64,000 nt of DNA from Cupriavidus basilensis (lineage in GTDB: Bacteria; Pseudomonadota; Gammaproteobacteria; Burkholderiales; Burkholderiaceae). The position numbers and the translations under genes were made by a program. Location of the stretch: NCBI RefSeq assembly GCF_000832305.1, contig NZ_CP010537.1, positions 3,782,001-3,846,000 of the forward strand, read 5' to 3'. Under the pieces are notes generated by a model. The model ran no database searches. It worked only from the letters and a program-made list of their open reading frames with translations, and was not told the origin of the DNA. Positions 1 to 64,000 of this stretch are shown piece by piece; positions within the stretch are counted from its first letter, which is position 1; every line of letters begins with the position of its first letter.

Positions 1-2
1 GC

Positions 3-173
3 AGACTGATGCGCTTCGCCTCGTCACAGAAGAATGTCGACAGAGTCGCCTTCTGGGGCGGGGTGATTGTAGGGATATACTTCGTGTTTGTTGTTGGAGC
101 GATGACCTTACGGCTCCCGCGCTTGGGGACGCGTGAACGTGCAGGCAAATTGGATACTTACGGAAGCTATTGA
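3..173 (+). CDS. C-terminal end of a membrane protein (partial)
   Basis: An open frame enters from the left edge and stops with TGA at 171-173, giving 56 residues. It contains one convincing membrane segment (about residues 16-36, AFWGGVIVGIYFVFVVGAMT) followed by a short basic, soluble tail. The start lies outside the window, so neither family nor function can be given. The hydrophobic pattern in a single frame is the only support; it could still be chance. Confidence 0.4.
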   Translation, partial: RLMRFASSQKNVDRVAFWGGVIVGIYFVFVVGAMTLRLPRLGTRERAGKLDTYGSY

Positions 174-297
174 TGCTGCGAAGGCTGACTGGTGCTCTGG
201 CTAAGACGGCCTTCGCAAATTGGAAGCAGCGCTATTCATGCTCGGCTACGACCTGAGCCGCGCCGACGAACGCAATCCGATGGCCGAGGCAGCATAG
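133..297 (+). pseudogene. possible small gene with an internal stop
   Basis: A GTG-initiated frame reads 23 residues (VNVQANWILTEAIDAAKADW and onward) to a TAA at 202-204. It continues in the same frame for about 30 protein-like residues (LRKLEAALFMLGYDLSRADE and onward) to TAG at 295-297. The composition on both sides of the stop resembles one small helical protein interrupted by a nonsense codon. It overlaps the end of the preceding frame. No family is recognised. Confidence 0.2.
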
Positions 298-910
298 TTA
301 TCCCCAGCGCCATTCCCCCAGGGGTGGCGCATACACGTCGCCACTGCAGATGGAACTCCACTGCGCACCGTTCCATCCGCCACGACCTGCCCCCGTCGAC
401 GCTCACGTCCCTGAGCTCGTTCGAGTCCGCTTTCGCACATCAAGTGCGTAGGCAGACTATAAGCCGCAACGGGGCACTATTAATCAACCATCCTCTCGTG
501 CTTCTAAGCGCCCTAGAAGCTATTCTGGGCTAACGGTCGTCCAACCATCCGAATCGGCACGACCCATCTTCTCGCCTGGCATCTGCTGCAGTTCGGCAAT
601 TTTCCCTACCCGCCCCAGGCAGGGCTCAAGATGGATGAAGAAGCCGCCCCGTAGCGCGAACCATCTAAGCATCTCGATTGCTCGACAGTAGCAACCCTGA
701 AGCTACACTAGAAATACTCCCTGCTATCCGCATCGGGGGCAACCAGTTTCACCGATTGAGCAGAGGCATTTCCGGAGCTTGCAGTCTTTCTCTTGGCTCT
801 GGAAGTGCCGGTGTCGGCCCCGGGCACCACTGGGTGAGTTAACGCGGATACATTCTCGTCATCATCTTGCGGTCATTCTACGGATAAGCCTATAGTCCGC
901 CTGATTCGCA
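298..910. other. region without a recognisable gene
   Basis: Short frames here have no protein-like composition, no ribosome-binding site and no family resemblance. Apart from the terminator at its right end I see nothing functional. Confidence 0.5.
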
Positions 911-950
911 CAAACAAAAAGCCCTTCTGTCACATCGAAGGGCTTTCTTG
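911..950 (-). terminator. Rho-independent terminator of the first H-NS gene
   Basis: A perfect 10-bp stem (918-927 with 937-946, AAAGCCCTTC/GAAGGGCTTT) with a 9-nt loop. Read on the minus strand it is followed by a T-rich run. It lies about 70 nt beyond the stop of the H-NS gene at 1016. It may also work weakly on the plus strand. Confidence 0.8.
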
Positions 951-1015
951 TTTCCAGACTTCTAAGTCAATGCGGCACGCCTGTACCAAGCAGCGGAAAA
1001 TGGCGCAGCCCCAAA

Positions 1016-1339
1016 TCACGCTTCTGGAATCAAAAACTTGTCGCGATTCTTGCCGAGCCAAGCCGGCGCACGGCCACGGCCAGTCCAAGTTGCACCCGTC
1101 TTGGGGTCTTGATACTTCGGCGGCAAGGATGACTTGGATTTTGCCGGACCCTTAGCTGCCGTTCCTGCAGCGGGACGGCCACGGCGTCGCTTTGGAGCAA
1201 TGTCTTCCGCGGTCAACTCGTACTGCGCCATCAGGGCTTGAATCTGTTCAATAACGCCAGCGACCTCTGTTGCACGCACTTCGAGGAGTTGCGCCTCAAT
1301 TTTTTCCTTTTCTGCCAGAAGTTGCTTGTATGTCGCCAT
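1016..1339 (-). CDS. H-NS family nucleoid-associated protein (copy 1)
   Basis: Small H-NS-type DNA-binding protein, about 107 residues. The N-terminal half is a charged oligomerisation helix (MATYKQLLAEKEKIEAQL). The linker is basic with the AT-hook-like RRRGRPAAG. The C-terminus holds the classic H-NS DNA-binding stretch (DPKTGATWTGRGRAPAWLG). The ATG at 1339 is chosen because homology to the paralogue at 16149-16472 begins there; the frame extends 11 residues further without similarity. H-NS proteins bind AT-rich, often horizontally acquired DNA and silence it, which suits a gene at the edge of an accessory region. A terminator follows. Confidence 0.93.
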   Translation of the reverse strand: MATYKQLLAEKEKIEAQLLEVRATEVAGVIEQIQALMAQYELTAEDIAPKRRRGRPAAGTAAKGPAKSKSSLPPKYQDPKTGATWTGRGRAPAWLGKNRDKFLIPEA

Positions 1340-1681
1340 TGTCTTTCTCCGTTTCAGTAGTAATTTCAGCATCGTACATTATTTCGGAGATTGCAACTCT
1401 CTACAACCGCATTTCGGCATCCGCACCAATCAATCTGTGCATCGCAGACGCCTTTATTTCCCTCGTTTACCGGTCGATACTTGTGGCGGTGCACGTGGCT
1501 TCCGTTGTACTGCAATATCCTTTGGTCGAGACCGGAGCACTTCGAACAATTCCGCATGCGCCGGTGCGGACCGCCGGATGAAGCGCTAGATGCGTCGTTC
1601 TGTCGGTAGTGAGTCGGTATCGCACTGATTACATTCTTCGCTTGGGTTGGCGGCCCGCTCGGACTAGTCGTAGACTGGGCC
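1340..1681. other. divergent intergenic region between hns and ligD
   Basis: Separates a minus-strand H-NS gene from plus-strand ligD and should hold both promoters. The left part is AT-rich compared with its surroundings. No further gene is supported. Confidence 0.5.
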
Positions 1682-4183
1682 ATGGCCGCTGACCGTATCC
1701 GCCCTCCGCTCTCCCAGTATGAGCAGAAGCGTGACTTCAATGTCACGCCCGAGCCTGCTTCTCAGATTTTTAGCCACCCGACGCCGGTCAAAGGCCTTTT
1801 CGTCATCCAAAAGCACTGGGCTGGCCGTCTCCACTATGACTTTCGCCTGGAGCTCGATGGAGTCTTACTGAGTTGGGCTGTTCCCAAGGGTCCAAGCTTC
1901 GACCCGCAGCAAAAACGGATGGCCATCCACGTCGAAGACCATCCCCTCGACTACGCAAACTTTGAGGGCTCCATTCCGCCAAAACAGTATGGCGCAGGCG
2001 TGGTTCTCGTGTGGGACCGTGGAACCTGGGAGCCGGTAGGCGACCCGCACGTGGGAATGAACAACGGAAAACTCATTTTCCAACTCCACGGGGAAAAACT
2101 CGCCGGCCTGTGGGAGTTCGTGCGCATCTCCAAGCCTGAAGACAAGCAAGACTCGTGGATGCTATTCAAGAAGCCCGATGAGTGGGCACAACCGCTCGCC
2201 GAGTATGACGTCGTCAAAGCGCTGCCTGACAGCGTCATCGACAGACCGCTAGGACTGGTCGAGCAGCGCGAGCCGAAAACCTCTTTTGCGAATCCGCCCG
2301 CCGCGGTATCAAAAATCGACTTGTCGCTTGCTGTCAAAGCCGACCTGCCCGCGAAGCTAGAGCCACAGCTAGCCACCTTAGCAACCTCACTGCCGAAAGG
2401 CGATGACTGGATAGTCGAGATGAAGTTCGACGGCTATCGCATGATGGCGCGCATCGACAAGGGACGAGTCCGCTTGTTCACGAGAGGCGGCCATGACTGG
2501 ACCAATAAACTGAAGAGTCTCGCTGCCGGAGTAGAGAAAGTGGGCATCACAAGCGCTTGGCTCGATGGAGAGCTCGTGGTCCTCAAGGACGGACTCCCTG
2601 ACTTCAATGCTTTGCAGAACGCTATTGACGGCGCTCGCAATGAGAACATCGTCTACTTCCTCTTCGATATCCCTTATTGGAACGGCCAAGACCTCCGAAA
2701 GGTGCCCCTGACCGCCCGGCAAGCGCTCCTGGAGCATCTCATCGGAGAGCCCACCGAGCGGATTCGAATCAGCCAGCATTTCGACGCGCCGCCGGCGCAG
2801 GTTTTCAAGGCCGCAAGCGAATTGGGGCTAGAGGGCTTGATGTTCAAGCGGCAAGACGCACCGTACGTGTCGACACGTACGCAAACGTGGCTAAAGGCGA
2901 AATGCACACTCCGCCAAGAATTCGTCATCTGTGGTTTCCTCGACCGGAGTGCTGCGCCCCAGGAAGTCGGTAGCCTATTGCTCGGCTACCACGTGGACGG
3001 CAAGCTCCGCTATGCCGGCAACGTCGGCACAGGTTGGGATGCCAAGACCGGCCGAGACCTGTGGACCCGCTTGACCGCACTTGCAGCTCCTTCCGCGCCG
3101 TTTGACGCTGAATCAGTCAAACCGGGGCGCTGGTCCAAGCGCAGTGCGGGTAGCGAGCATTGGGTCCGGCCATTGCTGGTCGCAGAGGTTGCCTTCGCCG
3201 AGTGGACGCCTGAGGGTCATGTGCGACAAGCCTCGTTCAAAGGTTTGCGCACCGACAAGCCGACAAGCCAAATCATCCGGGAGGTCAAGACCACCGCTGC
3301 AGTGCCCGTGCCAAGCTCGGTCAAGGTGACCCATTCTGAGCGGGTCATCGACCCGACGACCGGTCTCACAAAGCTCGACCTAGTTCGCTACTACGAGAGT
3401 GTTGCGGAGTGGATGCTACCTCACCTGAAGGACCGCCCACTCTCGATGCTGCGCGCGCCCAATGGCATCACCGAAGAACAGTTTTTTCAGAAACACCCAG
3501 AGAGCAAGATGCCGTGGCTCAAAGAGCACGACCCCGCCTTGTGGCCGGGTCACGCTGCCTTGCTCACCGTCGGCAGCCTGGACGCGCTTGTATCCGCTGC
3601 TCAGATGAATGTTGTGGAGTTCCATACCTGGAACTCTGTGGTCAAGCGCCTCAACAAGCCTGACAGGGTCATCTTCGACCTGGACCCTGGTGAAGACCTG
3701 AAGTGGCCGTACATGCAGGAAGCGGCACTCCTTGTCCGCACACTACTGACCGAACTTGGGCTCAAAGCCTGGCTGAAGACCAGCGGCGGGAAAGGCTTGC
3801 ACGTGGTGGTGCCGCTGTTGCCAAGGCTTGACTACGATGCCGTGAAGGGATTCTCCCAGGCGTTTGTACAACACATTGCCAGAACCATCCCCCAAAGGTT
3901 TTCTGCAACGTCTGGGCCCGCGAATCGTAAGGGGAAGGTCTTCGTCGATTACCTGCGCAACGGGATGGGCCAGACGACCGTGGCAGCATTCTCTGCCCGG
4001 GCCCGCCCTGGCTTGGGGGTGTCCATGCCAGTGACGTGGGAGCAGCTTATGTCGCTGAAAAGTGGCGCGCAATGGACTGTCGCGACAGCGCGCGACTACC
4101 TTAGCTTCCAAACCGCGGACCCATGGCGTGACTATTGGTCGACGCGGCAGTCATTGACGACAGCACTTAAGCGGCTAAGCTGA
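1682..4183 (+). CDS. ligD: ATP-dependent DNA ligase D (PE-ligase-polymerase)
   Basis: Multidomain enzyme of bacterial non-homologous end joining, 833 residues. The order is that of Pseudomonas LigD: a 3'-phosphoesterase domain (about residues 20-180, with HYDFRLELDG and the ED-HPLDYANFEG stretch), the ATP-dependent ligase domain (KFDGYR near residue 248, where Lys is the adenylated residue), and a C-terminal primase-polymerase domain (FDLDPGED near 666 with the catalytic acids, TSGGKGLH near 700). It processes 3' ends, fills gaps and seals breaks held by Ku. ku follows 63 nt downstream on the same strand. All three catalytic signatures are present, so the enzyme looks intact. Confidence 0.97.
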   Translation: MAADRIRPPLSQYEQKRDFNVTPEPASQIFSHPTPVKGLFVIQKHWAGRLHYDFRLELDGVLLSWAVPKGPSFDPQQKRMAIHVEDHPLDYANFEGSIPPKQYGAGVVLVWDRGTWEPVGDPHVGMNNGKLIFQLHGEKLAGLWEFVRISKPEDKQDSWMLFKKPDEWAQPLAEYDVVKALPDSVIDRPLGLVEQREPKTSFANPPAAVSKIDLSLAVKADLPAKLEPQLATLATSLPKGDDWIVEMKFDGYRMMARIDKGRVRLFTRGGHDWTNKLKSLAAGVEKVGITSAWLDGELVVLKDGLPDFNALQNAIDGARNENIVYFLFDIPYWNGQDLRKVPLTARQALLEHLIGEPTERIRISQHFDAPPAQVFKAASELGLEGLMFKRQDAPYVSTRTQTWLKAKCTLRQEFVICGFLDRSAAPQEVGSLLLGYHVDGKLRYAGNVGTGWDAKTGRDLWTRLTALAAPSAPFDAESVKPGRWSKRSAGSEHWVRPLLVAEVAFAEWTPEGHVRQASFKGLRTDKPTSQIIREVKTTAAVPVPSSVKVTHSERVIDPTTGLTKLDLVRYYESVAEWMLPHLKDRPLSMLRAPNGITEEQFFQKHPESKMPWLKEHDPALWPGHAALLTVGSLDALVSAAQMNVVEFHTWNSVVKRLNKPDRVIFDLDPGEDLKWPYMQEAALLVRTLLTELGLKAWLKTSGGKGLHVVVPLLPRLDYDAVKGFSQAFVQHIARTIPQRFSATSGPANRKGKVFVDYLRNGMGQTTVAAFSARARPGLGVSMPVTWEQLMSLKSGAQWTVATARDYLSFQTADPWRDYWSTRQSLTTALKRLS

Positions 4184-4246
4184 CCTTAGCGCGCGTGCGT
4201 TTGCCTCAGTTGCTCGGTGCAACAGTGTCGAGGCGTGGAGGATAGT

Positions 4247-5161
4247 ATGCCGGCCCATTCCATCGCATCGTTGTCCCTTTCCTTCGGCTTGGTTTCCATA
4301 CCGGTCAAGCTATACACCGCCACGGAGAGTCAGAGCGCCGTCAAGTTCAACTACATGTGCAAGGACGGCTCCCGCGCCAAGCAACAGTACGTTTCAGAGA
4401 AGACAGGTCAGGTGGTTGAGCGTGCTGACCTGCAGAAGGGCTACGAGTTTGATAAGGACCGCTATGTCCTATTCTCGCCGGAGGAGCTAAAGGCGTTGGA
4501 GGAAAGCGCAAACCATGTCGTCGAAATCGTGGCGTTCATCCCAGAGAAGACTGTCGACCCACTGTACTATGACAAGGCGTACTTCGTCGCACCCGACAAG
4601 CGGGGCAGCAAGCCCTACAACTTGCTGAAGGACGCCATGCTGAAGAGCGGCCGCTGCGCGCTGGCAAAGTGGGCATCGAAAGGGAAGACGCATATGGTGC
4701 AGATTCGCCCGGCAGAGGATGGCTTGGTGTTCCAGCAGTTGCTGTTCGCTGATGAAGTCCGGTCAATGAAAGAACTGCACATCGAACAGGTCGACGTTTC
4801 CGACGCCGAGTTAAAGCTTGCGCTGCAAATTATTGACCAGGCCGCAGAGGATAGCTACGAGCCCACGCAATACGAGGACGAAGAGAAGAAGCGCATCCTT
4901 CAGGCCATCGACGCGAAGATTGCAGGCAAACAGATTGTCTCGCCCGAGCAAGTCGAGGTGTCGGCCAGCGGCCAAGTTATTGACCTTATGGAAGCGCTGC
5001 GAGCAAGCTTGGCTAAGGGTGGCAGAAAAGCCAAGCCGCCAGCGGCCACGGCCAAAGCGCCTGTCGAGGAAGTCGCGGACCTCGTAACGAAGGAGCGCAA
5101 GAGCGTGAAACGCGCTGAGAAGGTCGCTGAAGCACCCTCGCGAGTACGAGCTCGGAAGTGA
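4247..5161 (+). CDS. ku: Ku homodimeric DNA end-binding protein
   Basis: Bacterial Ku, 304 residues, which threads onto DNA double-strand ends and recruits LigD. The start is placed at the ATG at 4247 because MPAHSIASLSLSFGLVSIPV matches the conserved Ku N-terminus and GGAGG lies just upstream; the frame reads ten residues further without similarity. The Ku core is followed by a lysine/arginine-rich C-terminal tail typical of bacterial Ku (last 45 residues or so), thought to bind DNA. The stop overlaps the GTG start of the next gene (GTGA), suggesting translational coupling. Length and motifs are normal. Confidence 0.96.
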   Translation: MPAHSIASLSLSFGLVSIPVKLYTATESQSAVKFNYMCKDGSRAKQQYVSEKTGQVVERADLQKGYEFDKDRYVLFSPEELKALEESANHVVEIVAFIPEKTVDPLYYDKAYFVAPDKRGSKPYNLLKDAMLKSGRCALAKWASKGKTHMVQIRPAEDGLVFQQLLFADEVRSMKELHIEQVDVSDAELKLALQIIDQAAEDSYEPTQYEDEEKKRILQAIDAKIAGKQIVSPEQVEVSASGQVIDLMEALRASLAKGGRKAKPPAATAKAPVEEVADLVTKERKSVKRAEKVAEAPSRVRARK

Positions 5162-5994
5162 CGGCCCCCAACTCGGACCATCACTACTCTCTGCGCAGCC
5201 TACAGTCTTTGCTCGGCGTGCCCCGTAGAGTGGTGACTGGCCTGATGGAGGCCGGCTTCGTGAACCCAAGCCGTGGCCCCCGGAACGAACTCCGCTTCAC
5301 GTTTCAAGATGTGGTGCTGCTGCGCACAGCTTATCAACTGCAAGCGGCGAACATTTCTTCGCGCAAGATTGTTCGTGCCTTAGCCAGTTTGAGAGCAAAG
5401 CTGCCGGAAGAATTGCCGCTGACAGGACTCCGCATTTCAGCCGTTGGCAACACGATTACCGTACGGTCTGGTCCTGACCAGTGGGAAGCCGATTCCGGGC
5501 AATTGTTGCTTGACTTCGAGGTGGCCCCGCTTCGGGGTGCTGTGACGTTTCTTGACAGCGCGCCTGGAAGTACGGCGAGTCGGGAGCAGGGAGGAGAATG
5601 GTTTGCACTGGCCGAGCAGTTGGCCGTTTCCGACCCACAAGGCTCAGAACATGCCTATCGGAAAGCCATGGAGTTGTCGACCGTGCCACACTACGAGGCC
5701 TACACAAATTTGGGTGTCCTGCTGGTGGAGAGCGGCCGATGTGTGGAGGCGCTGACCATGTTCGACAGAGCCTTGGAACACTTTCCGGCTGATAGCCTAC
5801 TCCACTTCAACCGCGCCGTCGTAATGGAGGAACTCACTCGCGACGAGGATGCTGCAAGCAGCTACAGAAAATGCTTGGAGCTGGAACCAGACTACGCAGA
5901 CGCCCACTTCAACCTGGCCCGATTGAGTGAATTGCGCGGCGACAAACAAATTGCTTTGCGACACTACAACGCGTACCGCCGACTCTGCCCGTAG
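5158..5994 (+). CDS. MerR-like HTH protein with C-terminal TPR repeats
   Basis: 278 residues, GTG start inside the ku stop codon. The first 75 residues look like a MerR-type winged helix (SLQSLLGVPRRVVTGLMEAG, then a FQDVVLLRTA helix). The C-terminal half carries at least three TPR units (HYEAYTNLGVLLVESGRCVE; LLHFNRAVVMEELTRDEDAA; ADAHFNLARLSELRGDKQIA). TPRs mediate protein contacts, so it may be a regulator or adaptor tied to the end-joining genes. The tight coupling to ku is seen; a role in NHEJ is inference. HTH-TPR fusions of this sort are not part of the standard LigD/Ku set. Confidence 0.8.
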   Translation: MTAPNSDHHYSLRSLQSLLGVPRRVVTGLMEAGFVNPSRGPRNELRFTFQDVVLLRTAYQLQAANISSRKIVRALASLRAKLPEELPLTGLRISAVGNTITVRSGPDQWEADSGQLLLDFEVAPLRGAVTFLDSAPGSTASREQGGEWFALAEQLAVSDPQGSEHAYRKAMELSTVPHYEAYTNLGVLLVESGRCVEALTMFDRALEHFPADSLLHFNRAVVMEELTRDEDAASSYRKCLELEPDYADAHFNLARLSELRGDKQIALRHYNAYRRLCP

Positions 5995-5997
5995 TTG

Positions 5998-6735
5998 ATG
6001 GATATGAGCACCATGTATGCCCTGAGACCTTTCGCAATTGACACCGGTGCCGAAGTATTGGCCGCCGACCGGCTTGAGGTGGATGGCCGCGCCAGTTGCC
6101 TCCTGCTGCATGGCGGCGCAGCTATGAGCGAACGGTCCCACTGGCTTGTGCTCCGGCAGAATCTCGCGAGCCATGGGATTGGGACGGTTGCCGTGGATTT
6201 CTCCGGGCACGGAGAAAGCTCGGCACGAACACCCAACTCCCTGAGTAAGCGCTACGACGAAGCAATTGCAGCTTTGCAGTACCTTGATGAAGCCGACTCG
6301 CGCGCTGTTATCGGCATCAGCATGAGCGGCGAAATCGCAGTACGCCTTGCCGCTGACCCTAACAATCGCATCAGGCGACTGGTCACATTGGTCGGCGCCG
6401 CCTACGATTCGGCCGCATTCGAGGCTCCCTTCGGCCCAGCCTTCACCAAGATACTCCGCACGCCGCAAAGCTGGCTGCGCTCGGTTGCCTTCGAACAGAT
6501 AGCGTCCTTTCCTGGCCGCTTAACCGTGGTCCGCACAACCGAGGACACTATCGTTCCGGCCACCATCGGTGAGCTGCTCATTGCGAACGCCTGATGTGCC
6601 GAGCATGCGGAAATTGTAGACATCCCCAATACGGACCACGCTCTCGGCATGCCCTTGCAAGCACAGCCGGGGCTAGTCGACCGCCTCGGAAACGTCATCT
6701 CTCGCGCCATCCTTGCCGGACAGCGGGGCAAATGA
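5998..6735 (+). pseudogene. alpha/beta hydrolase interrupted by an in-frame TGA
   Basis: The frame from ATG 5998 encodes an alpha/beta hydrolase: an oxyanion-hole region LLLHGGAAMS, a VDFSGHGES strand-turn, a nucleophile elbow GISMSGE, and an acidic-residue region ending VVRTTEDTIVP. It stops at TGA 6592-6594, but the same frame continues directly with IVDIPNTDHALGMPLQ, which supplies the expected catalytic His, and ends at TGA 6733-6735. A single nonsense change therefore separates the histidine from the rest. The 198-residue product would lack the triad His and is probably inactive. It sits directly downstream of the HTH-TPR gene on the same strand. Confidence 0.75.
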
Positions 6736-6839
6736 CTACTGTGGCTTGGCGCCACGCGCAGGCCGATGTCGCTTTGTCGGATGACGAGACTGAATGGCTA
6801 AAGCTGCGGTTGCAACGAAAGCGCGAAACTCCGCCTTAG
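6732..6839 (+). CDS. 35-residue peptide coupled to the hydrolase frame
   Basis: ATG at 6732 overlaps the distal stop of the hydrolase frame (ATGA). It encodes a charged peptide (MTTVAWRHAQADVALSDDET and onward) ending at TAG 6837-6839. The overlap and the charged composition favour a real last cistron of the ligD-ku operon, but it is short and matches no family. It converges with the lipoprotein gene that ends at 6836. Confidence 0.3.
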   Translation: MTTVAWRHAQADVALSDDETEWLKLRLQRKRETPP

Positions 6840-6991
6840 TCGTCGTCTTCCCCGTGGTGTCCATGGTGCCGGTGGCCCCAGTACCCGTACGGACCATAAT
6901 ATCCACCATAGTACCCACCATCGTACGGCACCACGACGCAACCGCCGAGCAGCGTAGACACGGCAATCAGCAATGCGAGAAAGGCTTTCAT
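6836..6991 (-). CDS. small Gly/Tyr/His-rich lipoprotein
   Basis: 51 residues. A signal peptide ends in a lipobox (STLLGGC), so the protein should be lipid-anchored. The mature part is made of Gly-Tyr runs followed by a His-rich, acidic tail. The start at 6991 is preferred over the longer frame because the signal sequence begins there and a GGGAAA stretch lies upstream. Such His/acidic tails could bind metal, but that is inference. No named family. Confidence 0.65.
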   Translation of the reverse strand: MKAFLALLIAVSTLLGGCVVVPYDGGYYGGYYGPYGYWGHRHHGHHGEDDD

Positions 6992-7137
6992 GGCGTTTCC
7001 CTCATCTTGAACAAGTGCGGAGAGGCCAAGCTGGCCTCCCAGCCAACTGGCACTCTCCACAAAGCCCCTGCACTCGAGCATCGTTGCTATGGCCTTCGCC
7101 TTCGCAACCGACCTCCTGTTCGCTCGATGGGAGCAGC

Positions 7138-7575
7138 TTACTGCTTCTTCGTCTTGTCTACATTGGCACCGGCTGCGTCCTTCGCAGCACCGGCCTGTGC
7201 CTCCGGCTTCGCGACATCCACCTTGGCCTTCGCCTTGTCGGCACCATCAACCTTCGCCATGCCAGTGTCCCCCTTGGCGGCCTTCGTCTTGCTCGCCTTG
7301 TGATGGGTGCCCTTGGCGGACTTGGTGGCGTCAGCTTTAGCGTCAGCCTCCTCCTTGCTGGCGTTGGCTTGAGCCTTTGCTTCATCGCCCTGCGCGCTGA
7401 CATTCTTCTTGTCCTTGTCGGCTTTTGCCTGCGTGGCGCTCTTTTCCTTGACGACCTTTACCTGGTCTTTCGTCGCCCCTGATTGCGGCTGAGTCGCGGA
7501 AGCTGGCACACCAGTCTGCGCGAAAACGGTACCGACGAGGGCTGCAGAGGCGAGAGCAGCGAACAGCTTCTTCAT
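7138..7575 (-). CDS. exported Ala/Lys-rich low-complexity protein
   Basis: 145 residues from ATG 7575. A clear signal peptide (MKKLFAALASAALVGTVFAQ, cleavage after AFAQ-like) leads a strongly charged, alanine- and lysine-rich mature chain with repeated KA(D/K)-type units and no predicted globular core. It resembles the histone-H1-like or disordered periplasmic proteins common in Burkholderiales. Upstream residues of the longer frame are not protein-like. Function unknown; probably periplasmic and disordered. Confidence 0.7.
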   Translation of the reverse strand: MKKLFAALASAALVGTVFAQTGVPASATQPQSGATKDQVKVVKEKSATQAKADKDKKNVSAQGDEAKAQANASKEEADAKADATKSAKGTHHKASKTKAAKGDTGMAKVDGADKAKAKVDVAKPEAQAGAAKDAAGANVDKTKKQ

Positions 7576-7920
7576 GACGTGAACTCCTGAGGAATCTTTA
7601 GCAGCTCGGCAATGCGCCGTGCTTACCACCAGAAACGGGACTGTCCCGAGCCGAGTTGACTCAGAACTCGTGACAATCCGTAAGTTCTGAAACAGGCAAG
7701 CTTAAGACGCGAGCACGGCCCGATGCGCCTCCACCCCCAACACGGGTCTTCGTCCTTTCGGCGCAGAAGATGCTCGCGTGTGTTGCAGCCTCAAAAGGCT
7801 GGCTGGAAACCTAGCGCCTCGACGTCGTGTTACAGAAAGTCACCGCTGTGCGAATCCGCTAATACACTGTCGAGCCATGCTGACCTAGAGTCTCTGCAAG
7901 AGAAAAAGGAGGAGAAAATC

Positions 7921-8067
7921 ATGCGAAAGGCCGCAGCGCTCTTGCTTCTGGTCGGCGTTACCGCGCTTGGCTCCAACATGGCTGAGGCGCGGGTGGACGT
8001 CGGTATTGGTATTGGCATCCCGTTGCCAGCGGTTGTCGCCCCGCCCCCGGTCTTAGCGCTAGGCTGA
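7921..8067 (+). CDS. short exported peptide, probably truncated
   Basis: 48 residues with a strong AAAAGGAGG ribosome-binding site. A signal peptide (MRKAAALLLLVGVTALGSNM) ends near AEA. The mature part (RVDVGIGIGIPLPAVVAPPP and a few more residues) looks like the beginning of the Gly/Pro-rich exported proteins of Cupriavidus/Ralstonia that normally continue with PPVYY-type repeats. It stops abruptly, so it may be the remnant of a longer gene. Confidence 0.55.
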   Translation: MRKAAALLLLVGVTALGSNMAEARVDVGIGIGIPLPAVVAPPPVLALG

Positions 8068-8127
8068 TGGGTAACATTCGGAACGCCGAGACTTCCATCA
8101 TCAATCATTCGATTCAAAGGTAACGCT

Positions 8128-8559
8128 ATGAGGCCGCGCCGTGCGACCAAGGCAGACCTTCGTGATGTGGAAGCATTGCTTCGGTCGTGCTCGCTGTCCG
8201 TTGGCGGAATACATAGCGAAGCGGTGCAATTTCATGTCAGCCGGGACAAGATTGGCCTCCTCGGCTGTGCCGGTATCGAGGTGTTCGGTGACAGGGTTGG
8301 CCTGTTGCGAGGAGTCGCTGTCGCCCAGCGCGCGAGACGGGCAGGGCTGGCTGCCTTGCTAGTGTCCGCACTGGTCGCCGATGTCCGCTTGCGTGGCATC
8401 GCTACCCTGGTCGTCGGAACTGAAACTGCCGCCGGCTATTTCTCCCGCCTTGGTTTCACGCCTGCCGACCTTGCTGCCATCCCTCTTGAATTACTGGCTT
8501 CCCGTGAATTCGCTAATGCCAGTATCAGTGAAACGCCTCTATTGAAGGCTGAGCTCTAG
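8128..8559 (+). CDS. GNAT acetyltransferase, ArsN2-like
   Basis: 143 residues. The GNAT fold is shown by the RRATKADLRDVEALLRSC beginning and the acetyl-CoA motif A (LLRGVAVAQRARRAGLAALL), followed by AAGYFSRLGF, the usual last helix/strand. The short size and the GYFSRLGF ending resemble ArsN2-type acetyltransferases found in arsenic loci, but no ars gene is nearby, so the substrate is unknown. A second, diverged member of the same type is at 15482-15928. Confidence 0.75.
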   Translation: MRPRRATKADLRDVEALLRSCSLSVGGIHSEAVQFHVSRDKIGLLGCAGIEVFGDRVGLLRGVAVAQRARRAGLAALLVSALVADVRLRGIATLVVGTETAAGYFSRLGFTPADLAAIPLELLASREFANASISETPLLKAEL

Positions 8560-8695
8560 CTACACAGCACGGTGAACTATCTCGCTGCAGCACTACCGAG
8601 CCGCCCAGAGCCACGACCGACACATGCCGAGTCGTAACCGCTCACGGTTTGCATTGAAGTAGCCCTTACGGCGCGTGATGAGGAGGGATAGAGTC

Positions 8696-8944
8696 GTGCC
8701 AAAATCAATTGACGGCAGGCTTGGACTGACTGCAGACAACGTCAACGAGGAACCCGAAGCCAACGGCCGGATTGAAGAACTACCCGTTCTCAAGGCTCGC
8801 GCCATTCTCTATATTTCGCGCAGACATCTCGACAACATCGTCGGATGCGCTGCACGTGGCAGGTTCTATCTGAAAAGCGAAGGCGGTTTCCAGATTTCGC
8901 TAACCACCGCTCTCGCCTACCGAAAAGCAAATTCCAGAGGATAA
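8696..8944 (+). CDS. small protein, weakly HTH/excisionase-like
   Basis: 82 residues from GTG 8696, chosen because AGGAGGG lies 8 nt upstream. The second half (LKARAILYISRRHLDNIVGC and the following ALAYRKAN ending) recalls the HTH-17/antitoxin layout in which a helix-turn-helix is followed by a short wing and a final LAYK-like helix. The resemblance is weak and no toxin partner is adjacent. The gene stands alone. Confidence 0.4.
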   Translation: MPKSIDGRLGLTADNVNEEPEANGRIEELPVLKARAILYISRRHLDNIVGCAARGRFYLKSEGGFQISLTTALAYRKANSRG

Positions 8945-9164
8945 AAGCGGCGGCGTTCAATCTCACGGAAGCCACCTGACGAAACGCGCCGCCGGAAAGA
9001 TGGCGCAGGGACCCTTCGGCATTCTGGATTCGACCCATCTGATTTCTCAGGCCAGTCGCGGCTCATTGCCTTCGCCGGCCCTTGGCGTAGACTTCCCCGT
9101 TCGCCGACCGCTCTGTTGAGGCGTTACCAGCGCACTCGAACCTCTGTTGGCGAGCTAACGGCCC

Positions 9165-9482
9165 TCAGTAATCGCACCTCTGCCTAGCCAGCGATTCCCT
9201 CGTGAAGCCATGACTGACGCGCAACTGATGCTCGACCGCAATCACCTGGTCCTGGCACGCAAACAACAAGTCGTCCTTGAACTTCTGCGAAGCACCCTTG
9301 ATGCGTTGAGCTTCATAGGAGGTCTGCCTCGCACGACAGCGCAGATACAACAACGTCGCCTTGGGAGCCAGCTTAAGCTCCGCCTTGTCGAGAGGCTTAC
9401 ATTCGACATAGGTTTGGGCGAAGCCGCCTTGGCTCGGTAGCAATGCCGAGAAAAGCAAAAATGAAGAAAGAATACGCGACAT
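9165..9482 (-). CDS. exported four-cysteine protein
   Basis: 105 residues beginning with a signal peptide (MSRILSSFLLFSALLPSQGG, cleavage near GFAQ). The mature domain holds four cysteines (in VEC, LRC, FAC and QRC contexts), suggesting two disulfides in the periplasm. The helical, charged middle resembles lysozyme-inhibitor-like or DUF1311-like small periplasmic proteins only in general layout; I do not assign a family. Start is the first ATG of the frame. Confidence 0.6.
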   Translation of the reverse strand: MSRILSSFLLFSALLPSQGGFAQTYVECKPLDKAELKLAPKATLLYLRCRARQTSYEAQRIKGASQKFKDDLLFACQDQVIAVEHQLRVSHGFTRESLARQRCDY

Positions 9483-9551
9483 GAACGTGTCATCACTTGA
9501 GGTGCCGGCCGGGCGTACCTTCTATCGTCGGCTGAAACCTGCCGAAGAGAG

Positions 9552-9881
9552 CTACTCGTTTCCGCCATTCTCCCCCGTTGGACTGCGTTTTCCTGTCACC
9601 GCGAGAGGCTCCTTGGAGTCACTTCCTGCGTTCGTGCGCGAGTCTGGGCGAGCGCCTGAACCCGGCTGACGGACACCGGTCGGCGCCTGGATGGTCGAAA
9701 TTGCTCGCTTGTACACAATTTGCATGCCGCCGGGTCCGCTCAGCATCACCACGTACTGGTCGAATGACGCGATTGAACCGGTTAGCTTGATTCCGTTGAC
9801 CAAGTACACCTCGACACGCTTCCGCTCTTTGCGTGCCGAATTCAAGAAGTCGTTTTGCGGATAAGAGAGCTCAGGATTCAT
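9552..9881 (-). CDS. hfq: Hfq-like RNA chaperone (accessory copy)
   Basis: 109 residues from ATG 9881, where Hfq similarity starts; the long upstream frame is not protein-like. The Sm fold is complete: [20 protein letters not shown] (alpha-1, beta-1), [20 protein letters not shown] (Sm1), then [11 protein letters not shown] (Sm2). The invariant Sm2 histidine of YKHAIS, which lines the proximal RNA pore, is arginine here (residue 59). The roughly 45-residue tail is polar and disordered. Hfq hexamers pair small RNAs with mRNAs; this is presumably a second copy beside the housekeeping gene, with altered RNA binding. Confidence 0.88.
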
Positions 9882-10562
9882 TTGGTGTCGAATAGTCCAG
9901 ACAGCCAAGTTGCAGCCGTGCCAACACAGCCTGCGACCACCGAGTCGGGTCCCGTCAAGGTTCAACTCTTCGAACTCGACCCGCTTTCTTCGATGCAGCA
10001 GCATGTTGGCCTCGCAATGCAGAAGACAAGCGTGTGAGGTGAAATTATGCTCCGTTTTTCCACACGCGCAGGGGCGCAGTCCAGCAGGAAGTTGAGCGCT
10101 AAAGGAACCCACGTCGCCGGCTGTACGTGGATGCCGTGAAGGACGCTCTCGAGCGCTTTACACCGGTCTCAGTACCTTTTCGATTAGGAAATCAACACAA
10201 GCAGATTTCAAATGTCTTCGTTGGGATGACACGGTCGACGCGCCTCCTATGCATAGCCATGCATCGAGAACGACTGTCGTCTGAATCGGGCGCTTCACCC
10301 CACGCTTCTTGAAATCAGAGCGTCTGGCTCCCTACCGCATTTGAGGTGTCACCGGTACTCTGGCTTCGGGAGACGCATGCGGACATGACTTTACATTTGG
10401 ATGCTGATATGAGCTCGTTGCAAATAGCCGTAAGTCATAAGCCTCATGACAAATGTATGAGTTTTTGCAACGCACAATCCAGCCGAGCGAACCTATACTC
10501 GAGGCTACCTTTTACTGGCCCGGGGGAACAAATAACCACCTAACAAAGAAAGGAGGTGGGAA
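9882..10562. other. intergenic region with a 9-bp inverted repeat
   Basis: No convincing gene. The right part holds CGTTGCAAA at 10416-10424 and its exact complement at 10464-10472, enclosing AT-rich DNA about 90 nt before the TDGA-repeat gene. This could be an operator or a leader hairpin. Confidence 0.4.
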
Positions 10563-10826
10563 ATGCTGAAGAAAATTGCACTACTCGCCGTAACAGGGGC
10601 CGCACTTTGCGCTGCAGCGGCCTACGCCGGCAACGGCCAGCGGGATGTTTACACCGATGGCGCTGGCACAATGGGGCCGCGTGACCCCTATACCGATGGA
10701 GGAAGAGTCGGGAAATTCGACGTGTATTCTGATGGCGCCAGAGTCACAGACCGTCGTGATGTTTTCACCGATGGAGCGCGAGTCACAGACCGACGCGATG
10801 CGTTCACCGATGGCGCGCATATCTAA
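10563..10826 (+). CDS. exported protein made of RDxYTDGA repeats
   Basis: 87 residues. A signal peptide (MLKKIALLAVTGAALCAAAA, cleavage near AYA) is followed entirely by five tandem units of about 12-13 residues around a D-(V/P/A)-(Y/F)-(T/S)-D-G core (RDVYTDGAGTMGP, RDPYTDGGRVGK, FDVYSDGARVTDR, RDVFTDGARVTDR, RDAFTDGAHI). A strong AAAGGAGGTGGG ribosome-binding site precedes it and a terminator follows, so it is a well-formed single gene. The Asp/Gly turns suggest a calcium-binding or adhesive repeat, but no family is recognised. Confidence 0.75.
   Translation: MLKKIALLAVTGAALCAAAAYAGNGQRDVYTDGAGTMGPRDPYTDGGRVGKFDVYSDGARVTDRRDVFTDGARVTDRRDAFTDGAHI
10641..10823 (+). repeat. five tandem coding repeats (TDGA units)
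   Basis: Five consecutive units of 36-39 nt encode the (R/F)D-x-(Y/F)-(T/S)DG motif. The last two units are nearly identical (VTDRRD-(V/A)-FTDGA), suggesting recent expansion by slippage or unequal crossover. Confidence 0.75.
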
Positions 10827-10902
10827 GGCGGGCATCCAGTAGCCCACAGAATTAGTTGGCGGAAGGGGGCGTCCAGCGCCACCCATCCGCAATTTGGTAG
10901 CC

Positions 10903-10938
10903 CTCCAAAGGTGCCCGCCTTTGGGGGCGTTGTTTTTT
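10903..10938 (+). terminator. Rho-independent terminator after the TDGA-repeat gene
   Basis: CTCCAAAGG pairs with CCTTTGGGG around a short loop and is followed by a T-run at 10931-10938, about 75 nt after the stop. Confidence 0.7.
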
Positions 10939-11160
10939 AAGGCAACCGCGCGCAGGGCCGTCGCTCACACAAAGGCGCTCCGTGGATGCCGCCATAATGT
11001 TGGACTGCGTGCGGGCCGGCGTCACGGCATCTCAACGAGAAGCCTGTTTCCCTGCTGGGCACAAACATTTCTGCATTTCAGGCTCGTAGATGGATTTGCT
11101 CGACAAATCGCCCACCTCTGCGGCGAACGATGGCCCATCTTTGCGCCACCGCCAATGGTG

Positions 11161-11189
11161 AGCCAGGAACTCCATAAGGCTTCCTGGCT
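11161..11189. repeat. 9-bp perfect inverted repeat
   Basis: AGCCAGGAA and TTCCTGGCT face each other across an 11-nt loop, just beyond the 3' end of the IS5 relic. It could be the insertion sequence's terminal hairpin or a terminator without a T-run. Confidence 0.4.
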
Positions 11190-11219
11190 CCCTATCTGTC
11201 GGCGCCGGTTTGACAATAC

Positions 11220-11475
11220 AAGGATGGCCGATTCTGCATAACGGCAGGCTCCCAGTCGCAACCTGAATCATGGCCTCCGATGCGTCGGTATGCTGGTCGT
11301 AATCACTGCCTAGGCGGCGCCAGCGGACCATCCAACCAAACGTGCGCTCGCCCCCAGCAAAATCAATCTGCTGCTCGTGGCGGCGCACCACCTCGACCAC
11401 GAAGTCAGGCCTCGCCGCCTTGTACCTCAGCGCCAGGCGGTTGCAGGCTCCATCGGCAAAGAAGTGCTTCAGACC
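11220..11475 (-). mobile_element. relic of an IS5-family transposase (C-terminal part)
   Basis: The minus strand reads GLKHFFADGACNRLALRYKA, then VEVVRRHEQQ, then ERTFGWMVRWRRLGSDYDQH and SEAMIQVATGSLPLCRI. This is the distal DDE domain of IS5-type transposases, including the catalytic Glu region (ERTFGW). The usual LPRRWVV stretch before ERTF is replaced by a shortened sequence, and no N-terminal part exists, so the element is dead. No flanking terminal repeats could be assigned. Confidence 0.75.
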
Positions 11476-11994
11476 AGGCCAACGGCTCTTTTGCCCCCCG
11501 CGTTCGCGCCAGAGTCAGCGGGGACTCGTAGCCAAGGTTCTTTGGTGGACTGGAAGCCTATCTACCACGCGTGAAAAAAGAACCCGCGTCGCTTGGAAGG
11601 CAACGCGGGTGGCAGCAGGACTACATCGCCGGTCTATGGAGAATTAATAGTCTTTCATCTGAGAATTAAACAGCGTTCTCCGGCCTATCTCTTGGTCATT
11701 GTGCCCGGCCGCGAAAACGGAGTGGTCAGCGACCGACATGCGGACGTCACGCACCATCAAGGTTAACCCGCAATCACTGCAATATCAGGCCCATGCAGCA
11801 CTTGATTGACACCAAACCGACACGGGGATTGTGTTCAATGCGTGGGCGATTTCTGCAGCGTCATCTGCGAGTTCACCGTCGCTTCCGGCTAGAGCACTCT
11901 TGGGCAGGCTACCGCCCGTTGCCGCAAGAAAAAAGAACGCCCGTTCGCGAGACAGTGCCAAGCGAAACCAGGCATAGCAATTTTGAAGGTCAAT
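11476..11994. other. region without a recognisable gene
   Basis: Frames here are short and unlike proteins. It contains the minus-strand terminator at 11573-11611, which implies a gene or gene remnant to its right that I cannot identify. Confidence 0.4.
11573..11611 (-). terminator. Rho-independent terminator, minus strand
   Basis: ACCCGCGT (11582-11589) pairs with ACGCGGGT (11603-11610). Read on the minus strand it runs into a T-run (complement of 11574-11579). The gene it serves is not evident. Confidence 0.6.
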
Positions 11995-12255
11995 ATGCAT
12001 CAAATTCTCGTTTCTCCCATAACCACGAACGACGCACCGCTACCGGGTGCTCGCATTGGGAGAAGGCCTCGCTGGACTGTTTCAGCCGGCATCCAGACAC
12101 TCCGTCATGAAGCGGCAAAGCTGCGGGCAGCATTTCAGGCACGGATGGCGCAAACCGATGCAAGTGCCTTGCAGGATGACGCCACCGACTTGCTCCAGCA
12201 GGCCGCTATCCTCGACAGGGGCGCCGAGGTGCTGGCGCTCACCAGCACGACTTGA
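11995..12255 (+). CDS. small hypothetical protein
   Basis: 86 residues from ATG 11995. The first third is Pro/Arg-rich (PLPGARIGRRPRWTVSAG); the rest looks like two amphipathic helices (LRHEAAKLRAAFQARM and ALQDDATDLLQQAAIL) with a heptad-like pattern. No family is recognised and no strong ribosome-binding site is seen. The helical second half is the main reason to keep it. Confidence 0.4.
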   Translation: MHQILVSPITTNDAPLPGARIGRRPRWTVSAGIQTLRHEAAKLRAAFQARMAQTDASALQDDATDLLQQAAILDRGAEVLALTSTT

Positions 12256-12630
12256 GTCCGTGACTGCCATCCTATAATCCGGAGCCTGGCGGGCCCCTTG
12301 GTTCCTTGCATCCAGCTTCTTTCGCCGGATGGCGAAATGTGCGGTCACCGCGAACTGGCACGTCGCGGATTTTGTTAGGCGGAATTCTCATTTCTCCGAT
12401 TGGCATATGCATTAGCCAGCGGTGCGCTCCATCGTCAACTGAGACCAACCCATGGTGCCATTCCGTGGTAAACCCTAGACCATCTTGGCTGCAGCGAGCC
12501 GGTCGGCTATGCTGGCAAGTCGGATTATCTTGCTGCAATCGAGGGCAAAATGCGCAGGGTGAAGTAGCAGGTCCGGATTGAAATTTTTATTTCTGCATGC
12601 AGTTTGCGTGCGCGTTGCATTGAGGATGAA
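12256..12630. other. long leader region of the cold-shock gene
   Basis: No gene is supported. Cold-shock genes often carry a long structured 5' untranslated region; this 375-nt stretch could serve that role, but no cold box was identified with confidence. Confidence 0.35.
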
Positions 12631-12834
12631 ATGGCGACTGGCATTGTGAAGTGGTTCAACAACGAAAAGGGATTTGGATTCATTGCGCCGGACGGCGGTG
12701 GCGCGGACTTGTTTGCGCACCATACGGAAATCCAGGGTACGGGATATCGGTCCCTGGATGAGGGCGCCAAGGTGGCATTCGAACCGAAGCAAGGTCCCAA
12801 GGGCTTGCAAGCCTCGCAGATTCGCAAGCTGTAG
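12631..12834 (+). CDS. cspA: cold-shock domain protein
   Basis: 67 residues, a single cold-shock domain. It carries both RNA-binding motifs: RNP1 as KGFGFIAPD and RNP2-like DLFAHHTEI. The start is the ATG at 12631 ([20 protein letters not shown]), nine codons inside the longer frame and at the usual position for the family. Csp proteins bind single-stranded RNA and DNA as chaperones. A terminator lies about 30 nt beyond the stop. The gene symbol marks the family, not a specific orthologue. Confidence 0.93.
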
Positions 12835-12865
12835 TCGCCGTTGCACCTAGACAGCCGAGACGGAA

Positions 12866-12898
12866 GAAAGGCCCTTCGCCGTGACGAGGGGCTTTTTT
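12866..12898 (+). terminator. Rho-independent terminator after the cold-shock gene
   Basis: A GC-rich hairpin (AAAGGCCCTTCG with CGAGGGGCTTT) followed by six T. It closely resembles the hairpin at 911-950. Confidence 0.8.
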
Positions 12899-13218
12899 GT
12901 TTCCGGCAACACTCTGCCGCTTCAGCGCATCCACACGAGTCGGCAGCCGGCTGCAATCGATACGCCAATCGCGGTCCCGCAAATCGTCTCTGAACACCGT
13001 CGCAGCGGGCCCCACCCTCGACCGTCAAAGTCCGTACAAAACCCGATACTCAGGACTTGCCTTATTAGTCACAATGAGTGCCTGAAGCAAACTGACCATG
13101 ACCTGAACGTTGTAGGCAACTGCCATGACCGCGACAGGCTTGGTGGAACGCTAACGAAATGGCACGCAAATTGCGCCAGCCGAATAAGAAAAGCCGGTCT
13201 CATCAGGGATGAATCATC
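12899..13218. other. intergenic region, nothing recognised
   Basis: No frame with protein-like composition and no clear regulatory site apart from the space expected for the promoter of the following gene. Confidence 0.4.
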
Positions 13219-13560
13219 GTGCTGACAGTCATGGCTCTGCTGGTACTTGCGCTCGTCATGCGCGCCTTATACCTGCATCTGCACCTCGCGCGCGCAGAGT
13301 TGGTTCGACGCGAGGAGAAAGGGATGCTCACCTATGAGGTCCGGCGACGTGTTGGCATGGAAGCCCTTCCCTCACATGTTTCCGCGTATCCCGTCCCCAG
13401 AGAGGTGCGTATTCGCGTCGTCAGGTTCACCGTGATAGTGCTATGGCGCAAGGAGTATCACATTGCCTTGCCTGCTGATGCCTGCACACACCTTGGAGAT
13501 ATCTCCGCCGACGAAACTGATGAGCGCTTCCCTGCTTGGGTGCAACACCGTCCTTCCTAA
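13219..13560 (+). CDS. small single-pass membrane protein
   Basis: 113 residues from GTG 13219 (an ATG at 13231 is an alternative start). The N-terminus is a membrane helix (VMALLVLALVMRALYLHLHL). A basic linker (RAELVRREEKG) and a roughly 70-residue soluble domain follow, with beta-like segments (REVRIRVVRFTVIVLWRKEY). It is probably anchored in the inner membrane. No family is recognised. Confidence 0.45.
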   Translation: MLTVMALLVLALVMRALYLHLHLARAELVRREEKGMLTYEVRRRVGMEALPSHVSAYPVPREVRIRVVRFTVIVLWRKEYHIALPADACTHLGDISADETDERFPAWVQHRPS

Positions 13561-14428
13561 GCAGGGGAGCCCTCACTCCTCGCCGCGAGTGGCACGCCCT
13601 CGGGCTACCCAAGCTGAGGCCTTACTCCGACCTCGACGCGGAAATGCTCAAAGCTTTCCCCTGCCGTCACGGCTCTTCGCCGCCAGTCGCGTAACCAATC
13701 TGGTCGCCCGCACGTCAGTTTTTCGTATTGGTGGCGCGTCGCGCTACTTCGCAGCACCGACCACGTAGTCCACGGCGGGTTCCACCTCGTCATCCGAGAC
13801 ACCCCACGTCCGTAGAATGCCCGAATTTTATCGCCGACCGACCGGACGGGATGCGATAAGTTGAAGTCCGCAAGTCGCCGTCACCGCATCAAAATAACTC
13901 TCAAGTCAGCTTTGCAAGCCGGCACAGCTTTGTCACTCTGGGTGTTGCCAACAGCAGCATTTGACACCAACCAACGGCAGCGCAATGGGATTCATTGCGA
14001 CGGTAAGCAATATGAAGAGTCGCGGCGGGCTTCCTGGAGCCCCCTTTGGCATCGACGGGGCCCCCTCAATGCCAACCTACGCTCCGTTCGACCTCTCAAC
14101 CCAAATTGGGTCAGCTACGTCCATAGCTGGAAGCTTGCGCCCTCGCCCACAAAGGGTTGGCAGAAGTCAAGTGCCGGTTGGTTACGCGGGTGGTCACAAT
14201 GACATCGTCGCCAGTACATATTGACTTTGATTTTTTTTACGTCAGAATTAAGTAACACTTTATGCGGATGGACCGCTCTCTGCGCTTGCAAACGAATTCC
14301 AGCAAGGCCGCACGCGTGACGAGGGTCCTGCCATTGTACAAAGTGGACAGACGACATTGAGTTGAATTCAATAGCATGCAGAATTAGACCCGTGACCCAT
14401 ACGTCGGACGATGTAAGTGGAGACAGGA
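13561..14428. other. region without a convincing gene
   Basis: A frame at 13961-14224 is low-complexity (Gly/Pro/Ser-rich) and a 32-residue basic frame begins near 14262; neither is convincing. The 100 nt before 14429 should hold the promoter of the next gene. Confidence 0.4.
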
Positions 14429-14800
14429 ATGACGACAGCCCGAGCTGGAACCAAAGGAGAAGCCGTTAGGCTTTTGGCGGCAGAAGGGATAGCACGAGTC
14501 GAGCTGGATTACGAGTCAGGTTGGCAGGATGCGATTGAACTCGGACGTTTGGGCCAGAAGGCTGGCATCTGCGTGGAGTATCGCGGGCACGAGAACATCG
14601 CTGTGAGGTCCCACACTGCACTTATCGCGGGCCTCAGTCGACCGAAGGTGTCTTTCCGCCAACGAAATCTCTACTGCCAGTTCGCATTGACCGAACTGAC
14701 AGCCAAGGACTTGGCGACCTTGGAGACAAAGGCAATGAAGCTTGGAGACTACATCCTGGCCGGGCATCTACTGCGGGAGGTCGATACAGTTTGGGCCTGA
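14429..14800 (+). CDS. unknown protein, first of a tandem paralogous pair
   Basis: 123 residues from ATG 14429, with GGAGACAGG upstream. Core features are VELDYESGWQDAIELGRLGQ, then a short variable strand, then HENIAVRSHTALIAGLSRPK and FRQRNLYCQFALTELTAKDL, closing with GDYILAGHLLREVDTVWA. Most of this is repeated in the next gene. The family is compact and soluble, mixed alpha/beta, with no signal peptide. Function unknown; a third, truncated copy lies at 17590-17732. Confidence 0.65.
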   Translation: MTTARAGTKGEAVRLLAAEGIARVELDYESGWQDAIELGRLGQKAGICVEYRGHENIAVRSHTALIAGLSRPKVSFRQRNLYCQFALTELTAKDLATLETKAMKLGDYILAGHLLREVDTVWA

Positions 14801-14986
14801 GTAGGCTCCGATTGAGCGGGGCTTCTGTATCGACAACTTGCGCGCTCATTTCTTGGCGCTACTTGTCGTGCCTCAAGGCAGTCAACTTCAGCATAGCACC
14901 ACAGGGAGAGGCCATAGCGTCCGAGTGCTTCGCGTCTGCACTTCTGGTTGTCGTGACTTGGCTTTCCCGCTATATTCCTTGGCAAC

Positions 14987-15382
14987 GTGACCCATAGACG
15001 AGATTTCGCCGTGACCGTCCATGTTGCGCACAATCGAGCCAATGCGCTTGAACAGATATTGTCACAGGTGACAGGAACGGTTGACCTGGACTATGAGGCC
15101 GGTTGGGAAGATGCCCTTGAACTTGGAAGGGTTGGGCAAAAGTACGGCGTCGCCGTTCAGTTCAGGACCCTTGAACATATCGCCGTGCGCACTCCAGAAG
15201 CCCTGGCTCAGGGACTGCGAGCACCGAAGAATACCTTCAGACAGCGGCACCTCTATTGCCTCTTCGACCTAACCTTGATGACCGATGCGCTCCTGACGGA
15301 GCTGGAGGCACTTGCCATCGAGCATGGTGATTACATCTTGGGTGGCCAACTACTCCGGGAAGCTACGCTTGTCTGGGAGTGA
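14987..15382 (+). CDS. unknown protein, second of a tandem paralogous pair
   Basis: 131 residues from GTG 14987. It aligns along its length with the preceding gene: VDLDYEAGWEDALELGRVGQ, EHIAVRTPEALAQGLRAPKN, FRQRHLYCLFDLTLMTDALL, HGDYILGGQLLREATLVWE. The pair probably arose by local duplication and diverged well beyond recent drift; the N-terminal 20 residues differ most. A 186-nt spacer separates the two, so each may have its own promoter. Confidence 0.65.
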   Translation: MTHRRDFAVTVHVAHNRANALEQILSQVTGTVDLDYEAGWEDALELGRVGQKYGVAVQFRTLEHIAVRTPEALAQGLRAPKNTFRQRHLYCLFDLTLMTDALLTELEALAIEHGDYILGGQLLREATLVWE

Positions 15383-15481
15383 GCGAAGACGCCGGCCGGC
15401 ACCACCAACTGTACCTGCCCGCCCATTCCAGTTTCAATGCGCACGCACAATGCGAGGCCATCCTACTGATTTCGCGCGCCG

Positions 15482-15928
15482 CTAATCAATGCGCAGCTTA
15501 GCCAAGCCCCTCGCTCCAAATCTCCGCAAGACCGCCCTGGACAGTTCTACTTCCTCAGGCATGACTTCGAGCTCGCCGAGCGAAACATCATAATGTGTGG
15601 AGAAACCGAGGCGTCCGGCGGTGATGAGTACCGCCTTAGTACAGCCATCTGCGCGAGCGCGCGTTAACACTGTATCGACTAGGCGCGTCGCGATTTGATG
15701 CCCACGATATTCCTTGAGCACGCCGACAGACCGTACAACGACCGTCTGGTCGCATTGCTCAGCGCAAGCACAGCCGACGACCCGCTCGCCCGCCAGCGCG
15801 ACATGAAAGAAACAAGAGGTCTGGTCAACGAACTCGCTCGGCAATCCGCAACATTCGAGAACTTCCCCGATTGCAGGCCAATCAACTTCCTCTGCCGCCC
15901 TAATCTGCAAACTTCTCATTTCCGGCAT
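15482..15928 (-). CDS. GNAT acetyltransferase, ArsN2-like (second copy)
   Basis: 148 residues. Typical GNAT order: an N-terminal IRAAEEVDWPAIGEVLECCG, a central strand pair with ERVVGCACAE, motif A (VRSVGVLKEYRGHQIATRLV) that binds the acetyl-CoA pyrophosphate, and the GRLGFSTHYDVS end. It shares layout with the gene at 8128-8559 but is clearly diverged. Substrate unknown. It stands alone, convergent with nothing nearby. Confidence 0.78.
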   Translation of the reverse strand: MPEMRSLQIRAAEEVDWPAIGEVLECCGLPSEFVDQTSCFFHVALAGERVVGCACAEQCDQTVVVRSVGVLKEYRGHQIATRLVDTVLTRARADGCTKAVLITAGRLGFSTHYDVSLGELEVMPEEVELSRAVLRRFGARGLAKLRID

Positions 15929-16148
15929 CTCCTCGTTTCACATGCGAGCTGAAGGCGGAAAACACGTAAGAATGCGCATCTCTTAAGAGAGTGGCTCCTA
16001 AGTTAACATTTCCGTCGAGCCAATTGATATCAGGGAAACCCAGCAACGCATCGTGCAATGCTCAAGCGGAGAATCAGCTATGGTGTCGGTGCGTTGACGC
16101 CAAAGAAGCTAGGCTTTGCAAGCGGAGGGAAACGCCCCCGTTCGCGCT

Positions 16149-16472
16149 TCAGGCCTCCGGAATCAGGAACTTATCACGATTCTTTCCAAGCCAAGCCGGT
16201 GCCCGACCACGTCCGGTCCAGGTGGCACCAGTCTTCGGGTCCATGTACTTTGCCGGCAGCGAGGCCTTCTCCTTCGCCGCAGCCTTAGGCTTATCGCCGG
16301 CCGCCGGGCGTCCACGGCGTCGCCTCGGAGCCAAGTCATCGACCGTCAGCTCGTACTCAGCCATCAACGTTTGAATCTGTTCGATTACGCCGGCGACCTC
16401 GGTCGCACGAGCTTCGACGAGCTTTGCTTCCAGCGCCGCCTTCTCTGCGACGAGTTGCTTGTAGGTTGCCAT
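16149..16472 (-). CDS. H-NS family nucleoid-associated protein (copy 2)
   Basis: 107 residues, paralogous to the gene at 1016-1339 with the same architecture: an oligomerisation helix (MATYKQLVAEKAALEAKLVE), a RRRRGRPAAG hook-like linker, and the DPKTGATWTGRGRAPAWLG DNA-binding end, identical in the two proteins. Differences cluster in the N-terminal helix and linker, so the two may form mixed oligomers on the same DNA targets. Two H-NS genes in 16 kb suggests self-silencing of the accessory region. Confidence 0.93.
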   Translation of the reverse strand: MATYKQLVAEKAALEAKLVEARATEVAGVIEQIQTLMAEYELTVDDLAPRRRRGRPAAGDKPKAAAKEKASLPAKYMDPKTGATWTGRGRAPAWLGKNRDKFLIPEA

Positions 16473-16653
16473 TTCAATCTCCGTCTATTAGTAATAGTCA
16501 ATATCCTACAGCACTTCGCCCGATTTTCATCAGCTATATGAAGCTGGTCCAACTGAATTATATTAAGCAGGCGCTGAAATATCTTTCTGTGAATGCTATC
16601 CTTTCTTCCTCTTCTTCCCAGCCAGGAAGGGGGGCAGTCATAGGAAAGAATCC

Positions 16654-17397
16654 ATGTATTTCGCTTTACGCCTCGTCGCATCTGTCGCCATTTGTCTTAG
16701 CGCCGCCGCCGCTCACGCAGAAACGGACTTTGAAAGTTGCCCTCAGTTTTTTGCACAAGGCGCCATTCCGCAGGCTCGGAGCACCGAAAATTTGAAGCCA
16801 CGCGCTCTTTGTTTTGAGGCGTTCGCGGTCTTGCATTCTGGCACGACGAAAACGCCTATCTATGTAGCTGAGCGGCTGAATTCAGCGCAAGTTGCCGCTG
16901 CCCAGAATGAGGGGCGCGCACACAAGTTCTTCGCCGATGCTCGGCTACCCCGAGCGGAACGAGCCGAACTCGATGACTACGAGGGCTCCGGCTATGACCG
17001 TGGCCACATGGCGCCGGCGGGCGATATGCCCAATGCCACGGCTATGGCGCAGAGCTTCTCCCTTGCCAACGTGGTGCCCCAGACCCCAAAGAACAATCGG
17101 AAGAGTTGGGCCGGCATTGAGAAGGCAACCCGAAAATACGTTCGGCGCGCCAAGGGGGATGTGTACGTCATCACCGGCCCGGTGTTCGGGTCCACGCCGC
17201 CCGCCGCCATCGGCCCAGACCAAGTATGGGTGCCACAATACCTCTTCAAGCTCGTGTACGACACGGCGACCCATCGAGCCTGGGTACATTGGATTGAAAA
17301 TTCAGACTCGGCGCACCCTGGACTCCCTATCTCGTACCGCGAACTCGTAAAGCGAACTGGCGTGGAGTTCCTCCCGGGCGTCGCGCTAGCTGAATGA
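16654..17397 (+). CDS. secreted DNA/RNA non-specific endonuclease
   Basis: 247 residues. A signal peptide (MYFALRLVASVAICLSAAAA, cleavage after AHA) sends it to the periplasm or outside. The beta-beta-alpha-metal nuclease core is intact: the DRGH motif at 115-118 with catalytic His, and the metal-ligand Asn in LANVVPQTPKNNRKSWAGIE near 139. Two cysteines may form a disulfide. Family members (NucA/Serratia type) cut DNA and RNA without sequence specificity. It is encoded alone, without a visible inhibitor gene, as expected for an exported enzyme. Confidence 0.93.
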   Translation: MYFALRLVASVAICLSAAAAHAETDFESCPQFFAQGAIPQARSTENLKPRALCFEAFAVLHSGTTKTPIYVAERLNSAQVAAAQNEGRAHKFFADARLPRAERAELDDYEGSGYDRGHMAPAGDMPNATAMAQSFSLANVVPQTPKNNRKSWAGIEKATRKYVRRAKGDVYVITGPVFGSTPPAAIGPDQVWVPQYLFKLVYDTATHRAWVHWIENSDSAHPGLPISYRELVKRTGVEFLPGVALAE

Positions 17398-17589
17398 CGC
17401 TCGCCCCGGAAGCGGAGACCTTGTAGACCTCTCTCGTTGTTCGCCCTTGCGCGCCCCTGCATCCCGCATACCGGTGAATGTCATTCGCCGGAGAGGCGTA
17501 TCGGGTTCAATGCTCCGCCGGCGATTGCAGTATTGTGCGGGTGCAGGGCGTGGCCCATATGCGCCGAGGATGTAAGTGGGGAGAACGAA

Positions 17590-17732
17590 ATGGCGACAAC
17601 TCCAGCTGGCACCAAAGTGGAGGCGCGAGGCTCCTGGAGACAGAAGGCGTGACGGTAGTGGAACTGGACTATGAGTCAGGCTGGGAAGATGCCATCGAAC
17701 GTGGACGGCTTGGCGACAAGCGCGGACAATGA
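17590..17732 (+). pseudogene. truncated, frameshifted third copy of the 14.4-15.4 kb family
   Basis: ATG 17590 begins MATTPAGTKVEA, matching the start of the 14429 gene. The match then moves to another frame (RLLETEGVTVVELDYESGWE, DAIERGRLGDKRGQ) and ends at TGA 17730-17732. The distal two thirds are missing. Its stop overlaps the ATG of the mazE-like gene (ATGA), so a deletion or recombination joined the two families here. Confidence 0.7.
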
Positions 17733-17974
17733 TTCTGCAAGTCGTAACGTGGGGCGGCAGTCTTGCGCTGCGCATCCCAGCTGATTACGCTCTCCAAGCT
17801 GGCCTCAAGGAAGGCAGCTGGGTGAGCGCGGCCCTAACTGTCGACGGCGGTATCAGCATCCGCCCGCTCAAATGGGACCGCGCCACTTTCGCGCAGGGAC
17901 TTGAAAGGCCCCGCGAAGCTATGCGGATGACTCAGTCTGTCACGGAGGAACTGCGGCGAGGAGCGCGCTACTAA
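17729..17974 (+). CDS. AbrB/MazE-like antitoxin, orphan
   Basis: 81 residues. The N-terminal half is a swapped-hairpin AbrB/MazE DNA-binding domain (WGGSLALRIPADYALQAGLK EG, then DGGISIRP). The C-terminal tail (FAQGLERPREAMRMTQSVTE, EELRRGARY) is the part that usually wraps the toxin. No toxin gene follows; the next gene is on the other strand. A near twin is at 38972-39217 and a broken one at 37590-37652. The normal NSLALRIP at the start is GGSLALRIP here. Confidence 0.8.
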   Translation: MILQVVTWGGSLALRIPADYALQAGLKEGSWVSAALTVDGGISIRPLKWDRATFAQGLERPREAMRMTQSVTEELRRGARY

Positions 17975-18003
17975 GGTATCGGAGTCAAAAAAGGGGGCTG
18001 TCA

Positions 18004-18035
18004 AGGGGGCGCTCACGGTAAGCGCAGCGCCCTTT
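18004..18035. terminator. bidirectional terminator between mazE-like and J-domain genes
   Basis: GGGCGCT (18007-18013) pairs with AGCGCCC (18026-18032) between two convergent genes. T-rich stretches lie on both sides, the better one on the minus strand. Confidence 0.55.
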
Positions 18036-18041
18036 GTACTC

Positions 18042-19106
18042 CTAGAATTCGCTCTCACTGATTTCGTGAGTCCGCGTGTTGCCATTGAGCACCTTATACA
18101 AGGTAAGCCTCATCTTGCTGTAACGCGTGCCGTTGTACTCCTCGGTTTCCTGCAGCTCGAAGGGCTCTGACCTGGAGATTCTGCCCGTATCTAAGTTTCG
18201 GTAGCGGACATCGAAGTAGCCGGGCGCCATGTTGGCAAATTCGAAGTGGGTCCCCGCCTTGATGAAGGCGTATCGCACGGGAGTCCTATTGCTTCCGTTC
18301 AGTGAGAACACTTTCAGGAATACGTCCTCGTCGTTGCGCGAGTTATCTATCGTTAGCGACGACAGACCTCCTGTTTTCAGAGCAGGGTAGCCCGGGACGT
18401 AAGCAGTCCACGTTGGCCAGGGTTCGCCATTGGGCGCGGTGGGCTTGCGTGTGTAGCCTGGTCGAAAAGGATTAGGGCTAACAGTATTGGTCGGCGGAGG
18501 TGCTGACGCGCGCGATGGCGTTGCCACAGCTGGCTGCACTGCCGGTGGCGCGGGAATCTTCTGCTGAGGATAAGGAATCGCCGGCGTCTCGGGTCGATTC
18601 GTTGCAACAAGAGGCTCTATCGGGCCACTGCGCGGCTTGTGGTTTCCTAGCCCTACAAACAATAGGCCAAAAATGAACACCACAAAAAGAATCGGTCCGA
18701 CGGACTGGGAGAACCCGGGCTCCTTTGACGTGTTCCGACTAGCCCTCGGAGACTGACTAGCCTTCGGCGTAACCGAGGGTCGTGGCGGCACGGGTCGTGC
18801 CGTCGCGCTGGGTCGACTCGCCGAAGCTCCGGCGGCCGCCCTGGCTGCTGCCGCTCTCTGCACGTTTATCGCAGCATCTTTCGCAGCTTTCTCCTGCGCC
18901 AGTATCCAGGCGTCATGCTGGGCACGCCTGACCGGGTCCACCAGGACTTCATAGGCCGTGTTGATAATGGTCATATTCCGGTGCGATTCCGGAGAACCAT
19001 TGTTCCGGTCAGGGTGGTGCTTTTGACTCAGAGCTTTGTAGGCGGCCCGGATAACCTCAGGTGGAGCTTCACGAGAAATTTTTAGGTTATCGTAGTGGGT
19101 GTGCAT
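18042..19106 (-). CDS. membrane-anchored J-domain protein
   Basis: 354 residues. Residues 1-67 form a J domain with the HPD motif at 31-33, which stimulates the ATPase of an Hsp70 (DnaK) partner. An Ala/Pro/Ser-rich linker, one membrane segment (about 135-153, PILFVVFIFGLLFVGL), another proline-rich stretch and a C-terminal beta-rich domain of about 110 residues follow. That domain (GGLSSLTIDNSRNDEDVFLK, FIKAGTHFEFANMAPGYFDV) resembles carboxypeptidase-regulatory or invasin-like folds. The J domain would be cytoplasmic and the C-terminus periplasmic. It sits next to the membrane gene set but outside that operon. Confidence 0.85.
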   Translation of the reverse strand: MHTHYDNLKISREAPPEVIRAAYKALSQKHHPDRNNGSPESHRNMTIINTAYEVLVDPVRRAQHDAWILAQEKAAKDAAINVQRAAAARAAAGASASRPSATARPVPPRPSVTPKASQSPRASRNTSKEPGFSQSVGPILFVVFIFGLLFVGLGNHKPRSGPIEPLVATNRPETPAIPYPQQKIPAPPAVQPAVATPSRASAPPPTNTVSPNPFRPGYTRKPTAPNGEPWPTWTAYVPGYPALKTGGLSSLTIDNSRNDEDVFLKVFSLNGSNRTPVRYAFIKAGTHFEFANMAPGYFDVRYRNLDTGRISRSEPFELQETEEYNGTRYSKMRLTLYKVLNGNTRTHEISESEF

Positions 19107-19427
19107 TCTCGATATCGGCGCGAAAGTCGTCCGCTATTTTATGTCACACCAATACAGGAAAATCCCGCCTCCATAAAGGAGTACTGGCTCTTAGCGCATA
19201 GTCGTTGGGCGGCCACAACAGCACCCCACTCCAGTTGGGAGCGCCCACACCTCCCTTGTGAGAAGGAAAATGTCTCATAGAGCGTGAAACTCCGTCACCC
19301 CCTAACATAGCGACAATCATCATTACCTGAACACGTCAGTGAATTCTGCGCCCTCCGATACTTCGAGAGTGGAATCACTTGCGCGAAGGTTCTGAGGCTC
19401 GCCGCTGAACGAGGGCCGTAGTGGCAG
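19107..19427. other. spacer between the J-domain gene and the DUF429 relic
   Basis: No gene seen. It must hold the promoter of the minus-strand J-domain gene near its left edge. Confidence 0.4.
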
Positions 19428-19720
19428 GGACCCAGATATACCCGCCCTCGACATCGCCGTACGGGTAGGCCTTCCCTTCCACCAGGAATCTTGCTGTCAA
19501 TGCACACAGAGCGGCATCGACCGCCTCAATTGACTTCAACATCCTGGTGTCGATAGTTGTCTCGCCGATGCAACGTCCCTGTCGAGCACGGCGCAGGTTA
19601 TGGCATAGGGGAAAGTCTCGAAGCTTACGCGCCCCCTGGAAAAGGCTTTGCCCACAAGAAGCGGGTAACTTGATGCGAGAGCTTCGTTATGATAGGTGTT
19701 GCGCAGGGACTTTTAGCGGC
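19428..19720 (-). pseudogene. degraded DUF429 gene fragment
   Basis: The DNA matches, piece by piece and in the same orientation, the 3' two thirds of the DUF429 gene at 27492-28115. Shared stretches include CTTGCTGTCAATGCACA-like, GGCGCAGGTTATGGCAT and the AAGCGGGTA block. Frameshifts and a deletion break the reading frame. This is an older, decayed copy of the same family and marks the left side of the 19.8-26.9 kb gene set. Confidence 0.7.
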
Positions 19721-19817
19721 ACGGAGTTGGTGGAGCAGCCGGCCAAGTTTGCCGAGGTTACGATGCGTTTCAAGTCCGTTCATTCGTCGTTGTGCAGAAC
19801 GACAGCCGAACCTTCAT

Positions 19818-21314
19818 CTAGGTTCCAACCCGGTTCGATACCAAAAACCCCGCACAGATAAGATACTCAAGGACTCTCTCATCGCTCATCTCCCGACGAG
19901 AATAAAGAGCGCAAATTTCCTCGGGAGTTCGTAGTCTAGCTTTTGGTAAGAGCGTGCTTAACGCATCCCAGGACACGCTGAGGAGGTCGCTGCGCGCGTG
20001 GGCTACCGCAATCAGCTGAGCTATTTCTCTGGGTGGCCACGCCTCTTCGTCGACCCAAACCAATTGGGATGGTCTGCCGGAGGTTCCCCGTGCAGCAAGT
20101 AGCGTTTCATACGCAGCCAAGCTAGATACTGCAATTTGGAAGTAACCTTTGTGCTTGCGGATAAGCGCCCCGGAGTCAGATAAGCTCACCAGGTAATCCC
20201 AGACCGCTATCTTCTCGCTGTCAGTAAACTCAGGGGTAGTCGCAAAGCGGTAGCTCAGCCAGCCGACCGCATAGTCTTTCTTTACCCAGCCGCGCCCCTC
20301 AACCACTTGCCGCTCAATCAAACCGCCGAAGAGCGTCATCTGCCAGAGCAAGGGGTCCATTACCCCAAATGACCGAGCGCCGCGCACCCGAACCCTAAGG
20401 TTGCCAGGGAGCTCGGCTCTATCGAAGCGCCGCGCTATAATCTGCTTCTTTTCATGCTCTGGTCGGCCTCTGAAGCGGGCAGCTCTCTCCAACTCTACTC
20501 GCTGCTGATACTTCTTCTCTCGCTCAGCCTTTCGCAGTTCGCTCAATAAATGTCGCCGGGCCTCCTGCTGTTCCGCTTCCAGGGCAGCGTCTTTCTGCCG
20601 GAGCATATCTGCTTCCACACGGGCAACCTCTAGTATCGGGGACAACGTCTCCTCAAGTTTGCGCTCCGTTTCTTTCAGCTCCGGATGGAACAACCATCGC
20701 TTTAAGGAGTGCTCCGCGAACAAGACTTCGCGTAGCGATTCGAATGTCGCGGTTCGCTGTGCTGACAGGTCAATCTCAAGCAGAGGTATGCCGAGGGCAG
20801 CTACTTTATCAAGTTTGGTCGCGTCGACGAAGTGGGTGACTGCCACCTCGACCATGACCGTCCCAAGCCCCTCTGCTGTCACCAATAGGTCCGGCCGGAC
20901 ATTCTCTACCTGCTCCTCGAGACGCACGTCAGTGAGGTCGCGTTCTCCGAGCGAGACTATCTGCTGTACCGGTTCATGAAGTCGACCCAATGCGTCATAA
21001 ATCTCATACTTGGCAAAGAGCGCGGGAAACAAGAGTTTGCGCTCAGTATCAATCAGCTGCTTTGCTGCCAGATGAACAGCGCTCTCAAAACCGCTTCGGC
21101 AGTCGGTGCCAGGAGCGTGTGCAAAGTGCGGGACAACGCTGCTTTCCCAACAATGCTTGGCGTAAAGCTGTTCACGGCAGCCGGGGCAAATGCATCCGCA
21201 AGCTTTCCCCAAAGAGACGTCTCTGGGTTCATACAAGCGACCATCGGACTTGCTAAGACCGAATGGCACCCGGAGGCTTGAGCGACTCAAACCTATGGAC
21301 AAAGCGTCAGCCAT
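19818..21314 (-). CDS. CoiA-like zinc-finger/nuclease protein
   Basis: 498 residues. The N-terminus resembles competence protein CoiA: a CPGC pair (43-46), then PHFAHAPGTDC (62-72), a putative zinc site, and a helix GFESAVHLAAKQLI. A PD-(D/E)XK-like core follows (RPDLLV at 140-145, VMVEVAVTHFVD at 154-164), with the usual Lys replaced by Val in EVAV. The middle is a long charged helical stretch (220-300) and the C-terminal 200 residues are unassigned. In competence, CoiA aids recombination of incoming DNA; here it may be a nuclease effector. It is 211 nt downstream of the membrane genes on the same strand. Confidence 0.75.
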   Translation of the reverse strand: MADALSIGLSRSSLRVPFGLSKSDGRLYEPRDVSLGKACGCICPGCREQLYAKHCWESSVVPHFAHAPGTDCRSGFESAVHLAAKQLIDTERKLLFPALFAKYEIYDALGRLHEPVQQIVSLGERDLTDVRLEEQVENVRPDLLVTAEGLGTVMVEVAVTHFVDATKLDKVAALGIPLLEIDLSAQRTATFESLREVLFAEHSLKRWLFHPELKETERKLEETLSPILEVARVEADMLRQKDAALEAEQQEARRHLLSELRKAEREKKYQQRVELERAARFRGRPEHEKKQIIARRFDRAELPGNLRVRVRGARSFGVMDPLLWQMTLFGGLIERQVVEGRGWVKKDYAVGWLSYRFATTPEFTDSEKIAVWDYLVSLSDSGALIRKHKGYFQIAVSSLAAYETLLAARGTSGRPSQLVWVDEEAWPPREIAQLIAVAHARSDLLSVSWDALSTLLPKARLRTPEEICALYSRREMSDERVLEYLICAGFLVSNRVGT

Positions 21315-21525
21315 GTGAAACGCGCAGAGAGTTTATGGGGTAGCCCACCCGCTAGTCGGTGCCTCCATCGCTTCGGGCCGCTTCGGCGCTGCGCTGCTGG
21401 CATCGGGTCAGAACTTGGCACAGGACAAGCGGTACAGTCGACCTCGAATCGCGCTGTGAGAGGGGACGTCGACCGCCTTGGCTTAGCACCGAACCAAGTG
21501 TCCAGGGAAGGTTGAGGGCGCTCCA

Positions 21526-22740
21526 CTATCGGCGTGCCTCGACTTTGTAGAAGTAGTTCTCGACCATGAGGCGAGCTCGGTCGGACTGTACGGCGTCGGA
21601 AATCGAGCTCTTCAATTGAACGTAGTGACGGCACTCGGGGTCCTGGGCCTTGCTCCAGTTGTAGACACCTTGAATCTTGCTCGCGAACGCTTGATAAGAA
21701 TATGGTCCGGCCAACGCACCATCGATGCCTGGGAGTGCTCGCGCAACACCCTCCCGACGCGGCGGCCAGGCTGGTGTGACAACCACAGACTCTGGGCGAA
21801 CTTCGACGGAGAACAGAAACTCCACCTTACCGCTCTCATCGGCCCAACATGGTGGGAAGTCCCGACCGCCACGGGCGTCGAGCCGATTCTTCAGAAATGC
21901 AACCTGTCCGCGTAGGTCAGAGTTCTCCTTCTTGATGGCTTCAGGGCTTCGGCCTCCCGTCGCCAAGTCACCGAAACCCTTTGCCGCTGCAACCACCTCC
22001 TGGACTGTCTGGGCTTCCTGCCCGGGCTTGAGGTCTCGGTCCAGCTTGTCCTTGAGTTGCATGCGAAGCTCAGCAGTGGTTGCGATGGCCTGTCGGACCA
22101 TATCGATGGCTCGCTTGTCACGGCTGGCTTTCCCTGTTGCAGTCTTGCCTTCCGTTGCAGAGGCTGCTTGCGCCAGGGACTCGACGCCTGCAGACGAGGC
22201 GGCGCTTGTGGGGTTAGCAGGTGCGGATGCCTTCGCATCACGCTTGCTAGCAGCCGTACTTGCTAGCTTTGCTGCTACTGCGTTGGCTTGCTCTACAGCC
22301 TTACGCACCTGCTCCTGTAGCGCAAGGGCCGACATGACCTCCTCGCGTGTGACGTCTGGCCTGCTCGCCATGGCTGCCTGTTCAAGCTGCTCCTTCAGCT
22401 CGGTAAGGGCAGTCAGCTTGGCGTCGAGGTCTTCAACCTGCTGCTTCAGCCTGTCACGCTCAGCACGAATCTGGTCGGCCGCGATTAGCTTGGTGATGAC
22501 TTCGTCAGGATTCGGAGTGCCTGCACCTTGGAGTGCGGTTGCAAGCGAAGACTTTGCGGCATCGAGCGCCGCCTTGGCTTGCTGCGTCGTCTGTACTTTC
22601 GCCAGCTCGGCCTCGGCGGCTAGCCTATCGTTCTGCTCCTTGAAAACCAGGTACCCAAGCAGGAGCAGCAGCAGAAACGTTAGGGTAAACGCAATCTCCG
22701 TCAGCGATAGCTGGAAGACTTGGTCATTTCGTTGTGCCAC
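21526..22740 (-). CDS. MotB/ExbD-like single-pass protein with coiled coil
   Basis: 404 residues. A short N-terminus precedes one membrane helix (13-33, LTEIAFTLTFLLLLLLGYLV) carrying an acidic residue, E15, at its start, as the proton-binding Asp does in MotB/ExbD/ZorB proteins. A coiled coil of about 220 residues follows, ending in a compact C-terminal domain (CWADESGKVEFLFSVEVRPE to VENYFYKVEARR). That domain is not an OmpA peptidoglycan-binding domain. It would be the ion-channel partner of the preceding gene product. The start is 9 nt after the stop of that gene. Resemblance to MotB is by layout, not by clear sequence identity. Confidence 0.7.
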   Translation of the reverse strand: MAQRNDQVFQLSLTEIAFTLTFLLLLLLGYLVFKEQNDRLAAEAELAKVQTTQQAKAALDAAKSSLATALQGAGTPNPDEVITKLIAADQIRAERDRLKQQVEDLDAKLTALTELKEQLEQAAMASRPDVTREEVMSALALQEQVRKAVEQANAVAAKLASTAASKRDAKASAPANPTSAASSAGVESLAQAASATEGKTATGKASRDKRAIDMVRQAIATTAELRMQLKDKLDRDLKPGQEAQTVQEVVAAAKGFGDLATGGRSPEAIKKENSDLRGQVAFLKNRLDARGGRDFPPCWADESGKVEFLFSVEVRPESVVVTPAWPPRREGVARALPGIDGALAGPYSYQAFASKIQGVYNWSKAQDPECRHYVQLKSSISDAVQSDRARLMVENYFYKVEARR

Positions 22741-22749
22741 ACGAAGTCC

Positions 22750-24609
22750 TCAAGTTCCTGATGCTTTGGGCGGAAAGGACTGGGTAGAGGCACTGATTGC
22801 CCCTTCCGCACCGAAATCTGGTCCGTTCGGTCGCACCGAACCGACTGCACTGGGGGCACTAGCTGCTAAATAGGCGCTCGCACCGTTAACCGGGACTTGC
22901 GGTTGTGCAATTGCCTGGCCCGCCGACGCAGAATACGGAACCGCAGGAGACGGAAGACTCAAAGCCGAGAGCAGAGCAGGCGTATGCTGGAACGGGCTAC
23001 CCACCGTGGAGGGCGCTGGAGTTTCAACCGCGACCTTCACCTCCTGAATTCGAGACACAACGTCACGCAACTCAGAGCTCTGAGCTCGCAACGCCGTGTC
23101 CAGGGAAGTGAGCTGTCGAACCATTGATTGCAGCTGCTCGACGGCCTGGTCAACTCTGCCTACAGCCGTTGTGGCGTGCTGACCCAGAGTGCTGAGAGTC
23201 TGAACCGCCTTCAAATCGGCAACAGCTACGCTTTCCAGCTTTCCAACTACGGACTGTGACGCTTCAGCTGCGGCCACCAAGTTGGTGGAAGCGGTTTCGG
23301 CTGCTATGGTATTCGATGCCAACTTACTTGAGATAGTTTCTGCAGCAGCTCTCGTTGCGGTCGCGTTCGCCTCAATCTTCGCGGCTACGGATTGGGTGGC
23401 CTGAGCTTGAGTATGCAACTTCTCGATGACCCCAGACAGCCCTGACTCAACGGCGCGTCGTGTCTCTGCGCCGTCGGAAATCACACCAGCGACTCGGGCA
23501 GACAGTTCATTCGTGGCATTGTTGCTCGCGGCAACCCCAGCCAGCGTGCTAGCCAACGTTTCGTCGAACTTGATGAGGGTCGCGCCAAGTTGCTCCAACG
23601 CCGTGAGCTGCCCCTGAGCGGTGTCAAGCACTGCCTGCTGTTGCTGGGTCAGCTTGAGTACGGTCTCAAGCGAGCCCTCGGTTGCACCGGCTTTGTCTTT
23701 CAGTTTTTTCAATGCGGCCGACAGCACGACAGTGGATTCGTTGACCTCGTGAAAGGAGGCCTTGATACCACCAGCAAGCGCCGTCGAGCTTGCCTTCAGC
23801 TGAGCCAGCGGGTCGCTCAAATGCTGGGCGAAGTAGTCGTCCGGGAAGGTTGTTGTCTTGAGCCTATCCGTGACAGCATCGGTGAACGCCCCGACCTTGG
23901 CCTCGATGCTCGCTAGATTCGCTCTCATGCCTTGGGAGTAGCCATCAACCGAGTCAGACAGGCGCTGACTAGCCGCTTTGACCCCTCCAAGAGCCTGCAT
24001 GAACGCGTTTTGGTTCCTTGTTGTCAGGTCAGCAAAGAATGCGGTGAGCTTTTCGGCGTGGTTCTTGGACAGGTTCTCGACCTGCATGTTAACGCGCTCG
24101 ACGCTTGCCTTGGCGGCTGTGTCGACCTGAGACTCGAAATCGCGAAGACGCTCCAACGCGATGGTCAGCTGCTCGGTGAATTTGCGGGTGGCGTCAAGGA
24201 CCGCATCCTCCGCGTCCTTGATTGCGTCAGCTACGTCCTTCTTGAAGCTGACTAAGTACACGCGGACACCGAGGCCGAGAACTGTGCTGACCATGGCCGC
24301 GCCGAATCGAACGGCAATGTCCTGAATCCTCGTGCCGATATTCGGGAGGTCGAACAGGCTGAAGATGATAGACGTGATGGTGAAGATGAACCCGAGGTAG
24401 TAGCACGTGTCAGCGAACTTCTCGTCCGTTAAGTCGTTCTCGCGCCTGAAGTAACCAAGCGCGATGTAAGCGCCCATGATAAGCAGTGGAACCGTGAAGC
24501 CCAAAATCCATGGGTCTCGCAGCTTCCACCCCAGGAAAGAAGACCCGACCTTGAGAATGAGCGTGACAAGGAACAGCTTCTGGACACGGATATCGAAGAT
24601 GCTCTTCAT
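22750..24609 (-). CDS. MotA/ExbB-like membrane protein with long coiled-coil tail
   Basis: 619 residues. Four membrane helices fill the first 121 residues (about 9-27, 34-54, 68-86, 101-121). The last, RFGAAMVSTVLGLGVRVYLV, recalls the Thr/Gly-rich pore helix of MotA/TolQ/ExbB (al.tT..Gl.v). About 420 residues of continuous alpha-helical coiled coil rich in Ala, Thr and Glu follow, then a disordered Pro/Ser tail. A channel module with a long cytoplasmic helical tail is the layout of ZorA in Zorya anti-phage systems. Sequence-level relationship to ZorA is inference only. It lies in a tight operon between the vWA-like gene and the MotB-like gene. Confidence 0.7.
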   Translation of the reverse strand: MKSIFDIRVQKLFLVTLILKVGSSFLGWKLRDPWILGFTVPLLIMGAYIALGYFRRENDLTDEKFADTCYYLGFIFTITSIIFSLFDLPNIGTRIQDIAVRFGAAMVSTVLGLGVRVYLVSFKKDVADAIKDAEDAVLDATRKFTEQLTIALERLRDFESQVDTAAKASVERVNMQVENLSKNHAEKLTAFFADLTTRNQNAFMQALGGVKAASQRLSDSVDGYSQGMRANLASIEAKVGAFTDAVTDRLKTTTFPDDYFAQHLSDPLAQLKASSTALAGGIKASFHEVNESTVVLSAALKKLKDKAGATEGSLETVLKLTQQQQAVLDTAQGQLTALEQLGATLIKFDETLASTLAGVAASNNATNELSARVAGVISDGAETRRAVESGLSGVIEKLHTQAQATQSVAAKIEANATATRAAAETISSKLASNTIAAETASTNLVAAAEASQSVVGKLESVAVADLKAVQTLSTLGQHATTAVGRVDQAVEQLQSMVRQLTSLDTALRAQSSELRDVVSRIQEVKVAVETPAPSTVGSPFQHTPALLSALSLPSPAVPYSASAGQAIAQPQVPVNGASAYLAASAPSAVGSVRPNGPDFGAEGAISASTQSFPPKASGT

Positions 24610-24611
24610 AG

Positions 24612-25418
24612 TTAGCCCTCCAGCGGTCGGACGGCCACGATGCGAGCACCTGCCTTGGCGAAGTAGTCCTCCCAGAACTTCAGGTTTCTCTTGGTCTGAA
24701 GTTGCGGGCTGTTCATGAGGTAGTGCAACTCAACCTCCACATCGCTGAGTTCGAGTTGTGCCTTCTTGCCGTAGTCAGACGCGGCGAATGCAGCGTAGTC
24801 GACAGGTCCCTTGTACATGGTGAACTGCGGCGTGTTGTGCAGCATGTCGGACATGATGATGAGCCGACGCTCGCCCTTCACGTCATACTTGTGATAGGCA
24901 TTGATGCCCACCAACTGAAGCATTTCAAATATTGGTGACCACTTTGCGGGCTGAGTTGACACAAGCGACTCGGACTGCTTGAGCACTGGTTCGATGAACT
25001 TCAACCGATACTGAGCCTTGAGCCTCTTCTGGTTAGCCGTGAGTTCGCTCTTGCCCGAACCGTCACCGGGATTACACAACTCCACCAGCGGCGCGGCAGT
25101 TTCCTTGAAGTCCTCGCTAAGGACAAACACTGACAGGAGGTAGCCCTCCGGAATCCGTTTCTCCACCAGCTCTTGGAGGATGACGGAGAAGGCCTGCTTC
25201 TGGGTGAAATTGAGCGGGTCGGTCTTGTCGACCAGCAAGACATAGTGACCGACAGGTCCGTCGGCAGGGCACATCGTCTCGGGATTCAGGCCCTTCGGAC
25301 GACTCATCATATAGTAGCCGACACCGACCAAGCCAGCTACGACCGCTATTAGGAAAAGCGTTCCAAGGACAAGTTCCTGCGTGCGGCGTTGTCGTGCACG
25401 CCTTCCTAGCTGCGCCAT
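24612..25418 (-). CDS. membrane-anchored vWA-like protein
   Basis: 268 residues. One N-terminal membrane helix (16-38, LVLGTLFLIAVVAGLVGVGY) is followed by a domain that reads like a von Willebrand factor A fold: a first strand with a degenerate metal site (YVLLVDKTDPLN at 59-70 in place of DxSxS), a charged helix (TQKQAFSVILQELVEKRIPE), a second strand (LLSVFVLSED), and later RRLIIMSDMLHN. vWA domains mediate metal-dependent protein contacts. The start overlaps the upstream stop (TAATG) and the next gene begins 2 nt after the stop, so the genes are translated together. Confidence 0.7.
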   Translation of the reverse strand: MAQLGRRARQRRTQELVLGTLFLIAVVAGLVGVGYYMMSRPKGLNPETMCPADGPVGHYVLLVDKTDPLNFTQKQAFSVILQELVEKRIPEGYLLSVFVLSEDFKETAAPLVELCNPGDGSGKSELTANQKRLKAQYRLKFIEPVLKQSESLVSTQPAKWSPIFEMLQLVGINAYHKYDVKGERRLIIMSDMLHNTPQFTMYKGPVDYAAFAASDYGKKAQLELSDVEVELHYLMNSPQLQTKRNLKFWEDYFAKAGARIVAVRPLEG

Positions 25419-26857
25419 TACGCAATCTCCTTGGCCGGGAAGTGGGTACCAAGCGGCTTGAGCCGGTCGAAGTGTTGAGTGAAGGCAGCCTGGATGCGGG
25501 CTCGGATTTCCTGCACTTCTGCCAGAAGGGCGTTGACCAACACCCGCTGTTCTCGCAGCCCAGCTTCGTCAGCGGCTGTGCTGAAGTCTGGTGTCCGAAT
25601 CGGCCTCAGGTCGGGCTGCCTGTCGAAGTACACGGGTCGCTGCAGCCCCTTGCGATGGAGCTCGTTCTCGGTTCGGAACTTTCGAAGAAGTGCGTCCAGT
25701 GAGTTATCCGCATCGCGGAGGGCTGTTGACAGTCTCGAGCCCGTCATCAGCTTGTCTTTGATGAGCGACTCAAAAACCGCAACATCTGCTTGGGCGCGTT
25801 CAAGCGTCTTGTCAAGCGCCTTCAATTCTTCGTTCTTCAACTCTTCGAGGTCGATGCGCAACGTATTGAGTTCGTCTTCATGGTCCTCCACGGCAGTCTG
25901 AGTGCGGCGCGAGATGGACCCGTAGCCAGGGTAGAGGTCCTCGCTGAAGAGCCCGTCAAACAACGAGGCGATGCCAAAAACCATGCTGATGGCAAACAGC
26001 GCCCACGAGAAGAAGTCCCGAAGGTGGAGAGGATGTTCAATGAACGCGTCGAGGGCGGCCTTCGCCGGATTGGCAACCTCTGCCGTGAGGCTGTCGCGGT
26101 AGTGCGCGATACCCATCCCGACGCAAGCCATAACAAAGAATGAGAAAGCAAGAGCAGCCAGCCCCAAGGTCTTGAGAGCTGCGCTCCTGTGATTCACGTA
26201 ACGAATCGCGAACTTGCCTAGCAAGAACGCGACGGCGACATTGATTGCCGCCATGATGGCGGCCTCGGCAAAACCCCCGAGGAGCCCTGAGTCCAACCCT
26301 TGTGCGAAGAATCTAGCGTTGAGGACACCCTCTACTCCGACGAGCAGGAAAAGGACTGCGTATAGGAGGTAAGTCCGGGTCCCAGATGGGAAGTGAGCCT
26401 CACGAGTCAGTCCATGCTCAGTGCGAAACGCGTCAAGTTCTGCTTTGCGCTTCCTGGCGGTCTCGCCCAACGTCCGGAGGATACTGTCTTGTTCAGTCAG
26501 AAGCGTGCTCGCCTTACGCTCAAACTCTTTGTCGGCTTGGCGCGCCCGATTTACGTCCTGAGTGATGTTGCGACGGCCCAAGTCTTGACTGAGAACATTG
26601 AGCCGCAGCGCTGCCCAGTCAACGTAGTCTTGCCGCGCCTTCTCCACGCGCTGCACTACGGCGGCCTCCGGTCCTGAGATGAGCGTTGCGTCGCAAGCGG
26701 GCAGCCCCGCCTCGCCAAGGCGCTTAGCTTCGTCGACAAGGCGAAGCTCCTTGGCAAGCTTGTCTACCTCCAGGGGGTAGAGGTCTGGGTGACCCTTTCG
26801 GGGTTTACCCGACCCTGACGATGTGAGCCAGTCCCATAGCCGCTCCAGCAGACCCAT
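25418..26857 (-). CDS. four-pass membrane protein with flanking coiled coils
   Basis: 479 residues, first gene of the minus-strand operon. A soluble helical N-terminus (1-155, charged coiled coil) precedes four membrane helices (about 161-181, 192-218, 229-250, 282-303), a second coiled coil (325-375) and a helical C-terminus. Helix 2 contains small residues (GGFAEAAIMAAINVAVAFLL), suggesting close packing. No family is recognised. The order within the operon suggests it is an integral part of the same membrane complex. The stop overlaps the next start by one base. Confidence 0.65.
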   Translation of the reverse strand: MGLLERLWDWLTSSGSGKPRKGHPDLYPLEVDKLAKELRLVDEAKRLGEAGLPACDATLISGPEAAVVQRVEKARQDYVDWAALRLNVLSQDLGRRNITQDVNRARQADKEFERKASTLLTEQDSILRTLGETARKRKAELDAFRTEHGLTREAHFPSGTRTYLLYAVLFLLVGVEGVLNARFFAQGLDSGLLGGFAEAAIMAAINVAVAFLLGKFAIRYVNHRSAALKTLGLAALAFSFFVMACVGMGIAHYRDSLTAEVANPAKAALDAFIEHPLHLRDFFSWALFAISMVFGIASLFDGLFSEDLYPGYGSISRRTQTAVEDHEDELNTLRIDLEELKNEELKALDKTLERAQADVAVFESLIKDKLMTGSRLSTALRDADNSLDALLRKFRTENELHRKGLQRPVYFDRQPDLRPIRTPDFSTAADEAGLREQRVLVNALLAEVQEIRARIQAAFTQHFDRLKPLGTHFPAKEIA

Positions 26858-27491
26858 GCAGAACCCGTTTTTTAATGTTCTTCCACGCGTTGACCGCCGC
26901 TTCTGTACCCCGGTAACGCTTTCCTTATTGCATTCTACCTATCGAGGACCGGTTTTAGAGCGTATTTTGCACTTTTCGTGACGACTGGTTTCGTAGTGAG
27001 ATGACAAAACGCAGGCCGTACGGATGTATCAGACAAAGAATGGACCTTTACCGCAACATAAATCCAATCTGATTGCTCATTGGCTCAGGTAGCAACCTCG
27101 GTGATGCCTGAGATTGCTAAAGGCCAAAGATGCCATTCAGCAGTCTAATGACGCGGCGCCTTGGGCCCAATTGCCGAAAGGTGACGCACTCAGTGCGGAC
27201 CTAGTAGCCCCTCGAAAGAGGGGGGCACTCAGAGATAATCCTTGAGGAGCGCTCGAAGACTGCAACACAGTCAGCGGCGCGAATTTATGCGGCAAGACGG
27301 GTAGGCCAAACGACTGCTATTAACGGATTGAATCACGTGTCGTGCATCACTGGTTTGGAGAAGGAGCAAGCTGACTGGAGGCGTCAGCGTTCCCCTCAGA
27401 GAAATCCGCTTGACGCCCACGTCCCGTAGCGTACCTTTTGGCCCCAAACCGGGGCACCGGGGCCGCAAATGCGGCCAGGCCCGCATGCATA
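26858..27491. other. promoter region of the membrane operon, otherwise empty
   Basis: No gene is supported over about 630 nt. The left end should carry the promoter of the minus-strand operon. A CCCCTC-GAAA-GAGGGG hairpin with a GNRA-type loop lies at 27208-27223. Confidence 0.45.
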
Positions 27492-28115
27492 TCAACAAGT
27501 AAAGATGAGGCCTGGGCGCGGAACGCGAATGTATCCGCCTTCAGCATCGCCGTAAGCGTGCGTCCGTCCTGCTAGCAGATATCTTGCTGTCAACGCACAA
27601 AGAGCCGCATCCACGGCGTCAATCGATTTCAATGCGTTGGTGGCAATCCGCGCTTTTTCAAGCAGTTGTCGGCGTTGAGAACGCTTTTCCTTTGCAGAGG
27701 CGACATCCCTACCAAGCATGGCGCAGGTTATGGCATGGGGAAATGTCTCAAAGCTGACCCTTCCCTTGGCATAGTCCTTGTCGCTAAGGAGCGGGTAGGT
27801 TGGAGCGAACGCGTGGTAGACCCGCTCCCCATTGAACATCCAGCCATAAAACCCGCTGGCGTTGGACTTGGCTCTATCTCGTGGAGGGGTCGAGAAGGAA
27901 AAGATTCGCTCCTGTGCGAGCTCTCTTTCGGCGCGACGGCCAAATCCCTCGATTCCCCACCGACAAGGCGAGTCAATCCCGATAGCAATGGCATCAAACT
28001 CAATGCACTTTTGGACTAAGCCCTCCGGCGCTCTGCTGTTGATGCTGCATAGGATGTCGTTGCCTCGCAAAATGACAAGGTGGCATCCTTTCCTGTTCCC
28101 TCCAATCAATGTCAA
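27492..28115 (-). CDS. DUF429 family protein with an N-terminal frameshift
   Basis: About 207 residues of a DUF429 protein, an RNase H-fold family of predicted nucleases. Typical pieces are AIAIGIDSPCRWG, the region around FYGWMFNGERVYHAF, FETFPHAITCAMLG, and the near-terminal SIDAVDAALCALTARYLLAG. The present frame starts at a TTG. An ATG at 28143 opens another frame that reads MTVLSTVAGID, the expected first strand with its catalytic Asp; it leaves the main frame near 28107, before GGNRKGCHLVIL. A small indel has probably detached the first catalytic strand, so the gene may be inactive. A more decayed copy is at 19428-19720. Confidence 0.7.
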   Translation of the reverse strand: MTLIGGNRKGCHLVILRGNDILCSINSRAPEGLVQKCIEFDAIAIGIDSPCRWGIEGFGRRAERELAQERIFSFSTPPRDRAKSNASGFYGWMFNGERVYHAFAPTYPLLSDKDYAKGRVSFETFPHAITCAMLGRDVASAKEKRSQRRQLLEKARIATNALKSIDAVDAALCALTARYLLAGRTHAYGDAEGGYIRVPRPGLIFTC

Positions 28116-28143
28116 TTCCAGCCACCGTGCTGAGTACAGTCAT

Positions 28144-28636
28144 AGCTATCTTCTGCCTTGCAAGGGAATCATGAGTATGAAGGATACATCCTGATAGGTG
28201 TCTATGCAGGAAGTTTCAGTTTCCACGCATGCTAAGCTAGCTCTGGACTGTGAATCCAAGATAGAAACGGCCGTTCAGTTTGGCCCGAGGACAGTTGAGG
28301 ACATGCTTTTTCTTCGTCGGTCGCCTTCGTTGGGTCAAACGCTGGAAGTCAGTCTGTTTACGCGAAGTCAGAGATTCCGCTGAGTCCATATGTGATGCCC
28401 ATCGAGCTCGCGTCGCCTCGCGACAACCAGCAGCAAAAGGAATGTTGACCGAAAAGCTTGCCCAACTCAGAGTTACATACAGCTATTCTGATATGAGGGA
28501 GCGGTGTAGAGACCGACATCACCCATCCTCGGAGGACGCGCTAGCCTCGACCCACTGCTCATCGACACGCGTCACGAAAAATTCCCTTAAGATATCGGGC
28601 AAAGAACGGGACCAACAATAGCTTCCGAGGGTATGC
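28144..28636. other. promoter region of the PLD-type gene pair
   Basis: No gene is supported. Divergent arrangement: DUF429 reads left and the PLD-like gene reads right. A GGAGG occurs at 28531 but leads into no convincing frame. Confidence 0.4.
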
Positions 28637-31180
28637 ATGCAGCCACGTTTGACCGAATTGCTCAAAGCAGTGCAGCCAGAGCGAGTCCTGTTCACAACCT
28701 TTACCCTGAGCCTGAACTGGTTTGAGTCATTCTGCCTACCCGTTCTTAAAATGGAAGGTTGTGACCAAATCGACCTGTTCGTGGATTCCCGCGAAGCCTG
28801 CAAGTTGGGCAACGAAACATCCAGTGCTTATGCTGGCAATGCCTACCGCGTAGTCCCCATATACAACAAAGGCGGCTTCTTTCACCCCAAAATTGCATAT
28901 CTGCAAGGGGAAGAGACTGACACGCTCGTTGTCGGCAGTGGGAACCTGACCTTCCCCGGCCAAGGTGGAAATCTGGAGGTGATTGACGCGGTCAGCGCCC
29001 GCCAGCACCCTTACGTTTTTGAGGAATTCGCCTCCTTCGCCGAAGCTCTTGCCCAGCGTCCGGACTTGGCTAGCGAGACTGTTTCTGTGCTGCAGCACTA
29101 TGCGCAACGGGCACGCCATGTTGCATCCCTTGCTCCAGCGGAAGGTCGAACATCGCCGAGAACAGCCTGGCTGGTCCACACATTGGCCACATCGGCGCAG
29201 GACCAACTCGAGAAACTCGTTAAATCAGAGCTTGGCGCTGTTCGCCGGCTCACGGTCCTCTCCCCGTTCCATACGCGCTCTGGGAAAGCCATCGCGTCCA
29301 TTGCCAACATGTGTCGAGCCGAGGCCGTGCGAATTGGCCTTCAGGTAGAGCGCGGCACCAGTCGGCTATTGGCTCCCTTTGACATAGCCGCACCGTGTCT
29401 GCCAGAGAATCTGACGTACGTCACACCGGACACCTCCCACGCTGCCAGGCATGTCCACGCTAAGTGCTTTGAGCTCGAAGGTCCCTCGGAATATCTGGTG
29501 ATGACAGGGTCGGTCAATGCAACCTGGCAAAGTCTGTGTGACACTCGCAATGTAGAAGTGGCGTTAGTGCGGAAACTAGCCACATCACCTTTCGCATGGA
29601 TAGCGGGCGAACCCGCCGAGTTCGTTCCTTGCGAGTATGAGGTGGACCCATCGAGCGCTTTGGCATCTTCCTTGCAGGTGTCATTGCGCGACGATATGCT
29701 GGATGGAGCACTATCACCTAACGCAGATGTGCGAGTGGCACGACTAGAGGTTTGGTCAAAAAGCAAGAAAGAACTCACCCTAGAAGGGGTTGAGCTCGAT
29801 GCGGAGGGTCGGTTCAGCGTCGCCGTAACACTCAACTGCGCCACAGACCGTGCCTTGCGACTGAAGCTAATCGCCGACAACGTTCGAGCTGTGGGCTGGC
29901 TTAACGTGGAGAGCGAACTCGTCATTCCACCTGGTGACAAAGTGCTGGGTCGCATCGCAGCCAAGGTGGTCGCAGGCACGGCAACACCGGCCGACCTCCG
30001 AAAAGTGTACGAGCGATTCCGACGTATCCTTCGGCGTGAAAAGGAGCGGGCACAGTCCGCCGCTCAAGTTTATCGAACTACCTCGACGCGTCCCTTGACC
30101 GCGCCAACTTCTCCTGGGCCTCGCTCCTACGACAGGTGGTCCCACGGTGACCGGGGTGACTTAGGTCAATCCCCCGAGACGGCACAGCAAGCGCTGGCTG
30201 CAGCCTTTGTTAGCTTACGCGAAGCCCGCGGAGCCCCCAGTCGGACTTCAGCCCGACAATCGTCAGCCGGGCAGGCAAAAACATCCACGCAAAACACCCC
30301 GACCGCGGCCCCCCCCAACGATAACCCTCCCAGTAAGGGGCCAAAGAATAAAGAGGCCAAAAATCCGATGGCGGAGATGTTGAAGACATTGCCCGTCGTG
30401 CTGGCCATTGACGCGTCAGGACTATGGATGCCTGCCTTGATTGCACTTTCCGCCGGCGACCTGTTGGCTCGAATAACCGCCGATAAAGCTCTTACGCTGG
30501 AAGAGGCTGCGACCTACATCCGGCGGTGGTTATCCGATTACAGCCACTTCAGCTATAGCGCCGAGAGCCGCAGTCGGCTCATGCAACTGTTTTGCGGAAT
30601 GGCCGCGACTGCCGCCTACTTTAGTGGAGCGTCCGCCGACCTCTCGCGATTGATACAGGATGTTGAGGTGCTGGCGCAGCGCAAGGTGAATGCTGATGAA
30701 TGGCTTGACCTCGTTGACCAGGCGCTGCAAACAGATGCCTTTGACACACTCCAGGCTGACATTTGCACCCAAGTGCTGGAGAAGTCCCTTGAATTGGGGG
30801 TTACCCAGGCCCGCGGTCGAGAACTGGAAACAGTGATTGCTTCAGTGTGCAGCACTGAACCCTGCTTGGATGAGCCCTTGAAGCGATACGAGAACATTCG
30901 GAAACACCTTACGCAGATACATAAGAGCCAACTGCGTACAGGAAAGACCCGCCGGCTCTTTGGAGTCATCGGTCCCGACGTCAGCCCCATTAACGAGGAA
31001 ACCGGGTGCCCTGCCTGTAACCATAAGCTGGGTTCTGTTGACGTCGTTGCAATCATTGCACGGGACGGCGTAGCACTACATGCTCCGGGGTGCAATAAAC
31101 CTGTTTTTTCTGGACCCACCAAAGAGAGTTTGACGGCAGCACACGTGCCGACCTCCCTGTATGGCTATCTGACGGCCTGA
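28637..31180 (+). CDS. phospholipase-D-fold protein, probable nuclease
   Basis: 847 residues. Two HKD-like motifs of the PLD superfamily are visible: HPKIAYLQGEE followed by LVVGSGNLTFPGQGG near residues 82-110, and HAKCFELEGPS followed by LVMTGSVNATWQSL near 272-300. Each supplies a His-x-Lys and a GS-N pair as in PLD-type nucleases. A Pro/Ser/Thr-rich linker (about 470-575) joins a helical C-terminal part with a CPAC pair and a further Cys (APGC) near the end, perhaps a zinc site. Family members cut DNA or phosphodiesters; DISARM DrmC is one defence example. It is first of a two-gene unit, 14 nt before the next gene. Confidence 0.78.
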   Translation: MQPRLTELLKAVQPERVLFTTFTLSLNWFESFCLPVLKMEGCDQIDLFVDSREACKLGNETSSAYAGNAYRVVPIYNKGGFFHPKIAYLQGEETDTLVVGSGNLTFPGQGGNLEVIDAVSARQHPYVFEEFASFAEALAQRPDLASETVSVLQHYAQRARHVASLAPAEGRTSPRTAWLVHTLATSAQDQLEKLVKSELGAVRRLTVLSPFHTRSGKAIASIANMCRAEAVRIGLQVERGTSRLLAPFDIAAPCLPENLTYVTPDTSHAARHVHAKCFELEGPSEYLVMTGSVNATWQSLCDTRNVEVALVRKLATSPFAWIAGEPAEFVPCEYEVDPSSALASSLQVSLRDDMLDGALSPNADVRVARLEVWSKSKKELTLEGVELDAEGRFSVAVTLNCATDRALRLKLIADNVRAVGWLNVESELVIPPGDKVLGRIAAKVVAGTATPADLRKVYERFRRILRREKERAQSAAQVYRTTSTRPLTAPTSPGPRSYDRWSHGDRGDLGQSPETAQQALAAAFVSLREARGAPSRTSARQSSAGQAKTSTQNTPTAAPPNDNPPSKGPKNKEAKNPMAEMLKTLPVVLAIDASGLWMPALIALSAGDLLARITADKALTLEEAATYIRRWLSDYSHFSYSAESRSRLMQLFCGMAATAAYFSGASADLSRLIQDVEVLAQRKVNADEWLDLVDQALQTDAFDTLQADICTQVLEKSLELGVTQARGRELETVIASVCSTEPCLDEPLKRYENIRKHLTQIHKSQLRTGKTRRLFGVIGPDVSPINEETGCPACNHKLGSVDVVAIIARDGVALHAPGCNKPVFSGPTKESLTAAHVPTSLYGYLTA

Positions 31181-31194
31181 TTACTGCTCTAGCC

Positions 31195-32952
31195 ATGTTC
31201 GACACCCCTCACTACGTCCCCTTCCCCGTTGCCAGTCAAAGCCCGGACCCGCTTGGCCTGGCAACGGCCAACACTTCGCTGTACCGCCAAGTCTTCCCGG
31301 GCATCAACAATAGAGCTCGGTATATCCGCGTGTACTCGGCGCTTTGCTGGATGGTGGAACAAATCTGGAACACGCTTTCCGACGATTCCACTGACGAGGA
31401 CATCAAAGCGGCATTTGAATCGGGCCTCCAGAAAATACAGCTTCTCCTAGTATGGGGCAACACGCGCCGGAAGGTCCCTACGTTGCCGGGCAGTCAACGC
31501 GTATGGCCGGCTGATGATGAACCAGGGACACTCTCTTTTGCAGGCATGCCGACGAAAGCTGCGTATAAGCTTTTGGCTGAAGATGAAGATTCCGAAACAA
31601 AAGATGGCGCGACACTTCTTGCCCCTGATGAGTATGCCCCAAGCGCCACGAACGGGCTCGGGTTCCTCATTAGGGATGAGCACTTGGAAGGCGTGTATCG
31701 CACTTCAGAAGCGGGCGCAGTCCTTGCCGCAGCGTTTGAAGGCCACCTTGTTGCCACCCTCCCTCAAGCGTTGAGCTGGCTAAGGGACCCGCACAAAGTT
31801 GAAGCTAGCGCCTCAAAGGTTGACGAGCTTTATGAAGTCTTGCGACTCGATGCGCCGACAAAGGTAGAACAGTCGGCGTTCGCCGCACAGTACTTTCCCG
31901 GGTCGCTCGGCCCGTTGACGTCCCGAGAAACGGTGCAGCGGTATCTCGGATTAACGCTTGCACTGCGTGCGATTGCAGCGGAGCAATCCATTACCCCGGC
32001 TCAGAATCGATTTATCGATGTCGACCACATCCGCCATGCAATGGCCCGTGGCTTGGCCAGCGACGGCACCTCGCTTACGACGAGTGATTTGGTAGAAACC
32101 CGGCGGCTATGGCAGAGCCTGCAAGTTCGCCAGTACCTGAAGCTCGCGTTGGAAACCTTGTTCAGGGTATGCGAGCACCAAATTCGCCACGCGGTCACAA
32201 AAAACTATGCCCTGGATGAGACCGGCAATCGGGTATGGGCGAGCCGTGACATTGGGGATATCGCTCAAAAAGTCGGAGAACTAGCTAAGTCAAACTTTCC
32301 CGGACAACAAGGTGTCTCGATTGAGGAGTTGCTGACGACAAATTTTCCAGCCAAAGGGCAAATACCGTCCCTGTATGTTGCAGGTGCCTCAAGTACGGAC
32401 CTCGACATCCGCTCCAACCTAGCGGAACTTAAGCGGCTCTCCACCTTTACGCAATCCTCTGGAAAAGAAGGACTGGCAGCAGGTGGCGCGCTGTACGCGC
32501 TACTTTGGTGTGCCGTGGAAGCCCACTACCTTCCCGCGGAAAGCTTGGATGAGCACGGGGACCGCCTAAGCTTCGCTCTACTCAAGGTGCTAACTGATGA
32601 GTTTTCGAAAGCCTCGCCAGCCGAGTTTGTGGCCACTATCGCCCGGGACTACGTGATTAACTTGCATTTCGATGTCGTACGAGAACGAACAGAGGACGAC
32701 ATCAACGCGCGCAAAACGCCGAAGGACCGCTATCGTATCCTCGTTGGTGACTATGGACTGGAGCCCGGACTGAATCGACGAGAAGCGCTATCTAAACCCT
32801 TTGTGCTGGAAGACGTGCTCTTGCACGCGCTCTATTTCATGACACAAATAGGACTGCTCTTACAGAAAGAGAAAGGACGCAAGGAATTTCGATTGACTGC
32901 GGAGGGCGAAAGACGCGCAGCGCAGCATGTTCCAGACCGTGGAATTCTCTGA
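31195..32952 (+). CDS. unknown partner protein of the PLD-type gene
   Basis: 585 residues, soluble, no signal peptide or membrane helix. The N-terminal third begins with PDPLGLATANTSLYRQVFPG and a helix RYIRVYSALCWMVEQIWNTL. The middle and C-terminal parts are helical. The end (VLEDVLLHALYFMTQIGLLL, then KEFRLTAEGERRA) resembles a winged-helix region. No family is recognised. Tight spacing to the PLD-like gene implies a shared transcript and probably a physical complex, with this protein as sensor or specificity partner by analogy with other two-gene defence units. Confidence 0.6.
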   Translation: MFDTPHYVPFPVASQSPDPLGLATANTSLYRQVFPGINNRARYIRVYSALCWMVEQIWNTLSDDSTDEDIKAAFESGLQKIQLLLVWGNTRRKVPTLPGSQRVWPADDEPGTLSFAGMPTKAAYKLLAEDEDSETKDGATLLAPDEYAPSATNGLGFLIRDEHLEGVYRTSEAGAVLAAAFEGHLVATLPQALSWLRDPHKVEASASKVDELYEVLRLDAPTKVEQSAFAAQYFPGSLGPLTSRETVQRYLGLTLALRAIAAEQSITPAQNRFIDVDHIRHAMARGLASDGTSLTTSDLVETRRLWQSLQVRQYLKLALETLFRVCEHQIRHAVTKNYALDETGNRVWASRDIGDIAQKVGELAKSNFPGQQGVSIEELLTTNFPAKGQIPSLYVAGASSTDLDIRSNLAELKRLSTFTQSSGKEGLAAGGALYALLWCAVEAHYLPAESLDEHGDRLSFALLKVLTDEFSKASPAEFVATIARDYVINLHFDVVRERTEDDINARKTPKDRYRILVGDYGLEPGLNRREALSKPFVLEDVLLHALYFMTQIGLLLQKEKGRKEFRLTAEGERRAAQHVPDRGIL

Positions 32953-33418
32953 AATGCAAGGGGTCGCTCGGTATGCTCGGGACGGCATCCCTCTGGAAGC
33001 GGCAGCCTCACCGAGCATATGCCGCAACAAATCAAAAACACCCTGGCCTGACGCTCGCCGCCTGCTACCACAACTGCAATGGTCCCCCGGTGGGCGGTGA
33101 CGAGCTAGTAGCCACAGTTCAGTGCACTCGGCAGTGCTGCTCAACATTTGCAGCATATCTGGCAAAAAAGTTGGCGATATGCATACTTCGCATCCCGAAC
33201 CTGGACCCGACAGCCCCCCAATTCGCCGCCACCTGCGAGGCACTTGCATCTCCACGCATCCATCGGCCTATTTGTACCGCAAGCAGAGCTTGAGGACTCC
33301 ATAAAGGGCGTCGTAGACCCGTTCCTAGGCGATTACGTGACGCCCGGCGTATGAAGCGATTGAGCCCAGTAGTACCAAGCAAAGACCGGCGGGCCATTGC
33401 CTTTTGCGGCACTCGGGT
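32953..33418. other. region without a recognisable gene
   Basis: Nothing convincing in any frame between the plus-strand unit and the convergent gene ending at 33419. Confidence 0.4.
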
Positions 33419-34600
33419 TTAGCACCGCGCGGGCGTTGGCGCCGCCTTCCCTCGCCACAGGGCCTTGAAGAGGCGCTCTCCCCCTAGGGCCCCGACAAGC
33501 CCTCCTACCAGGGCGCCAGCCGCCGTGCCGAGGCCAGGTGTAACCAGAGACCCCGCTAGTGCGCCCAATTCCGCGCCGGCCCACGCCGAGCCACATTCCA
33601 CGGTCGAGTCTATTGCGCTTGCTACCGTCAGCTCCCTTCGATAAGCCTTGATACTAAGGTCAGCCAATAGCACAAGAGCAGGGGCTGTTCGCATCACTTT
33701 TGTTCCCTTGGCCCACGCCTTGGGCGCATGCTTGGTCACAACTTCTTTTAGCAGTTGAGCGCCCAATGCCCACGCGCCGCCCTCTGCAGCCCCCACTGCG
33801 GTGGCTTTGGCAACCTCAACAAAGGCGCGGCCGGCACTCACCTCCCCTTTGCGCACCCTACTCGCTTGGCGAACCGCGCTGTAGGTTCCGCCTACTACCG
33901 CTCCCACGATGGCACCGTTCTTGACCGCGGCCCTGCGCTCCAGGATAAGCTTGCGCCGGACTAGCGGGACCAAGTCACCCCGTGCAAGTCGCTTCATCTC
34001 GTCGGTCGTGAACTTGTCGCTGCTGACGTTGCCAGCTGAAATCTTGTCGGTCAGCCGCTTTGCTGCCGCATCGGCGCGGGAGGCCTGCTTCTTCGCGAAG
34101 GGGATTTCTTTCTTGCTCCAGCGTTGCCCCTTCTCCCGAAGGCTTGCTTTGGCGCTGGTGACCGTGTCAGTCGGGACGACGAGCCCTACCGAATCGTAGT
34201 CCCCCATCAAGACTGCCTTAGCATTGTCCGCCGTGTTCTTGGCCTGGTAGCTCTTCACTACCTTGCCTTTACGGTGTATGTTGATGTCCTTGACCCTGTG
34301 CTGATAGTGGTCCTTGACCGCACGCAGCTCAGACCCGGCCAGCACAGCGTTGGCGTCGAAAGACCCGGCCAACGCGTCCTCGAAGTGACAGCCAGCTTTG
34401 GACGCCAACGGGCGCTTGGACCGATTGCACTTTTTCACCGCAGAGATGGTTTTGTCCAGGACCGCCGATGCCTCCCTGGCGCGGCTGTTCGCAGCCTGGT
34501 ACACGGGTTGAGCCTTGGCGAGTTGCGCAGCCTTGGTTTCTTTTTCCCCTCGCCCCTTTTCGGCCGCTGCTTTCGGGTTAGACTTGTTAGAGCGTGGCAT
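33419..34600 (-). CDS. QxK nuclease-like protein with glycine-zipper tail
   Basis: 393 residues from ATG 34600; the frame extends 43 codons further without protein-like composition. The first 80 residues are basic and disordered. The middle shows a nuclease-like pattern: HFEDALAGSFDANAVLAGSE, a strand VKDINIHRKGKV, then VVKSYQAKNTADNA (Q-x-K) and VGLVVPTD. This E...D...QxK order is that of PD-(D/E)XK nucleases. The C-terminal 150 residues are Ala/Gly-rich, with glycine-zipper segments (GAIVGAVVGGTYSAVR; GTAAGALVGGLVGALGG) that could insert into or associate with membranes. Role as an effector is inference. Divergent from the next gene over 149 nt. Confidence 0.6.
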   Translation of the reverse strand: MPRSNKSNPKAAAEKGRGEKETKAAQLAKAQPVYQAANSRAREASAVLDKTISAVKKCNRSKRPLASKAGCHFEDALAGSFDANAVLAGSELRAVKDHYQHRVKDINIHRKGKVVKSYQAKNTADNAKAVLMGDYDSVGLVVPTDTVTSAKASLREKGQRWSKKEIPFAKKQASRADAAAKRLTDKISAGNVSSDKFTTDEMKRLARGDLVPLVRRKLILERRAAVKNGAIVGAVVGGTYSAVRQASRVRKGEVSAGRAFVEVAKATAVGAAEGGAWALGAQLLKEVVTKHAPKAWAKGTKVMRTAPALVLLADLSIKAYRRELTVASAIDSTVECGSAWAGAELGALAGSLVTPGLGTAAGALVGGLVGALGGERLFKALWRGKAAPTPARC

Positions 34601-34749
34601 GAGAGAACAATTAGGTTGGGGCTGTTGAGTTTGTAGCGATGCGTGCCCTACCAGAGTAAGACATCTCGACAAAAAATCCAAAAAGCTCCTATAACTTCGA
34701 CAGTCGAAAAAATCTCGGCGAAGCTTCAACTCTGTTTCAATAATGATGC

Positions 34750-35388
34750 ATGGCTATGGCAGATTTTGAGGTTAACCTGAAGCTTCACTGCAACGTCGTT
34801 GGCGGGCCTTACCTTCGACCGTTTAGCCCGAACACCAATTGGAGGCAAGCATCCTGCTTCATTATTGGGTTGAATCCGGCGACAGCCCTGTGGGAAGAGT
34901 TTTCCGGATTCGAGGAGTACTGGAATGGCCTAACCAAAGAGCCAGAACTCTTCTACAGCCGTTACAGGGCCAAACACAGAACAGGGCAAACGAAGACGAA
35001 AAAATCCATCAATGAGCTGACCTCGTTGATAGGTGCGGAAAAATGCCTGGTAACAAACATTTGCTGGTACCCAGCGCCCAAATGGAGGTGTGTCCCCAAG
35101 CGTGAACTTCGCCGTCACGAAATGCAACTTCTGAAGCTTATCGATTACTGTCAGCCCCGCGTGCTATTTTTCCACGGGAAGGATACTGTGGACTTCGTCG
35201 AACGCACCTACGGCATGACGCTGAAGCCGAATGTGCCGCCCGCAGAGCAAAACGTGCAAGTTGGAAATATGCAAATACTGACTTACTACCACCTCAGCGG
35301 GTTAGGTAGGAAGAAAGAGCAATTCAACCCGGGTCGGGACCTACCCGTCTTTGCAGACCGAATCCGCCAACACCTACAGATAGCCTAG
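34750..35388 (+). CDS. uracil-DNA-glycosylase-superfamily-like protein
   Basis: 212 residues. A FIIGLNPAT segment (38-45) resembles motif 1 of the uracil-DNA glycosylase superfamily. VTNICWYPAPKWR precedes a helix KRELRRHEMQLLKLIDYCQP and the strand RVLFFHGKDTV, as in family 4/5 enzymes (lvG). YYHLSGLGRKK near 185 could be the motif 2 His-x-Ser loop. The usual four cysteines of the iron-sulfur families are not evident. These enzymes remove uracil or other bases from DNA. The paired nuclease-like gene in divergent orientation suggests a joint DNA-surveillance role, which is inference. Confidence 0.5.
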   Translation: MAMADFEVNLKLHCNVVGGPYLRPFSPNTNWRQASCFIIGLNPATALWEEFSGFEEYWNGLTKEPELFYSRYRAKHRTGQTKTKKSINELTSLIGAEKCLVTNICWYPAPKWRCVPKRELRRHEMQLLKLIDYCQPRVLFFHGKDTVDFVERTYGMTLKPNVPPAEQNVQVGNMQILTYYHLSGLGRKKEQFNPGRDLPVFADRIRQHLQIA

Positions 35389-35570
35389 ACCTTTAGACGT
35401 GCCTGCTTGGCTCGTAGTGCCTGCTGGAAGTAGTGTTCAGGAGGTTCGCCGGCACCGAATTCCCGGGTGGCCCTCGGACCAGCTAAGGCAAACTGTGCAT
35501 ACTCAGCACGAATGCGCCGCGCATAGTTTCGTTTCGTTAGCAGGGGCCGGTGTCGATAACTGCATCCCAT
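35385..35570 (-). CDS. possible small basic protein
   Basis: Up to 61 residues. The last 50 (KRNYARRIRAEYAQFALAGP, then REFGAGEPPEHYFQQALRAK) look protein-like: basic, with helix-forming segments. It starts inside the end of the preceding same-strand gene in another frame, and no start codon with a ribosome-binding site is clear. No family is recognised. Confidence 0.3.
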   Translation of the reverse strand: MGCSYRHRPLLTKRNYARRIRAEYAQFALAGPRATREFGAGEPPEHYFQQALRAKQARLKV

Positions 35571-35962
35571 ACGTCCGCTGGCACGGGCTCGAGTATCCGA
35601 CGCAACGAAATCCTGTCTGTGCGAGCTAGAACTTCCATTGTTACGTCCCTTGTTTCCACCAGTCTTTCGTCAAATACCGCACAGAGCTCTACAAAGAGCT
35701 CCGCTGCCTCTGCGGTCCCTGGTTCCCCGACAAGAACATAGACCCCTCCGCCATCGGTCGTCCCGGTGAGAGTGGCAGAGTCAAACTCAACGATGCGAGC
35801 AGTTGCCCAATACCTACCAGCCTTGGAGAACTTGCCTACAAGGTGGCGCTCTCCTCGGTAAGTCGCAAGTACGCGCCAGCCCTCGATTAGCTCACGCTCC
35901 GAGTTGGCCGCGGTGTTCCGTACGTTTGCTAGCATAGTAAGTTCAGAATGCATCTCGGCCAT
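35537..35962 (-). CDS. local-family protein 1 (W-RV / GERH / SFD motif family)
   Basis: 141 residues. It belongs to a set of four local paralogues sharing a core of about 90 residues: EGWRVLATYRGERHLVGKF, a variable strand, IVEFDSATLTGTTDGGGVYV, VGEPG, and a final helix ending in DVTMEVLA. This member has the longest C-terminal extension (about 30 residues, ILEPVPADVWDAVID). The pattern suggests a small beta-rich fold. No signal peptide. Function unknown; the family is not one I can name. Confidence 0.6.
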   Translation of the reverse strand: MAEMHSELTMLANVRNTAANSERELIEGWRVLATYRGERHLVGKFSKAGRYWATARIVEFDSATLTGTTDGGGVYVLVGEPGTAEAAELFVELCAVFDERLVETRDVTMEVLARTDRISLRRILEPVPADVWDAVIDTGPC

Positions 35963-36030
35963 TCAGCCATAGCCGCTGCTGGCGCGTCTTCTGCCAGCCT
36001 ATTGAGCGGCGCACACCAGCGCCTACGGCC

Positions 36031-36348
36031 CTAGCGCATGAGGTACTCGCCCGTAATGTCTTTTGCGCCGGACACCTTGTTTTTCCACATGGCAACCAGC
36101 CAGAACAACATCCATATTCCTTCTTCCTTTCCAGCGTAGCCGCCCAAGATGAAGGAATACCCGTCTTCTGTCCGTCCAATCTTGCTCCTCGCATCGAACG
36201 ACACGAGGGGAGGGCTGACACGGTAGTATCCAGTGCGAGCACACTTGCCAACGTAGTGCCTTGTACCGGCGTGGGTGAGCATCACGTGCCATTCCCTGAG
36301 ATGAGCATCACCATTCAGGTCCTCAGGAGTTGATATCCATCGAGCCAC
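36031..36348 (-). CDS. local-family protein 2
   Basis: 105 residues. It shares the family core: LREWHVMLTHAGTRHYVGK, then GYYRVSPPLVSFDARSKIGR TE, then SFILGGYAGKEEG and the end AKDITGEYLMR. The W at the HVM position and the RHYVGK and SFD signatures match the other three members. Compared with them it carries a hydrophobic insert (GIWMLFWLVAMWKNK). It lies in the same orientation as the third member, 29 nt away, so the two may be co-transcribed. Confidence 0.6.
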   Translation of the reverse strand: MARWISTPEDLNGDAHLREWHVMLTHAGTRHYVGKCARTGYYRVSPPLVSFDARSKIGRTEDGYSFILGGYAGKEEGIWMLFWLVAMWKNKVSGAKDITGEYLMR

Positions 36349-36377
36349 GCGCCTCTCCTTTTCTCGTTTCGTCAGCC

Positions 36378-36719
36378 TCAGTGCGTAAGCGCAGAGTCAC
36401 CAGAAGCCGGCAGGAAATACTCCTCGCTCACGTCTTTTGCTGCCGCGAATCGCCAAATTCGCGAGTAGCGCTCCCAGACGTAGACAGCTTCTTCATCAAG
36501 CCCAGGTGGCCCCAGCAATTTGTACACACGTCCGTTTAACGTCCTACCGGTACGCTTCTCTCTGTCGAAACTGGAAATGGGCGTACTCACACGCCCAATG
36601 TTATCTTCTACGCTGTGGCCAATGAAATGCCGCGTCCCGTAGTCCGTCTCCAACACGCGCCAAGTCGTTAGCCAAACTTTCGGCTGTGCGGCCACATCGA
36701 GTGATGTCCGGGTAGGCAT
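36378..36719 (-). CDS. local-family protein 3
   Basis: 113 residues with the family core: WLTTWRVLETDYGTRHFIGH, GRVSTPISSFDREKRTGRTL, GRVYKLLGPPGLDEEAVYVW and the end AAKDVSEEYFLPAS. It is closest to the member at 37684-38013 (shared W-RV-ET, RHF-G, GRVS, SFD-RTG). A copy of the intergenic hairpin repeat lies about 180 nt upstream of its start. Confidence 0.62.
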   Translation of the reverse strand: MPTRTSLDVAAQPKVWLTTWRVLETDYGTRHFIGHSVEDNIGRVSTPISSFDREKRTGRTLNGRVYKLLGPPGLDEEAVYVWERYSRIWRFAAAKDVSEEYFLPASGDSALTH

Positions 36720-37071
36720 GAGTATCCTCCCGCGTTAGCACAGGTTCCTTGCGAACAAGCCTATCCACAGCCATCTAGTATCAATGGCTGAATGCGTACA
36801 GCGCTAACCCATGCGGCGTCCGGCCCAAGACCGACTCGTCGTCAGCATTGGGCACAGGGAAGCAAAGGGCTTCGCCGCGCGTGGGTGGTTGCCTGCAAGG
36901 TTGGGAAGATTGTTGCCAGGGAGTGTAGTTCTGCTTGTGGCGGCAACGATTGGCGTGCGCCAGCAGAGCGCACGGTTGAAGTGTAGTCAGTTTGTGAGCG
37001 AGTTCAAGGCTACCGTGCGAGATGCTGAGTATAGGCTCAACTATCCACGAAGACGCAAGTGGCAACGCCTG
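36720..37071. other. intergenic region holding repeat copy A
   Basis: No gene is supported. It carries the first copy of a roughly 90-nt repeated hairpin sequence (36901-36986). Confidence 0.5.
36901..36986 (-). repeat. intergenic hairpin repeat, copy A
   Basis: Shares TTGTTGCCAG, GTTCTGCTTG, GGCAACG and TTGGCGTGCGCCAG with the copy at 38245-38352 and, less fully, with 39243-39342. GTTGCC and GGCAAC can pair across the intervening stretch. It is upstream of a minus-strand gene of the local family. Confidence 0.65.
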
Positions 37072-37482
37072 CTAGGGCTCCCGCTCTCCCACTTTCACTA
37101 CGACTGCCGCGACGCCGCCGAACGAAGTTCGCACCACCCGCGTGTCAAAGATGTCACGTGAGAGCCTCCGTTCCGATAGCTCTCGGCTCAACACATTGAG
37201 CGCATCACTGATTGCAGTGTCGCCTTTATTCTCTGGTATTGGCTCCTGCTCATCGACAGGCGGCGTCGTTCCCTCGCTGCCAGCGCACTCTGCAGTCATG
37301 ACAACGCCGGCCTCGATGATGCGGCCAAGTGCCGCGGCCGAGCAACTCACGACAGCCTTGACGGACGCAGGACCTTGCGCGCAGAGCGCTCCAATCGCGC
37401 AAGCCATGCTTTGAGTCAACTCCGGTCTCACCCCAAGCTGCGCGACAAGCTCAGCAGGGAGTTGAGTAATGCTGAAAGTCAT
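37072..37482 (-). CDS. hypothetical protein
   Basis: 136 residues, soluble. The N-terminal half is helical (ELVAQLGVRPELTQSMACAI; SVKAVVSCSAAALGRIIEAG) with several cysteines. A Pro/Glu-rich linker follows, then a C-terminal strand-like region (RVVRTSFGGVAAVVVKVG). No family is recognised. It lies between two members of the local paralogous family in the same orientation. Confidence 0.5.
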   Translation of the reverse strand: MTFSITQLPAELVAQLGVRPELTQSMACAIGALCAQGPASVKAVVSCSAAALGRIIEAGVVMTAECAGSEGTTPPVDEQEPIPENKGDTAISDALNVLSRELSERRLSRDIFDTRVVRTSFGGVAAVVVKVGEREP

Positions 37483-37589
37483 GCAGCTCTCCTGACTAGA
37501 CTACAAGTAACCGCCCGCAATGCGGGACGGAGCGCGGCTTGCTGCCAGGGAAGCGTGGTGCGATAGCACCGCGTAAGCTACAGTCGACG

Positions 37590-37652
37590 CGTGACGCTAT
37601 GCCAATGACTGAGCCAATCACGGAGGAACTGCGGCATGGAGCGCGTTATTGA
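37590..37652 (+). pseudogene. remnant of a MazE-like antitoxin gene (C-terminus)
   Basis: A short in-frame stretch reads RDAMPMTEPITEELRHGARY before TGA 37650-37652. It matches the toxin-binding tail of the genes at 17729-17974 and 38972-39217. The DNA-binding half is missing. It is a third copy reduced to its last 21 codons. Confidence 0.6.
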
Positions 37653-37683
37653 TGATGTTCGTTAACATGATGGGACACCCCCG

Positions 37684-38013
37684 TCATGAAGCATGCTCCG
37701 AGGGAGCAATGTACTCCGTGGTGACATCCCTGGCTTCAGTTACATGATTGTAGGAAGCCCAGAAGTTCCAGACGTACTCTGCATCGCCGTCAACGCCCGG
37801 ACCGCCTGCCAGCAAGTATCTGCGTCCGCTTCTGGTAATGCCTGTTCTGGTCGTGGCATCAAATGACACAATCGCTGAACTCACACGCCCATCCCGATTC
37901 TCCAGGCAGTAGCCTACAAAATGCCGCTCGCTGAGCTCTGTCTCCATAACTCTCCAGTGCCGGAGCGTGAGATGCGGCTGTTCGTCAACGGAGGCAACGG
38001 GCCAAATGGGCAT
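37684..38013 (-). CDS. local-family protein 4
   Basis: 109 residues with the full family core: LTLRHWRVMETELSERHFVG, GRVSSAIVSFDATTRTGITR, RRYLLAGGPGVDGDAEYVW and the end EARDVTTEYIAPSEH. It is the closest match to member 3. A copy of the hairpin repeat (38245-38352) lies about 230 nt upstream. Function unknown. Confidence 0.62.
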   Translation of the reverse strand: MPIWPVASVDEQPHLTLRHWRVMETELSERHFVGYCLENRDGRVSSAIVSFDATTRTGITRSGRRYLLAGGPGVDGDAEYVWNFWASYNHVTEARDVTTEYIAPSEHAS

Positions 38014-38557
38014 AGTAGCTTCTCCTTTGTCACAAGGAAAATACGATGAGTTGCCGGGAGTACTACACTGCTACCTGTGTTCGCACGGAATCGGCGATAG
38101 GCAGGATTACCAGCAAGTACACCCGCGCGCATCGACGCAACACACGTTTCCCCGCCAGCGAAGTTACTCGCGGCAAATGGAAAGACGCGCAGTGACGCAT
38201 ATCGGCGCGCAACAGGCCTGAGCTTGGAGCGCGTGCGTGCGTTGGTTGGGAGATTTGTTGCCAGTTTATAGTTCTGCTTGTAGCGGCAACGTTTGGCGTG
38301 CGCCAGCGGGGGCGCGTGACTGCAGTGTAGGTCGTCTGCCGGGAGATGCAAGGCCGCGCGGAGATAGGCGCCCAGGACTTCCGCCGACGCTGAAGTGCGG
38401 TTAGGTTGAGTGCATCCTGACAAGGTGCGCCGTTGGACAAACGTAATGGGAACCATTGCCTGCAAGGCTCGATAGCTACTTGCAGATGCAGCTGGCGGTC
38501 CCTTTTGGCGGTCGCCCTCGTAGGCCACGTCTTCGGACACTACACTGTAGCTAGGCA
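38014..38557. other. intergenic region holding repeat copy B
   Basis: No gene is supported. It contains the second hairpin-repeat copy and should hold promoters for both the minus-strand gene on its left and the plus-strand HTH gene on its right. Confidence 0.5.
38245..38352 (-). repeat. intergenic hairpin repeat, copy B
   Basis: The most complete copy. It shares TTGTTGCCAG, AGTTCTGCTTGT, GGCAACG and TTGGCGTGCGCCAG with copy A, and GCGCGTGAC, AGTGTAG and TGCCGGGAGATGCAAG with copy C. Located upstream of local-family member 4. Confidence 0.65.
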
Positions 38558-38926
38558 ATGGAGAGAACGATGATATGCCACTCCGCCACGCAGCCGCCCG
38601 GAGACGCGCTGCTGACCATCGCCGAAGTTGCTGCCCGGCTCGAAGTCAGCCGACCGTATGTCTCAATGCTTTGCGAAGCAGGTAAGCTGGGTGAGGTCGT
38701 TGTGACTGGCGACGGACGTCGGCGCATCCGAGCGTCCGCCGTGGAGGCTTGCCTGGCTGCACGAGTCAAACAGTCCGAGGGAGCACCGTCTCCTCGCCGA
38801 GCAGGAGTTGACTCTGGGCGCTACGACCACCCCGATGAGCACTTCCGGAGCAAGATTCGCCAGAATGAGGCTGCCAAGCCGGAGGAACCGTCCTCTGCTC
38901 GGACCGCTCCAAAATCGCGTTCGTGA
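38558..38926 (+). CDS. excisionase-like HTH DNA-binding protein
   Basis: 122 residues. Residues about 17-70 form an HTH-17/MerR-like winged helix (LLTIAEVAARLEVSRPYVSM, then a wing GDGRRRIRASAVEACLAAR). The C-terminal 45 residues are basic and disordered. Such proteins act as excisionases or as DNA-binding antitoxins paired with a downstream PIN toxin; no toxin follows here. The gene is convergent with the mazE-like gene. Confidence 0.75.
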   Translation: MERTMICHSATQPPGDALLTIAEVAARLEVSRPYVSMLCEAGKLGEVVVTGDGRRRIRASAVEACLAARVKQSEGAPSPRRAGVDSGRYDHPDEHFRSKIRQNEAAKPEEPSSARTAPKSRS

Positions 38927-38971
38927 CGCCGCCAACAAAAATTGGGGCTCGCTTTGAGGAGACAAGTGCCA

Positions 38972-39217
38972 TCAGTAACGCGCTCTGCGCCGCAGTTCTT
39001 CCACGACAGACTCGGTCATTGGCATCGCCTGACGCATTGCCTCCAGCTCCTGCGCGAAGGCCCTGCGGTTCCATTTTGCGGCGCAAACGTTGATGCCGCC
39101 GTCCGCAGTCAGCGTGACCTGCACTCGGTCCCCCTCCTTGAGGCCTAGGAGCCGAACGTAATCGGCGGGGATACGTAGCGCGAGACTGTTTCCCAGTTTC
39201 GCGATTCGCACGTACAT
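38972..39217 (-). CDS. AbrB/MazE-like antitoxin, orphan (second copy)
   Basis: 81 residues. AbrB/MazE domain (KLGNSLALRIPADYVRLLGL KEGDRVQV, then DGGINV) with the toxin-binding tail WNRRAFAQELEAMRQAMPMT, ESVVEELRRRARY. It is about as long as the copy at 17729 and aligns with it throughout. No toxin gene is adjacent; the next minus-strand gene downstream belongs to another family. The third hairpin-repeat copy lies directly upstream. Confidence 0.82.
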   Translation of the reverse strand: MYVRIAKLGNSLALRIPADYVRLLGLKEGDRVQVTLTADGGINVCAAKWNRRAFAQELEAMRQAMPMTESVVEELRRRARY

Positions 39218-39242
39218 CGTCTCGTCCTTGAGCTACACGTGA

Positions 39243-39342
39243 GTGGGGAAATTTGTCGCCAGAATGTTGTTCTGCTTGGTGGCGGGAGGGTTGGCGCCGC
39301 AGGTGCGCGTGACCCAGTGTAGAGCGTTTGCCGGGAGATGCA
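39243..39342 (-). repeat. intergenic hairpin repeat, copy C
   Basis: The most diverged copy (TTGTCGCCAG, GTTCTGCTTGGTGGCG, GCGCGTGACC, AGTGTAG, TGCCGGGAGATGCAAG). It begins 25 nt upstream of the start of the mazE-like gene, placing it where a promoter or operator would be. Confidence 0.6.
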
Positions 39343-39467
39343 AGTCCAACAAGAACCAGGTGCGGTACAGCTTGCGGGCGGCGTCAAATTTGGACCCCGA
39401 GTTCGCTTTGCACGCAACAGGATTCGTGATTCGAGAGCTTGGCTGGGGGCGCTGACCTTTCGTCCAG

Positions 39468-39611
39468 CTACTTGGCGAGGTATTTATAGGGCAACCAGGC
39501 CACGTCCTCGAAAACGGTCTCCGGGCCAGCGCGATGCTCAATGTTCCAAACTTGTCCAGCAGCCTCTTGGCGAGTTCGGGAGTAGCCATCCCAGCCAAAA
39601 TACTTGGCCAT
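39468..39611 (-). CDS. 47-residue protein at the end of the STAND operon
   Basis: ATG 39611, stop 39468-39470. It begins MAKYFGWDGYSRTRQEAAGQ and continues with VWNIEHRAGPETVFEDVAWL and PYKYLAK. The composition is very protein-like: aromatic, acidic and basic residues are mixed, with no repeats. It begins 12 nt after the stop of the DUF4365 gene on the same strand, so it is probably the third cistron of that operon. No family is recognised; a small regulator or inhibitor is possible. Confidence 0.5.
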   Translation of the reverse strand: MAKYFGWDGYSRTRQEAAGQVWNIEHRAGPETVFEDVAWLPYKYLAK

Positions 39612-39623
39612 AAACTCCGGGGC

Positions 39624-42600
39624 TCACGGAAAAGATTTTGACCGAGTTGACCGCAAATTGATAAGGGCACGGGTGTACGCTTCGTTGAATCGCTCGTAGT
39701 CAGCGGTGCCGCCAGTGAGCCCTGAAAGCATCGCGTCACGAGAGCGGCTTGCGGCCTCCGACTTTTGAGCTACATGGTCTATGCCCGCGCAGCAGTGGGC
39801 CATCGTTTCAATGGCCTCCCTCTCACGCTGTTCGTCCATCCGGTCGCCATGCTCAAATTCGGTGACTGCGTTGTATACAGCCCAGAAACGGCGTGCCATG
39901 TCTTGAGTGATTTTCTTCGATTGACGAGCGGCCGTGGCGACAAGTAACGCAAGCCGCTGGATGGGCGTAGTCTCGCCAGCATCTACGCGAAGCCTCGCCT
40001 TTCCGAGCCACAGGCCGACGATTGCGGATATCGCCGTTAGGTTGTTCTCCTTCTCGGCGATAAGGTCCGCCAACAGAGCAGACGCATGGGCCGCGATGTC
40101 GATATAGGGTTTTCTGACATTCCAGATACCCTCGAAAATCGCTGTACAGGTATCACTGCCCCGGATTGCGTCAATAGCGCTGCTGGCACTTTTTGCCTCT
40201 CCTGCATTGGTGGGAAGGCTCGCAAGCAGGTAGCGAGGTGTGATAGCAATTCCAACGTTCCATGAGCACAAAAGCCCAAGTTTCTCGCTCACCTGTTGCG
40301 GTGTCATTAACCCCATCTCGTCAGCGATTGCCAGCAGGTCAAGCGTACAGAGCCCTCGAGCAGCCGTTTCCTCCGATTCCGTTGCATAGATACGCAATAG
40401 CGCATCGTCCGAGTAAATCCAATACCTGCCCAACTGAGCAAGGCTGCGCGTATCCTCAGTGAGCAACCTTCCTATCGGACCAGATTCCTCCGCCGGCGTA
40501 TGGTTCACCGGCTGCTGAATTTTCTCGAATCGGCGCTTGAGTTCCTCAATCAGCTTCGTGTAGCGTTGTCGGACAAACGACCCTGTTATCGGCGAAGCGC
40601 TCTGTTGAATCTCCAGCAGAGTCGCCTGGCTAATCGCGATAACAGGAAAAATCTCAAATAGCACGTCAAACAGCTCTAAGTCTTGCAGGACAAAGAGCGC
40701 GGTAAGGTCGAGGAGCGGTACCGCCGTTGCGACATCGTGACGAGCACGCGGAGTCCATGTACCCGCAATCATTGACAGGTGGTACTGCAGCGCATCCTTC
40801 TTTGACTTCTTTCCAATCTCCCAGAGTTCCCCGATGTCGCGAACGTTCACCAGGATGGCCCGTGGCCGCCAGGCGTAGGGGATTGGTAGGTCACCGCGAC
40901 CAAGTTCCCTTTCTGTTTTTGTCTGCCAAGCGCGCCGCTCCTCGTAGTTACCCAGCACCTCCTTAAGCATGCGCTCGATGTCATGGAAAGTGGGATTCTC
41001 CGGCAGCGTGCCGTGACGCAATATGCGGGACTCAGGCCAGCGGTCCGTAAAGGCCGTCATACGCCGCTGGAATTCGGCAGCCCTCTCTGGTGAAAATGGG
41101 ACATCGCCACGTATCGTCGCCGTTAGGAATGTTCCGAGAAACTGCCCCTCGGCAACTTCGTCATTTTGGTCGACATTCCGCCCCATTTCCCACGCAACCT
41201 CTATTGCTCGCTGGCTCCCAGGCTCTTTCGTATGAAGCAGCGTGAACAGCAGCCGCAGACAATCGACGCGTCGTGCTCTATCGACCTCTTGGTCAAGAAG
41301 TCGCTCCGCAAGTTCTAGGGCCTCATCTATAAAACCACACCGCGTCACGATGTTGACATACGTGTCGACCGCTAGTCGGTCAGAGACATTGCTATCGAGA
41401 AGCTTACGGACCTCGGTAAGGGCCTCGGCAGTCCGACCAAGTTTGTCGAGTGCGAACGCCTTGATGGCAGAGAAGCGACCGATATGTGCGAATCTTTCGA
41501 TTGCCCGATTAGCAACAAACAGCAAGTCGTCCCACTTGGCAAGCGTCGCGTACGCTTGCGCTAGCACGAACTCTCCTTCAATCGAAAGCTGCTGGAGCTC
41601 ACGAATCCGTGCCGAGATGTCTATACAGAATTCTGCTTCGTTGTGCTTAGTCGCGTCGAGTAAGTGAAACAGCTGGAAGGCGATGGCCTTGGGCTTCCCT
41701 TGTTCTTCATAGTCGACCATCAACCGCTTCAGGGCCTCATCTTTGGCCAACACGTTACGTGCAGTCGCACGGAAATAGCCAAGAATTGCTACATGGCTCG
41801 CCCACTGTGGCTTGCTTCGCAACCGAGTGGCCAGAGCTTCAGCTCGGTCTGCAAGGAAGAGAGTATCGCCAGACAGGACGCCAAGTGCCAAAGACACTGG
41901 ATACAGGTCATGGTCCTGGGGCAGCGAGTCACATGCGCCTTCAACTTCTTCCAAGCACGGGCGGTATCTCTTCGTCTGATGCAGTATGCCGATTCGCTTG
42001 AAAATGCGCTCTGCCGAATCTGGTCGGCGCTGATTCGCCAGAAGAGCTGCGTCGTAATCTTCGAGATGAATTGCCAGCATCTCGAGCGCCCACTGCATTG
42101 TGGGTAACGTTGGACGAGCCTCAGCCGCCTCTTTAGCCGCATCAATAGTCTCCTCCGCCCTCCCCAACATAAGAGCGGCAGCTGCCCATATGTCCGCGAG
42201 AAACTCCAGGTTGCCCGACCAGCCAGCCCGACGTAGCAAGTCGATAGCTGTTTGTACATCATTCCACACTGCCTGCAATCGTGTGACGTCGAGGTCAGCG
42301 GGTCCGGTCATCGACGCGATAAAAATTTCACCGACAACCTCGCGCGTTGAAGGCATTGACAGCCTGAAGTTAGCGCGGGCTCGCAGAATATGAAACAGCT
42401 GCTGGCTATGCAAATCAAGCTGCTTCTGGGCGATGCCTTCATCGCAAACGCGTACGACCTCCTCGTGCTTGCCCTCTAAGCCGGCAACGATAGCGCGGGT
42501 ATTAAGCGCATCCCTGCGAGGGAGCGTGTCCAGCAGTTCGGCGGCTCCGTCGAAGTCTCCTTCAATCGCCATTAGGCGAGCGAGAGTCGCCTTGACGTCT

Positions 42601-43613
42601 GGAGCGTCCGTCTGCAAGCGCGCTTTGAGGTCAGATACGTCGCATTGCTTTTCGGGTTGATACCTGAGCGAAAGTTCCGCCTCGACCCAAGCGGTCAAGT
42701 ATCTAGGAGCATCACCGGAATGCCGGCAGGCCAGCGCATAGTCAGCCGTGGCCTGGGTTTCGTCCGAACTGCGAGAGTGCAATCTCCCACGACAGTACAG
42801 GTACTCCGCCTTCTCAAGCGGCGTCATACCGTCGAAATATGGCTCCAGCGTTTCCAGAAGCACAGATGCTTTGTCAATCGCACCGATGGCAAGGCGCCGG
42901 CCGACCTCATCTAGTTTTCCAGCGATGGAATCGCGAGGAGCCGTCGGCCATGGTGTAGTCACCGGTGACGCCATGACCTCGAGCAACGTCCCGCTGTACT
43001 GCGCAAGACCCGTAGCCACGCCCTCAAGAAGAGTGGCGCGCTCGTCCGGAGCCGCCGACGGCAGCTTGGCTTCCACCACTTCGTCCAAAGTCGTCGCAAC
43101 CTTGTGAAGGCGAAGGTTGGCATCGACGTCGGCACGCAGGTCCGTCTCCTCGGTCAGCTGATTCGCGACAGGTACCCGAACCGTTAGACTGTCAGATTCA
43201 GATTTGTCCCGACCATCCTTGCGAAATCGTTTCAGCTCTTCGTGAATCCATACATAAAATGCTGGACACGCGGGAGCACTCTTGAGGTCTACGCTGAGGT
43301 CACAGTACACGAGGAGAATCGGCTCCGTAACTCGCGCGTAGTAGTTCACCGTACTTCTACTGAGGGATATCGAGTAGAACTCACCGGATACGTTTATCGC
43401 GGGCGATTCGCTCCCTTTGAGTTGAACGTGGAAAGCGGCAACGTAGCGCTCGCCATCCACAAGTTGGACGTGGTAGTCGAGGCCAACGTCGTCAGTACCT
43501 TCCAACGACCGCGCGCGCCAAGTCTCAGGGTGACGTGCAGAGAAGCATTTGTTCGCTCGCTGCCCAATTCGTTGGGCTTCACTTTCCTTCGGAAGGGCTG
43601 CTTCGTGCGACAT
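39624..43613 (-). CDS. DUF4365 nuclease-like, TPR and PIN-like multidomain protein
   Basis: 1329 residues from ATG 43613; the frame can extend to 43709, overlapping the upstream gene, but similarity starts at MSHEAALPKE. Residues 1-150 are a DUF4365 domain of nuclease type (DDVGLDYHVQLVD near 41-53, AFHVQLKG at 60-67: D...QxK). A helical repeat array of TPR character (about 220-900) follows. The C-terminal part has a PIN-like core (PLLDLTALFVLQDLELFDVL, then ISQATLLEIQQ, and later YWIYSDDALLRIYA). Two nuclease-type folds flank a repeat sensor. It follows the STAND NTPase gene by 79 nt and is presumably co-expressed. Confidence 0.72.
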   Translation of the reverse strand: MSHEAALPKESEAQRIGQRANKCFSARHPETWRARSLEGTDDVGLDYHVQLVDGERYVAAFHVQLKGSESPAINVSGEFYSISLSRSTVNYYARVTEPILLVYCDLSVDLKSAPACPAFYVWIHEELKRFRKDGRDKSESDSLTVRVPVANQLTEETDLRADVDANLRLHKVATTLDEVVEAKLPSAAPDERATLLEGVATGLAQYSGTLLEVMASPVTTPWPTAPRDSIAGKLDEVGRRLAIGAIDKASVLLETLEPYFDGMTPLEKAEYLYCRGRLHSRSSDETQATADYALACRHSGDAPRYLTAWVEAELSLRYQPEKQCDVSDLKARLQTDAPDVKATLARLMAIEGDFDGAAELLDTLPRRDALNTRAIVAGLEGKHEEVVRVCDEGIAQKQLDLHSQQLFHILRARANFRLSMPSTREVVGEIFIASMTGPADLDVTRLQAVWNDVQTAIDLLRRAGWSGNLEFLADIWAAAALMLGRAEETIDAAKEAAEARPTLPTMQWALEMLAIHLEDYDAALLANQRRPDSAERIFKRIGILHQTKRYRPCLEEVEGACDSLPQDHDLYPVSLALGVLSGDTLFLADRAEALATRLRSKPQWASHVAILGYFRATARNVLAKDEALKRLMVDYEEQGKPKAIAFQLFHLLDATKHNEAEFCIDISARIRELQQLSIEGEFVLAQAYATLAKWDDLLFVANRAIERFAHIGRFSAIKAFALDKLGRTAEALTEVRKLLDSNVSDRLAVDTYVNIVTRCGFIDEALELAERLLDQEVDRARRVDCLRLLFTLLHTKEPGSQRAIEVAWEMGRNVDQNDEVAEGQFLGTFLTATIRGDVPFSPERAAEFQRRMTAFTDRWPESRILRHGTLPENPTFHDIERMLKEVLGNYEERRAWQTKTERELGRGDLPIPYAWRPRAILVNVRDIGELWEIGKKSKKDALQYHLSMIAGTWTPRARHDVATAVPLLDLTALFVLQDLELFDVLFEIFPVIAISQATLLEIQQSASPITGSFVRQRYTKLIEELKRRFEKIQQPVNHTPAEESGPIGRLLTEDTRSLAQLGRYWIYSDDALLRIYATESEETAARGLCTLDLLAIADEMGLMTPQQVSEKLGLLCSWNVGIAITPRYLLASLPTNAGEAKSASSAIDAIRGSDTCTAIFEGIWNVRKPYIDIAAHASALLADLIAEKENNLTAISAIVGLWLGKARLRVDAGETTPIQRLALLVATAARQSKKITQDMARRFWAVYNAVTEFEHGDRMDEQREREAIETMAHCCAGIDHVAQKSEAASRSRDAMLSGLTGGTADYERFNEAYTRALINLRSTRSKSFP

Positions 43614-43692
43614 GGGCTTTAGGTAATCGGTGGAGATTGCAGGGGACTGGTGTAGAGCGCAGAACTTATTCGGGTAGGTTCGTCGCGTCGCC

Positions 43693-46600
43693 CTAGAAGG
43701 TGCAGTCAAAGACGAATGGGCTTAACAGCGTAGTTTCCGATGAAGCCTCGTCGCACGCGGAAGATATGACCCTTAGGCATTCCTCTGCGGTTCCGCTCGG
43801 TACAAGCCTTCGGGCAACTTTCTTCCGGCGGTCATCGTCAGACCAAGTGTCACACATGAACCACATGACAAGATATATTCCGACACCGGTACCGAATGCG
43901 TTCATATAGTTATCGCGCAACTGTGAGGCTGGCGCAGACAGCAGGTCATCGTTCCAGCAACCTTTGACTTCAATCACTACTCGGATAGGTCGCTGCACGT
44001 CACCGCCTGTCGCAGCTGACACTTCGACAAGAATGTCCGTTCTCTCGCCGATGCCGGTGGGGCTGTGCGACCGCACTTGAACTTCGCGATTCACAATTGC
44101 TCCTCGTGTCGAGAGGCGGTCGCGCAATTCTATGGTCAACCAGTCACAAAGCCGAGGTTCGTGCTTCGGACGTTTGGAAGCTTCGTCCCAAAGGAAATAG
44201 ACGGCAGGTTGTGCCGAATGCCCCGAGATTTTCTCTGCGATTAGCACAAGCTCGCCTACCACGGCTAGGTGGAGTTCGCGCTCAGTTCGGACAACCCTGC
44301 CCTTGGCAATGCCCAAGGCCGCTAAGGCCTCTTGCACATCATATGGAATCCAGGAATCGCGAACGGCCTTTTGCTCAGCATCGTGCAAAAGAGATGCAAT
44401 CCACATTCGGTCAGGATAACGCTCCGAAATTCTTTGGAGAGCAGCGATACTTTCACGACTGGCCAGTTCGCGCAGACTATAGAGGCAGGCATTTCTAAAG
44501 TGTTGTACATAGTGCTGCCACTTGACGATGCCTCCGTAGGCGATATCAGACGAAGAGGGATAGTCCCCCTCCAGTATCTCGAAAATCTGCTCCGTGACTT
44601 CGGCATCAATGAGCAGCAGGGGCACAGCATGACCCGAAACCGAGACTTGCATTTCTGCCGCTAGTGCCGCTACGGCTTGCGGCAAGGCGCGCAGGCGTAG
44701 CCAAATGGAGTTGAGCATGCGCTCGGGCTTTCGTCGTGCCAGCAGGGCCATACAACTTGTAGCGAACGGCACTGACAAGTCCGGCAGAGTATCAACGCGA
44801 GCGACCAATGAGTTAATTGCCGCTGCTTGACTGCCGTTCTTATCCAGAAACTTGCACAACGCTAAGAATGCGGATTCACTTTGCAGCGTTGGTAGCAGCA
44901 CTTCTAGTTGCCGTCGCAGCGGTTGGGGCATGAACCCTTCGGCAAAATCGGGGAGGCGTGCCAAGTCGGCTTTCAGATATTGATGGCACACATCCGAAAG
45001 GATTTGCATCATGTCGTCAGGAGAATGCCTTAACGCCATGTCCAGCAACCGGTTGATAACGGCGCGAGGTTGCCCGTCGAGATTGTATCGTGCGACGCCA
45101 CGAGCCCATTTCACCAGCAAGTCCATGAAACCAGTTGAACCATGCAGATTCATTGTATGCAGCAATACTAGGGCCGCGATGCCTCCGTCCTCCTGCTGAT
45201 GCGATTGATTGGGCGCCAAGTCTCGTTCAACTGGCCCAGCATCCCGTAGATACGCAGCGGCGCAAGTACATATTCGTCTTTGGACCCCTTCGTCCAGCGT
45301 TGCCCATAACGGGGAGGTCGTAACTTCACACGAGAACGTGTAATAGCCGAGAAAGTCTTCTTCGAAACGAAGATACGACAGCATGTTGAGCCACTCCCAC
45401 GTATCTCCGCTCTCAGCTCGCGTGAGCGCTGCTAATAGAAGTTCGAGTGAACTTCCCTTGGGAGCCGTCGGGGGTGAAGGAGTGTCAAGCCTACGCATAA
45501 GCGCAAGCGTCTCCCTAGCCTTGTTTGCCTTGTCCGAGTTGAGCACGACAGCGTCGATGTAATCAGTACTGACGTCAGCAAGCAGGGCATCGCGAACTTT
45601 GGCGTGGGGGCCAGCTGACTCAAGCAGCCACTCGCGAACAGTTCCGTCACCGTCACCCAGATATCCGAGTATGAGGTTGGCGATTATCCTCCGCTGGAAT
45701 TCGGAGTGAGTGGCCCGTTCGTATGTAGCAATCAGGTATGCTCCGTCAGTCTCGGTGAGCAGGCCAGTTCCGTATCGTAATATTCCCGCTGCAGACCGAG
45801 GATTGCCGGTCGCCCCATCTAAGATGGATTCGAAGACTTTTAGCCGACGCTCAGGGCGTTCGGCGAGCTCGAGACCCTTGTCGAATTCTGATGTTTCTCG
45901 CGAGGTAGATAGCCGGTGGTGATTTGACAACGCAAGCCAAGCCACTTTTCCAAATTCATACCAGTACTCGTCTGACGACATGACCATGAGCGCCGCTTTG
46001 CCGAACATGTGGAAAACGAAGTCCTCCCAACTGTGTTCAAGATGTTCGCGACTAAATTCCAAGTGCAGCCATCCCAGCACATGCGGCATATCGCTGGACA
46101 GCGTGCCTAAATCTTGAAGTCTATACAAAGCGTGCGCATATGCGCCGGAATGATTCGAGTTCTTTCGCTGCTGAACGTGCTCGATGAGCGAGCCTAAGGT
46201 GTCTCCGATGTCAAGGGCGCAGTGAAGCGCAATTCCTTTCAACTCATCGTCGACGTCTTCAGTGCAACCACCTTTCATCAACGGAATGATTTCCTTCTTT
46301 GCAAGCTGGGACTGAGAATCCCTGATGGCATTCGCCGCGCTTTGTCTTAGCTCGTAGTCTTCCGCCGCATCAAGTGCAATTGAAACTAGCGATGGAATCT
46401 GGTCTACATGTCCGCACGCGGAAGCCACATCGGCGGCAAATTGGCGCAAAGCACCAACTCGACTCTTATCACCAAGGATTTTCAGCAGCTTCTCGAGCAA
46501 CGATGGGTGAGCCAGCTTCGAGTATGACCGTATAAGTTTGTAGTCGTAGATGGGATATCTACGTCGTTCAATCAAGTGGGTAAGCTCATCAAAAATCTTC

Positions 46601-47949
46601 CCTACGTGTATCTCATCCGATAGCGAAACGCTACTGTCAAAGACTAGCATTGGCTCAGCGGAAACAACCAGAGACAGGAGTTGCTGGCTTTGCTGACCTA
46701 ACCATGCTGCGAGTTCGCGAAGCTGTGGGACCAGTCTGCCGGAGCCGTCTGGCAAGGTAATGAGAGCCATGACATTGGGGATGGAAAGCCCCAGGGACGC
46801 GATGAAATGCGCCGCGAGGAATTCCGCGTACGTGCGATGCGTGAATGTAAAAATTCCGCCGCCTCTTGCCGTAAACAGTCCGCTATGCAACACTTCGGCA
46901 AACTGCGCTCTGCTTGCACACCACTCGCTCCCACCAAAACGGAGTGGAAAGCGCATCAGTTGGTCATTGTCTAGCCACGACTGTTCGGACTCGCCCTCAT
47001 TACAGTCGTCTAGCCGGATGTCGGTCTTGTTGGTTAGCAGAGCGGCAGCCGCGACAAATCCCGCGAGCTGCAGCCGGAGACGCCCATCCGGGAGCGACAG
47101 ATTTCCGTACTCACGGCGACGCTCGCATTCGTTCAACAAGGCTGCGCAGCCTCGTTCGTAAAGTGTCCATCTGCTTGAGGAGAAGACCTCGCCGTCTCCG
47201 AACTGGGAAATCAGGAATCTCAGTCCTAGAGGCTGTAAGGAGAGCGCGTAGGCTCCCGAAGTCAACAAGGACTGAAAGAAGGCCGCCACTCCAATTTCCC
47301 GCTCATTCAACGCAGCTGCGACTTGCCCTCGTGAGTACGGAGCAATCTCGAAAATGTTGATGGCGCTTTCTTTGAACGATTGCCAATGGCGCCGCAAGGT
47401 GTCTTCCAACGAACGCGGCCACGCACGTGTGCGGCAGGTGATAACTATCCGCAGGGCGCTGGCGTCGACTTCGAGAAGCACATCTTCAATTACGGTCTCG
47501 GCTCGCTTGATATTAACGCGGCACTCGTCCAGGGCATCCAGAAAGAGGATGGTCGGGATGCCCTCGTCGATGCAATCCTTCAAGGCGCGCCGCAGGGCGG
47601 CGTCGAGGACTCCAGCGTCTGCGTATCTTCCGAGGTCGATAAAGCGCACGGTACGAGCGGCAGCTGCCTCGGCTTGGCTTTTAAGTCTGCCTAGCTCAAA
47701 GGACTTCCCCGAACCCGGTTCTCCGAGAAGAACGAGTACCTCTGATGCCCCCAAGAGCTCGTTAGTTGCCCTTAGATGAGGGTTGTAGAACGCCCGCCAA
47801 TTTTTCTCACCGAGCACCGTGTAGCCATGCTCGTCCACGCGAATCGGCATCCCGTGTGGGGTCCAATATCTCCCAGACTCAAGAAAATCGCTGTCCGCGT
47901 CGTTTTCGCTATGGTCGAACATTCGTATGGGTACAAGGACCGTGACCAC
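43693..47949 (-). CDS. STAND/NACHT NTPase with repeats and C-terminal nuclease-like domain
   Basis: 1418 residues from GTG 47949 (ATG 47922 is an alternative). The P-loop GEPGSGKS at 76-83, Walker B LFLDALDEC at 135-143 and an RIVITCRTRAWP sensor segment mark a NACHT-type STAND ATPase. A winged-helix region and about 800 residues of helical repeats (HEAT/ARM-like) follow. The last 140 residues resemble a PD-(D/E)XK nuclease: ERTDILVE near 1301-1308 and VVIEVKGCWND near 1324-1334. Avs/AVAST proteins are STAND NTPases that sense phage proteins, with the effector usually at the N-terminus; here it is C-terminal. Function as defence is inference. Confidence 0.8.
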   Translation of the reverse strand: MVTVLVPIRMFDHSENDADSDFLESGRYWTPHGMPIRVDEHGYTVLGEKNWRAFYNPHLRATNELLGASEVLVLLGEPGSGKSFELGRLKSQAEAAAARTVRFIDLGRYADAGVLDAALRRALKDCIDEGIPTILFLDALDECRVNIKRAETVIEDVLLEVDASALRIVITCRTRAWPRSLEDTLRRHWQSFKESAINIFEIAPYSRGQVAAALNEREIGVAAFFQSLLTSGAYALSLQPLGLRFLISQFGDGEVFSSSRWTLYERGCAALLNECERRREYGNLSLPDGRLRLQLAGFVAAAALLTNKTDIRLDDCNEGESEQSWLDNDQLMRFPLRFGGSEWCASRAQFAEVLHSGLFTARGGGIFTFTHRTYAEFLAAHFIASLGLSIPNVMALITLPDGSGRLVPQLRELAAWLGQQSQQLLSLVVSAEPMLVFDSSVSLSDEIHVGKIFDELTHLIERRRYPIYDYKLIRSYSKLAHPSLLEKLLKILGDKSRVGALRQFAADVASACGHVDQIPSLVSIALDAAEDYELRQSAANAIRDSQSQLAKKEIIPLMKGGCTEDVDDELKGIALHCALDIGDTLGSLIEHVQQRKNSNHSGAYAHALYRLQDLGTLSSDMPHVLGWLHLEFSREHLEHSWEDFVFHMFGKAALMVMSSDEYWYEFGKVAWLALSNHHRLSTSRETSEFDKGLELAERPERRLKVFESILDGATGNPRSAAGILRYGTGLLTETDGAYLIATYERATHSEFQRRIIANLILGYLGDGDGTVREWLLESAGPHAKVRDALLADVSTDYIDAVVLNSDKANKARETLALMRRLDTPSPPTAPKGSSLELLLAALTRAESGDTWEWLNMLSYLRFEEDFLGYYTFSCEVTTSPLWATLDEGVQRRICTCAAAYLRDAGPVERDLAPNQSHQQEDGGIAALVLLHTMNLHGSTGFMDLLVKWARGVARYNLDGQPRAVINRLLDMALRHSPDDMMQILSDVCHQYLKADLARLPDFAEGFMPQPLRRQLEVLLPTLQSESAFLALCKFLDKNGSQAAAINSLVARVDTLPDLSVPFATSCMALLARRKPERMLNSIWLRLRALPQAVAALAAEMQVSVSGHAVPLLLIDAEVTEQIFEILEGDYPSSSDIAYGGIVKWQHYVQHFRNACLYSLRELASRESIAALQRISERYPDRMWIASLLHDAEQKAVRDSWIPYDVQEALAALGIAKGRVVRTERELHLAVVGELVLIAEKISGHSAQPAVYFLWDEASKRPKHEPRLCDWLTIELRDRLSTRGAIVNREVQVRSHSPTGIGERTDILVEVSAATGGDVQRPIRVVIEVKGCWNDDLLSAPASQLRDNYMNAFGTGVGIYLVMWFMCDTWSDDDRRKKVARRLVPSGTAEECLRVISSACDEASSETTLLSPFVFDCTF

Positions 47950-48163
47950 CGCGGGGCCATTGGTTTGGTGCCTCCCATCGGTCCGGTGTCATTTAGGTAA
48001 CTCGGCTAGTCTAACCCGATTCGCTGCTGAATCAGCTACCGCAGCGAGCGTCTCAGTCCATCGAATCGGATAGCGGTCAAATAAACATCGCGCCACTCCA
48101 CTTGTGAGTGCACGCAAACTGTCTTGTTGCTATGACCAATTCGCCGTGACTGCTAGGCCTGAG

Positions 48164-48361
48164 TTAAGTTGCACTCTGGTCGCCAAGCCATTGGAGGACA
48201 TCTGCCCCTCGCCAACGGAGAGGGAAACTTGGTCCCAAATGAGCGGTCGGTGGCAAGGTCCAGGGGGCAAGATGGGCGTGGCGTAGGATGGTCACGGGTG
48301 TGACTCCGAGGAGCGACGCTAAGTCGTAAGGGCGAGATATTCCTGCAATGCGACCGGATAA
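48164..48361 (-). pseudogene. second copy of the small HTH gene, no start codon
   Basis: The minus strand reads GISRPYDLASLLGVTPVTIL, then FPLRWRGADVLQWLGDQSAT, ending at TAA 48164-48166. It is clearly homologous to the gene at 49474-49674 (DLASLLGVTP, AHLGPRFPLRWR). Upstream, the frame meets a stop within a few codons and shows no ATG, GTG or TTG, so the copy seems to have lost its start. Confidence 0.6.
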
Positions 48362-48492
48362 CTACCCATGGAGATGGAGAATACTTGCATCCTCCATAAC
48401 AACTCGCAACGCTTCCCCACGCGAGGTAGTTGAGACAGTCCATGCCCGGTATTTGGTCGGACGGCTGGCTCGTGAACGCTGCTCTTGCCGTC

Positions 48493-49371
48493 CTATATCG
48501 CTGTTTCTGCCGGTCGACTGCGATACCAGACCTCATTGCCGCCGCTGTCCTTGGCCACCTGCTTGCGAATCTCGAACTGGCGCGATTCGTGAATAACCTG
48601 CCTCCAGCTACCGCAGCCATACCGTTGTGGCAGCTGGTCCGGATGCTGCTCGCGTATCCATGCTGTGGCGGCATTGAGCTTCGTCCAACCATTTGCGGAG
48701 AACTTGGCCTCCGCTTTCCGAAGGCAGGCGACGGCCCTGCTTGTTGGCCAATCCACTGACCCATCTGGCCAGATTCCATTGACGACCATGTCCTCAAACG
48801 TCGACGTCGCCGTGAAGGACGCCGCAAACGCCCGCGCTTGGTCCATCGTCTGCGCCCAGCCCCGCAGGGTGAGGAAGTGGCCATCGATGGTCTGGAAGCT
48901 GGCGTCAAGATAAGCTTCAGCGGCGTTGCAGCCATCTAAATCCCAGATGTTGAAGAGTTCCAAGAAGTGATGGACTAGCTCATTGCGGAGGTCTACCAAT
49001 TCCTTCAGTGCCGTCCTGATAGCTTCATACCGTTCGGGGTCCAACTCAATCTGAGAGCGGACTCGGACCCAAAGGCCGCCATCGCCCGACTTATCTTCGC
49101 TGGCGGCATCGTCTTCCTGGCTTGGGGTCAGATAGTTCTCAGTAAGCATGCCCACCAGAGTACCCAGGGTCTGTTTCTGGACACTCGCCACCCGCGCGTC
49201 GCGGATGGCCTGCAGCTGGGCAGGTGGCCCGGCAATGTCGTGGTTGGCGACAAGCGATTTGAGAAGGATTTCGTACTGCTGGAGACGAAGCAGGCAGCGC
49301 CCGAGCTTTCGCTGCACGGTGCGCTGGAGGTCGAGCAGGGCATCGGGACTGGCTGATGTTAGTAAGTCCAT
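48493..49371 (-). CDS. HEPN-like and OST-HTH (LOTUS) protein
   Basis: 292 residues from ATG 49371. The N-terminal helical region carries an Rx4H motif (DLRNELVHHF, R129 and H134), the catalytic signature of HEPN ribonucleases. The C-terminal 85 residues look like an OST-HTH/LOTUS domain (LRKAEAKFSANGWTKLNAAT, YGCGSWRQVIHESRQFEIRK), which binds RNA. A HEPN RNase guided by an RNA-binding LOTUS domain would be an RNA-targeting effector. It lies between the two small HTH copies, all on the minus strand. Nuclease activity is inferred from the motif only. Confidence 0.65.
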   Translation of the reverse strand: MDLLTSASPDALLDLQRTVQRKLGRCLLRLQQYEILLKSLVANHDIAGPPAQLQAIRDARVASVQKQTLGTLVGMLTENYLTPSQEDDAASEDKSGDGGLWVRVRSQIELDPERYEAIRTALKELVDLRNELVHHFLELFNIWDLDGCNAAEAYLDASFQTIDGHFLTLRGWAQTMDQARAFAASFTATSTFEDMVVNGIWPDGSVDWPTSRAVACLRKAEAKFSANGWTKLNAATAWIREQHPDQLPQRYGCGSWRQVIHESRQFEIRKQVAKDSGGNEVWYRSRPAETAI

Positions 49372-49473
49372 ACAATCATTAACCTCGCACCGGGTGGCAA
49401 TCATGTGGGATTGCACTCTAGCAAGCGAATGATAGAGCACTCGTGAGCGGCGTCGTCAAAAACTGCTGGTGGG

Positions 49474-49674
49474 TTAAGGAATTGATGCAGCCTGGTCCAA
49501 AAGCCACCGCAGGACGTCAGACCGTCGCCATCGCAACGGGAAACGTGGTCCCAGATGAGCAATTGGGAGCAAAGTCCAAAGGGCAAGCCGCGCGCGACGG
49601 CGGATGGTCGCGGGAGTCACACCTAGTAGCGAGGCTAGGTCGTGGGGGTCGAGGTATTCGTAGTTTGAGGTCAT
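49474..49674 (-). CDS. small HTH DNA-binding protein
   Basis: 66 residues from ATG 49674 (MTSNYEYLDPHDLASLLGVT). An HTH-17-like fold: the DLASLLGVTPATIRRRARLA helices are followed by a wing AHLGPRFPLRWRRSDVLRWL. Probably a regulator of the HEPN/OST-HTH gene, whose start lies about 100 nt downstream of its stop. A diverged copy without a start codon is at 48164-48361. Several upstream codons in the frame are not protein-like. Confidence 0.6.
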   Translation of the reverse strand: MTSNYEYLDPHDLASLLGVTPATIRRRARLALWTLLPIAHLGPRFPLRWRRSDVLRWLLDQAASIP

Positions 49675-50007
49675 GCATCCTATAGGCAACAATGCATGTG
49701 CCTTATTCGGCAGTAACGACTTCGCTTGCCGGAGACCCCAGTGGCGCGACGGTAGTAAAAGGGTTTCCGGGTGATTTCGGTAACGACTCTATTGTCTCGG
49801 GATACTCGGAACGCCCCTTGAAGTGCAGCGTCATCCGCAGCAGGAAGATCATTTGTGCAGCTGCAAGCACGTCAATGCCAGATTCCCCTGCAAGCCTTGC
49901 CGCACCTGGGAAATCCCCTAGCGAGGGATCGTCAAGTTTGTCCTCCGTGCCGCCGATATCGCGTCAGCAGTGCCGTAAATCGATACTTAGAAAAGGGGGG
50001 GGAGAGA
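49675..50007. other. boundary region between accessory and GC-rich DNA
   Basis: No gene is supported. To its right GC content and codon use rise sharply. No tRNA, integrase or direct repeat marking an attachment site could be seen. The promoter of the chemoreceptor gene must lie in the right half. Confidence 0.5.
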
Positions 50008-51564
50008 ATGCTGGAGCACCTGAGCCTGAGGAAAAAATTGCTGTTGCCATTGCTGCTGAGCTGGGTCTGCCTGCTCGGGCTGACGCTATGGGACGCCTGG
50101 CAGATGCGCGAGCTGCGCCTGGCGGAGAGAAAGCTCGACCTGGCGCACGTCACCGAAACCGCGCTGTCCATGGTCCAGTCGTACGAGGCACTGGGGCGCA
50201 GCGGCAAGCTGCCGATGGAAGAGGCCAAGCAGCAGGCCCTGGAGCGCGTGCGCGCCATCCGCTTTGGCGAGGACGGCTACTTCACCCTGATGCGCTCCGA
50301 CGCGGTCGTGGTGATGCACCCGTTCAAGCCGGAAATGAACGGCAAGAACATGGAAGACACCAAGGACCCGAAGGGCACTTATCTGTTCCGCGATATTGCC
50401 GCGATCGGCAAGGGCCCGGGACAGGGCTACGTGCAATACCTGTGGGCCAAGCCTGGCGCCGAGGCGCCGCAGCCCAAGCTGAGCTACGTGGCGAATTTCA
50501 AGCCGTGGGACTGGAACTTCATCGCCGGGGTCTACCTGGACGATATCGACGCGGCGTTCCGCCAGGCGCTGCTCAAGTCGCTGGCCTTGCTGCTGGGCAT
50601 CGGCACGGTGATGACTGTGGTGGTGGTGCGCATCGCCAACGGCCTGCATAAACAGCTGGGCGGGGAGCCGGCGCTGACTTCGCGCATCGCCGCGCGCATC
50701 GCGGAAGGCGACCTGGCCAGCGAAGTGCACACCGCTCCCGGCGACAGCCACAGCGTGTTGTTCGCCATGCAGCAGATGCAAACCCGCCTGACCGGCGCCA
50801 TCGGCAGCATCCGCGGCTCGGCGGATTCGATCGCCGGAGCGGCCAGGGAGATCGCCACCGGCAACGCTGACCTGTCGCGCCGCAGCGAAGAGCAAGCGGC
50901 GTCGCTGGAGCAAACCGCAGCCAGCATGGAGCAGCTCACCGGCACCGTGCGCCAGAGCGCCGACAACGCGCGCCAGGCCAGCCGCCTGGCCGAGGGCGCA
51001 TCGGAGATCGCGGTGCGCGGCGGCGTCATCGTGGGCAAGGTGGTCAACACCATGGGCGAGATCAAGGCCGCCTCCGGCAAGGTGGTCGACATCATCGGCG
51101 TGATCGAAGGCATCGCTTTCCAGACCAATATCCTGGCGCTCAACGCCGCGGTGGAAGCCGCCCGCGCGGGCGACCAGGGCCGCGGCTTCGCTGTGGTGGC
51201 CGGCGAGGTACGCAGCCTGGCGCAGCGCAGCGCTACCGCCGCAAAGGAGATCAAGGCCTTGATCGGCAACTCCGCGCAACGGGTGGATGATGGCTCGGCG
51301 CTGGTGGAGACCGCCGGGCAAGCCATGGATGAGATCGTGGAAGCGGTCAAGCGCGTGACCGACCTGATGGGAGAGATGCGCGCCGCCACCGAAGAGCAGA
51401 CCGGCGGCATCGAGCAAGTCAACCAGGCCGTGACGCAGATGGACCAGATGGCGCAGCAGAACGCCGCGCTGGTGGAGCAGGCAGCCGCCGCGGCCGCCTC
51501 CCTCGAAGACCAGGCAGATGCGCTGCACCGCGCCGTTGGCACGTTCCGGCTGGCGGGCGCCTGA
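50008..51564 (+). CDS. methyl-accepting chemotaxis protein with single Cache domain
   Basis: 518 residues from ATG 50008, preceded by GGGGGGGAGAG. An N-terminal membrane helix (about 10-30), a periplasmic sCache ligand domain ([20 protein letters not shown] region, near 90-110), a second membrane helix (about 190-212), a short HAMP-like linker, and the cytoplasmic signalling hairpin with its invariant tip ([20 protein letters not shown]). It senses a small ligand and controls CheA. The conserved methylation-helix pattern is visible. No che genes are adjacent. Confidence 0.93.
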
Positions 51565-51647
51565 GATCCGCATAGTGCAGTAACCAGCGGCGCCCCGAAG
51601 CTTGGCATGGCGGGCGCCGCCATCGCGCGCTTGACTGCGCGCTTCGC

Positions 51648-51690
51648 GTGCGCCGGGGACTTTCCCCGCTTGCCCGGCGCACGTTTTCTT
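51648..51690 (+). terminator. terminator of the chemoreceptor gene
   Basis: GTGCGCCGGG (51648-51657) pairs with CCCGGCGCAC (51673-51682), followed by a T-rich stretch. Confidence 0.7.
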
Positions 51691-51790
51691 CTTCCGCGTC
51701 CCCTCCCGGTGTTTCCTTCCACGCTTGTGTGCAACTGGCGGCCGCGCCGCCCGCGAAGCCCTTCCGAAATAAGTTGAAAATTTTCCTTGT

Positions 51791-51809
51791 AATGAGATTA
51801 ATTCCCATT
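51791..51809 (+). promoter_or_regulatory. Fur-box-like dyad
   Basis: AATGAGATTAATTCCCATT is a 19-bp imperfect palindrome (7 of 9 arm positions complementary). It resembles the iron-Fur operator of beta- and gammaproteobacteria. It lies in an AT-rich patch unlike its GC-rich surroundings and about 430 nt before fur, which suggests iron-dependent control of whatever transcript starts here. Confidence 0.55.
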
Positions 51810-51813
51810 TACG

Positions 51814-51912
51814 ATGGCTTCACTGACTGACGCAGGCAAGCAAGACGAACCCGGCGCCAGGCACCAGAACACAGCAGGGCCAGCGGCAAGTTCGCGGCAA
51901 CCAGAATTTTGA
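51814..51912 (+). CDS. possible 32-residue leader peptide
   Basis: ATG 51814 lies five bases after the Fur-box-like dyad and the frame closes at TGA 51910-51912. It begins MASLTDAGKQDEPGARHQNT; the rest is polar and low in complexity. No ribosome-binding site is clear because the operator occupies its position. It could be chance, or a leader peptide of a regulated transcript. Confidence 0.2.
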   Translation: MASLTDAGKQDEPGARHQNTAGPAASSRQPEF

Positions 51913-51996
51913 GAGGCCGCAACGCGGCATCCATTACCGTCTTTTGTGGGGACCGCTCCGTACCGCGGAGCGTTTGGCAGTAGCCAGTCGCCGGAG

Positions 51997-52031
51997 GATC
52001 GGGAAAGCAACCAGACCCCGCTTTCCCGATC
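51997..52031. repeat. perfect 12-bp hairpin
   Basis: GATCGGGAAAGC (51997-52008) pairs exactly with GCTTTCCCGATC (52020-52031) around an 11-nt loop. A run of seven T follows about 25 nt later, so a terminator role is possible but not typical. Confidence 0.75.
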
Positions 52032-52069
52032 GGCTCTTCGGCCGACAAGCCAAGCCATTTTTTTATTCC

Positions 52070-52128
52070 GCAAGCCGTGCGCCACGGCTTGCAGCAGCGG
52101 GCGGCCTTCCTTTCAGGATGCCGCCCGC
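52070..52128. repeat. two further perfect hairpins in tandem
   Basis: GCAAGCCGTG (52070-52079) pairs with CACGGCTTGC (52083-52092) with a 3-nt loop, and GCGGGCGGC (52097-52105) with GCCGCCCGC (52120-52128). Together with the hairpin at 51997 they make three strong stems in 132 nt. Confidence 0.7.
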
Positions 52129-52240
52129 TGCACGCCTACGGTTGGAATCGCGAACGCCCGCCCAATGCGCGTGACGGCGCGGCCGGCCCGGACACCTTCA
52201 TTTCCGATCGATGCGCCCCGTGCGGGCGCCAACCCGCAGC

Positions 52241-52687
52241 ATGCTGATGCCTCCCGACAGTACCGAACCCATCGACCTCAAGCGTGCCGGACTCAAGGCA
52301 ACGTCGCCGCGCGTTCGCGTGCTGGAAGTCTTCCGTGCCAGCCTGCGGCGCCACCTCAGTGCCGAAGACGTCTACCGCATCCTGCTGGCCCAGGAAGTCG
52401 ACGCCGGCTTGTCGACGATCTACCGCGTGCTCAACCAGCTGGTGCAGGCCAACATCCTGTTGCGCCTCAGCTTCGAAGCCGATCACGCGGTGTTCGAACT
52501 CAACGAAGGCGGCCACCACGACCACCTGATCTGCGTGGCCTGCGGCCGCGTGGAAGAATTCCGCGACGAAGCCATCGAAATCCGCCAGCGCGAAGTGGCA
52601 AGCGCCAATGCCTTCGTGCTGCGCGAGCACATGCTGGTGCTATACGGCCTTTGCCCTGGGTGCCGGGCCGACAAATCCATCAACTGA
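52241..52687 (+). CDS. fur: ferric uptake regulator Fur
   Basis: 149 residues from ATG 52241 (52247 is also possible). The N-terminal winged helix (LKRAGLKATSPRVRVLEVFR; STIYRVLNQLVQANILLRLS) is followed by the dimerisation and metal-binding part (HHDHLICVACGRVEEF, with the His-rich regulatory site and C-x2-C zinc pair). A second C-x2-C occurs near the end (LCPGC). Fur represses iron-uptake genes when loaded with Fe(II). A Fur-box-like site lies about 430 nt upstream, allowing feedback, though its target transcript is unclear. Confidence 0.9.
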   Translation: MLMPPDSTEPIDLKRAGLKATSPRVRVLEVFRASLRRHLSAEDVYRILLAQEVDAGLSTIYRVLNQLVQANILLRLSFEADHAVFELNEGGHHDHLICVACGRVEEFRDEAIEIRQREVASANAFVLREHMLVLYGLCPGCRADKSIN

Positions 52688-52778
52688 TAGGGCCTTTGTT
52701 CCACCGCCCCCATTGCCGGAACCACGGCCTCGCCCGTCCCCGCCCGCCGCGGGTGCCGGTGCGCAACCGGAGTCCATC

Positions 52779-53057
52779 ATGGATCGCCAGACCAAGCCCC
52801 TGACCGAACTCAAGCGCCTGCTCAACGATTGCCTGCATGCGCAACTCGGCTGCCAGGGCTGCCAGCTGCACGCCGTGTGCGTGCACCGGCCGGACCACAC
52901 GGGGTGCAACTGGAGCGCGGAGGTCGATTTCCCCGGGACGAGCGAGGAAGAAGCGATACGGAGCTTGCCGCTGGCACGCCGGGTGGTCGTGATGGTCAGG
53001 GAGCGCTTCAATGTCGAGCGGATGAACATGGGCGAACCGGGCTTGAGCCTGGCTTAA
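52779..53057 (+). CDS. four-cysteine small conserved protein
   Basis: 92 residues from ATG 52779. It has a helical start (KPLTELKRLLNDCLHAQLGC), a cysteine cluster CQGCQLHAVC, then a beta-like part (CNWSAEVDFP) and a helix EEAIRSLPLARRVVVMVRER. The cysteines suggest a metal site. Such proteins occur beside fur-type genes in Burkholderiales, but I assign no function. A GCTTGAGCC/GGCTCAAGC hairpin (53041-53070) brackets its stop codon. Confidence 0.6.
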   Translation: MDRQTKPLTELKRLLNDCLHAQLGCQGCQLHAVCVHRPDHTGCNWSAEVDFPGTSEEEAIRSLPLARRVVVMVRERFNVERMNMGEPGLSLA

Positions 53058-53229
53058 GCCCGGCTCAAGCCCCCGGCACCGTTCACGCGGGCAGGCGGCA
53101 CTTGCGTTCAAGCACATGGGTGAGCATTTTCCATCCTGCCAAATCCCCCCACCCCCTCCCCCTCCAGTTAAAATCCGGCGCTAGCCTCCGCGCGCAGCGC
53201 GGCCCCACTCAAACCCGCTCCGCGTCAAA

Positions 53230-54027
53230 ATGCCCATCCCCTTCGCGCCCCGCCGCGCACTTCTGGCTCTAGCCCTCACCCTGGGCGCCACAGCCGCCTG
53301 GGCAGCGCCTGACGTGCCGGCCACCACCGCGCCCGCCAGTAACTGGAAGATCTCTGCCGGCCCGGGCTTGTACGCCGCGCCGGATTTCCCCGGCTCGCGC
53401 AGCACGCTTGCTTATCCGATCATCTACCAGGACATCGACTACGGCGGCCGCTTCTTCTCGCGCGGCTTCGACCTGCTCGGGGTCTACGCGCTCAACAACG
53501 ATATCTGGCAGATCGGCGCCGACTTCCAGTTCGACCCGACCTGGCGCAAAAGCAAGAATGACAGCCGGCTCAGAGGCCTGGGCGACGTCAACATGACCAT
53601 GCGGGCGCGCGCATTCGCGCAGGCGCAGGTGTCGTTCGTGACGTTCTCGGCGGATGTGGCGCAGGATATCGCTGGCCAGGGCCAGGGCCTGATTGCGAAT
53701 GGCGATGTGCTGTTCAGCCTGCCAGCCGGTAAGTGGCTATTCACATTGGGGCCAGGAGTGACCTGGACCAACGGCAAGTACATGCAGACGTTCTTCGGCG
53801 TCACGGCGGAGCAGAGCGCGCGTTCCGGCCTGCAGACGCATGCCGTGGGTGCTGGCCTGCGCGAGTGGCATGCGAACGGCATCGTCAGCTACGAGATCTC
53901 GCGCAACTGGTCCGCGCTGGCCTCCGTGACCTTTGCCCGGCTGCAGGGCGACGCGGCCAGCAGCCCGATCACCGAGCGGCGCCAGCAATGGACCACCATG
54001 GGCGCCGTGACCTACCGTTTCCGCTAA
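53230..54027 (+). CDS. mipA: MipA/OmpV family outer-membrane protein
   Basis: 265 residues. A signal peptide (about 1-26, ending AWA) is followed by a beta-barrel pattern typical of MipA/OmpV: WKISAGPGLYAAPDFPGSRS near the start, alternating amphipathic strands (RLRGLGDVNMTMRARAFAQA; ANGIVSYEISRNWSALASVT) and an aromatic C-terminal strand (TYRFR) recognised by the barrel-assembly machinery. MipA was described as a scaffold for murein synthesis enzymes; other members are porin-like. The symbol marks the family. Confidence 0.85.
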   Translation: MPIPFAPRRALLALALTLGATAAWAAPDVPATTAPASNWKISAGPGLYAAPDFPGSRSTLAYPIIYQDIDYGGRFFSRGFDLLGVYALNNDIWQIGADFQFDPTWRKSKNDSRLRGLGDVNMTMRARAFAQAQVSFVTFSADVAQDIAGQGQGLIANGDVLFSLPAGKWLFTLGPGVTWTNGKYMQTFFGVTAEQSARSGLQTHAVGAGLREWHANGIVSYEISRNWSALASVTFARLQGDAASSPITERRQQWTTMGAVTYRFR

Positions 54028-54116
54028 GCGCGGGCAGCACGGGTAGCGCAGGTAGCGCGAGGTAGCGAGAGGCAGGCTGGATGGGCGGGATGGCCAGATG
54101 GCCGGGCCTTCCGCCG

Positions 54117-55049
54117 TCAGGGCCGGCCCGGCCCCGACGCCACCGCATTCGCGCTCGCGCTCGCAGCCGGGGCGGCGGGCCGCAGCACCAGCCAGACGGC
54201 CATCCCGATCAGCGCTCCGCCGGCGGCGTGTGCCCACGACAACTGTTCGCCAAGGAAGATGGCGCCCCAGACGATGCCGAACGGGGGGATCAGGAAGGTC
54301 ACGGTCAGCGAGCGAACCGGACCCAGGTCGGCAATCAGCCGGTAGTACAGGATGTACGCAATCGCCGTGCAAAGCATCCCCACCCCGAGCATCGCCATCC
54401 ACACGCCCGGGCCGGCCGCCGGCAGCGTGTTTTCGCGCATCAGTGCAACCGCGCTGAACGGCAGCAGGAACAGGGTGGCGCCAATCATGCTGCCCGTTGC
54501 CACCAGGCGGGCGTCCAGACCGCCCTGCGCGGTGATCCAGCGCCGCGCGAGAAAGCCCGCCAGACCGTAACATGCTGTCGCCACCAGGCAGGCGGCGGCG
54601 CCGAGCAGCACCTGGGGCGAGAATGCTACCGGTCCGGTGCGGGTCAGCACCGCGACACCGGCAACGCCGAGGACGACACCGCCGGCCTTGGCCAGCGTCA
54701 GCCGCTCGCTAAAGCACAACGCGCCGATCAGCACGCCCATCAGCGGCGTCATGGCGTTGAACACCGCGGAGTAGCCTGCCGGCAGCCACAGCGCCGCAAA
54801 GGAGTACATGGCGAACGGGATGCCCGAGTTGATCACGCCCAGCACCATGACCTGGCGCCACTTGCCGCGCATGTCCCAGCGCACGCGCATCATCGCCAGG
54901 CAGGCCAGGAGCGTCAGCGCCCCGATCAGTACCCGCAGAAAGGCGGCGGTCAGGGGACCAAGCACCGGCGCGCTGATCCGCAGGAACAGGAAACTGGCGC
55001 CCCAGATGGCGGCAAGGCTGAGCAGGCGAATCAGGTCGGTGGGTTTCAT
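54117..55049 (-). CDS. DMT-superfamily (EamA) transporter
   Basis: 310 residues with ten membrane helices in two EamA repeats of five. The first repeat begins LIRLLSLAAIWGASFLFLRI (the typical WGxxF motif). The second begins near residue 150 (ACLVATACYGLAGFLARRWI). The EamA proline/glycine patterns (PLMGVLIGALCFSERLTLAK; FGIVWGAIFLGEQLSWAHAA) are present. It exports or imports a small metabolite across the inner membrane; the substrate cannot be predicted. Convergent with mipA. Confidence 0.9.
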   Translation of the reverse strand: MKPTDLIRLLSLAAIWGASFLFLRISAPVLGPLTAAFLRVLIGALTLLACLAMMRVRWDMRGKWRQVMVLGVINSGIPFAMYSFAALWLPAGYSAVFNAMTPLMGVLIGALCFSERLTLAKAGGVVLGVAGVAVLTRTGPVAFSPQVLLGAAACLVATACYGLAGFLARRWITAQGGLDARLVATGSMIGATLFLLPFSAVALMRENTLPAAGPGVWMAMLGVGMLCTAIAYILYYRLIADLGPVRSLTVTFLIPPFGIVWGAIFLGEQLSWAHAAGGALIGMAVWLVLRPAAPAASASANAVASGPGRP

Positions 55050-55279
55050 GGCGGGGAGGGGGAAGGAGACGAGACGAAACGAGGATGGCGTGCCCGGATT
55101 AAACCCCGGTGCCGGTGTGGCCGCAAGCTGGTTTCGGACATCTCCCTGCCCCGGATTACCGCCAATAAGTGAATTAACAGGCTTTTTTTAGCGGGATCGC
55201 CACGTTGACACCCTACTGAAGAGGGGACAGCTACATGAGTTGCGTGACAAGTCGTGTTTAGTTATTTTAAAATCTGATC

Positions 55280-55351
55280 TGCGCCAGAGTTAATTGACCC
55301 CTCCGACGCATTCCCGACAAGCCGCCACTCACGTGGCGGCTTCTTTTTTTT
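55280..55351 (+). ncRNA. candidate small RNA with Rho-independent terminator
   Basis: GTGACA (55244-55249) and TAAAAT (55268-55273) are spaced by 18 nt like a sigma-70 promoter. The region ends in the terminator at 55319-55351, giving a transcript of about 70 nt. No open frame lies between. Evidence is structural only. Confidence 0.35.
55319..55351 (+). terminator. strong Rho-independent terminator
   Basis: AAGCCGCCAC (55319-55328) pairs with GTGGCGGCTT (55333-55342) around a 4-nt loop, followed by C and eight T. No coding gene upstream on this strand is close enough to need it. Confidence 0.8.
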
Positions 55352-55417
55352 GCGGCGCACGGTTCACAACTATAAATCAACGTCAACCGCAATGGGAGAT
55401 GACGCGTTTGCAGCGTC

Positions 55418-55735
55418 ATGAAACGACAGTTCCTTGGCTTGCTAGCCCGCATTTACGTCCTCCAATTTGCCGTCGAGGTACCGGCCACCGTGGCCATGCT
55501 CGCCGAGATGCTGATGGAGTACGGCTTCCAGGTGGACATTGGCACCGTCCGTCCCTTGCTGCGCGCCTTGCAGATGGAAGGCTACATGGAAAGCGTCCTG
55601 CGTGACGGCATCGGGCGTGTCTACCTGATCACGGAACGTGGCCGGGAAGAACTGCGCAGCAGCCGCAGCCATGTGGACGATCTGTATCGCCGGCTGCACT
55701 CGCGCAGCGATCCCTCGGAAGCGTCCCACAGCTGA
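55418..55735 (+). CDS. PadR-like winged-helix regulator
   Basis: 105 residues. It has an N-terminal winged helix (LARIYVLQFAVEVPATVAML, VRPLLRALQMEGYMESVLRD) with a wing (GRVYLITERGREEL) and a short C-terminal helix that would mediate dimerisation. The size and the YLITERGREEL segment fit PadR family regulators. Its target is unknown; the neighbouring DMT transporter and Phn operon are in other orientations. A clean terminator follows. Confidence 0.75.
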   Translation: MKRQFLGLLARIYVLQFAVEVPATVAMLAEMLMEYGFQVDIGTVRPLLRALQMEGYMESVLRDGIGRVYLITERGREELRSSRSHVDDLYRRLHSRSDPSEASHS

Positions 55736-55746
55736 CTGCCAGCACG

Positions 55747-55769
55747 GCGGCCAGGCTTGGCCGCTTTTT
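55747..55769 (+). terminator. terminator of the PadR-like gene
   Basis: GCGGCCA (55747-55753) pairs with TGGCCGC (55758-55764) around a 4-nt loop, followed by five T. Confidence 0.75.
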
Positions 55770-55958
55770 GCGCCGCGCCCCGACGGCGCTCGCACCAGGG
55801 CAGCGTGAGTCCACACTCACGCCATCGCCTCTCCTCACATTACCCCTGCATGCTGTCCACCAAAAACGCCCAAACGGGGACGTTTTGCCGCAACTCGTCA
55901 TGCGACGAATAACGTACCCGTTTCTGCGTGGACCACCATGCTTTGCATCAATGAAAGC

Positions 55959-56004
55959 GCCCGGGCAAGCCGTACGCGCTAGATTGCGCACCACTTGCCC
56001 GGGC
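55959..56004 (-). terminator. hairpin downstream of the ABC binding-protein gene
   Basis: GCCCGGGCAAG (55959-55969) pairs with CTTGCCCGGGC (55994-56004). On the minus strand only a weak T-stretch follows, so termination may be partial. Confidence 0.5.
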
Positions 56005-56055
56005 TAGCTGTCTGGCGCTGATCGCCAGCTTCTGCTTCTTTGCCTTCTGACTGAT

Positions 56056-57075
56056 TTACTTCTTCTCGGCCTTGCCTTCGTAGCGCTTGCTCCACTCGGC
56101 AAGAATGCGGTCCCGGTTGGCGCTGGCCCACGTGAAGTCGTTCTTGATCAGGCGCTTCTCGTAGTCGGCCGGCAGCAGCGGATCCGGCTTGGCGATGCCA
56201 GGGATGGCCAGCACCGCGAAGTTCTTCTCGTACAGCGCCATGGCGTCGGACGAGGCGGAGAAGTCGGCCAGCTTGCGCGCCGCATCCGGGTTCTTGGTGC
56301 CCTTGATGATCGCGGTGGCCTCGATGTCCCAGCCCAGGCCTTCGGACGGCAGCACGATGTCGATGGGCGCACCTTCCTTCTTGGATTTCATCGCACGGTA
56401 TTCAAACGCGATGCCGATCGGGAACTCGCCTTGCGCCGCCATCTTGCAAGGCTTGGAGCCGGAGTGCGTATACAGGCCGATGTTCTTGTGCAGGGCGTCC
56501 ATGTAGGACCAGCCCTTTTGCTCGCCCATCATCTGCAGCCAGGCGCTCACATCCAGGTAGCCGGTACCCGACGACGCCGGATGCGGCATGACAATCTTGC
56601 CGGCGTATACCGGCTTGGTCAGGTCGGCCCACGACGTGGGCTTGGGCAAGCCCTGCTTTTGCGCCTCGATGGTGTTGAAGCAGATTGCCGCGCCCCATAC
56701 GTCCATGCCAACCCATGCCGGCGGATTGGCGGCGCTGCGGTATTGCGCGTCCACCGCCGCCAGGTTCTTCGGCGCGTACGGCTGCAGCATGCCTTCCTTG
56801 TCGAGAATGGCGAGACTGGAGCCGGCCAGGCCCCACACCGCGTCGGCACGCGGCGCGGCCTTCTCGGCCAGCAGCTTGGCGGTCACGATGCCGGTGGAGT
56901 CGCGCACCCACTTGATCTCGATGTCCGGGTTGGCCTTCTCGAACGCGGCCTTGTAGGCGGCGATCTGGTCGGCCTCCAGCGCGGTGTACACCGTCAGCAC
57001 GGTATTGGCATGGGCGGCGCCGGCCAGCAGCGCGAAGGCGGCCACGGCGGTGGCGGTGCGGAACAGGTGAGTCAT
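56056..57075 (-). CDS. phnS: ABC-transporter periplasmic binding protein, 2-aminoethylphosphonate type
   Basis: 339 residues. A signal peptide (1-23, ending AHA) leads a type II periplasmic binding protein of the iron/2-aminoethylphosphonate group: VLTVYTALEADQIAAYKAAF, DSTGIVTAKLLAEKAAPRAD, AVWGLAGSS. These segments fit the family called PhnS2 for 2-aminoethylphosphonate uptake; the ligand itself is not proven. It is the third gene of the minus-strand operon behind the permease (81-nt gap) and the ATPase, with a terminator-like hairpin downstream. Confidence 0.85.
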   Translation of the reverse strand: MTHLFRTATAVAAFALLAGAAHANTVLTVYTALEADQIAAYKAAFEKANPDIEIKWVRDSTGIVTAKLLAEKAAPRADAVWGLAGSSLAILDKEGMLQPYAPKNLAAVDAQYRSAANPPAWVGMDVWGAAICFNTIEAQKQGLPKPTSWADLTKPVYAGKIVMPHPASSGTGYLDVSAWLQMMGEQKGWSYMDALHKNIGLYTHSGSKPCKMAAQGEFPIGIAFEYRAMKSKKEGAPIDIVLPSEGLGWDIEATAIIKGTKNPDAARKLADFSASSDAMALYEKNFAVLAIPGIAKPDPLLPADYEKRLIKNDFTWASANRDRILAEWSKRYEGKAEKK

Positions 57076-57156
57076 GGTTTCTCCTTGTAAGGCGTGTCGT
57101 GAAATTCGGGTCGTGAAAGGCGTGTCGTGGCGCAGGCGCCGGTTTGCGACGGCGAA

Positions 57157-58898
57157 TCAAGGCGCCGGCGCGCGCCAGGCTTGCGTGCGGCGCAGCCAGC
57201 CGCGCGCGGCGCCCATCAGCAGCAGGCAGGCCAGCGCCGAGGTCAGCAGGATCAGCGTGGACATGGCCGCGGCCGGCGCGGTGTCGCCGGCGTCATCCAT
57301 GTTCAGCACCGAGATCGCGGCCAGCACGGTATCGGGGCTGTACAGGAAGATCACCGCGGATACCGTGGTCATGGCCGAGACGAACAGGTAGCGGAAGATA
57401 TCGATCAACGCGGGCAGGCAGATCGGCACCGTCACCCGCCAGCAGGTGATCAGCGGCGCCACGCCCAGCGACAGCGCGGCGGCCTCGAACTCGGCATCGA
57501 GCTGGCGCAGCGCGGCGGCGGCGGTGAGGTGGCCGGTGGTGTAGAAGTGGGCCACATTGCAGATCACCAGCAGCGTCATGGTGCCGTAGAGCGCGTGCAG
57601 CGGATTGGACGGCGCGTTGAAGAAGAACACATAGCCCAGCCCGAGCACCAGGCCGGGCACCGCCATCGGCAACACAAAGCCGGCACGCAGTACGCCATGC
57701 AGCCATGCCGGCCCGCGCGTGCGCTCGGTCAGCCACGCGCCGAAGAAGATCGCCAGCGTGCCGGCCAGTGCGCTCAGCGCGGCCAGGCGCAAGCTGTTGC
57801 GATAGGCCAGCCAGCCGCCACCATCCATATTGTCGAAGTCGTAATGCGCCAGCGTGAGCTGCAGGTTGTATGGCCACAGCTTGACCAGCGAAGCACCCAC
57901 CGCCGCCGCCAGCATGGTCAGCAAGGCGGCGCCGATCACCATCACCACCAGCGTGCAGCACGTGTCGCGCAGCCCGTCGCGGCTGGGCACATAGACCTGG
58001 GCACGGCTCGACATCTGCGCGCGTTGCCGGCGCTGCATGGCGATGTCCACGCCGAACGTCAGCAGCGCCGGCAACAACAGCAGCATGCCGATCAGCGCGC
58101 CGCGCGCGAACTGCTGTTGCCCCACCACGGCCTTGTAGGCTTCCAGCGCCAGCACCGGATAGCCGCCGCCCACTACCTTGGGCACACCAAAGTCCGTCAC
58201 CACCAGCGTAAACACCAGGCATGCCGCGCCAAACAGGCCGTGCCGCGCGCCCGGCAGCGTCACCGTGAGGAAGGTGCGCCAGGCGCAGGCCCCCATGGCG
58301 CGCGCGGCCTCGTACAGGCGCGCGTCAGCCAGCGAGAGCGCGGCCATCAGCACCATCAGCGCATGGGGAAACGTGTAGAAGGCCTCGCCCAGCACGATGC
58401 CCCAGAAGCCATAGATGCCGCCCGCGCCGAATACGCCCTTGAAGACGCCCTGGTTGCCGAACAGGTAAACCAGCGCGATGCCCGGCAGCAGCGAAGGGGC
58501 AAACAACGGCAGCAGCGCAATGCCCCGCCAGAGCGGCTTGAGCGCGATGCGGGAGCGTTGCAGCGCGTAGGCAAAGCCAAAGGCCAGCGGCACCACCAGC
58601 GCGGCCACGGTCAGCGAGACGGCCACGCTGCGGCCCAGCAGCGGCAGGAAATTCGGGTTGGCGACCAGTTCGGCCACGCGCGCGGGCAAGGCCCAGCGCC
58701 CGGCGTCATCGAACCACGCCTGGCCAAACAGCGCCAGCAGCGGCAGCACCAGCGCCACGGCAAGCCCGGCAAGCCAGAGCCACTTCATCGCGGCGGGCGC
58801 GGCATGCGCGATGCGGTCCGCCGCGCCGCCGGTGCCGCGCCCGCAACTGACAGCGGCTTCGCTTTCGGCCTTCGCCCCGGCCACGGGCCATGCGCGCG

Positions 58899-58902
<4 letters not shown>
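57157..58902 (-). CDS. phnU: ABC-transporter permease, 2-aminoethylphosphonate type
   Basis: 581 residues containing two fused membrane domains, each of about six helices with the binding-protein-dependent permease loop (EAA loop-like YEAARAMGACAWRTFLTVTL and FEAAALSLGVAPLITCWRVT). Fused permeases are normal for the iron and 2-aminoethylphosphonate class. The N-terminal 30 residues are variable. The ATG at 58902 overlaps the ATPase stop (ATGA), giving coupled translation. It forms the channel through the inner membrane. Confidence 0.87.
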
Positions 58903-60005
<1,103 letters not shown>

Positions 60006-60114
60006 CCCTCTGCGCTTTGATAACAGCGGGCAGCATAGGAGCGGCGCATGCCAGCCGTGTGGCAGTCAGGCAAAGAATCCCGATGCGGGTATCGGCGGAT
60101 TTTGGGGATGCGCC

Positions 60115-63100
60115 TCAATCCGCGGCCGGCACCCGTTGCGCCCAGGCCCGCATGGTCACTTCACCGCCTGCCGCGCAGATCTCCATCAGGCCGGCCAGCG
60201 GCACCGCCTGGCAGAACAGGTAGCCCTGCACGGCGTCGCAGCCATGTTCGCGCAGGAAGGCGAATTGCGCGGGCGACTCCACGCCTTCGGCCACCACCTG
60301 CAGGTGGAGCTGGTGGCCAAGGGTGATGATGGCGGCCGCCACGGCCTGGTGATGCTCATCGTGCGCCACATCGTCGACGAAGGATTTGTCGATCTTCAGC
60401 TTGTCGATCGGCAGCCGCGTCAGGTAGCTCAAGCCCGAATAGCCCGTGCCGAAATCGTCGATCGACAATCCCACGCCGAGCGCGCGCACGCGCTCGAACG
60501 TGTCCATGGTCTTGCTGCCGCCCTCGATCAGGATGCCCTCCGTCACCTCGATGGTGAGGCTCGACGCCGGCAGCCCGGCGGCCGCCAGGCATTGCGTGAC
60601 CATGGCGGGAAACCCTTCCTGGCGCAGTTGCAGCGGCGAGATATTCACCGCCACATCCAGCTCCACGCCAAGCTCGCTGCGCAGTTGCTGGATCTCGCGG
60701 CAGGCCGTGGCCAGGATCCACTCGCCCAGCGGCATGATCAGGCCGCTCTGCTCGGCAATCGGGATGAACTCCGTTGGCGGGATCACGCCGCGCTCCGGCG
60801 TTTCCCATTGAATGAGCGCTTCCACGCCGGCAATGCGCAACGTGGCCGTGTCAACGATGGGCTGGTAGCGCAGCTTGAACGCCTGGGTGGCCAGCGCACG
60901 CCGCAGCAGCCCCTCGATGGTGAAACGTGCCATGGATGCCTCGGCCATCTCGCTGGAGAAACGGCTGAGCTGCGCACCGCCGCGGCGCTTGGCCGCGTAC
61001 ATGGCGGCATCGGCGTTCCTGAGCAGGTCGGCCAGGTTGTCGCCGTCGTCGGGGCACAGCACCATGCCGATCGAGGGCGTCACGCGCAGGCGCTGGTTGC
61101 CTAGCTGCAGGTCTTCCGACAAGCGGGCCAGGATCTTGGCGGCGACCAGCTCGGCCTCGCTGTCCTGGCTCAACGGGTCGAGCACCACCACGAACTCGTC
61201 GCCGCCCATGCGGGCGACCAGATCGGCGTAGCGCACCGCGGCCTTGAGGCGATCGGCCACGATACGCAGCACCTCATCGCCGATGTGGTGGCCGAGCGAT
61301 TCGTTGATGCGCTTGAACTGGTCGAGATCGAGCAACAGCAGCGCGATGCGCTCGCCCTTGCGCAGCGCGCGCTGCAGCACCAGTTCCGTGCGCGCATGCA
61401 GCTGGGCGCGGTTGGGCAGGCCCGTAAGCGCGTCGTGATGCGCCAGGTGCCGGATGTATTCGTCGGCACGCTTGCGCTCCGTCAGGTCATGCGCGATGGC
61501 GAGATAGCCGCCGGCATCCAGGCCGCCGATGCCGGCCTCGCCAGCAAAGGCCGGGGCCGGCGGGTCCCCCGTGCCGCCGGGCACGTGCGCCTCGGGCAGC
61601 GCGGTCAGCGTCAGTTGCACCGGCAGGCGCGAGCCGCCCTTGCGGACATAGGTCCACTCCTGTTCGTCGGTCAGCCCGAGCCGGGCCTTGCCGACCACGG
61701 CGGCCAGGCCCGGCGCCACCGGCTCGCCCAGCTCGTTGGTGAGCACGGCGGCGCGCGCCGTAACCTCCTTGGGATCGAGGAAGTCCAGATAGCGCATGCC
61801 CGCGGCCACCTCGCTGGCCTGGTACCACAGCATGCGCTGGCCGGCGCGGTTGATGCCGGTCACCGTGCCGTTGCGGTCGAAGGTGATGACGCACAGCGCG
61901 GTGTGATCGAGCACGCGCGCGCTGCGCTCAGCCACGTCGGCCGCCACCAGTTCGGCACGGCGGATGGCGCTCAGGTCGGTCACTACCCACAGCACCCGGC
62001 CGGGCCCGGCAGCGGGCACCGGCGTCACCGCCACGCGCACGGGAATGATGGTGCCGTCGGACCTGCGGGCGTGACTCTCCAGCCGCCCCTCCAACGCCGT
62101 CGCGGCCAGCGTGGCGGCATCGGGCAGCAAGGTGGCGATGAGGGTGCCGGGGAACTGGTCCGGCGCCTTGCCGAACAGTGCGGTGGCCGCCGCGCTGGCG
62201 ATCTGGACACGGCCGCCGGCATCGCATACCAGGAAGGCATCGCTGGCGCTGGCCAGGCCCGCGCGCTGCAGGGCGCTATCCGCCTGCCGGCCCTGGCGCA
62301 CCCGCGCTGCGAGCTGCCACGCCCTGCGCCGCTGGCGCGCCAGGCCAAACACAATCCAGGCTAGCAGCAGCGTGCCTGCCGTGCCGCCCGCCAGTACCAG
62401 CATGGAGCGCCGCGGGCGATGCGCCGATTCGAAGGCTGGCGTGGTGGTGGCGCGCAAGGTCCAGACCCTGCCGCCATAGGTCAGCTCGCGTTCGGCCTGC
62501 AGCAACGGCGCCGGGACCGGCGCGCCAGCCGGCACGGGCTCGGCGTCACCGGCCAGGAGCGCGCCGGGGTTGGTGTCGCGTCCTTCATAAAGCAGCAACG
62601 ACAAGGTGCCGGCCGCAGGCAGGCCGACCCCGCGCAGCAGGTCTTCCAGGCGCAGCGAGGTATAGACGTAGCCGGTCACTGCCAGTTGCCGCTGGGTGGG
62701 GGTGTTCAGCGGCAGGCCACTGCCGTACACCGGCAGGTACAGCACCGCGCCACGCTGCGGCGCCTGCGTTTCGCTTTCCCGCGTGAGCTCCACGCCAGCG
62801 CTCAGGCGCGCCTCGCCGCTATCGCGGGCAGCCTCGGCGGCAGCGCGGCGCACGGGATCGGACATGATGTCAAAGCCAAGCGCGCGCGTGATGCGCCCGG
62901 CGAAGGGCTCGACATACACAACTGGCGCGTACACGTCGCGCGGGCCCAGCGGGTAGACCTCAAAGCCAGGCTGGCCCTCGCGGCGTATCGTCTCGACCAG
63001 CCAGTCGAGCTCGCGTGGCGGGGTCAGGCGCGCATAGCCGATCGAATGCGTGCCGGGCGGCAGGTCATCGAGCTGGGTGGTGTACAGGTAGTTGCGCCAC

Positions 63101-63342
63101 TGCTCGCGGGTGAGGGCGGGATCGGCGGCGAACAGCCCGGTGGTGCCGCGCAGCAGCTGCTCGTTGTCCTGCAAGCGCCTTTGCAAGGCGGAGAAGACCG
63201 GCGAGAACACCGCCTCGAAATCGTCCCGCGCCACCTCGGCTTCAAGCGTATGCATGCCGCGCCACGCGCCGCCAGTCGCCAGGGCGCCGGCCGCGGCGAC
63301 CAGCAGGGACAGCAGGACTGGCGAAATTGAGGGCAGTTTCAT
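60115..63342 (-). CDS. CHASE-PAS-GGDEF-EAL cyclic-di-GMP protein
   Basis: 1075 residues. An N-terminal membrane helix and a periplasmic CHASE domain (about 40-290, PLGPRDVYAPVVYVEPFAGR) precede a second helix (about 315-335) and two PAS-like regions. The GGDEF domain carries RMGGDEFVVV, a full active-site motif, with RYAD five residues before it as an inhibitory site. The EAL domain has GVEALIQW and DDFGTGYSGLSYL, so the main phosphodiesterase signatures are also present. The protein could both make and degrade cyclic-di-GMP according to an external signal. Confidence 0.93.
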   Translation of the reverse strand: MKLPSISPVLLSLLVAAAGALATGGAWRGMHTLEAEVARDDFEAVFSPVFSALQRRLQDNEQLLRGTTGLFAADPALTREQWRNYLYTTQLDDLPPGTHSIGYARLTPPRELDWLVETIRREGQPGFEVYPLGPRDVYAPVVYVEPFAGRITRALGFDIMSDPVRRAAAEAARDSGEARLSAGVELTRESETQAPQRGAVLYLPVYGSGLPLNTPTQRQLAVTGYVYTSLRLEDLLRGVGLPAAGTLSLLLYEGRDTNPGALLAGDAEPVPAGAPVPAPLLQAERELTYGGRVWTLRATTTPAFESAHRPRRSMLVLAGGTAGTLLLAWIVFGLARQRRRAWQLAARVRQGRQADSALQRAGLASASDAFLVCDAGGRVQIASAAATALFGKAPDQFPGTLIATLLPDAATLAATALEGRLESHARRSDGTIIPVRVAVTPVPAAGPGRVLWVVTDLSAIRRAELVAADVAERSARVLDHTALCVITFDRNGTVTGINRAGQRMLWYQASEVAAGMRYLDFLDPKEVTARAAVLTNELGEPVAPGLAAVVGKARLGLTDEQEWTYVRKGGSRLPVQLTLTALPEAHVPGGTGDPPAPAFAGEAGIGGLDAGGYLAIAHDLTERKRADEYIRHLAHHDALTGLPNRAQLHARTELVLQRALRKGERIALLLLDLDQFKRINESLGHHIGDEVLRIVADRLKAAVRYADLVARMGGDEFVVVLDPLSQDSEAELVAAKILARLSEDLQLGNQRLRVTPSIGMVLCPDDGDNLADLLRNADAAMYAAKRRGGAQLSRFSSEMAEASMARFTIEGLLRRALATQAFKLRYQPIVDTATLRIAGVEALIQWETPERGVIPPTEFIPIAEQSGLIMPLGEWILATACREIQQLRSELGVELDVAVNISPLQLRQEGFPAMVTQCLAAAGLPASSLTIEVTEGILIEGGSKTMDTFERVRALGVGLSIDDFGTGYSGLSYLTRLPIDKLKIDKSFVDDVAHDEHHQAVAAAIITLGHQLHLQVVAEGVESPAQFAFLREHGCDAVQGYLFCQAVPLAGLMEICAAGGEVTMRAWAQRVPAAD

Positions 63343-63629
63343 GAATTGGGGGTGCGCATGGGAGCCCTCGGTGGCCTCGCCCTGCCGCCGCAGGGCGACG
63401 GTCCACTATACCGTGGCGGCAATGGCTCGCCCACCCCCGGCGCGCCACCGTAACGTACGGCGCCACACGCTGGCGGGCGCGGCCCGCGCGCGCCCATGCC
63501 AGACTCGCGCGGGGCTAGCGCTTGTGGTAGGGTTGGCGGGCCTGCAAGCCTGCCGAAGCCCGACTCCCGGCAACCGTGCGGGCCGGCCGTCCAGAAGGCG
63601 CGCGCCGTCCCCCGACACCGCCGGCTCGC

Positions 63630-64000
63630 ATGCCCCAAGTTTCGCTTTCCCTGAAGGCGCGTCTCGCGCTGATTACCACGGCGCTTGCCGCCGTGCTTGG
63701 TACCGGCATCGTGCTGGCATCGCTCTATTACGCCCACGACGACCTGCGCGCCGCGCTGCAAGACCAGCAGGATTCCATCGTCAAGCTCGCCTCGGACCAG
63801 CTCGACACCGCCATGGAAGACCGCGTCACCCTGCTGTCCCATGTGGCGCCGCAACTGGCCGGCGAGCTTTCCCGCCCGGGCGCCGAGCTGCGCCTGCTGC
63901 TGGAGCGGCGGATTCCCGTGCCAGGCGCCTTCAATGCGTTCATGCTGGCCGATGCCCAGGGCCGCGTGCTGGCCAGGGATGGCGTGCAGGTCAGCATCGC
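63630..64000 (+). CDS. membrane sensor protein, N-terminal part
   Basis: From ATG 63630 the frame is open to the window edge (about 123 residues). It opens with a membrane helix (LALITTALAAVLGTGIVLAS) followed by a periplasmic helical start (LRAALQDQQDSIVKLASDQL) and a Cache-like region (FNAFMLADAQGRVLARDG). It is the beginning of a sensor histidine kinase, chemoreceptor or diguanylate cyclase; the output domain lies outside. Divergent from the GGDEF-EAL gene, with which it may form a signalling pair. Confidence 0.7.
   Translation, partial: MPQVSLSLKARLALITTALAAVLGTGIVLASLYYAHDDLRAALQDQQDSIVKLASDQLDTAMEDRVTLLSHVAPQLAGELSRPGAELRLLLERRIPVPGAFNAFMLADAQGRVLARDGVQVSI

Follow-up and report, generated by a model that had tools for sequence, protein, structure and literature searches.

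Four contiguous genes of Cupriavidus basilensis, here called A, B, C and D, form a conserved unit in which a putative MotAB-type pair is encoded together with two further membrane proteins and, in many genomes, with a nuclease of the exported type. We propose, at a probability of roughly 0.57, that the set specifies an ion-driven envelope complex that would position or switch on a nuclease in the periplasm to attack phage or plasmid DNA on its way in.

A conserved four-gene operon

The genes lie within a 64,000-nucleotide stretch of DNA (the window; Table 1), where the five minus-strand open reading frames described in an earlier note were recovered at the same positions: A to D practically touch, with a 1-nt overlap between A and B and gaps of 2 nt between B and C and 9 nt between C and D, and the CoiA-like gene follows after 211 nt. 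Since both the A-B-C-D order and the single-strand orientation are constant in 33/33 ABCD loci, examined within a sample of 139 fetched loci, we consider the four genes to be a real unit, beyond chance. Gene A heads the set in all 33, its copy in L084 being cut by the contig end, and separate tblastn queries with A and B each returned 24 plasmid records with identical genus counts.

Table 1. Genes of the ABCD set and its surroundings in the Cupriavidus basilensis window
Feature	Position	Strand	Description
Gene A	26857-25418	minus	479 aa ORF
Gene B	25418-24612	minus	268 aa ORF
Gene C	24609-22750	minus	619 aa ORF
Gene D	22740-21526	minus	404 aa ORF, GTG start
CoiA-like gene	21314-19818	minus	498 aa ORF
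Endonuclease_NS gene, likely effector (candidate)	16654-17397	plus	247 aa, PF01223
DnaJ-domain membrane protein gene	18042-19106	minus	PF00226

The earlier note had described a five-gene set and had pointed to co-occurrence of all five as a check; the conservation of A, B, C and D bears out the greater part of that description, but the CoiA-like gene is not a member. Its CoiA_N match (22.2 bits) falls under the 26.3 cut-off, and tblastn against all 139 fetched loci, a search that a very divergent relative could escape, found it in the window's own genome only. The neighboring DnaJ-domain membrane protein (PF00226, 62.5 bits) was likewise rejected as a member, with no match in fetched loci outside the window's own genome. 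The gene set itself was not found described in a literature search whose scope fell short of most subscription journals and bioRxiv, in agreement, within the same limits, with the earlier statement that no described system has this gene list.

The distribution of ABCD is rare and patchy. Two further loci, L136 and L137, carry divergent C-like proteins, and 16 distant loci that were at first counted as the same system proved to be without C and D by the profiles used; among the distant loci, L090 yielded B alone and the A-B locus L042 has a stop inside B. Gene B gave no match to phage records, and pattern scans found no relatives of gene A in viral contigs. VirD4/TraG coupling ATPases adjoin three distant A-B pairs (L042, L052 and L066), which, together with plasmid carriage, is what one would expect of a conjugation-related function, whether it keeps out DNA arriving by conjugation or forms part of the machinery by which a mobile element transfers itself; several ABCD loci, however, reside on contigs longer than 4 Mb, and we regard this explanation as distinctly unlikely.

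A putative ion-channel pair with two companion proteins

The protein encoded by gene D carries, by hydropathy, one transmembrane segment with Glu15 at the helix start, and a single N-terminal helix with this glutamate is found in 33/33 D proteins, an aspartate taking its place in the divergent set L136. From these sequence features D is identified as a MotB/ExbD/ZorB-like subunit, and its alignments with three ZorB proteins are weak (hhalign P=0.02 and 0.21). The earlier description of a MotB-like protein lacking OmpA applies to the window's D, which has no Pfam OmpA match and carries a C-terminal 'PPCW' domain in OmpA's place, but not to the family overall: the OmpA-like HTD motif is present in 19/32 D proteins from the related loci and the window, and a further 4/32 match the Pfam OmpA profile, of which three score above the cut-off and one below it.

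Gene C encodes three transmembrane segments at the KD cut-off and a weaker first helix, followed by a long coiled coil; an AlphaFold2 (AF2) model of residues 1-201 has four helices, the last of which continues into the coiled coil. The protein aligns with MotA/ExbB/TolQ at TM3/TM4, where YLGFIFT pairs with YIGLFGT and the AxxxTxxGL pattern recurs, at an hhalign P of 5.7e-4 and a probability of only 29%. Pfam scans gave no match to PF01618 or otherwise to the MotA/ExbB/TolQ family, Foldseek matches were not significant, and unrelated helical proteins score equally high in VIA-align. We see moderate support for a MotA/ExbB/TolQ-like membrane core in C, and to that extent the previously suggested ion-driven MotAB/ZorAB-type pair can be assigned to C and D.

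For gene B, the predicted structure (AF2, mean pLDDT 93) has vWA and integrin I domains as leading PDB matches in Foldseek (probability 1.00, best E-value 4.3e-6), at a TM-score by query of about 0.4. Combined with one transmembrane segment by hydropathy, the model thus identifies B as a vWA fold behind a single membrane anchor, in keeping with the vWA-like protein noted earlier, and we infer that this domain faces the periplasm. The MIDAS is partly degenerate (D64-x-T66-D67 ... D191): across 8 rows the intact DxSxS motif is absent, the first Asp and the Thr/Ser being kept and the fifth position never being Ser. Two cysteines, C50 and C115, are invariant over 39 rows. When profiles of B and C were searched against the sequences of PDB chains, coiled-coil or chance-level matches alone were returned.

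The four-pass coiled-coil protein of the earlier description corresponds to A, conserved with B, C and D, which has four transmembrane segments by hydropathy and, at both its N- and C-terminus, a long extramembrane segment. It has at least 248 homologues, and no match over the cut-off in Pfam or NCBIfam and none in PADLOC.

A nuclease, apparently exported, accompanies many of the sets

That a nuclease accompanies the membrane proteins, as had been suggested, holds for 18/33 ABCD loci. A separate SNase is present in 12. In three, D is instead fused at its C-terminal end to an SNase, and in one it is fused to a GmrSD-type HNH domain; the remaining two, the window included, have Endonuclease_NS. 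The natural D-nuclease fusions span 488-670 aa: by Pfam, single D proteins of L048 and L084 combine OmpA and SNase, both over the cut-off, that of L081 has SNase over and OmpA under it, and that of L047 joins OmpA to GmrSD_C. Among the matches listed for D (120 of 1302), six homologues have an SNase domain, and one of these six nearly duplicates the query. In 10/25 genomes (7/20 genera) PF00565 is fused to ABCD or lies no more than 5 kb from it, against 0.16 genomes expected, an SNase enrichment of about 60-fold, and profiles for SNase or EndNS match in 0/16 of the distant loci without C and D.

On a tree of A, B and C, nuclease presence, type or place changed at least 15 times, and at least two changes involving nuclease-D fusion are forced by well-supported branches. 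Nuclease labels are clustered on the tree overall (15 changes against a shuffled mean of 17.3, a value as low being reached in 4/200 shuffles), whereas presence or absence alone is not (10 changes against a shuffled mean of 10.8).

In the window, the Endonuclease_NS protein (164.8 bits) has a DRGH motif and a hydrophobic, signal-type N-terminus by hydropathy, and is encoded 4 kb from ABCD on the opposite strand. It shares 77% identity with the nuclease immediately preceding A in Cupriavidus amp6 and 66% with the other copy in its own genome, and is likely the effector candidate of this set. The associated nuclease thus appears to be of the exported type throughout (SNase, GmrSD-type HNH or Endonuclease_NS), either separate or on the C-terminal end of D, which is presumably periplasmic. 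Exported nucleases may also have other purposes.

Because the associated nucleases are of the exported type, the set more likely has its output in the periplasm than signals to a nuclease in the cytoplasm. The earlier note had deemed an ion-powered sensor that signals to a nuclease plausible. Read as a Zorya-like sensor acting on the CoiA-like protein in the cytoplasm, whose gene does adjoin ABCD in the window, this version is in our view very improbable, that gene being in no fetched locus beyond the window's own genome.

No recognised nuclease was found in 14/33 ABCD loci, two of which end at contig ends, and one further locus retains a remnant alone. These loci without a recognised nuclease, together with the many D proteins carrying an OmpA-like domain and a neighbor census without clear defence excess (see below), would fit a Tol-Pal-like role in envelope maintenance with the nuclease as an occasional passenger. 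The repeated changes in nuclease-D fusion, the SNase enrichment and the rare and patchy occurrence of ABCD argue against such a role, which we rate as quite unlikely.

Genomic neighborhood

The three closest relatives of the window's set have known defence genes nearby: in L001 these are type IV restriction and ThiF/E2/JAB genes, in L002 type III restriction-modification and PD-T4-4, and in L003 LmuA and LmuB. In a PADLOC census, 51 families were counted beside ABCD (125 proteins of 156 eligible, from 19 loci) versus 52 in control stretches (125 proteins of 133 sampled and 264 eligible, from 18 stretches, nearly all of them in the same genomes), and by that count, made overall without assigning family members to single loci, there is therefore no excess of defence families. 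Among the 25 families listed for each side, the ABCD neighbors include TerY and STK_OB, type III CRISPR genes, AbiEii and type II methyltransferases, and the controls are mostly HerA, helicase and other ATPase models.

The neighborhood also bears on a DNA uptake or scavenging machine, in which the motor would move or open the envelope and the exported nuclease would process DNA for nutrition or transformation. Exported-type, non-specific nucleases adjoining a motor, the CoiA-like gene next to the set in the window and, in L006, a gene with the annotation ComEC at a distance of about 6 kb would all suit such a machine, but CoiA is not conserved with ABCD, and the patchy distribution with plasmid carriage and the defence genes around L001, L002 and L003 speak against it; on balance it seems unlikely.

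Proposed mechanism

In the defence model that we prefer, A, B, C and D would assemble in the inner membrane as one complex, in which a probable C pentamer and a probable D dimer would form an ion channel or motor of the MotAB-ExbBD-ZorAB superfamily with Glu15 of D as the putative ion carrier. A would act as a four-pass companion, the vWA domain of B would hang in the periplasm, and the periplasmic part of D, OmpA-like in many relatives and another domain here, would hold or sense the cell wall. The trigger would most likely be a breach of the envelope, for instance when a phage injects its DNA or a plasmid enters, whereupon ion flow would position or activate the output nuclease. This nuclease, whether a periplasmic protein of its own or the domain at the C-terminus of D, would then cut DNA on its passage through the periplasm, where the cell's own chromosome is absent.

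More tentatively, and at somewhat less than even odds, the set may represent a new class of immunity that combines a rotary ion motor acting at the outer face of the inner membrane, sensing of wall breach, an interchangeable periplasmic nuclease that the motor would drive or release to destroy DNA in transit, and discrimination of self from foreign DNA by compartment, with A-B as a shared envelope module; the last element is proposed because the three distant A-B pairs adjoin conjugative DNA-pump ATPases. If correct, a MotAB-type motor would be coupled to an enzyme that cuts DNA beyond the cytoplasm, self and non-self would be told apart by place rather than by sequence, and the ion-driven defence idea of Zorya would extend to the periplasm. 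It would also give a role to families that lack any named domain, those of A, B and D of the window, and the motor-nuclease fusions would make effects of ion flow simple to test.

Relation to known systems

SNIPE is a single DUF4041 protein whose membrane-bound, cytoplasmic GIY-YIG nuclease cuts phage DNA during injection (PMC13190303). It shares with our model the idea of DNA cleavage at the entry site and differs from ABCD, a multi-protein set with an exported-type nuclease; A-D have no Pfam match to DUF4041 or GIY-YIG. FtsZl1/vWA/OmpA membrane systems (PMC2875224) resemble ABCD in jointly encoding vWA and OmpA-type proteins, whereas no FtsZ-like protein, GTPase or kinase is found among A-D. 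With ExbBD, TolQR and MotAB the set shares the TM3/TM4 pattern of C, the acid-bearing helix of D and the OmpA-like domain of many D proteins, yet it has no TonB, TolA or flagellar partner among A-D, and adds A, B and a nuclease partner.

Likeness to Zorya extends to a putative ion-driven pair of the MotAB type, one subunit of which has a long coiled-coil tail, an acid in the B/D helix, a nuclease output and a mobile or defence-type setting. ABCD differs in adding a vWA protein and a four-pass protein, and in its nuclease, which either is of the exported type or forms a fusion with the MotB-like subunit. With the PADLOC models for ZorA, the match is confined to the coiled coil of C, leaving its MotA-type core unrecognised, and no PADLOC Zor effector (ZorC, ZorD or ZorE) was found among the 19 distinct window proteins scanned. 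Classification of ABCD as Zorya was rejected, the set having neither a ZorA-model core match nor zorC with zorD, or zorE. A Zorya-like locus distinct from ABCD lies about 48 kb off in the window's genome.

Gene set and genomic setting

The open reading frames that the earlier note had drawn in the window were all confirmed by ORF calling, and four of them, encoding a 479-residue four-pass protein (A), a 268-residue vWA-fold protein (B), a 619-residue MotA/ExbB/TolQ-like protein (C) and a 404-residue MotB/ExbD/ZorB-like protein (D), overlap or touch on one strand, with a CoiA-like gene starting 211 nt past D. The set sits within an island-like stretch of an 8.4-Mb, two-contig genome, as GC content is 54-59% over window bases 1-49,000 versus 64-70% past ~50,000. 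Two DUF429 copies, one upstream of A and the other beyond the CoiA gene, lie in direct orientation ~8.1 kb apart with 71-73% DNA identity, so that the CoiA gene and DCBA are bracketed by diverged direct copies.

Table. Coordinates of the features discussed
Feature	Record	Position	Strand	Matches
A	window	26857-25418	minus	no Pfam over cut-off; no PADLOC
B	window	25418-24612	minus	no Pfam over cut-off; no PADLOC
C	window	24609-22750	minus	no Pfam over cut-off; PADLOC ZorA models, coiled coil only
D	window	22740-21526	minus	no Pfam over cut-off; PADLOC, weak JetC only
Endonuclease_NS gene	window	16654-17397	opposite to A-D	
DUF429 gene	window	27492-28115		PDC-S44-like
Decayed DUF429 copy	window	19427-19687		
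PLD-domain gene, then 585-aa gene	window	28637-31180		ZacB/PDC-M27B-like (PLD-domain gene)
Two adjacent giant genes	window	39624-47949		DUF4365 + PIN-TPR-GreABC (one gene); weak NACHT/HEAT (the other)
SNase C-terminal remnant	L085	7684-7920		
Divergent A-B pair with C-like protein	L136	8115-12822		
Zorya-like locus	L139 (G000:C2)	~3725.2-3733.5 kb		ZorA (PADLOC)

Conservation of the A-B-C-D order

The order A-B-C-D on a single strand is kept in all 33 examined loci with all four genes, namely the window, three genome contigs (L001-L003), four of 24 plasmid records (L004-L007) and 25 loci from genomes (L040, L041, L043-L049, L054-L062, L081-L086 and L135); these include two near-copy pairs (L043/L044 and L082/L083), a locus whose contig end truncates A (L084) and one where the C frame extends across D (L055). 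The A-D proteins of L001 are 79-90% identical to those of the window. One genome sample includes at least 22 members of the window's genus, two of which have the set. Among 72,556 plasmid records searched by tblastn, A and B each match 24, with identical genus counts among the matches listed (20 of 24 for each). Profile relatives of B, partly distant loci without C and D, occur in 4/399, 11/398, 20/297, 11/289 and 6/200 genomes of five samples, each holding at least one known carrier.

Recurrent association with nucleases

A nuclease is recognized in 18 of the 33 loci and none in 14, two of which stop at contig ends; L085 retains a remnant only, a broken nuclease gene just upstream of A. In L048, L081 and L084 an SNase forms the C-terminal domain of D, after its OmpA-like domain; L047 has a GmrSD_C domain at that position instead. 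Among the 120 listed of 1302 D homologues, six likewise carry SNase, including a near copy of the query. We regard these fusions as the strongest single argument, because they fix the partner and, given the layout of D, the side too.

Separate SNase genes lie within ~1.2 kb of ABCD in 12 loci (L003, L004, L006, L007, L043, L044, L045, L046, L049, L059, L060 and L062). Four of these supplied the SNase profile; Pfam backs the assignment at L003, L007, L045, L046 and L062, PF00565 is also found at L043, L044, L049, L059 and L060, and for L004, L006 and L007 the annotation reads "thermonuclease family". Eight of the 12 ORFs as called carry a hydrophobic stretch near the N-terminus, the start being uncertain in the remaining four. 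L001 carries an Endonuclease_NS ORF that stops 225 nt ahead of A, and its counterpart in the window is 77% identical to it and 66% identical to a second copy in the window's genome.

Across 25 genomes (~132 Mb) with 58 PF00565 sites, a site lies within 5 kb of ABCD or is fused to it in 10 genomes (7 of 20 genera), versus 0.16 expected. Furthermore, nuclease state (presence, type, place and orientation) changes at least 15 times, by what may be gains or losses, on a 32-row A+B+C tree built by a quick method and containing two long branches; three changes concern SNase fusion, two of them forced by well-supported branches.

Neither the SNase nor the Endonuclease_NS profile, the two nuclease profiles applied there, matched any of the 16 distant loci without C and D. 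At L042, L052 and L066 a VirD4/TraG-type coupling ATPase directly follows a distant A-B pair, hinting that A-B serves as a module for various engines. The A-B pairs of L136 and L137 are divergent and accompanied by a C-like protein, again with no SNase or Endonuclease_NS profile match, and the D-like protein of L136 has a helix Asp where others have Glu.

Proposed mechanism and comparison with known systems

We propose, with a probability of roughly 0.57, that ABCD is an ion-driven envelope complex that places or activates a periplasmic nuclease against incoming phage or plasmid DNA. C and D would form the ion-driven unit, and the nuclease would work in the periplasm, the side that D and B are predicted to face; as a periplasmic enzyme would encounter DNA only during envelope crossing, incoming phage or plasmid DNA is its likely target. 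What sets off the complex, how it uses ion flow and what A and B contribute is inferred; wall damage, the trigger put forward for Zorya (PMC11890865), might play that part here.

The engine of ABCD is of a known kind. We know of no described system with the ABCD-plus-exported-nuclease arrangement. A motor joined to a vWA partner and an exported nuclease did not turn up in a literature search of partial coverage, nor is one described in the passages compared on Zorya, SNIPE, MotAB/ExbBD/TolQR, FtsZl1 and vWA-MoxR (PMC11890865, PMC13190303, PMC12505986, PMC2875224, PMC7159879, PMC12419801).

Defence neighbourhood

Neighbours of ABCD in L001 include a type IV restriction-like gene as well as ThiF/E2/JAB genes; L002 carries a type III restriction-modification system 188 nt from D and a PD-T4-4 gene, and L003 has LmuA and LmuB beyond its SNase. 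Within the window itself are a ZacB-like gene, a DUF4365/PIN gene and a third gene that matches NACHT and HEAT weakly. Around 19 other ABCD loci, PADLOC families show no excess (51 versus 52 in controls). The defence setting is thus firm for the closest relatives only, which slightly lowers our confidence in the periplasmic-nuclease reading.

The 585-residue protein following the window's PLD-domain gene has no Pfam, NCBIfam or PADLOC match, and the two giant genes are possibly an NTPase-nuclease defence pair. In the same genome, ~48 kb left of the window, lies a Zorya-like locus (L139) with a PADLOC-recognized ZorA and neighbours that we take, from position and size, to be ZorB, C and D; it is apparently a complete Zorya I-like locus.
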